Source: Methylobacter sp. | Lineage (GTDB): Bacteria > Pseudomonadota > Gammaproteobacteria > Methylococcales > Methylomonadaceae | NCBI GenBank assembly: GCA_004299305.1 | Contig: SCPZ01000102.1 | Location: 1 to 34,644, forward strand | Length of the DNA: 34,644 bases | Direction of reading: 5' to 3' | Shown: one piece after another, positions 1 to 34,644 of the stretch | Layout of the letters: each line of letters opens with the position of its first letter | Position numbering within the stretch: the stretch's first letter is position 1 | The notes under the pieces: generated by a model | What the model saw: only the letters and a program-made list of their open reading frames with translations | What the model was told of the DNA's origin: nothing | Databases searched by the model: none | Made by a program: the position numbers and the translations under genes

Positions 1-61
1 CAACAAGTCTCGCCACAGGAATTGCTCAATTAAATCAAACATTCACATCCCTGTGCTCTGG

Positions 62-204
62 ATCCCGGCAATCCCTGCCGGGATGACGGTGTCTCCCAGA
101 CACTTGTGTATAAAGATGAGCGCTCCGGCGTGGGAATGCCGCCAGTGACGCTCCAGCGTCACGCAACGCTGGAGCGTTGCCGGATGAATTCCCACGCCGG
201 AGCG
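62..204. repeat. Palindromic repeat cluster before cobW 3' end
   Basis: The first 300 bases hold no supportable gene. Two hairpin elements are visible. A short one at 62-84 has ATCCCGGCA facing TGCCGGGAT. A larger one at 121-204 has perfect 17-base arms, CGCTCCGGCGTGGGAAT (121-137) and its complement (188-204), with two smaller self-complementary segments inside (147-160 and 165-178). Nested hairpins like this are typical of dispersed REP/MITE-like elements. It lies downstream of the minus-strand cobW gene. Confidence 0.75.
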
Positions 205-221
205 TGGGAACTATTTGGGCT

Positions 222-248
222 GGGTATATTTATTCTTGGTAATCGCCT
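222..248 (+). repeat. 27-bp repeat, inverted copy near the other window end
   Basis: The 27 bases starting GGGTATATTTATTCTTGG match the reverse complement of 34525-34551 at 26 of 27 positions by eye. The two copies lie in opposite orientation about 34.3 kb apart, just outside the first and last genes of the window. What the repeat belongs to cannot be told from two copies. Confidence 0.7.
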
Positions 249-299
249 TAATTTCCATCCCTTAATCCGTGTTCTATTGTAGGTTTAAGTCGGTACGGG

Positions 300-1406
300 T
301 TATTTCCAGACAGTCCCGGTCAAGTTGGATAACAGCGCCGCGACCGTATTACGGTTCAAGTGGTAACCGATAAAAACCAGTTCCGATTCCTTTGCGGGTT
401 GTTTGGCTGTATCGGCGCTTATCGCAACTCGGGTGCGTACAGCTTGCACTAGAACCGATTGATAAGCGTCAGTCAGGATAAAGCCTTTGCAGCGCAATAA
501 GGGTTCCGCTTTAGCCACCTCGATTAACGCTCGTTTCAGTGTTTCCGGCTGCTGAGGCTCCTGGCTGCGCAAGACGAACGACAGCCAGCCGGGGTCCTGT
601 TCGTGGAAATGTTTGTGCGTCGCCAGTCCATGGCTGTGACTGGTCAAACCCGAATGGGCGTGACCGTTCAGTCTGACATGATTGCCCAAGGTCGGCGTAT
701 CGGAGCCGGGTATCGGTGTAAATCGGTGGTTGTGAGGGATAAAGGTCGGCTGGTGCAGGCGCAACCCCAGGGCAAGCCTGATGTCCAGCTGCGCGTTGTA
801 AGCGAGTTCCAGAAAACGTACATTCGGCGCACGGTTCCTAACCCGTTGTTCGGCAAGCAGCAAAGCATCCTCATCCAGCGCGTCGATTTTGTTCAATACC
901 ACCACATCGGCATATTCGAGTTGCTGCTCGAACAAGTTTGCGACTGAATTTGCAACCGCAGCGTGCGGATTGTCAGAAAATTGTTCACGATCGAATTGAT
1001 CGGACAATAATAACGGCGTATCCACCACGGCCAAAGTGGCATCAAGGATGAAATCCCCGGCCAGTTCGGGCGTTTGCAACAATTCCATGACCGCTGTAGG
1101 CAACGCAAGGCCGGAAGTTTCTATCAATACATGATCGACATTGGCCCTGCGTCCGGCGATAGCCTGCATGGTCGGGATAAAGTGCTCGTCATCGCCGTAG
1201 GCAATCAGGCCGTAAGGGAAATCATGAATCCGCACATGCTCGGCATCGCCAACGCTGTCGTTAATTAAAGCGCCATCAATCGAAACCTCGCCGAACTCAT
1301 TAATCAATAAGGCAAGGCGTCGGCTTTGCCTGGCTTTAACCAAGCTGCCCAACAAGGTGGTTTTACCGGAACCGAGAAAGCCGGTAACGATGGTGACTGG
1401 AATCAT
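300..1406 (-). CDS. cobW: CobW-type GTPase lacking the CxCC motif
   Basis: P-loop GTPase of the CobW/COG0523 family, thought to deliver metal (cobalt) during aerobic cobalamin synthesis. Visible motifs are the Walker A loop GFLGSGKTT (about residues 9-17), the NEFG switch region, the ETSGLA Walker B-side motif and the NKID guanine motif. A His-rich linker (HNH, HAHSG, HSHG, HKHFHE) precedes the C-terminal CobW_C domain. The oddity is at residues 61-72, where relatives carry GCxCC: this protein reads FPYGLIAYGDD, with no cysteine. The start at 1406 is chosen because its ATG overlaps the cobJ-cobK stop as ATGA; an in-frame ATG at 1421 is the alternative. The neighbouring cobJ-cobK supports a cobalamin role. 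Family confident; exact metal role inferred. Confidence 0.9.
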   Translation of the reverse strand: MIPVTIVTGFLGSGKTTLLGSLVKARQSRRLALLINEFGEVSIDGALINDSVGDAEHVRIHDFPYGLIAYGDDEHFIPTMQAIAGRRANVDHVLIETSGLALPTAVMELLQTPELAGDFILDATLAVVDTPLLLSDQFDREQFSDNPHAAVANSVANLFEQQLEYADVVVLNKIDALDEDALLLAEQRVRNRAPNVRFLELAYNAQLDIRLALGLRLHQPTFIPHNHRFTPIPGSDTPTLGNHVRLNGHAHSGLTSHSHGLATHKHFHEQDPGWLSFVLRSQEPQQPETLKRALIEVAKAEPLLRCKGFILTDAYQSVLVQAVRTRVAISADTAKQPAKESELVFIGYHLNRNTVAALLSNLTGTVWK

Positions 1407-3007
1407 GCGTTGATGTTCCATGCTTGTAATTGCCGCAATACCGCATCGAAAGTTGAGCTGGTAAACGGATATTCAAGTTTCGGACGCTTGATCACCAGCA
1501 ACGGGATGTTCAGCGCCTGTGTTGCCGCGACTTTGGCTTGATAGCCGCCCGCATCGCCGGAATCTTTGGTGATGACGCAATCGATGTTTAAATCCCGCCA
1601 CAAGGCTGTGTTGAACGCTTCAGAGAACGGCCCTTGCATCGCGCAAATATGGCTGCGCGGCACGCCCAGATCGATGGCCCTTTGGATGAATTCAGGCTCA
1701 GGCGTTATGCGCACAAACCACTCGCACTCAGCGGCTCCCGGCGCATTGAGAAAGCTAGCTAAGTTTTTGGAGCCTGTCGTCAGGAAAATGCGTTGACCTA
1801 GGTTAATGGCCTGTTTGGCTGCCTGCTCTATAGAACACGTAGGATGTGGTGACGAAGGAAGCGCATCAATATCAATTTCCCCTTGCAAAAGATGCGCTTC
1901 ACTGCGTTCAGCACATCCTACGGAGCTGGGCCGCTCATAGCGCAGATAGGGGATGTTCAAGCTTTTCGACAAGCCCATCAATTGTTCCGAGATCAAGCTG
2001 GCGTAAGGATGCGTTGCATCGACAATGGCCCGCGCCTGATGTTGGTTTAGCGCCTGTTTTTGCGCTTCAACGCCCTGATGCCCGGCCCAGACCGATACGC
2101 CGGAACAATGCCGGGCGGCAACCTCGCCGCCGTATTCCGTAGCGGCGGATACCACGACCGGATAACCTTGCTGCGCCAGCTCGTTAGCAAGCCGGTTGCC
2201 GTCGCTGGTGCCGGAAAACACCCATAGCGCTTGCTCGGGCAGTTCAGCAACAACCGGCTGTTCGGCGGGGGCGTCCCAGTTATTGTAGCCGCGCGGCGTA
2301 AAAATAAAGCCGCGTTTGCGTTGGGTAAAGCGGTTGCCGATTACAATGGTGGTCAGCATGTCGAACTGCAAAGACAACAAGTCTTCCAGAGGATGAATGC
2401 TGACTTCCTGGCCGGGCCGATAGGCGTTATGTATCACGCCACACAGGGTCTTCGGCGATTTGGACTCCAGCATGATGTTGAGGATGCGGTACACGCCTTC
2501 CTGGCGACCGGCGCTTTGCACGTTGTACAACACACAGGCCAGATCAGCTTGGGCGATATGGCGTCCGCGTTGCTCAATCCAGTCCCAAGGGCATAAGAGG
2601 TCGGACAGGCTCAGCGTGGCAAAATCGTGCGACAAGGGCGAGCCTAATAACGAGGCGCAGGCATTGGCGGAGGTAATGCCGGGAATCACATTGACTTCAT
2701 AATCATCGTCTTCGCGCATTTCATCGAAAGCCAGCGCCGCCATCGCATAAATGCCGATGTCGCCGCTGGAAATCAATGCGACTTTTGCGCCGCTACGGGC
2801 TTTTTCAATCGCCAATAAAGCGCGCTCGCGTTCCTGGGTTAGCGGTGGCGTGTGGATTTCCTTATTCTCTATCCACGGCGCTATCCAGCGCAAATACAGG
2901 TCATAGGCTACGATCACATCGCTATTTCGCAATGCCGCTTCGGCGCGCGGGACGATTAAGTCGCTAAAGCCGGGACCGACCGAAACCAAATTCAATACAC
3001 CTTTCAT
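1403..3007 (-). CDS. cobJK: Fused precorrin-3B C17-methyltransferase / precorrin-6A reductase
   Basis: Two-domain enzyme of aerobic cobalamin synthesis. The N-terminal domain (about 1-240) is a CobJ SAM-dependent methyltransferase: VSVGPG near the start, SSGDIGIYAMA and PGITSANACASLLGSPLSHDF. The C-terminal domain (about 258-530) is CobK: WVFSGTSDGNRLA at its start, DATHPYA, LRYERP, FLTTGSKNL and the terminal ITKDSG. CobJ does ring contraction and CobK the NADPH reduction of precorrin-6A; fusion could channel intermediates. I take the ATG at 3007 (GGAT upstream at good spacing) rather than the GTG at 3019. About 30 residues after LRYERP (containing CAERSEAH) are encoded by a palindromic repeat (1839-1921) sitting in frame, so CobK is longer than normal there. 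Translationally coupled to cobW by ATGA. Confidence 0.93.
   Translation of the reverse strand: MKGVLNLVSVGPGFSDLIVPRAEAALRNSDVIVAYDLYLRWIAPWIENKEIHTPPLTQERERALLAIEKARSGAKVALISSGDIGIYAMAALAFDEMREDDDYEVNVIPGITSANACASLLGSPLSHDFATLSLSDLLCPWDWIEQRGRHIAQADLACVLYNVQSAGRQEGVYRILNIMLESKSPKTLCGVIHNAYRPGQEVSIHPLEDLLSLQFDMLTTIVIGNRFTQRKRGFIFTPRGYNNWDAPAEQPVVAELPEQALWVFSGTSDGNRLANELAQQGYPVVVSAATEYGGEVAARHCSGVSVWAGHQGVEAQKQALNQHQARAIVDATHPYASLISEQLMGLSKSLNIPYLRYERPSSVGCAERSEAHLLQGEIDIDALPSSPHPTCSIEQAAKQAINLGQRIFLTTGSKNLASFLNAPGAAECEWFVRITPEPEFIQRAIDLGVPRSHICAMQGPFSEAFNTALWRDLNIDCVITKDSGDAGGYQAKVAATQALNIPLLVIKRPKLEYPFTSSTFDAVLRQLQAWNINA
1839..1921 (-). repeat. Palindromic repeat inserted in frame in cobK
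   Basis: In gene direction the left arm begins GTAGGATGTGCTGAACGCAG and continues to GCGCATC (1921 to 1891). After a 23-base loop the complementary arm runs GATGCGCTTCC to CATCCTAC (1867 to 1839). A related element with the same GGATGTGCTGAAC...GTGAAGCGCATC arm lies outside genes at 20354-20410. The reading frame of the cobJ-cobK fusion is open through it. Confidence 0.85.
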
Positions 3008-3078
3008 TTTGTTATCCACTGATTATTAATCTGTAATAGTAACTACTCACCCCCTTTCTTAACCGTAAAGCCGATGTT

Positions 3079-3146
3079 GAACAGCCCAAAGCCAGCTTTG
3101 GACTCCAGAGAGCGTGGCTGTCGGAGTTCAAAGCTGGCTTTGAACA
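3079..3146. repeat. Hairpin element between cobJ-cobK and the c-di-GMP gene
   Basis: AAAGCCAGCTTTGGACTCC is followed about 16 bases later by its near complement, GGAGTTCAAAGCTGGCTTT. The second arm contains the palindrome TTCAAAGCTGGCTTTGAA. A related element with compensating base changes lies at 25554-25623. It fills most of the 180-base gap and could act as a bidirectional hairpin; no U-run terminator is evident. Confidence 0.7.
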
Positions 3147-3189
3147 GGGCGGGGTGTGCATGATAGGGTAATACTTACCCGAATAGAAG

Positions 3190-5673
3190 CTACTTGAAAT
3201 TTATCTGTGCTTCGATAGGATTGGTTTGGCGCCGGTTTTCTACCACAGCCCGTACCTTTCGTTCAAACTCTTCTACGGGTAGGGGATGGCTCAGGTAATA
3301 GCCTTGCACATTTTCACAGCCGAGTTGCACAAGCTGATCAAGTTGCTCTTCAGTTTCAACGCCTTCGGCCAGCACTTGAATGCTCAATGTCTGTCCCAAC
3401 TGGATAATCGCCTGAACAATGGCCTTATTTTCCTGTTGCCCTTGGGATAGGTTGTTGACAAATGACTGATCGATTTTGAACCTGTCTATCGTAAACCGGT
3501 TGATGTAACTCAAAGAGGAATAGCCTGCGCCAAAGTCGTCGATGGCAAAGGTCACGCCTAGTTTTTTGAGCTCTATCATCACTTTCACAATGGCTTCTGT
3601 ATCTACCATCAACGACGTTTCAGTGAGTTCCAGTTCCAGATAATGGGGATCGAGGCCGGATAACGCGAGGGCTGAGCGTACCGATTTCAACATATTGCCC
3701 TGCTTGAATTGTAGCGCAGACACGTTGACGTTGACGGTTAACTTTAATCCCGCGTCATGCCACTTACGATTCTGTCGGCAAGCCTCGTATAACACCCAAT
3801 CGCCTATCGGCACGATCAGGCCGATATCCTCCGCTACCGGAATGAATGTGGCTGGAGGCACCTGTTCACCGATAGCTTTTGTCCATCGCAGCAAGGCCTC
3901 CGCTCCGACCAATTGACGCTCCTTAATGGAATATTGCGGCTGGTAATATAGGCTTAATTCACCTTTTTCGAGCGCTTGGCGCAGGCTATTTTCCATGTTT
4001 ATGCGCTCGGCCGAGATGATGTTCATGTCGTTGGAAAAGAAACGGAAGGTATTGCGGCCCTGTTTTTTGGCTGCATACATCGCGGTATCCGCTTTATTGA
4101 GCAATTCTTCGAAATTCTCGCTGTCTTCCGGGTAAATGCTGATGCCGATGCTGAATGAGGTAATGATTGGTATGCCCTCTACATTAAAGGGTTCATTGAG
4201 TTGCAAAAGGATTTTTTGGGCGATTTGTACCGCAGTATCGTTATCCTTTAAGTCGGTCAACACGATGATAAATTCATCCCCGCCTTGGCGGCAGATAATA
4301 TCGACTTCGCGTAAACAGTTGACCAAGCGGATTGCGATTTCCTGCAATAGGTGGTCGCCGACATCATGCCCCAAGGTATCGTTGATCTGTTTGAAACGGT
4401 CGAGATCGAGAAAAAGCAATGCCAGTAATGCGTTATTGCGAGCCGCGTGTGCAACAGCCTGTTCAAAGCGATCTCTCAGCAGGGTGCGGTTGGGCAGGTT
4501 GGTCAACGCATCGTGGTGCGCCATGTATTCAATCTTGGCCTCAATTTCCTTGCGTTCGGTGATATCGGAAAACACCGCGCTGTAATGGGTTAACCGGCCT
4601 TGTGCATCGCATACGGTCGAGATACCGAACAATGCCGGGAATAATTCACCGTTCTTGCGCCGGTTCCATACTTCGCCTTGCCAATAGCCCTTTTCATGGA
4701 GTGTCTGTTTCATGCGCTCATAAAATGCTGCATCGTGGCGATCCGATGTGAGTAAGCTGGGATTCCTGCCGATCACCTCGTTGGGAAGATAGCCGGTGAT
4801 ATGGGTAAAGGACTGGTTAACATCAACAATTTTATTAGCCGCATCGCACAGTATGATGCTTTCCCCACTGTTCTCAAATACCTTCGCCAGTAACTTTAGG
4901 CGCTCTTCAGTCTGTTTTAAGTAATCAATGTCCGTATGCATGCCCAGCATCCGCAAAGGCGCACCTTCCAAATCGCGTTCGACGATGTTGCCGACCGACA
5001 AAATCCATTTCCATGACCCGTCCGCGCAGGCCTGCCGAAATTCAGCCCGGTATTCCGGCAGCTTTCCTGCTAAGTAGGCTTGATAGGTATTTTCTATGGT
5101 TTCCCTGTCATCGGGATGCATTCGTTCCAACCGGGCGGCATTGGTTTCCTCAAATGCTTCAGGGGCATAGCCCAGCATAGTAGCGTACTCATCATTGACG
5201 ATGGTTCGCCCTGTCTTGATGTCGAGGTCGTAAAAACCCTGGCGAGCGGCGAGCATCGACAAGCGCAGGCGCTCTTCTTTAATCCGCAATTCGTTGGTTA
5301 AGCGATGGGAGCGTATGACGAAGCGCAGACGATGCACCAGCAAGGGCCAGATGATGGGCTTGTGGATGAAATCCGACGCACCCATCGCAAAAATGCGCTC
5401 GATTGAGGCGCTGTCTTCCACCCCGGTGAGCATGACGACCGGTATCGTCGTGCAGCAACCCGGCAGCCGCTCAAGCAAAGCCTCAAAGCAAGCGAAGCCG
5501 TCCATATCGGGCATGATGATGTCGAGCAGCACCAGATCAGGGGGATTCTCAACCGCCAAGGCGACACCGGTCAGGGCATTTTCCGCCTCAATGACTTCGA
5601 AACCATGAGGGGACAGCATTCTCTGAATTAACAGCCGGGTCACCGCATCATCGTCAATTACCAATATTTTCAT
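3190..5673 (-). CDS. Response regulator REC-PAS-PAS-GGDEF-EAL
   Basis: Cytoplasmic response regulator for cyclic di-GMP turnover. Domains in order: REC (1-120, phospho-acceptor Asp51 in LLDIIMPDMDGF, acidic IDDD near the start), two PAS domains with PAC ends (about 130-250 and 260-375), GGDEF (380-540) and EAL (550-810). The GGDEF signature is intact at 464-468, with an RxxD inhibitory site (Arg455, Asp458) at the expected five-residue spacing. The EAL motif (592-594, EALLRW) and DDFGAGYSS are also intact. It could therefore both make and degrade c-di-GMP; which dominates is not visible. The start ATG overlaps the previous gene's stop and has a GGAAGG ribosome site. It is the last gene of the receptor-YfiR-kinase operon, so the hybrid kinase is its likely phosphodonor. 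Confidence 0.93.
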   Translation of the reverse strand: MKILVIDDDAVTRLLIQRMLSPHGFEVIEAENALTGVALAVENPPDLVLLDIIMPDMDGFACFEALLERLPGCCTTIPVVMLTGVEDSASIERIFAMGASDFIHKPIIWPLLVHRLRFVIRSHRLTNELRIKEERLRLSMLAARQGFYDLDIKTGRTIVNDEYATMLGYAPEAFEETNAARLERMHPDDRETIENTYQAYLAGKLPEYRAEFRQACADGSWKWILSVGNIVERDLEGAPLRMLGMHTDIDYLKQTEERLKLLAKVFENSGESIILCDAANKIVDVNQSFTHITGYLPNEVIGRNPSLLTSDRHDAAFYERMKQTLHEKGYWQGEVWNRRKNGELFPALFGISTVCDAQGRLTHYSAVFSDITERKEIEAKIEYMAHHDALTNLPNRTLLRDRFEQAVAHAARNNALLALLFLDLDRFKQINDTLGHDVGDHLLQEIAIRLVNCLREVDIICRQGGDEFIIVLTDLKDNDTAVQIAQKILLQLNEPFNVEGIPIITSFSIGISIYPEDSENFEELLNKADTAMYAAKKQGRNTFRFFSNDMNIISAERINMENSLRQALEKGELSLYYQPQYSIKERQLVGAEALLRWTKAIGEQVPPATFIPVAEDIGLIVPIGDWVLYEACRQNRKWHDAGLKLTVNVNVSALQFKQGNMLKSVRSALALSGLDPHYLELELTETSLMVDTEAIVKVMIELKKLGVTFAIDDFGAGYSSLSYINRFTIDRFKIDQSFVNNLSQGQQENKAIVQAIIQLGQTLSIQVLAEGVETEEQLDQLVQLGCENVQGYYLSHPLPVEEFERKVRAVVENRRQTNPIEAQINFK

Positions 5674-7811
5674 GTCACACCTTCCTGATTATTTATGTCC
5701 TTGAACATAAATTGACTGAACTGCTCCGGCGCTAGCGGCCTGCTGAAGAAGTATCCTTGTACGGTATCACAGTCATGCTGTCTGAGAAAGTCAAGCTGCT
5801 GCTGGTTTTCCACGCCTTCCGCGACGACTTCCAGTGACAAGCTTTTAGCCAAGGCGATGATGGCCGAGGTAATCATATTGTCATCTTCGTCGTGAGGAAT
5901 ATCGCGCACAAACGATTGGTCGATTTTTAGTTCCGAAATGGGCAATTTTTTTAAATACGACAGTGAGGAATAGCCCGTGCCGAAATCGTCAATGCTGATT
6001 CTTATACCCAGCGTCCGAATCTCTTGTAGGATGGCCATAGCCTCATGAACCCCCATCATTAAAGTGCTCTCCGTTAGCTCCAGTTTGAGGTAAGGCGAGG
6101 CCAGTCCGGTGCTGTCCAATACCTCGCGGATATGCAGTAAAAAATCCTTGTGGCGGAATTGAACAGCGGAAACATTCACCGCCACGGTGAGCGGCGGCAT
6201 ACCCGCCAACTGCCAAGTACGCAATTGGCGACAGGCAGTGTCTAGAACCCAAGCGCCGATTGGGACAATCAGCCCGGATTCTTCTGCGATAGGAATGAAC
6301 TGGTCGGGAGGCACTAAACCGAGCTCCGGGTGCTGCCAGCGCACCAGCGCTTCCATGCCTATGGTTTTATTGCTTTGTAAATTAACCTTGGGTTGATAGT
6401 GCAGTACCAGCTCATTGCGCTCGATTGCATGACGCAATCGATTTTCCAGCGATAGTTTGTGAAAGGCCGCAATATGGAGGTCTTTGCTAAAAAACCGGTG
6501 GGAATTTTGTCCCTGTTCGCGTGCATGGTTCATCGCGAACTCTCCGTTCTTGATGAAGGTATCTACATCTTCCCCATCTTCGGGATAGACGGCGATACCG
6601 ATATTCGCCACTAAGTGGATTTCGTTGCCCTCTACTTCAAAGGCGGACTCCATCTCCTTGAAAATGCGTTTGACTACTTTGATGCTGTCGCGGGTATCTC
6701 GAATGGAATTGAGCATGACGATGAACTCGCTGTCGCCCAGCCGGGAAACGGTTGTTGCCGGTTTTTCCAAATTCCTGGTAACGGCTATATAGTCGCTGTT
6801 TCGGACCGCATGAGCCAGGCGTTCTGTAAACAGTTGCAGAACGCGATCCCCAACGGTTGCGCCCAGTGTTTCGTTGATACGCTTGAAACGGTCGATGCCG
6901 ACAAAAAGACCCGCCAAACAAAGCCCATTGCGGGCGCAATGGCCGATAGACTGATTAAAAATAGTCTTGAACAGGGTGCGGTTAGGCAAACTGGTCAATG
7001 GATCGTAGTAGGAAAGATGATGCACTTGATCTTCGATCCGGCGACGTTCGGTAATATCCTGCACCGTGCCGTGTATCTTTTCGACGCGTTCTTGCTGCAT
7101 CTCGGCTTCCCCTTGGATATGCGCGACATGCACCGTTTTATCGGCATGTACTAGGCGTATTTCCAAGGAAAATGCATGGCCTTGTTTCATGCACAGTTCC
7201 AACGCCTGTTGCAGGCGCTGGAGATTGGCTGGATGAACGGTCTTGAACAGCGAGAGGCGAGGGCTATAAGAATATTTCGGGGCAAGGTCCAGCACCTTCA
7301 ATGCTTCTTCCGACCAAGTTATGTAGTCGGTACAGCGCTCCCAATCCCAGTTGCCCAAATGGGCGATTTTTTGGGCATTGCGTAATACGGCTTCGTTATG
7401 ATCCAGCTCTTTCAATGCCCCGCTGGCGCGTATCATGTAGTTCAGGCGGTAGGGCAGCGTCGGCCAGTTAATCGGTTTGGCAATGAAATCCGTCGCTCCC
7501 AGGCCGAAACAACGATGAATGGATTTCACGTCGTCGATCCCGGTCAGCATTACGATGGGCAACAAGCGGGTTTCGGGTATGGCACGCAACGATTCAAGGC
7601 AGGTAAAGCCATCCATGTCAGGCATCATCACATCAAGCAGAATCAGGTTGGGATGGTGCTCAAGAAACATGTCCAGACCTGTTTGAGCATCGGTTGCAGT
7701 CAATACGTCAAAACCTTCGCATGACAGAATCTCCTTTAGCATGAGGCAGGTCATGTCATCGTCGTCAATCGTCAAAATCAATGGACGTGATCCTTGCCGG
7801 GCGATGCTCAT
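5670..7811 (-). CDS. Response regulator REC-PAS-degenerate GGDEF-EAL (likely phosphodiesterase)
   Basis: Domains: REC (about 10-130, Asp60 in [12 protein letters not shown]), PAS (135-255, ending DITERRRIE), GGDEF-like (265-430) and EAL (440-700). The GGDEF signature has become GDSEF (359-363, RLGDSEF), and a short insertion ([12 protein letters not shown]) precedes it, so cyclase activity is unlikely. The EAL residues are kept (EALVRW at 487-492, DDFGTGYSS), which suggests a c-di-GMP phosphodiesterase whose dead GGDEF may sense GTP, as in other composite proteins. It starts inside the 3' end of the hybrid kinase gene (4-base ATGA overlap, GAGG upstream) and its stop overlaps the start of the second regulator. 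The paired regulators differ mainly in the state of the GGDEF site, so one kinase may drive opposing outputs. Confidence 0.93.
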
Positions 7812-10666
7812 ATTGACCTCATTTCTTGTTGTAAGGATTGTTCCGCTTTATGGTAAGCCTGTTCCAGTATAGCCAAGTTTTCTGCATCGGTGCCGGGCAA
7901 TCCGTCCCGTGCTGCGTGTTCCAAGGCGCAGGCGAGTTCTGAAAGCCGCATCGCCCCCACATTGGCTGAGGCAGACTTGATGCTGTGGGCTGCATAGCGT
8001 ACCGCTTCCATATCGCTTGCCAGGATGCCGGTTTTTATTTTTTCAAGCTGCGCCGGCGTGTTGGTAAAAAACAGCTGCAACACTTTCTGCACGAGGCTTG
8101 GCCCGCCCATGTTGCGCAACATCGTCAAAGGCTCCGGGTTTACCGAGCTAGCGTTTTCAGGCGGCCGATGGTTAATGCTCGATGCTCCGCTAAGCCGCTT
8201 GAGTGTCTCGTGCAGTATTTCTATCTGGAAAGGCTTGGACAGGTAGTCATCCATACCGGTAGCCAGACAGTGATCGTGGTCACCCTCAAGCGCGTTAGCG
8301 GTCAGGGCAATAATGGGTATGTGTTTTCGCCCAAGTCTTGTTTCTTCCTCCCGGATACGTCTCGTGCTCTCGTAGCCATCCATATCCGGCATCATGCAGT
8401 CCATCAAAATCAGGTCCATGCCGCCCTGCCGCCAGAGTTCCAGAGCCTCCAGGCCGTTATTGGCCACAACAACCGTACAGCCGAGCTTGTCCAGCACCGC
8501 ACGCCCCACCTCCTGGTTCACTGAATTATCTTCCGCTAGCAGGATATGCAGGCCCAGTGGCGTTTCCGGGGCGCTGTCGGTTGCAAATAGGTTCAGTAGG
8601 GCATCATGCAGCATTTTTTTGTGTAGGGGTTTAGACAGATACACATCACAAGCGCTTTCGTGTATACCGTTCTGTCCGCCCTCAGATGCATTGGACGTCA
8701 ACATGACTAAGCGCATCGCATCAAAACGCCGATCGGCCCGGATGTGGCGGGTTAACTCTGCGTCAGACATAGCCAGGTCTATCAATATTGCATCAAACAG
8801 CTGTCCTATTTGTACGCTCTGTTCCAGAAGCTCCAATGCACAGACATCGTTCTCAGCCACGCGCGGTATCATGCCGAGTTCGAGGGCATACTTCTTAACA
8901 ATGAGAGCGTTGCCGGGATTGCCGTCAACGATCAGCACCCGTTTACCGTGCAGTTCGGAAGGCTCCACAGGCAACGGGACTGGCGCCAGTGCCGGTTGTG
9001 AGCATATTTTTAGGCGAAATTCCGAACCTGAACCCGGCGTACTGCTTACCTCGATTCCCCCCCCCATCAACAAAGCCAGATCCTTGCTGATGATGAGCCC
9101 CAAACCTGTGCCACCATATTTGCGTGTGGTTGAGCCGTCCGCCTGGCTGAAGGGTTTGAACAATTGAGGCAGTATTTCCGGCGCTATTCCAATACCGGTA
9201 TCGCGTATGGCAAAACATAAAGCAAGTCCCTGTTGACAGGCATTATTATCCTGGTCGAGGCGGATCAGCAGTTGAACGCTGCCCGTATCGGTAAATTTGA
9301 TTGCATTGGAGAGCAGGTTGGTCAAAATCTGCCGCAAGCGATACGGATCACCCCGTATCTCCAACGGAACACTGTCATCTATTTGGTAGTCCAGGGCAAT
9401 GCCTTTGCCGTGAGCTCGTTCCATAAACAGTGAAGTGGTTTGTTCCACCAGGCTTTCCAAATGAAAATCTAGCATTTCCAGTTCCATCTTACCCGCCTCA
9501 ATCTTGGAAAAATCGAGGATGTCGTTGATGATGGCAAGCAATGAGTCCGCAGAGCGATACACAATATCGGTATATTTCTGCTGCAAGGGTTTGAGTTCCG
9601 TTCCCAGCAGCAGTTCGGTCATGCCCAGCACGCCATTCATCGGGGTACGAATTTCATGACTCATGTTGGCTAAAAATTGCGACTTGGCTTTATTGGCGGC
9701 TTCGGCTTGTTCTTTTGCGCTGAGCGCATCCTGGATAGCCGCTTCAAGACTTTTGTTTTTCTCCGATAATTCCTGGGTTCGATCAAGCACCTGTTGTTCC
9801 AGATGCGCCCGATGTTGCTCCAATTGTTCGTTACGCTGCTGAATTTCGCACAGCATGGTGTTGTAAACGGTCGCCATTTCACCAAATTCATCGGCGCTTA
9901 TTTGGGTGATTCGGCGGGTAAAATTTTTCTCATGGATCACCGTCCGCATGGCCTGCATAAGGTCCAGCAGCGGCGCTAAAAAAAACTGCTGCAATTTGGT
10001 GGCGATAACGACAATGGATAGGCCGGTAAAAATAACAACCAGGCTAATAATTAAATAAAACCGGTGGAGTAATGCATGGAGTCCGCTTTGATCGTCGGCC
10101 AAATGCAAAATGCCTTGCAGTTCGCCCTCCAGGAAAATGGGTTGGAATAGATGCAGGACATCGTGTTCGTCATAAGTGATAACTTGTCTGTAAAGCGGCA
10201 ACGGCGTATTTTCAGCGTCTGGTTTGACTAGTTGTCCGTACCAAGCGGCGAATTGTGTACGCAGGAATTGGATAGGATCATGCGCCGGTGTGCTGTTTTG
10301 TGGGACAGTGATCAGCGTTTTGATGGCTTGGTAAGTCCAGTTTGTTATCGATTTCCTGGGCGATTGGTAAGCCGCAAAAATAGCGCCGTTATTGTTATAC
10401 ACATCGGCAGAGAGTAGGTTGGGCTGGCTCTTCATACCGTTCAGCATTTCCTGGGCGCTGTTAATGTCATTAAAAGCCAACGATACCGAACTGTTCCAGG
10501 CGATAAAATCCGCGATTAATATCAGTTGTTTTTCGGTATCGTCCTTTTTGGTGTGGTATTCGTTGATGACAACGGCAGTAGTTTCCAGAAGCAAGGCCAG
10601 CATGGCTGTTAAAGTCATGATGGAGATTAATTTGACACGTATCGGAGTGTTATTAAACCATTTCAT
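7808..10666 (-). CDS. CHASE8-type hybrid histidine kinase with REC-REC-HPt
   Basis: Inner-membrane sensor kinase, BarA-like in its cytoplasmic half. A first membrane helix (about 13-33) precedes a periplasmic segment (35-200) whose start ([20 protein letters not shown]) resembles the CHASE8 sensor of YfiN. A second helix (about 203-223), HAMP (225-280) and a coiled coil follow. HisKA carries His337 in [11 protein letters not shown]. HATPase shows N, G1 and G2 boxes ([22 protein letters not shown]). REC1 (575-695) keeps Asp630 but its acidic pocket is VDGN, so it is probably impaired. REC2 (706-825) is complete with Asp756. HPt has His894 ([13 protein letters not shown]). It follows yfiR directly and overlaps the next regulator, so phosphate probably flows to the two REC-GGDEF-EAL proteins. 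The CHASE8 call is from sequence resemblance. Confidence 0.93.
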
Positions 10667-10675
10667 AGTCGCTTC

Positions 10676-11215
10676 TTAATTACCGATAATTTTGGCAAGT
10701 TTTAATAATCTTGCGCTGATATTCAAATTCGATTCGCGCACCACAGGCAGGTTTATATGCAAGGTGATTTTGCCATCCCTATTTTCCATGCCGACCATGC
10801 CGCCTTGCACGGCAAAGTCATAGCTTTCGCCAATAGTCAGCAGCGGGCGTTTTTTTATTTCGACAAATAATTGCAGCAAAATAGCTTGTTTTAAGTCACT
10901 GACATACAGTACATGACATTGTTCAAAATTGCGCAAGCGCGATAGATTGATAACCTGTAGCGTTTTATTGCCTACGGTTTTATGGTCAATGTCGGCAAAG
11001 GATTGTTGCACTACGTTATCGCCAACTACACATAAATCGATGGTGTCTTTCATCTGCGCTTCCGTCGGCCAAGTGGTGAGACGCACAATATTCAGCGCCA
11101 GGGCCGATAATACCGTCTGTTCCTCCAGCGACTGGGCAAACAGGGGCGAATGCGTGTCAACCAATAAAGTCAGGCCCAGAAACAGCAGCAGAAATTTTTT
11201 GATTCGTTTGCTCAT
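10676..11215 (-). CDS. YfiR-family periplasmic protein (DUF4154)
   Basis: Protein of 179 aa with an N-terminal signal peptide (LLLFLGLTLLVDTHSPLFAQ) and a YfiR/DUF4154 domain. Diagnostic pieces are VLSALALNIVRLTTWP near the start, the central HVLYVS, LTIGESYDFAVQGGMVGM, and the terminal ISARLLKLAKIIG. In Pseudomonas, YfiR is a periplasmic repressor that binds the periplasmic domain of the diguanylate cyclase YfiN. Here it sits three bases after a TonB receptor gene and nine bases before a kinase with a CHASE8-like domain, so it may repress that kinase and respond to the receptor. The partner is inferred; the family is clear. Confidence 0.92.
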   Translation of the reverse strand: MSKRIKKFLLLFLGLTLLVDTHSPLFAQSLEEQTVLSALALNIVRLTTWPTEAQMKDTIDLCVVGDNVVQQSFADIDHKTVGNKTLQVINLSRLRNFEQCHVLYVSDLKQAILLQLFVEIKKRPLLTIGESYDFAVQGGMVGMENRDGKITLHINLPVVRESNLNISARLLKLAKIIGN

Positions 11216-11218
11216 GAA

Positions 11219-13228
11219 TCAGAAATTCCAGCTTATTTTTCCATACACACCTCGGTCGATGGCGGTCGGTAAGGTTTGAATTTCCCCTATATATTCCAGA
11301 TGTTGTTGTTCAAGCAGGTTTTGGCCAACCAGCGATAATTCAATACCTTGATAAGGGCGCCAGGCCGCGCGCAGATCGAGTGTGGAATAGCCTTTGATGA
11401 CAGTATCGCCCGATGTGACCACTGCAAGATTGGAGTCCACATAACGGAACCAGAAATCCAGGTCAATATCCCGCGAGAGCGAGACTGAACCGCGTAATGA
11501 AACCCGCTGTTCGGGGCTGATGCCGGTCCGTAGATTGCTTAGGTCCTTCAATTGGGTATGCAACCAGCTGTAATTGAGATCCCAGCGCCACCAGTCCAGC
11601 ATTTGCCAGACGGTGGCGATTTCGACGCCGTAGGTTTCACCCTGTAGGTTGTTGGTAAATTCATAAGGCAAGATCCGTGTTGCACCATTAAAGGACGGCG
11701 TGCCTTGGAGCGGGTAGCGTAGGTCACGGTAATCATTGTAAAACCCGGTTAGGTCCAAAGAAACCGATTTGATAAGGGTCGTTCTATAACCCGCTTCGTA
11801 GCTTATGACTTCTTCGGATCGATAATCGGGATTGCCTTGGACCATTAATATAACAGGCTGGGTTGGCGAAGGAATAACCCGGGACAGAAAGTTGTAATTT
11901 TGTTCTAACCTTGACGGCGTTCGAACCGCCCTGGAAACGCCGGCCCATAGTCGGTGTTGATTGTATGGCGCCCACATGATCCGTGCCGACGGTTGGCCCT
12001 CGAAGCCGCTATAGTCGTTGTGTTCAAACTTGGAACCGATCGTCAACCAGAGTTTATTGTCGATCAGGGTTAATTCATCCTGGATAAAACTACTGACCAA
12101 TTGGTCACTGACACTGTCCGGGTTTATAGTGAAATTTATTGAACCGTTTTGGAGCCGGTTACCTACTATGTGGTCATGACCAAAGCGGTAGCCCAGTCCC
12201 CAAATGATTTCCTGCCTATCCAGCAACGCGAAACGGTGTTGGAAATCCAAATCCAGGGTATCGCGGCTATCGTCATACGTGCCTTCACTACGCGTGTAGC
12301 TATCGTAATAAAGTTGCAGCGAATAATCCGATGATGGTGAAAAAGTATGCTGAAAACGGCTCAGCAGATTGCCGCCATAGCTGTCGTTGCCCTCTTTTTG
12401 GGTGACCTGGAAACCGGGTGCAATTTGCGGATAAATGGAAGACTGATTAATAGCGGTTTTATAAATATCGCCCTGAAATGTCAGCGCATCCTGGAGGTTT
12501 AATTGCGAGTCCAGACGGAACCCGCCTTGCACCTTGTTCCAGTCATCCCCGGCTTTACCGCCTGACATATGGGTGTTTTCACCACGATTGAAGCCTTTGA
12601 TGTAGGCTCTTGCCGTGGTGTCTTTGCCGAATTTTGCGCCATAGCGGAATGAGCCAAAGTCCTGCTCCCGGTTGCCGCCGCCGGCATTCAGTAAAGCGCC
12701 TTGAGTCTGGGATGAAGGTTTGGTGATGATGTTGATAACGCCATTGACTGCATTAGCGCCCCATAACGCAGCGCCTGGGCCACGGATGACTTCAATGCGA
12801 TCGATGTCTTCCATCATCACATCCTGGTTTTCCCAATACACGCCGGCAAAAGAGCGGGTATAGGCGCTACGTCCGTCGATAAGGACCAGTAATTTATTGG
12901 CAAAGCGACCGTTAAAACCCCGTGAACTGACAGCCCATTTATTGGCGTCTATCCTGGCTACATCAAGGCCGGGGGCCAAGCGCAAGGCATCGGGAATACT
13001 GGTGGCGCCGGAGCGTTTTATGTCTTCATTGCTAATGACAAACGCCGCCGCCGGGGCGTCATTCAGGGATTGAGCCTTTTTGGCGACGGACGTGACTTCG
13101 ACATTGAGCAAGTCTTCTACGCTCAGATTGAGCGCTTCGTTTTGTTCTTCGGCGCCGATGACCATGGGGCTGAAACATAAAATAGTCGCTGATAGGTAAT
13201 AGCTAATGGTTATTTTGTTATTAATCAT
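11219..13228 (-). CDS. TonB-dependent outer-membrane receptor
   Basis: Outer-membrane receptor of 669 aa from the chosen start. The plug follows a signal peptide (MINNKITISYYL...FSPMVIGA) and the N-terminal NLSVEDLLNVEVTSVAKKAQ string, then IPDALRLAPGLDV, SSRGFNGRFANKLLVLIDGR, IEVIRGPGAALWGANAVNGVINI and a beta-barrel ending in a terminal aromatic residue (KISWNF). I choose the ATG at 13228 because the signal peptide starts there; the open frame back to 13324 reads through a G-rich leader. The substrate is not evident; cobalamin genes nearby are suggestive only. It is the first gene of the intact receptor-YfiR-kinase operon, and its stop is separated by 3 bases from the YfiR start, so the receptor is likely a signal input rather than only a transporter. 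Confidence 0.92.
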   Translation of the reverse strand: MINNKITISYYLSATILCFSPMVIGAEEQNEALNLSVEDLLNVEVTSVAKKAQSLNDAPAAAFVISNEDIKRSGATSIPDALRLAPGLDVARIDANKWAVSSRGFNGRFANKLLVLIDGRSAYTRSFAGVYWENQDVMMEDIDRIEVIRGPGAALWGANAVNGVINIITKPSSQTQGALLNAGGGNREQDFGSFRYGAKFGKDTTARAYIKGFNRGENTHMSGGKAGDDWNKVQGGFRLDSQLNLQDALTFQGDIYKTAINQSSIYPQIAPGFQVTQKEGNDSYGGNLLSRFQHTFSPSSDYSLQLYYDSYTRSEGTYDDSRDTLDLDFQHRFALLDRQEIIWGLGYRFGHDHIVGNRLQNGSINFTINPDSVSDQLVSSFIQDELTLIDNKLWLTIGSKFEHNDYSGFEGQPSARIMWAPYNQHRLWAGVSRAVRTPSRLEQNYNFLSRVIPSPTQPVILMVQGNPDYRSEEVISYEAGYRTTLIKSVSLDLTGFYNDYRDLRYPLQGTPSFNGATRILPYEFTNNLQGETYGVEIATVWQMLDWWRWDLNYSWLHTQLKDLSNLRTGISPEQRVSLRGSVSLSRDIDLDFWFRYVDSNLAVVTSGDTVIKGYSTLDLRAAWRPYQGIELSLVGQNLLEQQHLEYIGEIQTLPTAIDRGVYGKISWNF

Positions 13229-13622
13229 TATGAGTTTACCTAGATGTAAGTTCCGCATTGATGACAGGTCGAACTCCGGGTTTAGGTATTCACCTCCGTT
13301 GAAAAAGGGGAGGGTAAAGCGCAATAGTGTTAGTTTAAGTCATTCGCTGGGCTTGGCCTGGGGGCGATGTTGATGGGTGAAGCCCAGTTGCTGAATCACT
13401 AAAAAAACGAGCGAACCATGGACGACAGGTTTTGTTGATATATTGAAAGCAATTAACTACAAATTGTAGATTAACACTGTAGGATTTCTTCAATCAATAA
13501 GTATTATTACCCAGGTGTCCTCTGCTATTGAGCTGTCGGCCTTATGTCAAAGGCGTTTCCGGGTAAGTGTTCAATGGGTGTCGAAGAGTACAATGCTGGT
13601 AACTTGTTTGGGCTACCAACTA

Positions 13623-13676
13623 AGCGGGGATAGATAACATCCCTTCAAGGGATGTTATCTGTAAAATCGTCCCGCT
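13623..13676 (+). repeat. Palindromic repeat (GATAACATCCC family), copy 1
   Basis: Core GATAACATCCC-TTCAA-GGGATGTTATC, followed by TGTAAAATCGTCCCGCT. The second copy at 16987-17039 is in the opposite orientation. The two copies bracket the truncated receptor cassette. Confidence 0.85.
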
Positions 13677-13750
13677 ATGGTAGATTGAGAATCAGCACTC
13701 TGTTTAGTGATGCTTATCCGCCATTTACGGAGTCGTCCTTCAAGGTTTTT

Positions 13751-13812
13751 CAGACCCCGACCGTATATTTAGACCTTCCAGGTTTTAAAAACCTGGAAGG
13801 TCTTGGCGTAAC
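13751..13812 (+). repeat. Palindromic repeat (GACCTTCCAGG family), copy 1
   Basis: The element begins CAGACCCCGACCGTAT and contains GACCTTCCAGGTTTT facing AAAACCTGGAAGGTC, then TTGGCGTAAC. A nearly identical element in the same orientation is at 18586-18645; core-only copies lie at 25481-25513 and 25682-25714. This copy is about 10 bases from the stop of the truncated sensor gene. Confidence 0.88.
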
Positions 13813-13820
13813 GTAACTAC

Positions 13821-14048
13821 TCACCCTAAGGTCGATTGGCTGTCGTTAAACAGCAGCGCAGCGGCGGCATTAAAACCGATCATGTTACCGCTTGCCTCGA
13901 CATCGGCCAGTATTTGACCGTGTTCCCTCCAGATTTCGGTGATGCTGCTGATCAGCAAGGTAAACACCAGCGCCAAGCCGACTGTAATCGCTTGCAAACG
14001 GCGAAGTTTGCTGGTTATAGGTATATTGGCGAAGTTTTGTTGTTTCAT
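13821..14048 (-). pseudogene. Truncated CHASE8-type sensor, N-terminus only
   Basis: A 75-aa reading frame: a short cytoplasmic N-terminus (MKQQNFANIPITSKLRRLQ), one membrane helix (ITVGLALVFTLLISSIT) and the start of a periplasmic domain (ASGNMIGFNAAAALLFNDSQST). It then ends abruptly with Leu-Gly-stop, where the sequence enters repeat-type DNA (GTGAGTAGTTACG). The string FNAAAALLFNDSQS matches the beginning of CHASE8 domains such as [17 protein letters not shown] in the intact kinase of this window. A complete protein would continue with the second helix and a kinase or GGDEF output; none is present downstream. I read it as the remnant of a sensor gene paralogous to 7808-10666. A functional 75-aa membrane peptide cannot be excluded. 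Confidence 0.75.
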
Positions 14049-14075
14049 CGGTCGAATGTAACTATCGGCGCATCA

Positions 14076-14615
14076 TTATTTTGCGACATTGACACGCCTA
14101 GCCAATTTAAGCAGTTGGGCGCTAATATGCACGCCGTTAGCGTTTGCCGCAGCAAGATTAATTTCAAAACTGAGGCGGTTATCGCCTTGTATCAAGCCTA
14201 TCGTACCGCCTTGATCGATGAAGCCCGGTTCGTCGCTAACCGTCACTATCGGCAAATTTTTTAAATAACGGATAATTCTTGTCGTATTTTCGGAAGAATC
14301 GATGAAAACCATGTGACAGTTTTTTAGGCCTTCACCTGTGGTATTACGCTCGATAAGCATCGGTTTGCTGTTGACGGTTTTGCTTTCCAGTACCGATAGG
14401 CTATCGCCTAACTGATCGTTATTTGTCGTACACAAGCGGTAGGCGTCCTGGTTGGCGGCAGCTTTTGGCCATTCAATAAACTTAAAGAAATTGTATAGAA
14501 AAGCCGTTTTTACCGCCGCTTCGCTGCCGGATTCAGCGTATGCCTGGCCGGTAATCGCGCCTGCCAGCAGCAGGGCAAGCAGCAGTCGGCTGAAGTAGCA
14601 TAAGTATCTACACAA
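14076..14615 (-). CDS. YfiR-family periplasmic protein, second copy
   Basis: YfiR/DUF4154 domain with a signal peptide (LLLALLLAGAITGQAYA), then VKTAFLYNFFKFIEWP, MVFIDSSENT, VTVSDEPGFIDQGGTIGLI and VHISAQLLKLARRV. The open frame extends to an ATG at 14870, but the extra 85 residues are repeat-encoded (PSPVGEGWGEE, PPHPNLLPQG) and do not resemble the family. I choose the TTG at 14613-14615: AAGGAG lies seven bases upstream and the product is 179 aa, the same as the first YfiR. That ribosome site belongs to the inserted element (14624-14717). It lies between a receptor gene and a truncated sensor, the same order as the intact cassette. The start is uncertain. Confidence 0.85.
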   Translation of the reverse strand: MCRYLCYFSRLLLALLLAGAITGQAYAESGSEAAVKTAFLYNFFKFIEWPKAAANQDAYRLCTTNNDQLGDSLSVLESKTVNSKPMLIERNTTGEGLKNCHMVFIDSSENTTRIIRYLKNLPIVTVSDEPGFIDQGGTIGLIQGDNRLSFEINLAAANANGVHISAQLLKLARRVNVAK

Positions 14616-14623
14616 GTACCTGC

Positions 14624-14717
14624 TCCTTCTCCCTTGAGGGAGAAGGTTGGGATGAGGGGGATATAAATGCTTGTTTTTATTCTCCTCTCCCCAACCCTCT
14701 CCAACAGGAGAGGGAGC
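14624..14717. repeat. Inverted repeat inserted at the yfiR-2 start
   Basis: The arms read CTCCTTCTCCCTTGAGGGAG and, after an AT-rich centre, the complementary CTCTCCCCAACCCTCTCC followed by AGGAGAGGGAG. Translated, this family gives PSPVGEGWGEE and PHPNLLPQG. The same family is found inside nifE at 31216-31380. Here it lies between a receptor gene and the mature YfiR domain. Confidence 0.85.
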
Positions 14718-14876
14718 TAGGTCAACTTGCAACCTATTGTATTTATAATACAAAAAAGTTGTGTGGATAGTTATGGGGCTGGGGTGAGGAGAATAAAATG
14801 CATAAGTTATTTCATGCACATTCCCTAGCCAACTTGGCTGGAGACGGATTTGCGCTTTGTTTGCAGTCATAGCCGG

Positions 14877-16877
14877 TTAAAACGTGACTTGCAATTTTAG
14901 GCGAAACTCCCGCCCGTTCATCGGCAGGATATTCTGTGTTATATCGGCAGGTCCTGTGCCGCCCAGCATTTGAGCGCGAGTGTCGAACAGGTCGTAAACG
15001 CCGAACGATACCACTAGGCCGCGCATGATGCGATCGGAGCTGAGATTCAGGTTGACCAGGTCATAGGCATCCGCTGTGCCGCCTTGCAGGGCTTTGCGTT
15101 CGCCGATGTAGATGTTTTCTACACCCAGTTTGGCGAAGTTGTTAAATAGTGGCTCAGCGTAATGTAATTTGAAGATATTCTGTGGCGAGGCATGGGCCCA
15201 GATATTGCTTTCATGTACGTCAGTCAGGCGGCTGTAGGTGTGGGAGGCCTTAAAGAAGCGTCCGCTATCCCAGCGTTGTTCCGCTTCAAATTCAACGCCA
15301 ATCGCATGATAGTGGTGGCCGATGTTCATAAACGGCCCGTAGGCGCCATAATCCGGATCGCAGTATTGTTCCAAGAGCTGGGAAATGTCGTTGTAAAAAA
15401 AGTCGCCGATTAATTTCAGGCCGGTTGTTGAATGCCATTCGACGATGCTTTCGTAGCTCTTGATCCGCTCTTCGTTGTTGTTGGGATTGGCGGTGTTGCT
15501 GCCGCTGTAGTTGTAGTCTCGTTCCCAGACATTGGGCGCGCGGAAGGTCGAGGCGTACAGCAGTTTAAAGCTGGCAGACTCCAAAGGATTCCAGATCAAG
15601 CCCAGGCGCGGGTTGAGTTGCAGGTTTTTCAGCATGTGGTGGTAATCCAGCCTCATGCCGACGCTGAAGATGACATCGTCAAGAACCTGTATGTCATCTT
15701 GCGCATAGAGCTCGACGCGGTGGCCGCTACGATTGCTGTCTTGATAGACTGCGTAGGGATTAATGTCGTAATTGAACATCCGTTGACGCCAGTCATACTG
15801 ATATTCCAGGCCAAGCATCAAGCGGTGTTTATCAAAAAACGTGCTGGTCAGTTGTGCATCTCCGCCCCACCAACGGCCGCTAGCCATGTCGTGATTGAGA
15901 ACCCGACCGTTATTGTCATAGGCTTGGTCGGCGGAGTATTCGTAACCCTGGGAAAAGCCTTTTAACTGAAGCGAGGTTTTATCGGTCAACGCTTTGTTGT
16001 ATTTAAGGTTGCCGAAAAATTGCCGGTCGACGGTGTAAAAATCCGGGTCGTTGAAAATCCCTTCAAAAGACGCTGTCGGCACCCGTTTGAAACGGTCGAC
16101 AAAACCACCCATCAGGGTAAATTCTTCAAACTGGATCCGCCCAAACAAACGGTCTGCGCGTTCAGCATCCATGTTGTGGGCTATGCCGTTGTTGGTAGAG
16201 GGCTTGTCGAATTCCGGGAAATACAGGTTTGTAACGCCGTCGCTGTCGTAATGAGATGCTGAAAACAGAATATCGGCGCCGTTAGCTAGTTTTTTGCCGT
16301 AACTGGCCCGGCCTTTGTAAGTGTCGAAGCTGCCGACTTCGCCGGCCAGTTGGGCGCCATTGACGGCTTTGCCGGTTTTGGTGACGATGTTGATTAAACC
16401 CGAAAAGGCATTGGCGCCGTAAATCGACGAACCCGAACCGGGCATAAATTCGATGCGCTCGACCAAATCCATGTCCAGCATAAATTCCTGCGCCATGTAG
16501 CCGCCGTCGAAGATGTTTTCATTCATGCGCTGGCCGTCGATCATGAACAGTACGCGGGAGTTATAGTCGTTAGGATGGATGAAACCGCGCACGCCAAGAT
16601 AGCTGTAGTTGCGATCATTGGCGGTAAACAGCCCGCGCATCGCATTGAGCGCCTCAGACAGGGTGCGCCAGCCAAAGGTTCGAATATCGGCGGCAGTTAA
16701 CACCGACACGGAAGAGGGCGCCCGGCTGGTTTTTTGTCCCAAGCGTGACGCACTGATTACATCGACATTAAGCAACTGTTCGATAGAAAGATTGGTTAAA
16801 TCCTCAGCATTGAAATTGTCGGCCTCGACTTGACTGCTCAGGGCTATCAGAATGACAGTAACGATTAAACTGCGCAT
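14877..16877 (-). CDS. TonB-dependent outer-membrane receptor, second copy
   Basis: Outer-membrane receptor of 666 aa. A signal peptide (VTVILIALSSQVEA) precedes NLSIEQLLNVDVISASRLGQ, plug motifs (LSEALNAMRGLF, YLGVRGF, RVLFMIDGQRMN, RIEFMPGSGSSIYGANAFSGLINI) and a barrel ending RLKLQVTF. The start has CAGGACA immediately upstream. It shares domain order and the N-terminal LSxExLLNVxV string with the other receptor but differs strongly elsewhere, so the two probably recognise different ligands. Downstream comes a YfiR gene (7 bases after the stop, apart from the inserted repeat) and a truncated sensor, so its signalling partner appears lost. It may still transport its ligand, or act through the other cassette's kinase. 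Confidence 0.92.
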   Translation of the reverse strand: MRSLIVTVILIALSSQVEADNFNAEDLTNLSIEQLLNVDVISASRLGQKTSRAPSSVSVLTAADIRTFGWRTLSEALNAMRGLFTANDRNYSYLGVRGFIHPNDYNSRVLFMIDGQRMNENIFDGGYMAQEFMLDMDLVERIEFMPGSGSSIYGANAFSGLINIVTKTGKAVNGAQLAGEVGSFDTYKGRASYGKKLANGADILFSASHYDSDGVTNLYFPEFDKPSTNNGIAHNMDAERADRLFGRIQFEEFTLMGGFVDRFKRVPTASFEGIFNDPDFYTVDRQFFGNLKYNKALTDKTSLQLKGFSQGYEYSADQAYDNNGRVLNHDMASGRWWGGDAQLTSTFFDKHRLMLGLEYQYDWRQRMFNYDINPYAVYQDSNRSGHRVELYAQDDIQVLDDVIFSVGMRLDYHHMLKNLQLNPRLGLIWNPLESASFKLLYASTFRAPNVWERDYNYSGSNTANPNNNEERIKSYESIVEWHSTTGLKLIGDFFYNDISQLLEQYCDPDYGAYGPFMNIGHHYHAIGVEFEAEQRWDSGRFFKASHTYSRLTDVHESNIWAHASPQNIFKLHYAEPLFNNFAKLGVENIYIGERKALQGGTADAYDLVNLNLSSDRIMRGLVVSFGVYDLFDTRAQMLGGTGPADITQNILPMNGREFRLKLQVTF

Positions 16878-16986
16878 TGTCCTGATGGATGTTTCGATTT
16901 TATCGTCAACTTAGAAGCCATTAATTTGCATCGTTCGAATGATAAAAAAAGGGAAGGGCGGGGTATTAACGGGCTTTCAATTTAAG

Positions 16987-17039
16987 GCGGGACGATTTTA
17001 CAGATAACATCCCTCAAAGGGATGTTATCTGTCCCGGCT
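16987..17039 (-). repeat. Palindromic repeat (GATAACATCCC family), copy 2
   Basis: GCGGGACGATTTTACA leads into GATAACATCCC-TCAAA-GGGATGTTATC. It is the reverse complement of copy 1 at 13623-13676 with few mismatches. It lies in the gap between the REC-cyclase and the receptor gene; transcription from the cyclase gene would cross the hairpin. Confidence 0.85.
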
Positions 17040-17121
17040 TAAGTTGCTAGCCTATTAGCGCCAAAGTTACCACAGATTTTCCGGTTATAAAATTAAGTTT
17101 AAGCCGTGAATCTGAGACGGT

Positions 17122-18360
17122 TTATTTGTTATTCATCAGCCACACGCCATCCCAGGCGCCGAGAGATTGCGCGTTATGACATTGCTTGGCATAAGCGCGG
17201 CATACCGGATCGTCAGGCGCGGTGTTGAACAGCGCTTCGGCTTCGATCCAATGGCCTGCGTAACATAAAGCCAACGCTTTGCGGTATGTAGTCAGGTCTG
17301 GAGGGCTCGCATCGGCGATTTGATTTTGCAGCTCGAATACCTTTACCGGGGTGGTGCGTCCAGTTACTTTTAGCATACCAATTTCCCGCCCGATAAAGTT
17401 AACGGCGCCGCCCGCTTGCTGCCATGTCGCTTCCGAGACCAGGATTGCCGTATCAAATAATTTGTTGGCGTTTTCCAAGCGCGACGCCAAATTGGCCGCA
17501 TCGCCCAGGATGGAGTAATCGAAGCGCACCTTGCTGCCCATATTGCCCACCACCACTTCGCCGGTATGCAGGCCTATCCGGGCTTTCAACTTACCGCCCG
17601 CCCGGGATGTGAAGTCTTCGCCCCGTTCCGTCAAGCGTTGCTGACACCGCAAGGCGGCCCGGCAAGCGCAGGCGGCATGGTCGGGTTGATCCAATGGTGC
17701 GTTCCAGAAGGCGACTATGCCGTCTCCTTGATATTTGTCCAGGGTGCCGCCTTCATCCAGGATGATATTGCTCATATCGGTCAAATAATCGTTGAGTAAG
17801 GCGGTGAGCGGCTCCGGTTCCATACGCTCGGCCAATTGAGAGAAGCCTTCCAAATCGGAAAAAAAGATGCTGAGCGTTTTACGCTCCCCGCCCAATTGCA
17901 GGCGCGTAGGGTCGGCCATGATTTGCTCAACGACTTTGCTGCTTACATATTGGCTCAACGCTGTGGTGACTAATTGTTTTTGCTTGGACAAGTCCTGGCT
18001 TTCCAAGGCGCGTATTACGGTCAAGCGCAACATTTCAGGTTCCCACGGTTTTGAAATGTATTTGTAGATTTGCGCTTCGTTGATGCAGCGCACCAGTGAT
18101 TCCGTGTCTGCATAACCGGTAAGTAAAATACGAATAGCCTGCGGCTGTTGTTCCAATGCATGTTTAAGCACTTGGTCGCCACTGATGTTGGGCATACGTT
18201 GATCGCAGATAATCAAATCAACCGCTTGTTCGTTGATGATCTTTATGGCTTCGCTTCCCGATGTGGCCTTTAAGATGCGATAACCTTTACGGAATGAACG
18301 ATATAGGCTGTCAACGATGTCAACTTCATCGTCAACAAAAAGCAGGGTATGGATGTCCAT
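17122..18360 (-). CDS. Response regulator with class III nucleotidyl cyclase domain
   Basis: A 412-aa protein: REC domain (1-120, Asp53 in IICDQRMPNISG, with VDDE at 9-12), a linker, then a class III cyclase catalytic domain (about 158-345) and a short alpha-helical tail. Both metal-binding aspartates are present (Asp169 in FFSDLEGF, Asp213 in DKYQGDG), as are the transition-state Asn and Arg in GDAANLASRLE. Lys209 before the second Asp fits ATP as substrate, so cAMP is the likely product. I start at the ATG at 18360, where the REC domain begins; the open frame continues to a TTG at 18414 that lies within a repeat. It precedes the second receptor cassette on the same strand, separated by 240 bases with a palindrome, so co-transcription is uncertain. 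Confidence 0.9.
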   Translation of the reverse strand: MDIHTLLFVDDEVDIVDSLYRSFRKGYRILKATSGSEAIKIINEQAVDLIICDQRMPNISGDQVLKHALEQQPQAIRILLTGYADTESLVRCINEAQIYKYISKPWEPEMLRLTVIRALESQDLSKQKQLVTTALSQYVSSKVVEQIMADPTRLQLGGERKTLSIFFSDLEGFSQLAERMEPEPLTALLNDYLTDMSNIILDEGGTLDKYQGDGIVAFWNAPLDQPDHAACACRAALRCQQRLTERGEDFTSRAGGKLKARIGLHTGEVVVGNMGSKVRFDYSILGDAANLASRLENANKLFDTAILVSEATWQQAGGAVNFIGREIGMLKVTGRTTPVKVFELQNQIADASPPDLTTYRKALALCYAGHWIEAEALFNTAPDDPVCRAYAKQCHNAQSLGAWDGVWLMNNK

Positions 18361-18402
18361 GGCTATAAAATGTCTACTTTTTGTTAGGGGCTTGGGAAAA
18401 CC

Positions 18403-18438
18403 TAAAACTCGCAAATGAAAATAATTGGGGGCGAGTAG
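18403..18438 (+). repeat. 36-bp repeat upstream of the REC-cyclase, copy 1
   Basis: TAAAACTCGCAAATGAAAAT followed by AATTGGGGGCGAGTAG is identical to 20428-20463. Its ends form a small stem (CTCGC/GCGAG). It lies where the promoter of the cyclase gene would be expected. Confidence 0.85.
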
Positions 18439-18585
18439 TTACCTTTCATGTTTTAAATCCATTAATTTAGTAAAAAGCGATAATAACGAAGAGGAATTTC
18501 AACGTCATTTTCTAATCTATTTTTAAGGTGATCGAAACGATAGGGGACAAGCTTTACAATTTACATTAAAAATGTCGTAACTATT

Positions 18586-18645
18586 CAGACCCCGACCGTA
18601 TTTAGACCTTCCAGGTTTTAAAAACCTGGAAGGTCTTGGCGTAAC
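18586..18645 (+). repeat. Palindromic repeat (GACCTTCCAGG family), copy 2
   Basis: Matches 13751-13812 in the same orientation except for a two-base AT difference (CCGTATTTAG against CCGTATATTTAG). With the first copy it bounds a 4.8-kb segment holding the REC-cyclase and the broken receptor cassette. The surrounding gene-free stretch 18361-18914 also carries a 29-base repeat at 18841-18869 (CACGGAAATGTTAGGGACGG and onward) found again at 20137-20165. Confidence 0.85.
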
Positions 18646-18914
18646 ACTATATTTTTCAATAGGATGATTTAGCCATAAAATTTTAAACGAACCGTTTAAT
18701 GGCTAAACTAACCGTATGGAGCTATAAGGGGCTGAATACTTACAAAATGTCAAACGTAAGACATCTGACAGCCGGACAGGGCATGTTGCCCCGTCCGAAA
18801 CGTTTTGTGACGGTTGAATATGGTCGCTTCACTCAGGCATCACGGAAATGTTAGGGACGGGGTTGCAAAGACTTCATGGAGAGGAGTCGGTCTATTCGCC
18901 CCTCACTTTATTCG

Positions 18915-19376
18915 TTACTTAGAAATATCACCACACCACTCATTGATTACTGTTATCAAGCGATTTGTCCATTCTGAATCATTTACCAGATTATTTCTTC
19001 CTTTCAGAATAACCGAGGTTGAGCCTTGATATGCAACATATTCCAATCCTACTGCGTTAACTCCCTCGATACCATGTATTGTACCTTTAGCTGCTAACGC
19101 AATCGCTTGTTTAATATTGCTTGCATTAAACTTTAAAGAGCGTGTCTCTTGTATAGCAAATTCAGATGGTGATGGTAAATCTAATACTGGAGAAAAAGTA
19201 TTGTGCCGATAAATAACTACTTTTCCATTATTATAAATTGTGCAGCTGCTCTCATAGACAGGTATATCTATTGGACCATATTCAGAAATGAAATCTACTT
19301 TCAATAAAGGAGTGGGAGCGGCAAATATTTTCATACTATGGAATAACAAGCCAACAAACATTAATTTTTTCCACAT
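18915..19376 (-). CDS. Small secreted protein, unknown function
   Basis: A 153-aa protein with a clear signal peptide (MWKKLMFVGLLFHSMKIFA, cleavage near AAPT). The mature part begins TPLLKVDFISEYGPIDIPVY and holds two cysteines (ESSCTIY and EWCGDIS) that could form a disulphide. I do not recognise a family. The ATG at 19376 is preferred over the open-frame start at 19397 because CTGGAG lies just upstream and the signal peptide begins there. An attC-like end (19422-19428) lies about 45 bases upstream, as expected for the first base pairs of an integron gene cassette. Base composition looks more AT-rich than that of the nif and signalling genes by eye. Confidence 0.75.
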   Translation of the reverse strand: MWKKLMFVGLLFHSMKIFAAPTPLLKVDFISEYGPIDIPVYESSCTIYNNGKVVIYRHNTFSPVLDLPSPSEFAIQETRSLKFNASNIKQAIALAAKGTIHGIEGVNAVGLEYVAYQGSTSVILKGRNNLVNDSEWTNRLITVINEWCGDISK

Positions 19377-19421
19377 AAAAACTCCAGAAATATTCAAAAG
19401 AAAATTTTTATAAATTTAAAA

Positions 19422-19475
19422 TCCTAACGTTAAGTAGATACCTTCTTTGGTGTATAACGCCCCTCCCTGTTTTTT
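19422..19475 (-). other. Degenerate attC-like site B
   Basis: On the minus strand this reads GGGGCGTTATACACC ... CTACTTAACGTTAGGA. It shares GCGTTATAC(A/G)CC and TACTTAACGTTAGG with site D at 22053-22136, but the upstream RYYYAAC box is not visible (the region is A-rich). It lies just 5' of the secreted-protein gene. Likely a decayed integron recombination site. Confidence 0.4.
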
Positions 19476-19559
19476 TAATTGACATTAAAAATGTCAAATG
19501 TAAGGCCCCGTTTTTGGTGGTGCTGACGGATACAAGCCAACACATTTCAAAAAGCCTCA

Positions 19560-19815
19560 TTAACGAAGTAATTTGTCGTATTCTGCATGGGTGCCAATCC
19601 AAACCCAAAGAAAGCCCTCTTCAATCGGTGTGGCGACCGCACGATAATGTCGAACCGACACGGGCAGACCAGACTTTGCCGACTTTTTTAAATTGCAATG
19701 ATGGATGAGAAGAATCGGCTTTTAACAGTTGAAAGTTTTTGTCAGCAAGACTGCGAATATCCATTGGGAGAAGTTCGTAACAAACCCAGAAGCTCGAAGC
19801 CGTTTCGTGTTTCAA
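19560..19815 (-). pseudogene. RelE/HigB-like toxin, frameshifted
   Basis: The frame starts MKHETASSFWVCYELLPMDI, then LADKNFQLLKADSSHPSLQF and KKVGKVWSARVG, typical of small RelE/HigB-type toxins. It then breaks: the current frame gives STLSCGRHTD-stop at 19621. Shifting by one base restores RHYRAVATPIEEGFLWVWIG then THAEYDKLLR-stop, ending at 19560. One extra base in the run at 19653-19654 accounts for this (GGTTCGA instead of GGTCGA). The start overlaps the antitoxin stop. Inactive toxin, or a sequencing error in a two-base run. Confidence 0.8.
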
Positions 19816-20012
19816 ATATCCCTCGTTTTTCCGGCTTGATACTCTGCTAAAGCGGCGTTAATAAGAAAATCCAGCTTTCCGTTATTTGAGTCTGCTTCGA
19901 TTTGCTTGTCCCACCGAGCGTGGTCGAATTCAATAAACCAATCACGGAGTTTGGCAAACGAAACGTTATCTAACTCCGCAATTTGTTCTTCAATAGTTTC
20001 TACACTCATCAT
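19812..20012 (-). CDS. Antitoxin of a RelE/HigB-type pair
   Basis: A 66-aa acidic protein beginning MMSVETIEEQIAELDNVSFA and ending AALAEYQAGKTRDI. The pattern (ETIEEQI...LRDWF.EFDHARWDKQIEAD...GKLDFLI..A) is that of short antitoxins that pair with RelE-like toxins. Its stop overlaps the start of the frameshifted toxin gene. Two adjacent ATG codons are possible starts. It probably binds and neutralises the toxin and represses the operon, but with the toxin broken it may now be an orphan. Confidence 0.82.
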   Translation of the reverse strand: MMSVETIEEQIAELDNVSFAKLRDWFIEFDHARWDKQIEADSNNGKLDFLINAALAEYQAGKTRDI

Positions 20013-20353
20013 GAACTACACTCACAAAGATAAATTGTATGGGAATTATAACGCCCAATGATTATTTGAAGGTTCTTTTATTACACCCTAGAGATTATGC
20101 TTTCGCCTTTATCCGTCACCACCCGTGATACGGGGTCACGGAAACGTTAGGGACGGGGTTGCAAACCTCGTCCCGCTTGGAGTGTCAAATGTAAGGCCTG
20201 ACCCCTGGCTTGATCCAAGCACGTAGCGCGAGGTGATGTTTCCGGCGGGTTGTGTGGTAATTGCCGGAAACGCCAGTTCTCGCTATCGTTCGAACCGGCT
20301 TATTCCGGCCTACATGGCTGGTCGGCTTGATGGTTGGTGGTATCGGTCAGAAC

Positions 20354-20410
20354 CATAGGATGTGCTGAACAAAGTGAAGCGCATCGTTCACGAATGATGC
20401 GCCTCCTATG
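20354..20410 (+). repeat. Palindromic repeat related to the cobK insertion
   Basis: CATAGGATGTGCTGAACAAA then GTGAAGCGCATC is followed by GATGCGCCTCCTATG, closing a hairpin. The left arm matches the element inside cobK at 1891-1921 with few differences, showing that the cobK segment is a dispersed repeat. Confidence 0.85.
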
Positions 20411-20427
20411 TGCGCATCTTATCGCGT

Positions 20428-20463
20428 TAAAACTCGCAAATGAAAATAATTGGGGGCGAGTAG
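20428..20463 (+). repeat. 36-bp repeat, copy 2
   Basis: Identical to 18403-18438 (TAAAACTCGCAAATGAAAAT and onward). It directly abuts the inverted repeat at 20462-20542. Confidence 0.85.
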
Positions 20464-20542
20464 CCCGGTAGGGTACGCTGTGCGTACCATTCAAAATCAC
20501 ACATAAATTCAATAAGGTACGCACAGAGTACCCTACCGGGCT
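20462..20542. repeat. Inverted repeat with 27-bp arms
   Basis: AGCCCGGTAGGGTACGCTGT then GCGTACC is mirrored by GGTACGCACAGAGTACCCTA then CCGGGCT, around an AT-rich 27-base centre. It ends nine bases before the stop of the RelE-fusion gene and could act as its hairpin terminator. MITE-like in size. Confidence 0.85.
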
Positions 20543-20550
20543 GAATTAAT

Positions 20551-21285
20551 TTATTCATAAATTCCGCCGCGAGCACCAAACGAAATCAAAACAACCCTTT
20601 GTGATTGACTGTTGGCTTTGTACACCAGTCGGTCGTCACCGATCCGATAACGCCAGAGTCCTGCAAGATCACCTGTTAGCGGCTTAATCGTGTCGCCGTG
20701 TGGCGTAATTGGTGATTCTGTGAGCTTGCTGATAGCTTCTAGTACGCGAGCGCGCTTGTTCTTATCAATCTTGGCGATAGACTTCACAAACTCGGCTGAA
20801 AAACCAATATACCAATCCGGCTCTCGCAGGCTGAAACGGATTCCGCTATCAACTTCGTAATCGTCGCTGAGATGCCATCTGGCCTTGTTAAGGAGATGGT
20901 ACGCTTCAGGCGGAACTGCGTCGTCCCAGAAGCGATTCAGTATGTCATCGAAGTTTTCATAGCCCGAGAAAAATGTAGTGCCGTATTCTCCTTCTTTCAC
21001 CACGCGCTCCAAATGTTTTATTTCTTCGTCCGAAAGCGCAGTAATGTCTTGATGTGAAAGCTTTTGTAGCCCTAGAAATACTGAATCTGGCAATTCATAC
21101 GCTGCTCGTGTTTCAGCGTTTTGATTTCCCGCGATGCACTCGGGAGCAATAAATATGAGCAAGGGCCACAGGCACAATATTAGGAATGACTGCCTAACGT
21201 TCGTGGACGGGGAAGACGAATTACGTAGTGCGGATGCAAGTGCAAGAAGTAGACCGACAGTAATATAAGAGATTAAGTATGCCAT
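20551..21285 (-). CDS. RelE-type toxin domain with hydrophobic N-terminal extension
   Basis: The C-terminal 85 residues (about 158-244) are a RelE/ParE-type domain: FSAEFVKSIAKIDKNKRARV, LTESPITPHGDTIKPLTGDL, LWRYRIGDDRLVYKA, ending VVLISFGARGGIYE. RelE toxins are usually about 90 aa; this protein is 244 aa. The N-terminus has a hydrophobic stretch (YLISYITVGLLLALASAL), a Ser-rich link, then a second one (FLILCLWPLLIFIAPECIAG). The middle (80-150) is acidic and unrecognised. A consensus attC end (21192-21198) lies inside the sequence coding for NVRQS, so the first 34 residues could come from a neighbouring cassette and the true start may lie after it. An attC-like site precedes the start. No antitoxin gene is adjacent. 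Confidence 0.72.
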   Translation of the reverse strand: MAYLISYITVGLLLALASALRNSSSPSTNVRQSFLILCLWPLLIFIAPECIAGNQNAETRAAYELPDSVFLGLQKLSHQDITALSDEEIKHLERVVKEGEYGTTFFSGYENFDDILNRFWDDAVPPEAYHLLNKARWHLSDDYEVDSGIRFSLREPDWYIGFSAEFVKSIAKIDKNKRARVLEAISKLTESPITPHGDTIKPLTGDLAGLWRYRIGDDRLVYKANSQSQRVVLISFGARGGIYE

Positions 21286-21295
21286 TGTATGTGAG

Positions 21296-21418
21296 TCCTA
21301 ACGTTACGGTAAGGGGCGCGCCGCTCTGAGAGCTTAAACGCCGCCACCGAACCCTGATAAAAAACTGAACTCCAAAACCGCCAACGGTTGGCGCGTCCCT
21401 TTGACCGACTCGTTAGTT
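21296..21418 (-). other. attC-like recombination site C
   Basis: On the minus strand it starts ACTAACGAGTCGGTCAAAGG, then GACGCGCCAACC, and ends GGCGCGCCCCTTACC then GTAACGTTAGGA. The outer CTAACG/CGTTAG and inner GGGACGCGCC/GGCGCGCCCC boxes are mirrored, the architecture of integron attC sites (R''-L'' / L'-R'). The end boxes depart from RYYYAAC/GTTRRRY at one or two bases. The start of the RelE-fusion gene is 11 bases beyond it. Confidence 0.55.
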
Positions 21419-21448
21419 GGATGCGTTATTGCAAGCCCCTGGCTTTTG

Positions 21449-22021
21449 TTAATGCTCGATTTCCTTGAGTACCATAACTCCGTCATGGATGAGGGCGGAG
21501 ATGAACAGTACAGTCCCAGTGAAAAAGCATATTGAACTCGACCGCCCCCAGGGTAAACCTATGGCTTCCGCAAGCGCTAAGGCAGAGAGTATTCCCCAAG
21601 AAGAGCAATACAGAAAATGGCATTCAGCGGCCCATGAGTCGAAGATCTTGCCCCAGCCATCCTGTCTATTGCGCCTTTCGAGTCGTCGGGTTGTAGTTTC
21701 CTTTTCCAGGGCGAATGCACTGCGTGCGGGCACGAGGAATAAGCCGACAATGCTGTAAAGAAAAACATGGCTGAGTCGAAATAAAACGGCTCTGTGGATC
21801 GTGTAGATTGTGATGCCTAGAATAAAAATAAATAGTAGCATTAGCCAGCCAGATACATCCTGTTGCCCTGATCCTGTGCGCAGAAATTCGAAGCTGTGTC
21901 CTTGAATAAGACCGAAAGCCAAGATTGCCGAACCTCCAGCGGCGATGTAACGAAGGGCGAGATCGACAACTGTATGCGCCTCAGTCAGAAGAGATGTTGT
22001 AATGTCGGATGAATTTGTCAT
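21449..22021 (-). CDS. Integral membrane protein, unknown function
   Basis: A 190-aa protein with about four hydrophobic segments: ALRYIAAGGSAILAFGLIQG, SGWLMLLFIFILGITIYTIH, LSHVFLYSIVGLFLVPA, and a last pair around WGILSALALAEAIGL and SICFFTGTVLFISALIH. A basic loop (KETTTRRLERRNRQ) lies between the third and fourth. I do not recognise the family. The ATG at 22021 is preferred over 22027 because AGGAA lies seven bases upstream of it but touches the first ATG. It directly follows an attC-like site with consensus ends (22053-22136), consistent with a cassette-borne gene. Confidence 0.7.
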   Translation of the reverse strand: MTNSSDITTSLLTEAHTVVDLALRYIAAGGSAILAFGLIQGHSFEFLRTGSGQQDVSGWLMLLFIFILGITIYTIHRAVLFRLSHVFLYSIVGLFLVPARSAFALEKETTTRRLERRNRQDGWGKIFDSWAAECHFLYCSSWGILSALALAEAIGLPWGRSSSICFFTGTVLFISALIHDGVMVLKEIEH

Positions 22022-22052
22022 GCGCATTTCCTATCGTAGTATTGATGGTATA

Positions 22053-22136
22053 GCCTAACGTTAAGTAAACACCTAATCAGGTGTATATCAAATTTCAATT
22101 GCAGGCGTATAACGCAACCCCTGCAATCCGTTAGAT
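22053..22136 (-). other. attC-like recombination site D with consensus ends
   Basis: Read on the minus strand it starts with ATCTAAC (RYYYAAC) and ends with GTTAGGC (GTTRRRY), 84 bases in total. CTAACG and CGTTAG are mirrored at the ends. The interior includes GGGGTTGCGTTATACGCC and TACTTAACGTTAGG, shared in part with site B. It sits about 30 bases before the start of the membrane-protein gene, as attI/attC sites do in cassette arrays. Confidence 0.55.
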
Positions 22137-22206
22137 AAGATGCTACAAACATTGAAATATTGATAGCAGCCTTGTTATGTAAACCCAAAGACACATCCAA
22201 TATCCC

Positions 22207-22298
22207 TTGATTCAGCCGGGCGCGCTAGTATTTCCGGGGTGTTTGTATGACGTCTGTCGGAAACGCCGGTTATCAACCGGCTTATTTCAGCCTACAAG
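22207..22298 (-). repeat. GGCTTATTCCGGCC-type element, diverged copy
   Basis: Contains GCCGGGCGCGCTAG, TTTCCGGGGTG, GTCGGAAACGCCGG and GGCTTATTTCAGCCTAC, matching parts of 20212-20316 and 32975-33097. It overlaps the 3' end of the nif-linked unknown gene at 22292, where it may have replaced the original 3' flank. Confidence 0.6.
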
Positions 22299-22747
22299 AC
22301 TTCAGGTAAAACAGAAACTTCGGAACCTTCAATCTCCTCCATAAATTGAGCAACCCAGCGCTCGACGCGCGGCAGGCAGCCGTTCAGCGAGGCTTGTTTT
22401 TCCGGGATAGCGAAGAAGTCGGGTTCATGAAGATAGGGATTTTTGATTCTGCCGACATCGATGGCATCATGGCTGAGATCGACTATTCGCCCGCCGATGA
22501 TGTTGTATTGATGTTCATAGTGGCCGCAGATGATTCCGCCGAAGATACGGTTCATAAACAGGCTGCCATACTTACACGATCCGGAAAGATCGGCTGGCGC
22601 GGGTGCGCCTCGCTCGGCAGCCTGCTCGCACCATTTAAGGAACACAAAAACCTTGGCTTGTGCGAAACGTTCGTAGGAATAGGCGATTTGCGCTTTTCGG
22701 TCCACAGACCAATCGGTCACTTGCAGGGCCTTAACAACCCTCGTCAT
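22292..22747 (-). CDS. nif-linked protein, unknown function
   Basis: A 151-aa soluble protein, last gene of the rhodanese-ankyrin-nafY unit. It starts MTRVVKALQVTDWSVDRKAQ; this ATG (22747) lies inside the 3' end of nafY (17-base overlap), and the longer open frame to 22813 is out of keeping with that coupling. The core reads SCKYGSLFMNRIFGGIICGH, then HQYNIIGGRIVDLSHD. The order Cys, His, Asp with GxxxH-QYN and VDLSHD recalls papain/transglutaminase-like folds, but this is a visual impression only. I do not recognise a named family. Its place after nafY suggests a part in nitrogenase cofactor handling or protection. Confidence 0.8.
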   Translation of the reverse strand: MTRVVKALQVTDWSVDRKAQIAYSYERFAQAKVFVFLKWCEQAAERGAPAPADLSGSCKYGSLFMNRIFGGIICGHYEHQYNIIGGRIVDLSHDAIDVGRIKNPYLHEPDFFAIPEKQASLNGCLPRVERWVAQFMEEIEGSEVSVLPEVL

Positions 22748-23444
22748 GACTAAACCTGACCCGTTCTTCGGCTGAACGGCCCAAGGCTTTGGCAAACCAC
22801 GGCGGCGGCGCATCGAATACTTTCTGGAATTCCGTTAACTGGTCCACCGCTTCGATGACATCCGGTATCTTGATCGGGTAAATATCGGCCCGTATCACTT
22901 TAGCCGCCGCAGGTCCGCCGATAGATTGCACGAACATGACATGACAATCTTTAATCAAATTGGCGCGAAACAGGTTCCTGTCATCGCTGCTGTCGGCTTC
23001 TATGGTTGATCTTATGTCAACCAGCCGGTAATCGTGCTGCGATAACTGGTAAACCAAAAAACGGATGCAGGAACCGAAATGCCCGTTAATTAACGCGCCG
23101 CTGTTCGAACCTATCGCGACGCGGATGGAATCGGGCATGTCGCCGTCTTTATAAGGCATGATTTCCGGCAGGTCTTCATCTTCGGCTTCATCGCCCCACA
23201 GGTAACGTACCGCTAATTTGATGTTGGCAAGACCGATGCCGATGTCTTCGCCGTCTTCTTCGCCATCCAGGCTGCCTAAGCCGGTTTTGAGATTGGTGAC
23301 GGTGACGGATTTTAGCTTTTCATCATCCAGCGGCGAGCCGACGCGCTCGTGTAATATTTCCAGCAGCCTGGGTATATCGATACCGGGCAGGATGCGCGAT
23401 GCTAAGGCAATGCGTAAGGCGAGTTCGCGGGGTAGTGCTTCCAT
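22731..23444 (-). CDS. nafY: NafY/NifY-type cofactor-binding protein
   Basis: A 237-aa two-domain protein. The N-terminal helical domain (ELALRIALASRILPGIDIPR then LLEILHERVG, about 5-80) matches the NafY N-terminal domain that contacts apo-dinitrogenase. The C-terminal domain (about 105-215) is the NifX/NafY fold: IRVAIGSNSGALINGHFGSC with the HFGS motif whose His serves FeMo-co binding in NafY, and CHVMFVQSIGGPAAAKVIRA then DIYPIK. Length fits NafY (about 240 aa) rather than NifX (about 160). The ATG at 23444 has CAGGAG six bases upstream; the frame's TTG at 23465 is rejected. It follows the ankyrin gene by 14 bases. Likely role: carrying FeMo-co or stabilising apo-NifDK. Confidence 0.88.
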   Translation of the reverse strand: MEALPRELALRIALASRILPGIDIPRLLEILHERVGSPLDDEKLKSVTVTNLKTGLGSLDGEEDGEDIGIGLANIKLAVRYLWGDEAEDEDLPEIMPYKDGDMPDSIRVAIGSNSGALINGHFGSCIRFLVYQLSQHDYRLVDIRSTIEADSSDDRNLFRANLIKDCHVMFVQSIGGPAAAKVIRADIYPIKIPDVIEAVDQLTEFQKVFDAPPPWFAKALGRSAEERVRFSHDEGC

Positions 23445-23458
23445 TTTAATCTCCTGGT

Positions 23459-23899
23459 TTAACAAGCTTTGATGAGTTTGAGTATTTTTCGGGTGGAGGC
23501 TAAATCCAACGCGGTGAAATCGTCGAGCGTTTTAAGGGTCGGATCGGCGCCGGCAGCCAAGAGTTGTTCGACAACGTTTTCCCTGCCGCTGGATGCCGCA
23601 AAAATCAGGGCAGTCGCACCGGACGCGGAGTTTTGATGATTAATATCGACTCCAGCCTGAATCAGCGCATCGATACAGTCGCTGTTGTCGGCATAACAAG
23701 CCGCCCACAATGCGTTATTGCCGTATGGGTCGACAACATCCAGCGCTGCATCCCGGTCGATCAAAAAACGCACGACATCGCTACGACCTTGCTGACTGGC
23801 CAATATCAAGGGGTAAATGCCGTCATTGTTCTTTAACACCGGTTGGGCCACAGAAAAATAGTTATTTTGTAACCAATCCCGTATTTCAGCTGTCATCAT
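23459..23899 (-). CDS. Ankyrin-repeat protein of the nif region
   Basis: A 146-aa protein made almost entirely of ankyrin repeats: DGIYPLILASQQGRSDVVRF then LIDRDAALDVVDP; YGNNALWAACYADNSDCIDA then LIQAGVDINHQN; GATALIFAASSGRENVVEQL then LAAGADPTLKT; and a capping DFTALDLASTRKILKLIK. No catalytic motif; a protein-binding scaffold. Its start overlaps the rhodanese stop (ATGATGA) and nafY follows 14 bases on, so the three are probably co-translated. The partner is unknown; in this setting it may hold the rhodanese or NafY to a nitrogenase assembly complex. Confidence 0.9.
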   Translation of the reverse strand: MMTAEIRDWLQNNYFSVAQPVLKNNDGIYPLILASQQGRSDVVRFLIDRDAALDVVDPYGNNALWAACYADNSDCIDALIQAGVDINHQNSASGATALIFAASSGRENVVEQLLAAGADPTLKTLDDFTALDLASTRKILKLIKAC

Positions 23900-24207
23900 G
23901 CTTGCTGGTGTTTTTCTTTCCAGCCGGAATAACCGCCTTCCAGGCTGTAAACATCTTTAAAGCCGAAATCGCTGAAAAATTCGGCAAGATGTTCGCTGGC
24001 ATGGCCGTAATAGCAATAAATCAACAAACTGCGTTGCTTATCGCCGCGCTTGATTAATGAATCTTTCAAGCCTTCATGAACATGCAGGGCGTCTTCCAAA
24101 TGTCCGGCCCGGTAATCTTTTACGTCCCTACAGTCGAGAATCATAGGTTTGGATTCTTTAATCAGGGTTTTAGAATCATCAATGGAGATGGTTTTGTATT
24201 TCTTCAT
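23896..24207 (-). CDS. Rhodanese-like sulfurtransferase
   Basis: A 103-aa single-domain rhodanese. Shown by MILDCRDVKDYRAGHLEDAL then HVHEG, the active-site loop around Cys65 (LLIYCYYGHASEHLAEFF), and VYSLEGGYSGWKEKH. The small size and loop recall GlpE and the nif-linked RhdN of Azotobacter. A sulfur-transfer role in Fe-S or nitrogenase maturation is plausible but not shown. The ATG at 24207 is chosen over the TTG at 24219 because the rhodanese domain begins there. It heads a unit with ankyrin, nafY and an unknown gene, and a -24/-12 promoter lies at 24349-24363, about 140 bases upstream. Confidence 0.9.
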   Translation of the reverse strand: MKKYKTISIDDSKTLIKESKPMILDCRDVKDYRAGHLEDALHVHEGLKDSLIKRGDKQRSLLIYCYYGHASEHLAEFFSDFGFKDVYSLEGGYSGWKEKHQQA

Positions 24208-24348
24208 GGTCGTGTCCAAAAGGATGCGAAGATTGTAGTCTTACCAACAATAAAATAATTTTTGTGCTTATAAAATGTAACAATCGGGTGTGTGGCGGTT
24301 CTATTTCTTAGGCTTAAGGTCTCTATCAAGGTCTTGTAAATTAACCAA

Positions 24349-24363
24349 GCAAATTATTTGCCA
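24349..24363 (-). promoter_or_regulatory. Sigma-54 promoter of the rhodanese-nafY unit
   Basis: Reads TGGCAA-ATAAT-TTGC on the minus strand, with the invariant GG and GC separated by ten bases. It points at the rhodanese gene and sits downstream of the terminator at 24411-24444, so the unit is insulated. No clear TGT-N10-ACA site was found upstream. Confidence 0.65.
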
Positions 24364-24410
24364 TAATCTTGGAGAGCCCGTGTTTTAAGAGCCGGGGCGG
24401 ATTAACAGGC

Positions 24411-24444
24411 AAAAAAAAGCGCCCTAGTCGAGAAAATAGGACGC
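24411..24444 (-). terminator. Rho-independent terminator
   Basis: On the minus strand GCGTCCTA pairs with TAGGGCGC (one G-T pair) around the loop TTTTCTCGAC, followed at once by eight T. It would end either a long 3' tail of the 189-aa gene or a small RNA starting near 24495. Confidence 0.85.
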
Positions 24445-24495
24445 TGAAGGTACAACGCTCAGGATAATAAGGCTAATCAACACTGTTAATTCTAT
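24411..24495 (-). ncRNA. Candidate sigma-54-dependent small RNA
   Basis: A -24/-12 match (24506-24520) faces a strong terminator (24411-24444), giving a transcript of about 85 nt with no open reading frame in keeping with the neighbours. The 5' half looks unstructured (ATAGAATTAACAGTGTTGAT at the predicted 5' end) and the 3' end is the terminator hairpin with a U-tail, the usual build of an Hfq-binding regulatory RNA. It lies in the 440-base gap between two nif transcription units. The alternative is that this is only the 3' untranslated part of the preceding gene. No family recognised. Confidence 0.4.
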
Positions 24496-24505
24496 GAATT
24501 ATCAA

Positions 24506-24520
24506 GCATTAATGGTGCCA
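24506..24520 (-). promoter_or_regulatory. Possible sigma-54 promoter for a small RNA
   Basis: TGGCAC-CATTA-ATGC on the minus strand: a perfect -24 half (TGGCAC), ten bases between GG and GC, and ATGC for TTGC at -12. Upstream, near 24592-24608, TGCACC-AAGTT-GATGCT resembles one full and one partial NtrC half site. The next gene start is more than 290 bases away, so a short RNA is the likely product. Confidence 0.45.
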
Positions 24521-24647
24521 GTATTTAATGTTCGGATAATTCAGGCAGTTGCTATTTTCTATGGCGGTTTAAATAACAATCTGCCTTACCTTTGCACCAA
24601 GTTGATGCTCAGGCATGTTCATGTTTAGTGCGTTTTTTACAAAAAAC

Positions 24648-25217
24648 TTAAATGGCGCCCACTGCGGCTTCTTTAACCACCACAATGGTGTTTTGCTCGG
24701 CTTCTGCGAATGAAACGACCGGGGTTTTTGGGTTATACGATTTAGCTGCGGCATAAGCGATGGCGACTTTATCTTCGGCGGATTGGCCTTTCAGTTCGCT
24801 TTTTTCAATATACAGCTCTTCGAGCAATTCGTTCCAGACCAGGCCATCCTTGAACGGAATTAATTTATAAGTGGTGCCTTCCAGTTCAACTTGTAAACCT
24901 TTGCCGATGTTTTCCACATAAATTAAGGCGATGCAGTCGTCGCTAATGTCGGCTTTGTATTTTTCAACAAAAACCGGCAGTAAATCGAGGGTAGGCAGCA
25001 GGCCGTTGATGAATTTGATCTTGTCGTTTTCAATGATCAAAGCGGAATGAATCAACAACGCTTCGGGCGGTTTACGGTCGGTTGTAGAGCCTTCGCGTAG
25101 TGATCCTTCTTTTATGACCAAGTCGCCGCGATAAGCATAAACGCCGGCAGTGCCGGTTTGACCGTTGACCAAAGTGACAGTTAATAATCCTTTAGCTTGG
25201 TAGGTTTCTAGTAGCAT
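24648..25217 (-). CDS. NifA-regulated protein, unknown function
   Basis: A 189-aa soluble protein that I do not recognise. It starts MLLETYQAKGLLTVTLVNGQ and reads TGTAGVYAYRGDLVIKEGSL, then LLPTLDLLPVFVEKYKADIS and DDCIALIYVENIGKGLQVEL; the C-terminal part is Ala-rich (DKVAIAYAAAKSYN, VVVKEAAVGAI). It has a single Cys, no signal peptide, no membrane segment and no known metal or nucleotide motif. The ATG has GGAGAA upstream at good spacing. It stands alone between two nif units, with a -24/-12 promoter (25285-25299) and a perfect TGT-N10-ACA NifA site (25417-25432), so it should be expressed during nitrogen fixation. Function open. Confidence 0.85.
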   Translation of the reverse strand: MLLETYQAKGLLTVTLVNGQTGTAGVYAYRGDLVIKEGSLREGSTTDRKPPEALLIHSALIIENDKIKFINGLLPTLDLLPVFVEKYKADISDDCIALIYVENIGKGLQVELEGTTYKLIPFKDGLVWNELLEELYIEKSELKGQSAEDKVAIAYAAAKSYNPKTPVVSFAEAEQNTIVVVKEAAVGAI

Positions 25218-25284
25218 TGTGTTTTCTCCAAATGGGTAAGGTGTAGAGTTTTTGCGCTTGCAAGTTAGTATTAACCTTAATAAA

Positions 25285-25299
25285 GCATGGTTTATGCCA
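25285..25299 (-). promoter_or_regulatory. Sigma-54 promoter of the unknown nif-region gene
   Basis: TGGCAT-AAACC-ATGC on the minus strand, GG and GC ten bases apart, about 70 bases before the start codon at 25217. The core departs from TGGCAC-N5-TTGC at two bases, but the NifA site 120 bases upstream supports it. Confidence 0.65.
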
Positions 25300-25416
25300 T
25301 ATTTGAATATTATGTTGTTTTGCTTTTAAAACAAATAGATGATGGTGTTTTAGGCGGTTTAGCTGTTGTGGTTATTGATATTTAAGCCAACAAGGTGAAT
25401 TTATTTTGTGGGAAAT

Positions 25417-25432
25417 TGTCGGGAAGCTTACA
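25417..25432. promoter_or_regulatory. NifA upstream activator site
   Basis: TGT-CGGGAAGCTT-ACA matches the TGT-N10-ACA consensus exactly. It is centred about 130 bases upstream of the -24/-12 element, a usual distance. Its inner GGAAGCTTACA is close to the site before nifE (GGAAAGCTTACA), suggesting a common origin. Confidence 0.7.
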
Positions 25433-25480
25433 TTTTGGTGATTGCCGGTAAGGGATTTCACCACGAAGATACGAAGAGGC

Positions 25481-25513
25481 AGACCTTCCAGGTTTTTAAA
25501 ACCTGGAAGGTCT
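25481..25513. repeat. GACCTTCCAGG palindrome, core-only copy 3
   Basis: AGACCTTCCAGG-TTTTTAAAA-CCTGGAAGGTCT, the core of the 13751-13812 and 18586-18645 elements without their flanks. It lies just upstream of the NifA site, in the 540-base gap 25218-25757 that otherwise holds only promoter elements and palindromes. Confidence 0.85.
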
Positions 25514-25553
25514 AACCGGCCTACGTAGCGAGTCACTGCTTAAGTTAAGCCCA

Positions 25554-25623
25554 AATGGAGTACAAGGCTGGCCTTGTACTAACTGCTCCATATTGTGCAA
25601 GGCCAGCCTTGCACTCCACTCGC
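25554..25623. repeat. Double palindrome AAGGCTGGCCTT
   Basis: GGAGTACAAGGCTGGCCTTG and, 16 bases on, GTGCAAGGCCAGCCTTGCAC then TCC. Each half is itself a palindrome and the halves are complementary to one another. It is related to 3079-3146 with paired base changes. Confidence 0.8.
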
Positions 25624-25681
25624 TGGAAATGCGTAACCGGTGTGATGCGGAGTCAGGGAACAAGGAAAAACCTTGCACGTT

Positions 25682-25714
25682 AGACCTTCCAGGTTTTAGA
25701 AACCTGGAAGGTCT
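25682..25714. repeat. GACCTTCCAGG palindrome, core-only copy 4
   Basis: AGACCTTCCAGGTTTTAGAA then ACCTGGAAGGTCT. It lies 44 bases after the last gene of the nifE operon and could serve as its transcript-end hairpin, though no U-run follows on the minus strand. Confidence 0.85.
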
Positions 25715-25757
25715 GTATATCTGGGAGCTATCGAATGACGACAGCCCATCTTTGAAA

Positions 25758-26723
25758 TCACACGGCGCGCCCTGGCAATTCGACATCCCACAGCCGTTTA
25801 TAGCTGCTGTCCATACGCGAAAGTTTGGCCGTGACTTGATTAAGCCGGTTAAATTCGGGAAACCGGCCTTTGTTGCCGGCGCCGTACCATTGGTCCATTG
25901 CCTGGTTAAGTTGTTGTCTTTCCGTATAGTCCTTAGCAATCTGGCTTTTTAACCACATCATGCTGTTACTGGGCGTTAAATCGACAATCCGGTAACGTAC
26001 CGCGGCATCGAAAATGCGCACGCCGCCGCCTTCCGCCGCAGTTTGGGATAGTTTTAGCGGATCGACCACTTCAACGCCGGCCAGATAATCAATACCGAAT
26101 TCGTGCAGTTCGGGCAGCCAGGGCACGGTTGGCCCCATTAATACGGTGGTGGCGCGCCCGGCAAGCTCAGCCAAGCGAGGGAAGGTTTTATTGGTAATCG
26201 AACTGGCCGTTAAAAATACCCAGTCGGCATTGGGCAATAAAAATTCGCAGGCTGGATCGGGATAGTCGGAAGCGGCGGGTTGCCTTTCGATAATGCTGAG
26301 ATTGACTTGGTCGGCATAGCGTTCGATGCCCGGATAACGCCCGATAACAACGACTTTTTTGCCTTGCAAGCGGGGCAGGAAGTGATCGAAAACCGCCAGG
26401 TTGGCGTTATCGGCAGTCGGCAGCAGGGTTATTCCTGAGGGTAATTCATAGCGGTTTAAGCTGCAATTGATAGCCGCCATCGCAACCGTCGCCTTGTAAG
26501 GCTCCCAATCGGTAATCCATTCAGCCAGTTCCGCCAAGGTCTTACCGGCTAAAGTGCCCGGCCACGACAGGGTGCGGGTCGGAATACCGGGACTCATCGC
26601 TAAACCGATCTGTTGCGGTGTTTTGCAAATCGTCCAAACCAGGCCGATGTTTAATTCGGTGATTTCTGTATCGCTGCGGGCATAATCCAGCAACAGTTCA
26701 TAAATGCGTGCCGGATTTTCCAT
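25758..26723 (-). CDS. DUF364-type protein of the nif operon
   Basis: A 321-aa soluble protein. It shows an N-terminal DUF4213-like region (ending around WITDWEPYKATVAMAAINCS) and a Rossmann-like DUF364 core (GKKVVVIGRYPGIERYADQV, then ADWVFLTASSITNKTFPRLA and TTVLMGPTVPWLP), the family labelled 'putative heavy-metal chelation'. About 70 residues follow the core (from SNSMMWLKSQIAKDYTERQQ) that I cannot match. It is the last gene of the nifE operon and begins 6 bases after the preceding gene. Role inferred from context: metal or cofactor handling for nitrogenase. Confidence 0.85.
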   Translation of the reverse strand: MENPARIYELLLDYARSDTEITELNIGLVWTICKTPQQIGLAMSPGIPTRTLSWPGTLAGKTLAELAEWITDWEPYKATVAMAAINCSLNRYELPSGITLLPTADNANLAVFDHFLPRLQGKKVVVIGRYPGIERYADQVNLSIIERQPAASDYPDPACEFLLPNADWVFLTASSITNKTFPRLAELAGRATTVLMGPTVPWLPELHEFGIDYLAGVEVVDPLKLSQTAAEGGGVRIFDAAVRYRIVDLTPSNSMMWLKSQIAKDYTERQQLNQAMDQWYGAGNKGRFPEFNRLNQVTAKLSRMDSSYKRLWDVELPGRAV

Positions 26724-26728
26724 GTCGG

Positions 26729-27103
26729 CTATTCGGGCATTTCCAGCAGCTTGGGTTCCGATTTAAGCTGTTCGGCTTTACCCCAGGCGGTGACGCTTTC
26801 GACAAAACGCTTGGGATTGGTCGGATGCGGTTTGACGACATCGTATTCCGCGTAAAAAGTGCCGTCGCTATTAAACTGAAGCCTGCCGATACGCTGTTTC
26901 TTAGCTGCATCGTACCAATAGCAGCATAAGTTATGATCTCCGGTAAAAGGGTCTTTGGCGAGTTCAAAACTGGCATTATCGTAATGCGGATAATGCTGTA
27001 TTTCTGCTGCGGCAAAACCCAGTTCATCGATTTCTTCAGTCAGACGTTGGCATATACATTCAGCCAGATGGCGGTTTAGTGAAATGTGTTCGGATAAGTC
27101 CAT
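26729..27103 (-). CDS. nif-operon protein, unknown function
   Basis: A 124-aa protein starting MDLSEHISLNRHLAECICQR. Two adjacent cysteines lie in GDHNLCCYWYDAAKKQRIGR; an aromatic-rich stretch (FNSDGTFYAEYDVVKPHP) and a charged tail follow. I do not recognise it. The ATG at 27103 shares its first base with the stop of the TPR gene (TAATG), which fixes the start; the longer frame to 27211 runs back into that gene. Conserved spacing in the operon suggests a nitrogen-fixation accessory role. Confidence 0.8.
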   Translation of the reverse strand: MDLSEHISLNRHLAECICQRLTEEIDELGFAAAEIQHYPHYDNASFELAKDPFTGDHNLCCYWYDAAKKQRIGRLQFNSDGTFYAEYDVVKPHPTNPKRFVESVTAWGKAEQLKSEPKLLEMPE

Positions 27104-27600
27104 TACTCGGTCACTCCTGCCGCTAAATCCATAATCACTGAAGCGCCGGAAAGGTCTTTGGGGTCCAGCTGTTGCAGGTGCGATAAAACCAGCTGCGCCT
27201 CTATGGCGCACCCAAGTCTTAGCTTGATGAACGCCAATGCTTTTAGGGTATATAAATAAAACAGGGTGATTTCATTCGCATACAGGTCCCATTTTTGCCG
27301 GTTTTTAACCAGGCGGCGATAGTCGCTGGGGAAGCCGCCTTGTCTTGCCGCTTCCTCCAGGCCTGCTATGACAATCCGCTCTGCATCAACCAGACGTTTT
27401 TGGAAGAAATAAAATTTATACAGCGCAAAGTAGGTTTGTAAACAACGACAGTCCAATGCTTGTGCTTGTAAAAACAGGTTTTCTGCGCGGCTTTGGTCAA
27501 CTGAGCTTGCGGCTACCGCCGCTTGCAGAAGCTGATTAACTTCGGCGGGCATATTCGGGCTGAACATCACCCGCTCTTCTACAAACGCAACCGAATTCAT
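27103..27600 (-). CDS. TPR-like protein of the nif operon
   Basis: A 165-aa helical protein. The pattern MNSVAFVEERVMFSPNMPAE, AENLFLQAQALDCRCLQTYF then ALYKFYFFQKRLVDAERIVI, and ITLFYLYTLKALAFIKLRLG with AIEAQLVLSHLQQLDPKD fits tetratricopeptide repeats. No catalytic motif. The ATG at 27600 overlaps the ferredoxin stop as TAATG and its own stop overlaps the next start in the same way. Probably an adaptor within nitrogenase assembly or electron supply. Confidence 0.83.
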   Translation of the reverse strand: MNSVAFVEERVMFSPNMPAEVNQLLQAAVAASSVDQSRAENLFLQAQALDCRCLQTYFALYKFYFFQKRLVDAERIVIAGLEEAARQGGFPSDYRRLVKNRQKWDLYANEITLFYLYTLKALAFIKLRLGCAIEAQLVLSHLQQLDPKDLSGASVIMDLAAGVTE

Positions 27601-27923
27601 TACCAGATCTCGGCAGGAACCATCAGCTCTGCAACCGGCTCGCCGCCGAGCAAATGCTGTTCGATAATAGTTTTGACATCCTCTTTTTTCAGCTTGCCGT
27701 ACATCACCCCTTCTGGATAAACCAGAACGCTGGGGCCCATCATGCAAGGTCCCATGCAGCCGGTGTTGGTCAGGGCGATTTTTTCAAACAGGTTGCGGGC
27801 CTGTATTTCATTCATGAATTCATTCATGATGTCGGCGCAACCGCTGCTGGCGCAGGAACCGCGAGGATGGCCTTGCGGACGGTTTTGGGTGCAGACGAAT
27901 ACGTGTTTTTCGGGTCTGGGCAT
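27600..27923 (-). CDS. Thioredoxin-fold [2Fe-2S] ferredoxin (Shethna type)
   Basis: A 107-aa protein beginning MPRPEKHVFVCTQNRPQGHP. Cluster ligands by family pattern: Cys11 and the Cys in RGSC, then the pair in NTGCMGPCMMGP. Further family traits are SVLVYPEGVMYGKL and IIEQHLLGGEPV. This is the Shethna protein I/thioredoxin-like [2Fe-2S] ferredoxin class found beside nif genes, where it may donate electrons or aid oxygen protection. The ATG at 27923 begins the domain; the longer frame to 27965 starts within a repeat. A palindrome separates it from fdxB upstream. Confidence 0.9.
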   Translation of the reverse strand: MPRPEKHVFVCTQNRPQGHPRGSCASSGCADIMNEFMNEIQARNLFEKIALTNTGCMGPCMMGPSVLVYPEGVMYGKLKKEDVKTIIEQHLLGGEPVAELMVPAEIW

Positions 27924-27950
27924 GATCGTGATCCTTTTAAAAATTAAATA

Positions 27951-28062
27951 GAACACGGATGACACGGATTGGACGGATTTAAACGGATTTTTAAAGCGGA
28001 AGCCAAGTTTGTTTTTCGTTTTTTAATCCGTATTTATCAGTCTAATCCGTGTCATCTGTGTT
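27951..28062. repeat. Inverted repeat between fdxB and the [2Fe-2S] ferredoxin
   Basis: GAACACGGATGACACGGATT (27951-27970) is mirrored by AATCCGTGTCATCTGTGTTC (28043-28062), around an AT-rich centre of about 70 bases. MITE-like; it lies inside the nif operon and the operon's transcript would fold here. Confidence 0.85.
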
Positions 28063-28080
28063 CCATTAACTGCTGAGTAG

Positions 28081-28398
28081 TTACGCAGCTTGTTTATGTT
28101 CGTGGGTAAAACAGCTTTTCGGGCATACTTTGGAGCAAGCTTCGCAACCGATGCAATCGAGCTTATTTTTGAGACTCATGACCATGCTGTTATCGTCATC
28201 ATCTTCAAAATCGCCGTAATCGTCATCAAAGTCATCGGGATCAAGCGCTTCGGCTTTTTCAACCAAATCGAACACATCGCGCGGGCAGACTTTAAAACAA
28301 CGTCCGCAACCGATGCAGGTTTTTTGATTGATGTCAGTGACATAAGCGGGCGTCCATTCCGCACCGCCAAAGGTAACGCCGGTTACAAATTCAGACAT
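28081..28398 (-). CDS. fdxB: nif-specific ferredoxin III
   Basis: A 105-aa bacterial-type ferredoxin with two [4Fe-4S] motifs: [12 protein letters not shown] and [12 protein letters not shown], each CxxCxxxCP-like. The N-terminus ([20 protein letters not shown]) is typical of ferredoxin III of nif clusters. An unusually acidic linker ([18 protein letters not shown]) separates the two motifs. The ATG at 28398 has TGGAG just upstream. Likely electron carrier for nitrogenase or for cofactor assembly. Confidence 0.93.
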
Positions 28399-28411
28399 GT
28401 GGTTCTCCAGT

Positions 28412-28624
28412 TCAGGCCGCGTCGCTTTGTGCGGCAATTAATTTTTGGTTGGCTTCATCCCAGGCTTTGCATGCATCGTATGTTGCTTGCGCGATACCTA
28501 ACAAGTCGCCGTATCCTTCAGGCAAGCTGTCTTCAATCAGGTCGTGTAATACCATCGCTTGCTCATTGGCCAAACGCTTGGTTTTTTTGACTTCTTTTTC
28601 CAGTTTTTTTAATTCTTCAGACAT
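28412..28624 (-). CDS. Small NifX-associated protein (DUF683)
   Basis: A 70-aa helical protein, [20 protein letters not shown] then [20 protein letters not shown] and [13 protein letters not shown]. It matches the CCE_0567/DUF683 family found next to NifX and DUF269 in nif clusters; a member from Cyanothece binds metal. A strong AAGGAGG ribosome site precedes the ATG at 28624. It lies 10 bases after the DUF269 gene and 13 before fdxB. Confidence 0.88.
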
Positions 28625-28634
28625 AAGCGCCTCC

Positions 28635-29108
28635 TTAGTCGGTTGCAGCTGCGTTGTATTTTTCGATGAGCCCCAGCGCTTTTTCGATGGTTTTGTCGCT
28701 TTTTTCGCACAGGTCTTCCAGGCTGGAAAAGCCGAAACGATGGGTGTCGCGCAAGATTTTATCGACCACAATCAATTTGCCGACCATGATTAACGCACGG
28801 CCAAAGCCTTCATGGCTGATGTGAACCATAGGCGCCGCCATCAGGCCGGTTTTTTTCTCAATTAGGGTCGCCAATGAGTTGTAATAGGCTTTTAAGCGGG
28901 CGATGGTGATTTCATCGGGATCGCCGATCACCGGGATGTTTTTTTTGCGTTCTTTGGTCAACACGATAGGGTCGATGATTTTTGCTTCCGACCAACCTTC
29001 ATAGGTATCGTAAGTATCGATCGCGCGTAATTGTTTAATCATGTCTTTGACGATGTCGGAACCCAGGTTGGCGTCGTCTTCTTGTACGACTAATGCAGCT
29101 GCGGCCAT
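28635..29108 (-). CDS. NifX-associated protein (DUF269)
   Basis: A 157-aa protein of the DUF269 family: VKDMIKQLRAIDTYDTYEGW, IIDPIVLTKERKKNIPVIGD, HEGFGRALIMVGKLIVVDKI then LRDTHRFGF, and EDLCEKSDKTIEKALGLIEK. It is co-conserved with nifX in diazotrophs; its biochemical role is unsettled. The start has CGGAGAA upstream. A 173-base gap with a perfect inverted repeat separates it from nifX. Confidence 0.92.
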   Translation of the reverse strand: MAAAALVVQEDDANLGSDIVKDMIKQLRAIDTYDTYEGWSEAKIIDPIVLTKERKKNIPVIGDPDEITIARLKAYYNSLATLIEKKTGLMAAPMVHISHEGFGRALIMVGKLIVVDKILRDTHRFGFSSLEDLCEKSDKTIEKALGLIEKYNAAATD

Positions 29109-29183
29109 GTTTTTTCTCCGTTAAGTGGTAATTTGGTTTTATGAGTGGTCATTTTTAGCTCATCAAGCCCAAGTGGTTATCGT

Positions 29184-29269
29184 GTCGTAGGAGCGGGCCA
29201 TGCCCGCGAGATACTGGCGACACTTAAATAAGCGTTGTTAATATCGCGGGCATGGCCCGCTCCTACGAC
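29184..29269. repeat. Inverted repeat with perfect 26-bp arms between nifX and DUF269
   Basis: GTCGTAGGAGCGGGCCATGC then CCGCGA (29184-29209) is mirrored without mismatch by TCGCGGGCATGGCCCGCTCC then TACGAC (29244-29269), around a 34-base centre. The hairpin would form in the nif operon transcript. MITE-like. Confidence 0.9.
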
Positions 29270-29280
29270 AAGCGCATATA

Positions 29281-29766
29281 TCATTCATCCCAACCTTCAT
29301 CTTCCATCTGGTTGAAGCGGTTCGGGTCCGGGCTCTTGTGTTGATTAATCGCCTTTGCCAGCCAGCTGGACGGCCCGGCTTTCATCTCATTTTGCAGGTC
29401 AACGATCAGGTCTTTAATCTTGCCGCCTTCATGCACCTTGACCGGCTGGATGTTTTTGGCAATCAGCTGGTTAATCGCCGAGCCGCCAACGGCTTGGCAA
29501 TACACCGCCGCGCAGCCGTTCAGCAATTCAATCTTGACCGACAATTTATCTTCATTGCCGTCCTGCTTAAGTTCGCCAAATTGGGCGGCTTCCAGCAATT
29601 GCGCATCGTCCATATTCACCGCATAAATCGCGAAAGACTTGGCCGAACCGAAATGTTGGTTTACCGTTTCCATGTCAGTGGTGGCAAACGCTATTTTTAA
29701 TGCGGTTTCCATAAACTTATCCTCATCAGTGCCTTGCACTATATGCATACGTCTTGTTAATGACAT
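29281..29766 (-). CDS. nifX: NifX, FeMo-co precursor carrier
   Basis: A 161-aa single-domain member of the NifX/NafY/NifB-C family: LKIAFATTDMETVNQHFGSA then KSFAIYAV with the HFGS motif, LLNGCAAVYCQAVGGSAINQ then LIAKNIQPVKVHEG. It binds the NifB-cofactor and FeMo-co precursors and passes them to NifEN. The ATG at 29766 overlaps the nifN stop region; the internal ATG at 29748 is an alternative. The tail carries an acidic end (MEDEGWDE). Confidence 0.93.
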   Translation of the reverse strand: MSLTRRMHIVQGTDEDKFMETALKIAFATTDMETVNQHFGSAKSFAIYAVNMDDAQLLEAAQFGELKQDGNEDKLSVKIELLNGCAAVYCQAVGGSAINQLIAKNIQPVKVHEGGKIKDLIVDLQNEMKAGPSSWLAKAINQHKSPDPNRFNQMEDEGWDE

Positions 29767-31166
29767 GTTTGCCCATTGTTGGAACAAGTCTCGGTTAGTT
29801 CGCTAGCCGGTTTTTGCCCGTATATAGAGCGGTAGACCGGAATTTCTTCATGCGAGAAATTGATGACCAAATTAGCCAGGTCGAATAGTGTTTGCCGGGA
29901 GCCGCGATAGCCGATCCAGGTTTTTTGATAGCCGCCGATGATGTCGTATAACGGAAATCCGGCTCTTAAAATAGGCGTGCCCAGCCGTTCGGCGGTATCG
30001 ACCGCATGGGAATTGCCGATCACTAGTTGCACCTTGTTGGCCTTGCCGATCAGCTCCATATCTTCAAGGTCGCCGATTTTAATGCTGGCGACGGGGATTC
30101 TTGCTAATAACGACACGTTGCAGGAGGTGACGGCGGCAACGACTTCCGCGCCCATTTCCTGAACTTGGTCGACGAATGCATTCAGCAAATCCGCATCGGC
30201 GGCAATCGCGATGCGCAATTGGCCTAGCATGAAATGCGTGTCCAGCATCGCGTCCTGTAACTGCGCACGCTGCCGTTCAATGCGCTCAGGCACATCGTTG
30301 CCGCTGATTTCAACCAATGCGGAAATCAGCGCGTCATTGGCTTTTAAGCCGTAAAGATGGTCGATGGCATAGGTCGGCACGCCGGTTTTTTGTTCCAATA
30401 ATTCCGCCGCCTTGGCTAGGGACGGGCCGATAACTACAGTCGCCAGCGCATCGCCGAGCGTCGCCATTTCAGATATTAGGGTGCCGCCGATAGTCACCGG
30501 GCTGAAATCTTCATCGGTCAAACAGCCGTCCAGAGAATCGGAAATATCCGGTACAAAAACCGCCCTGAGCTGGAACTGCTCGAAAATATCCCGAAGCGCT
30601 TCGATGTCGCCGGGCGTCAGCATGTAATTGACCAAGACATTGACTTGGCGCTTTCTTTTTCCGGGATAAGTTCCGGCTTCTTTGGCATCCGGCACTAAGG
30701 CGCGAATAATTTCGGTGAGAGTCGCCGCAAAACCGGTTTCGACGCTGCCGGTAAAATCCGGGGTATTGACCGCGACGACGGCTACATCGGCAAATTCGGG
30801 ATTAGCTTCCCGAAATTCCCGGACATTTCTATGTACATCGGCGCCTTGCGTTTCCGCCAAACCGGTCGTCAAAATAGTAATCAGGGCAGGGCGGGATTTT
30901 TCGGCAATGGTACGAATGCCTTCAACCACATTTTCGTCTGCGCCCATTACCGAGCTGCCTTGGTCCATCGCCGTGCTTTGCAAGGGAATAGGCTCGCGGA
31001 AATGACGCACGAAAAACACTTTGGCGAAAGCGGTGCAGCCTTGTGAACCATGCAGCATCGGCATGGCTCGGTTAAAGCCCAATGTCGCCAGCGAGCCGCC
31101 TATCGGTTGGCTGGCTTTTAACGGATTGACCGATAGCGCTTTGTTTCTTTTTAGGATGTCAGCCAT
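29757..31166 (-). CDS. nifN: Nitrogenase cofactor assembly protein NifN
   Basis: A 469-aa protein, beta-like partner of NifE in the NifEN scaffold for FeMo-co. Visible traits: LKASQPIGGSLATLGFNRAM then PMLHGSQGCTAFAKVFFVRH, SSVMGADENVVEGI, LTTGLAETQGADV, NTPDFTGSVETGF, and GFPLYDIIGGYQKTWIGYRG. Length is usual for NifN. The start shares one base with the nifE stop (TAATG) and has GGAGG upstream, so the two are coupled in translation as fits a 2:2 complex. Confidence 0.95.
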   Translation of the reverse strand: MADILKRNKALSVNPLKASQPIGGSLATLGFNRAMPMLHGSQGCTAFAKVFFVRHFREPIPLQSTAMDQGSSVMGADENVVEGIRTIAEKSRPALITILTTGLAETQGADVHRNVREFREANPEFADVAVVAVNTPDFTGSVETGFAATLTEIIRALVPDAKEAGTYPGKRKRQVNVLVNYMLTPGDIEALRDIFEQFQLRAVFVPDISDSLDGCLTDEDFSPVTIGGTLISEMATLGDALATVVIGPSLAKAAELLEQKTGVPTYAIDHLYGLKANDALISALVEISGNDVPERIERQRAQLQDAMLDTHFMLGQLRIAIAADADLLNAFVDQVQEMGAEVVAAVTSCNVSLLARIPVASIKIGDLEDMELIGKANKVQLVIGNSHAVDTAERLGTPILRAGFPLYDIIGGYQKTWIGYRGSRQTLFDLANLVINFSHEEIPVYRSIYGQKPASELTETCSNNGQTCH

Positions 31167-32821
31167 TACTCACCTCCACCATCGATATTTAATACTGCTG
31201 AATTGAGAGTGGGTGCCCCTTCTCCCTCAGGGACAAATCCGTCTGGAGCGGATTTGCACTCGCCCGCAGGGGGCCGGACAGGAGAGTCCGGCATGATTAG
31301 GTTGGGATGAGGGGATTCAAATAAGCTTTTTTCCTTATTTTGATTTCCCCTCACCCAACCCTCTCCCTCTGGAGAGGGCTTTGTTCTGCTTAAATCAGCC
31401 GTATTGACTATTTCACTTTCCCCGTTTACAAAAGATGAGGTTTTGATTTTCCACGGCGCAGGCGCTCTAACCGCCTCCCAGACCGGGCTTTCAATCGTCA
31501 ATGCCAATTGGCGCACCAGTTCCAACATGCCTTGGTAGCCCTCATAACCGAACTCCCGTTCCTGGTTAATATCCAAAAACGGAACCTTGGCTTTTAACGC
31601 GGTGTACATGTTGCGGCCCCCGGCGATCAGGATGTCGGCCTTGTAATCGTGGACGATTTTCAGCAAGGCCCTGGGGCTGCCGTCGTCTATCATCACCGTA
31701 TCTTCGCCCATCAGTTCGCGGATTCTGGCTTTATCCTCTTCAGTCGATTTCTTGGTGCCGGTCGCAACCACCACCATGCCTAAATCCTGCAACGCGGAAA
31801 TCACCGACCAGCTTTTTACGCCGCCGGTAAACAGTAATACCCGTTTGCCTTTCAGGCGAGCCTTCCACGGCTCCAGTTCTTTCCTGATCCGGGTTTCTTC
31901 ACGCAGGATCAGCGCTTCGGTGCGTTCGGTTAAATCTTCATCGTTAAGCGCTTTAGCAAAATCCCGTAACGCCTGGCTGGTGTCGGTAATGCCGTAATAA
32001 CTGCCTTCGAACCACGGCGTGCCGTATTGTTGTTGCAACTTGCGGGCGACATTGACCATGGCTTTGGAGCAAACCATCATATTAACTTCGGCCTTGTGCA
32101 TGGTTTGCACTTCGCGGAAGCGCGCATCGCCGGATAAGGTACACAGCACGCGCAAGCCCAGTTCATCGAGCAGCGGCAATACATGCCAGAATTCACCGGC
32201 GATGTTGTATTCGCCGATCAGGTTAACGTCATGGATAATGATTTCTGCGCGTTGCACGGTTAACGGTAAGGGATCGGGGTCGCGGGTGCCGATCACATGA
32301 TTGACCATCGCGTCACCGGCAATGCGGTTGCCCAGGTTCTTGGTGCCGTAAAACCCGGCGGAATCGATCGGTACGACCGGAACGCCCCAGCGCTCCTGTG
32401 CGGATTTGCAGACCGCGTTAATATCATCGCCGACCAGGGCAGGAACGCAGGTGTTATAAATAAACACGGCGGGCGGATGGTAGCTGTCAATCGCCTGCTT
32501 AATCGCATGGAACAAGCGCTTTTCCGAGCGGCCCATCACAATATCCTGCTCGGTCAAATCGGTGGTCATGCCGATGCGGTATAAATCCGCCCCGGAAGAG
32601 CGGGTGCCCCGGTTATCCCAAGAACTGCCCGCACAAGCGATAGGGCCGTGGACGATGTGCGCGACATCGGCAATCGGCAGCAACGCAATCTGCGCCCCGT
32701 CAAAAGCGCAGCCACCTGCCGAAGCGCCGGGTTTTGGTTTGGCGCAACCGGATTTTTCCTTCTTGTTATGCTCGCAGGCAGGTTCGTCCAGCAGTGCGGC
32801 AATGTCTTTTGTTGATTTCAT
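31166..32821 (-). CDS. nifE: Nitrogenase cofactor assembly protein NifE with repeat-encoded C-terminal tail
   Basis: A 551-aa Nif[84 protein letters not shown] (conserved Cys) and [20 protein letters not shown]. Up to PAPWK at about residue 458 it reads as a normal NifE. About 93 residues follow; some 60 of these ([39 protein letters not shown]) are encoded by a palindromic element with a second element nested in it, all in frame. It heads the long nif operon, with a -24/-12 promoter at 32858-32872 and a NifA site at 32917-32932. NifEN is the scaffold where the FeMo-co precursor is completed. Confidence 0.95.
31216..31380. repeat. Palindromic element with nested second element inside nifE
   Basis: The outer element has CCCCTTCTCCCTCAGGGA and AGGTTGGGATGAGGGGATT on one side, mirrored by TTTCCCCTCACCCAACCCTC then TCCCTCTGGAGAGGG. 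It is the family of 14624-14717. Between its first two boxes lie about 66 bases absent from the other copy, with two hairpins of their own: CAAATCCGTCTGGAGCGGAT (31236 onward) and GCCGGACAGGAGAGTCCGGC (31274-31293). The nifE frame stays open throughout. Confidence 0.88.
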
Positions 32822-32857
32822 CGGCTTAACCAGATAGCTTTGTTTATTTTAGCTAAA

Positions 32858-32872
32858 GCAAGCGTTGTGCCA
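32858..32872 (-). promoter_or_regulatory. Sigma-54 promoter of nifE
   Basis: TGGCAC-AACGC-TTGC on the minus strand is a perfect match to the -24/-12 consensus. It lies about 40 bases before the nifE ATG at 32821. Confidence 0.9.
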
Positions 32873-32916
32873 TTTTGTATAGTGTTGAAATTATTGAATT
32901 TTGTTAGAGTTTGGTT

Positions 32917-32932
32917 TGTAGGAAAGCTTACA
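32917..32932. promoter_or_regulatory. NifA upstream activator site of nifE
   Basis: TGT-AGGAAAGCTT-ACA matches TGT-N10-ACA exactly. It is centred about 55 bases upstream of the -24/-12 element, shorter than the usual 80-150. Confidence 0.75.
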
Positions 32933-32974
32933 AAATTGATGGATGGATATGACAAGCGCGGGGCGTTGGAGCAA

Positions 32975-33097
32975 TGGCGTAGGCCGGAATAAGGCCATCC
33001 AAGCGCGTAGCGCGAGGTGGCGTTTCCGGCGAGTCCGGGTGGCGTTTGCCGGACTCGCCAGCTCTTGCTGTCGCTCGAACTAGCTTATTCCGGCCTA
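32975..33097 (+). repeat. GGCTTATTCCGGCC-type element upstream of the fic gene
   Basis: GTAGGCCGGAATAAGGCC, GCGCGTAGCGCGAGGTGGCG and TTTCCGGCGAGTCC on one side face GCCGGACTCGCC and TAGCTTATTCCGGCCTA on the other. Related copies lie at 20212-20316 and 22207-22298. It occupies much of the gap 32822-33173 between the divergent nifE and fic genes. Confidence 0.75.
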
Positions 33098-33133
33098 TAT
33101 TTTAGAAATTAGTAATATGCAGCAGCAGGGTGC

Positions 33134-33139
33134 TATACT
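33134..33139 (+). promoter_or_regulatory. Extended -10 promoter of the fic gene
   Basis: TGCTATACT fits an extended -10 (TGnTATAAT). No good -35 box is seen. The ATG is 35 bases downstream. The sequence AATTAGTAAT occurs on both sides (33107-33116 and 33151-33160). Confidence 0.45.
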
Positions 33140-33148
33140 AATTTTTCA

Positions 33149-33163
33149 TTAATTAGTAATTAA
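33149..33163. promoter_or_regulatory. 15-bp palindrome over the fic leader, possible operator
   Basis: TTAATTA-G-TAATTAA is perfectly symmetric and lies between the -10 and the start codon, touching the AAGG ribosome site. A ten-base half (AATTAGTAAT) recurs 44 bases upstream. The fic product has a C-terminal winged-helix-like region that could bind here. Confidence 0.45.
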
Positions 33164-33173
33164 GGCATTAGTC

Positions 33174-34526
33174 ATGAAATTGCCGCTTTCTCCGCCTTGT
33201 TTAGAAATACTTCTTCCGAAAGCCGATAGTAATACATTTTTCAGGCTGCTCAATTCGAACTTAGGAGCGACCGATGTAGAAGGTCGTTATTTGCACTGGG
33301 ATAAATTAAGGCATTTACAGCCGCCGGAAGGTTGGTCATCGGAATATTATTGGGCGGCATTAAAACTCACCAGAAGAAAGCTGTATAAAAAATTGCCTTT
33401 CACCAGCAAATCCGGCGCACAATTCCAGTTTTGCATGACCGATAGCATCTACAGGGACTTGCATTGGATCGACCAAAATGCCGCCGGTCGTATCGGCATG
33501 GATAAGCCCGTCACCAATCCGCATACCCGCGACACCTATCTGGTTGGCTCATTAATTGAAGAAGCCATCAGTTCCAGCCAGTTGGAAGGCGCGTCAACAA
33601 CCCGAAATGTGGCAAAAGAAATGCTCAGGCAGGGCAGAAAGCCTAAAGATCATAGCGAACAAATGATCTTTAATAACTATCATGCAATGCAATTCATTCG
33701 GGAATATAAAGAGGAAAAATTAACGACGGCGATGATTTTACAACTGCACTGTGTTCTTACAGAAGCAACATTGGACGATGCAGACAAAGCGGGGCAATAC
33801 CGGGATAAGGGCGATGATATTCATGTGGTCAATGCATCTGGAACAGTTTCGTTGCATACACCGCCTGAAGCATCGGAACTTCCCGAAAGAGTCGAACGCC
33901 TTTGCCAGTTTGCTAATGACCTGGACGGTAAAGAGTTTATCCACCCGGTTATCAGGGCGATTATCCTGCATTTTATGGTCGGTTACGATCATCCGTTTGT
34001 CGACGGCAATGGTCGGACGGCGCGGGCTCTATTTTATTGGTCGATGGCGAATCAGCAATATTGGCTGATGGAGTTTATTTCCATTTCCCGAATCATCAAA
34101 CAAGCCCCGGCACAATACGGCAGAGCCTATTTGTACACCGAAACCGACGATAACGACCTGACCTATTTCATTATTCATCAACTGGAGGTGATCAAGAAAG
34201 CAATCGATGAGTTGCACGAATATCTTAAAAAAAAGGAGTTGGAACTGAATTCCATCGAAAAACGCTTGGATGGTTCGGTTCTGCAAGGCCAATTGAACCA
34301 CCGTCAGTTGGCTATATTGCGCCATGCACTGGATCATCCCAGTGCTATTTACAGTATTCAAGAACACCAGGCGGCGCATAGGATCAGCTATCAAACGGCC
34401 CGGACGGATTTATTAAAGCTCTCCGACCAATTCAAAATTCTCAGTAAACGTAAGTACGGAAATTTGTTTGTTTTTGTTGCGCCACCTGATCTCGGCCAAA
34501 CCTTAACCGATATTGAAAAAACTTAG
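33174..34526 (+). CDS. Fic-domain AMPylase with N-terminal inhibitory motif
   Basis: A 450-aa Fic protein. The catalytic motif HPFVDGNGRTAR starts at His273. An inhibitory helix motif (S/T)xxxE(G/N) is present as SSQLEG (134-139), the class II arrangement in which the helix lies N-terminal to the Fic core and its Glu138 blocks ATP. The N-terminal 100 residues match the Fic/DUF4172-like domain (YLHWDKLRHLQPPEGWSSEY then YWAALK). The C-terminal part (about 375-440: HRQLAILRHALDHPSAIYSI then QEHQAAHRISYQTARTDLLK) is a winged-helix-like segment. Fic enzymes attach AMP to Ser/Thr/Tyr of targets. It is the only confident plus-strand gene and stands alone; target unknown. Confidence 0.93.
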   Translation: MKLPLSPPCLEILLPKADSNTFFRLLNSNLGATDVEGRYLHWDKLRHLQPPEGWSSEYYWAALKLTRRKLYKKLPFTSKSGAQFQFCMTDSIYRDLHWIDQNAAGRIGMDKPVTNPHTRDTYLVGSLIEEAISSSQLEGASTTRNVAKEMLRQGRKPKDHSEQMIFNNYHAMQFIREYKEEKLTTAMILQLHCVLTEATLDDADKAGQYRDKGDDIHVVNASGTVSLHTPPEASELPERVERLCQFANDLDGKEFIHPVIRAIILHFMVGYDHPFVDGNGRTARALFYWSMANQQYWLMEFISISRIIKQAPAQYGRAYLYTETDDNDLTYFIIHQLEVIKKAIDELHEYLKKKELELNSIEKRLDGSVLQGQLNHRQLAILRHALDHPSAIYSIQEHQAAHRISYQTARTDLLKLSDQFKILSKRKYGNLFVFVAPPDLGQTLTDIEKT

Positions 34527-34551
34527 GCGATTGCCAAGAATAAATATACCC
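34525..34551 (-). repeat. 27-bp repeat, inverted partner of the copy near the window start
   Basis: Its reverse complement begins GGGTATATTTATTCTTGG and matches 222-248 with one mismatch. It begins at the fic stop codon, so the last bases of the gene belong to the repeat. Confidence 0.7.
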
Positions 34552-34644
34552 AAATGGCGCAGGATTTTTGTTCGTCTGCAACGACTGCATGGATGCAGGA
34601 GGTAGAGCAACGCAGGAGCAGTTGCCGAGGCGTAAAAATGGGCG

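Follow-up and report, generated by a model that had tools for sequence, protein, structure and literature searches.

A Methylobacter operon as an instance of a recurring module of TonB-dependent receptor, YfiR and CHASE8 sensor

Five consecutive genes in the stretch of Methylobacter sp. DNA analyzed here (34,644 nucleotides, called the window below), whose host is probably a methane-oxidizing bacterium, are an instance of a recurring module made up of a TonB-dependent receptor, YfiR and a CHASE8 sensor. On balance, we consider it probable that YfiR passes the state of the receptor on to a phosphorelay by which c-di-GMP is set, which would make this a trans-envelope signaling module. If this is true, TonB-dependent receptors would have a second route, beside the one through STN domains and anti-sigma factors, by which to report to the cell, and cell-surface uptake or sensing would be linked to c-di-GMP and phosphorelays. 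Similar sets occur in very different bacteria, where they may be the input so far lacking for a known type of switch.

All five genes lie on the reverse strand, and gene calls and Pfam searches bear out the order that the first-pass annotation had read from the DNA. TonB-dependent receptor 1 (11219-13228; PF07715, E 3.1e-21; PF00593, E 6.2e-32) is followed by a YfiR (DUF4154) protein resembling periplasmic repressors (10676-11215; PF13689, E 4.9e-37) and by a hybrid histidine kinase (7808-10666) with CHASE8 (E 5.3e-13), HisKA, HATPase, two REC and Hpt domains. Two genes typed by Pfam and a motif script complete the set, encoding a REC-PAS-GGDEF-EAL protein (5670-7811) and a REC-PAS-PAS-GGDEF-EAL protein (3190-5673). 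The GGDEF motif of the former is degenerate (GDSEF), as had been noticed, that of the latter is intact, and in both proteins the EAL domain retains the motifs searched for. The overlaps and tiny gaps between the genes had likewise been read correctly, the intergenic distances from receptor 1 to the last GGDEF-EAL gene being 3, 9, -4 and -4 bases. The open frame of receptor 1 extends upstream to a TTG at 13324, but the ATG at 13228 was judged the likelier start. Promoter and terminator scans returned fewer sites than in shuffled sequences and were set aside. Within the genome of the window, all five DUF4154 genes adjoin a TonB plug gene, an outcome with a probability of about 2e-8 under random placement (19 plugs, 4.49-Mb genome), and all four CHASE8 matches stand directly behind a DUF4154 match.

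Directly upstream of the operon lies a second receptor-YfiR pair (14076-16877) with a sensor stub, which was absent from the earlier description. Receptor 2 (14877-16877; PF07715, E 1.8e-17; PF00593, E 3.7e-28) and YfiR 2 (14076-14870, start uncertain, with the domain match at 14097-14516; PF13689, E 2.5e-42) are also on the reverse strand, as is the 75-residue CHASE8 sensor stub behind YfiR 2 (13821-14048), which was recognized by its similarity to the kinases of loci L052 (79% identity to the N terminus over 72 amino acids) and L041 (68%). A tblastn search with the L041 kinase matched only its residues 1-81 at this locus, with no match to the remainder of the truncated sensor. Because this stub follows YfiR 2, we rejected the upstream pair as a sensor-less counter-example.

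The association recurs in a survey of YfiR neighborhoods. Loci from the GTDB family of the window were hand-picked from the matches listed, mostly the best-scoring and mostly one per genome, with three from the window's own genome; loci from the class were the best match per genome plus the second matches L197 and L198. The counts below refer to 63 YfiR loci with full context in the family and to 48 in the class sample. Loci L202 and L203 were excluded from the counts. Domains were labeled by means of profiles derived from the proteins of the window itself, Pfam verification covered 83 sensors and 41 YfiR proteins, and in five loci where simple gene calling missed YfiR through overlap (L148, L152, L171, L189 and L193) the known match position was substituted. 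A same-strand receptor was found near YfiR (2 kb upstream to 5.2 kb downstream) in 61/63 family and 32/48 class loci, and a CHASE8 sensor directly downstream of YfiR in 59/63 and 37/48, respectively. The receptor was directly upstream of YfiR in 32/63 family and 27/48 class loci, compared to 13/460 and 4/232 for control genes of the same loci, counts on which random adjacency was rejected as the cause of the receptor-YfiR pairs. The set of genes described in the first-pass annotation is real, and it is widespread, not confined to the genome of the window.

Starting from receptors gave a similar picture in a set selected by similarity to the linked receptors, with YfiR directly downstream in 52 of 70 loci and a sensor domain behind YfiR in 41 of the 48 loci with room for one. 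Hosts in this set, by database record labels, include Desulfobacteraceae, Nitrospira, Acidobacteria, Verrucomicrobia and Planctomycetaceae, many of them metagenome-assembled genomes. Receptor-YfiR pairs without any sensor, which had been named as an observation that would tell against the proposal, exist as a minority: seven of those 48 loci show no sensor domain in the 1.5 kb that follow YfiR, and in class loci L159 and L201 the receptor comes after YfiR with no sensor behind. Of the 16 class loci without a same-strand receptor in the frame used, five, namely L182, L186 and L188 and the YfiR-kinase fusions L197 and L198, have no CHASE8 sensor either. Seven such fusions without CHASE8 were fetched, four of them selected for long open frames and candidate G816 not included, and a receptor adjoins the fusion or is one gene off in five. 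The absence of CHASE8 was judged by Pfam in L196, L349, L350 and L352 and by our own profile only in L197, L198 and L351. The module occurs in three gene orders and with several receptor clades, and the receptor comes before the sensor gene in some loci and after it in others. YfiR and receptor had the same best partner locus in 58/107 modules versus 1.6 in permutations, a concordance that is inflated by shared ancestry.

Comparative genomics supports the earlier proposal that the receptor stands in place of YfiB. A phmmer search with E. coli YfiB (E <=1) through the open frames of 141 sources (the window, 80 family loci and 60 class loci) found no YfiB next to YfiR; the only matches, in L067, L070, L101 and L170, lie away from YfiR by position. 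The search recovered E. coli yfiB in L204 as a positive control.

The AlphaFold2 model of the window YfiR (pLDDT 92.9) has P. aeruginosa YfiR as its best PDB match (4zhu, E 1.5e-8). In the phmmer alignment, the first cysteine pair (Cys71 and Cys110) is kept and the second (Cys145 and Cys152) is replaced. Leu and His occupy the positions of P. aeruginosa Phe162 and Glu163, residues taken from excerpts of PMC3375315 and PMC4887326. Patch positions 160/162/183, as given in those excerpts, read I/L/L, so that the central Phe162 has become Leu, and pocket positions 166/169/176/178/181 read L/V/I/A/L, all hydrophobic.

The window kinase has two transmembrane helices by hydropathy estimate (16-34 and 203-221), and the reading of its periplasmic domain as CHASE8 holds up, both by the Pfam match and by Phe65 (codon at 10472-10474, reverse strand), which, in an alignment with E. 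coli DgcN/YfiN, falls on the phenylalanine of YfiN's AAVVF motif. PMC3375315 describes AAVVF as the YfiR-contact motif of YfiN; around Phe65 it is otherwise altered in the window kinase (VSLAF versus AAVVF). Phe65 is the sole invariant column among 83 aligned CHASE8 sensors (46 from the class, 36 from the family and the window; the 95-residue fragment L199 was excluded), all 83 of which were labeled CHASE8 beforehand by our own profile and matched Pfam CHASE8. A looser version of the Phe motif occurs in 102/120 sensors versus 2.3 in shuffles, and in L098, a sensor outside the aligned 83, Tyr replaces the Phe. The motif script found the relay residues in place, namely, the H-box, the receiver Asp, the Hpt His and the receiver Asp of the outputs, and phosphotransfer is predicted. 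By Pfam, the window sensor carries a hybrid kinase and no GGDEF output of its own. Among 99 modules, the sensor is a CHASE8-GGDEF(-EAL) protein in 33, and the operon has no c-di-GMP gene in 27. Seven modules have single-protein kinase-REC-GGDEF-EAL fusions, including L084, whose receptor shares 75.5% identity with that of the window, and L036, located elsewhere in the window's own genome.

Receptor 1 consists of a plug and a barrel, and its closest named family is NF053590 (TOL_0244), whose curated cut-off of 645 bits it misses with 633.4 bits over the full profile. The same family was matched at E <=0.001 by 27/27 linked receptors scanned, the score relative to the cut-off being known for the window receptor alone. 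Neither receptor 1 nor receptor 2 has a Pfam match to the STN domain at E 0.001, and no sigma or anti-sigma families were found among the Pfam-scanned window proteins. Directly before the plug of receptor 1 lies a TonB-box-like stretch, NVEVTSV (13085-13105, reverse strand), in which the V is kept in at least 90% of 15 aligned receptors and the T in at least 90% of 27. Cobalamin genes are located downstream of the operon; identity of receptor 1 as a B12 receptor was rejected because TIGR01779 scores 100 bits versus 600.

Between the signal peptide and the TonB-box-like stretch, receptor 1 contains an LSxExL motif (13109-13126, reverse strand) that is a candidate docking site for YfiR. The motif is present in 98/108 YfiR-linked receptors versus 3/54 unlinked ones, with a pattern that was drawn up and then widened after inspection of the linked receptors and with controls that were partly hand-picked, three control receptors without a plug match having been dropped; the first pattern gave 72/108 and 1/14, respectively. 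It also occurs in 42/54 receptor-anchored loci having YfiR and in 7/7 further linked receptors, three of which (L315, L317 and L318) are genes already among the 108, and its last Leu is invariant in both the 15-receptor and the 27-receptor alignments. However, 8/10 same-clade receptors without YfiR nearby carry the motif as well, which rules it out as proof of docking by itself. Because of these unlinked receptors, and because most linked receptors group together in the receptor tree, the motif may mark a receptor clade. S/T-x-x-E is a general helix start as well, and the receptor N terminus is a low-confidence region of the predicted model. Similar stretches are found at the mature N termini of E. 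coli YfiB (FTPEQV) and P. aeruginosa YfiB (Leu35, Ser36, Ala37, Glu38 and Ile40).

In the mechanism that we favor, the outer-membrane receptor would sense or transport a ligand and pass its state on to periplasmic YfiR, presumably by contact. By analogy with YfiN, YfiR would otherwise restrain the CHASE8 domain of the kinase through the surface around the conserved Phe65. The receptor would capture YfiR, probably by its periplasm-facing N terminus with the LSxExL motif as putative docking site, and kinase activity would change. Phosphate would then pass from H to D to H and reach both GGDEF-EAL proteins at their REC domains, and their phosphorylation would alter c-di-GMP. Gene order, domain content, wide recurrence, the conserved contact residue and the kinase-output fusions are observed; the other steps, including the direction of the c-di-GMP change, are inferred. 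Several observations weigh against this mechanism, namely, the class loci without a receptor in the frame used, the modules with no c-di-GMP gene, the Tyr of L098, the lost cysteines and the Leu and His replacements in the window YfiR, and the motif in same-clade receptors without YfiR nearby. As a more tentative extension, which we would not yet call likely, receptors in which a short LSxExL helix at the N terminus precedes the TonB box might be STN- and sigma-independent signal transducers that capture YfiR directly as YfiB does, constituting the missing input of YfiB-less Yfi systems across several phyla and driving kinases or cyclases.

Transport could also suffice, with the receptor importing a ligand that YfiR senses like a small substrate-binding protein, releasing or engaging the kinase, and with no receptor-YfiR contact needed. 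The YfiR model does resemble substrate-binding proteins (Rhodothermus marinus, E 1.4e-5; 3lft with L-Trp, E 3.8e-3), the TonB-box-like stretch is retained in the receptor, and the YfiR-kinase fusions near receptors would fit equally well. Vitamin B6 and Trp do bind to P. aeruginosa YfiR, in the pocket for YfiB Phe57, but these known small molecules bind very weakly by measurement, at millimolar affinity (excerpts of PMC4887326). This account does not explain why linked receptors share a conserved motif at the N terminus, and with a freely diffusing ligand there would presumably be no need for receptor and YfiR to be tightly paired one to one; we regard it as rather unlikely.

It is quite improbable, in our estimation, that the receptor is an output, co-transcribed for the same envelope or redox condition that YfiR and the kinase would sense. 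The receptor remains near YfiR where CHASE8-GGDEF(-EAL) replaces the kinase, near most of the YfiR-kinase fusions without CHASE8, and whether it precedes or follows the sensor gene, and the window YfiR has lost one of its two cysteine pairs. In favor of this reading are the ability of P. aeruginosa YfiR to work without YfiB as a redox-responsive device, as excerpts of PMC3375315 have it, and the 16/48 class YfiR loci without a same-strand receptor in the frame used. Common gene history alone, with receptor and YfiR-sensor genes traveling together without joint function, has very little probability: TonB receptors are abundant in some surveyed genomes (up to 54 plug matches) and much vertical descent is common to YfiR and receptor, but the association extends across several phyla (by database record labels), several receptor clades and three gene orders, at an adjacency well above that of control genes.

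Relay of the receptor state through YfiR would bear on a question posed in 2012. In the excerpted text of Malone et al. (PMC3375315), many YfiR-YfiN pairs lack YfiB and their input is left open; since a receptor accompanies two thirds of the sampled YfiR loci in the class and nearly all of those in the family, the survey offers a testable answer. The same text already lists histidine-kinase outputs of YfiR-CHASE8 systems, so that the kinase output proposed in the first-pass annotation has precedents. A TonB receptor as input of YfiR-CHASE8 was not found among the literature matches listed, and a term search of a 2022 review of c-di-GMP sensing (PMC8846402) found neither "TonB" nor "YfiR." Caulobacter HmrABCX and the wrinkled variants of Pseudoalteromonas are different systems as far as the excerpts of their descriptions extend.

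The nearest known system is YfiBNR, also known as TpbB/DgcN, from Pseudomonas and E. coli, with HmsCDE as the Yersinia counterpart. Common to both are a gene for a periplasmic DUF4154 protein next to that for an inner-membrane CHASE8 protein with the YfiR-contact Phe, and modular outputs that include histidine kinases (excerpts of PMC3375315). Unlike YfiBNR, the window has a TonB-dependent receptor and no OmpA-like lipoprotein YfiB nearby, its output is a phosphorelay kinase with two REC-GGDEF-EAL proteins instead of the sensor's own GGDEF, and its YfiR keeps two of four cysteines. FecA/FpvA-type transducers have an N-terminal STN signaling domain and anti-sigma and sigma factor partners. The window module would share with them signaling by a TonB-dependent receptor from the outer membrane inward, whereas its receptors lack STN by Pfam and are paired with YfiR and a CHASE8 kinase. 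The TOL_0244/OmpS receptors of alkane-degrading bacteria, among which OmpS reportedly senses alkanes and sets off a chemotaxis response (by the account in an excerpt of PMC6304351), form the closest named receptor family, and the window receptor falls just below the cut-off of that family.

The five genes lie where the first-pass annotation had placed them, at 3190-13228; they are on the minus strand, with gaps of 3, 9, -4 and -4 bases, and Pfam bears out its domain order of a receptor, DUF4154, a CHASE8 kinase and two REC-PAS-GGDEF-EAL-type proteins. The first gene encodes a receptor plug and barrel, the second DUF4154 (YfiR), the third CHASE8-HisKA-HATPase-REC-REC-Hpt, the fourth REC-PAS-GGDEF-EAL, and the fifth REC-PAS-PAS-GGDEF-EAL. 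The kinase had been read as a CHASE8-like sensor, and Pfam indeed places CHASE8 in it; a simple hydropathy scan sets two transmembrane helices around this domain and finds none in either output protein. A motif check located the kinase H-box, a canonical second receiver, the Hpt histidine, and the receivers of both outputs. EAL and DDFG motifs are present in both EAL proteins, and the suspected degeneracy of the first GGDEF motif is real, as it reads GDSEF and the second GGDEF. An AMO/pmoA-family gene in the genome marks the host as most likely a methanotroph. All five DUF4154 matches in that genome adjoin one of 19 plug matches, for which the chance under random placement is about 2e-8, and each of the four CHASE8 matches immediately follows a DUF4154 match. 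Elsewhere in the window, a gene for a Fic-domain protein (33174-34526, plus strand) lies close to nifE/nifN and to a gene for a nitrogenase cofactor protein.

A survey of YfiR next to TonB receptors had been proposed, and it found the pairing to be widespread. DUF4154 occurred in 112 of the 151 genomes from the window's family, 57 of 369 in the class sample and 94 of 398 in the phylum sample; each of these counts includes the genome of the window. Neighborhoods were fetched and counted for 80 family and 58 class loci, of which 63 and 48, respectively, were kept, those with flanks around YfiR of at least 3 kb (upstream) and 4 kb (downstream). A same-strand receptor lay directly upstream of YfiR in 32/63 family and 27/48 class loci, and otherwise downstream within 3.5 kb in 25/63 and 4/48; within 2 kb upstream or 5.2 kb downstream, the totals were 61/63 and 32/48. 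Among control genes of the same loci, 13 of 460 (family) and 4 of 232 (class) had a receptor immediately upstream. The CHASE8 sensor followed YfiR directly in 59/63 family and 37/48 class loci, two sensors (L148 and L152) being missed solely through overlapping frames. The profiles recognized E. coli yfiR-dgcN-yfiB; of 141 sources, 4 contained YfiB-like genes, and none of these genes adjoined YfiR. Three gene orders were seen: receptor-YfiR-kinase, YfiR-CHASE8-GGDEF-EAL-receptor, and YfiR-receptor with a divergent kinase. The second is a conserved form of the family: in L038 and some 25 related loci, a single operon holds the genes for YfiR, CHASE8-GGDEF-EAL, and the receptor. Upstream of it, L038 has genes for the methionine sulfoxide reductase SelR and an M18 aminopeptidase. 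Four loci (L056, L064, L075, and L078) carry a gene of about 360 residues between receptor and YfiR, and the only one scanned, that of L075, has CrtC-type lipocalin domains, which may point to a lipid-like ligand.

The association also appeared from the receptor side. A profile of 15 linked receptors selected the top 80 of 574 confirmed stretches, and choosing them by their resemblance to linked receptors favors this result. Seventy of these 80 extended 2.5 kb or more past the receptor; YfiR lay directly downstream in 52 and within 5 kb in 8, and 10 had no YfiR. A sensor domain followed within 1.5 kb of YfiR in 41 of the 48 loci with room. By record name, loci with YfiR came from, among others, Geomonas, Thiocystis, Shewanella, Nitrosomonas, and Desulfogranum, as well as from MAGs named Nitrospira, Acidobacteria, Verrucomicrobia, and Planctomycetaceae. 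DUF4154 was matched by all 41 YfiR proteins scanned.

Among 99 modules having both receptor and CHASE8 sensor, the output was CHASE8-GGDEF in 33, a kinase fused to GGDEF-EAL in one protein in 7, a REC-GGDEF/EAL gene behind the kinase in 23, and a GGDEF/EAL gene in 1; in 27 the operon lacked such a gene, and 8 ended at a contig edge. One fusion is encoded in the window's own genome (L036), and another (L084) accompanies a receptor 75.5% identical to the window's. This supports the predicted flow of phosphate from kinase to GGDEF-EAL proteins. A REC-class III adenylate/guanylate cyclase (Pfam; 17122-18414, minus strand), directly upstream of a second receptor, is possibly a further output.

Pfam CHASE8 was matched by 83 of 83 sensor N termini scanned, these having been preselected by our own CHASE8 profile. 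Their alignment (mean identity, 20%) has a single invariant column. It holds Phe65 in the window kinase, the aligned counterpart of the Phe in the EAAVVF of E. coli YfiN; AAVVF was deduced from mutants to be the YfiR-binding surface of YfiN (Malone et al., PMC3375315). A looser motif occurs in 102 of 120 sensors versus 2.3 in shuffles, and in L098, a sensor that is not among the 83, Tyr occupies the Phe position. The predicted structure of the window YfiR resembles P. aeruginosa YfiR in fold. In sequence, the protein keeps a hydrophobic patch, with Leu instead of Phe162, and has one cysteine pair only.

The evidence for a link from receptor to YfiR is indirect. YfiR is fused to a histidine kinase in seven fetched proteins, in none of which was CHASE8 found, and the three examined (L196 to L198) have a long coiled-coil-like stretch and one transmembrane helix between YfiR and kinase. 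A receptor is nearby in five of the seven: immediately upstream in the same orientation (L352), divergent (L350 and L351), next door on the other strand (L197), or one gene further away (L196); L198 and L349 have none nearby. Linked receptors have a short LSxExL-type stretch that lies after the signal peptide and before the TonB box; it was found in 98/108 (shuffles, 8.2) with a pattern widened after an earlier version gave 72/108 linked and 1/14 unlinked. It was present in 42/54 receptor-anchored loci with YfiR (shuffles, 3.4), 3/54 unlinked receptors of the same or related genomes (shuffles, 1.7), and 7/7 further linked receptors, three of which are genes already among the 108. In an alignment of 27 receptors, the last leucine of the stretch is invariant, and AlphaFold2 predicts a short helix at this position, though with low confidence. 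Against a docking role, the stretch also occurs in 8 of 10 receptors that belong to the same clade but have no YfiR in their vicinity, and a tree of 168 receptors puts most linked ones in one large group; the tree has 10 changes between linked and unlinked, and well-supported branches require at least 7 of these. The stretch resembles the YfiB N terminus, which reads FTPEQV in mature E. coli YfiB and Leu35-Ser36-Ala37-Glu38-x-Ile40 in P. aeruginosa (PMC4655355). Because residues 34 to 43 are invisible in the YfiB(L43P)-YfiR complex (PMC4887326), this likeness of sequence is a lead only.

Upstream, on the minus strand, lie the second receptor (14877-16877), a second YfiR (14076-14870), and, behind this pair, a truncated CHASE8 sensor gene with a 75-residue open frame (13821-14048). 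The 5' part of this second YfiR frame (14568-14870, minus strand; PSPVGEGWGE...PHPNLLPQGRR) reads like an inserted repeat that resembles common ones, so the true start is uncertain. The 75-residue frame matches the first 72 residues of relatives' kinases behind receptor-YfiR pairs with up to 79% identity, and the match stops beside a palindromic repeat (core, TCCAGG...CCTGGA AGGTCT). One of its four copies in the window (13771-13803, 18604-18636, 25481-25513, and 25682-25714) is at the break. With this sensor truncated, the window may hold two receptor-YfiR pairs and one kinase, possibly shared by the pairs; Malone et al. mention two YfiR proteins with one hybrid kinase in Thauera (PMC3375315).

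The first-pass annotation knew of no described pathway with this gene set. That does not hold for YfiR-CHASE8 with kinase output, already known as a modular core in which YfiB is mostly absent from distant relatives (PMC3375315). It may hold for the receptor: the term "TonB" is absent from that paper, and searches of the open literature, which mostly do not cover subscription papers, turned up no TonB receptor named as the partner. The apparently new part is the TonB receptor as a partner of the known YfiR-CHASE8 core with kinase outputs.
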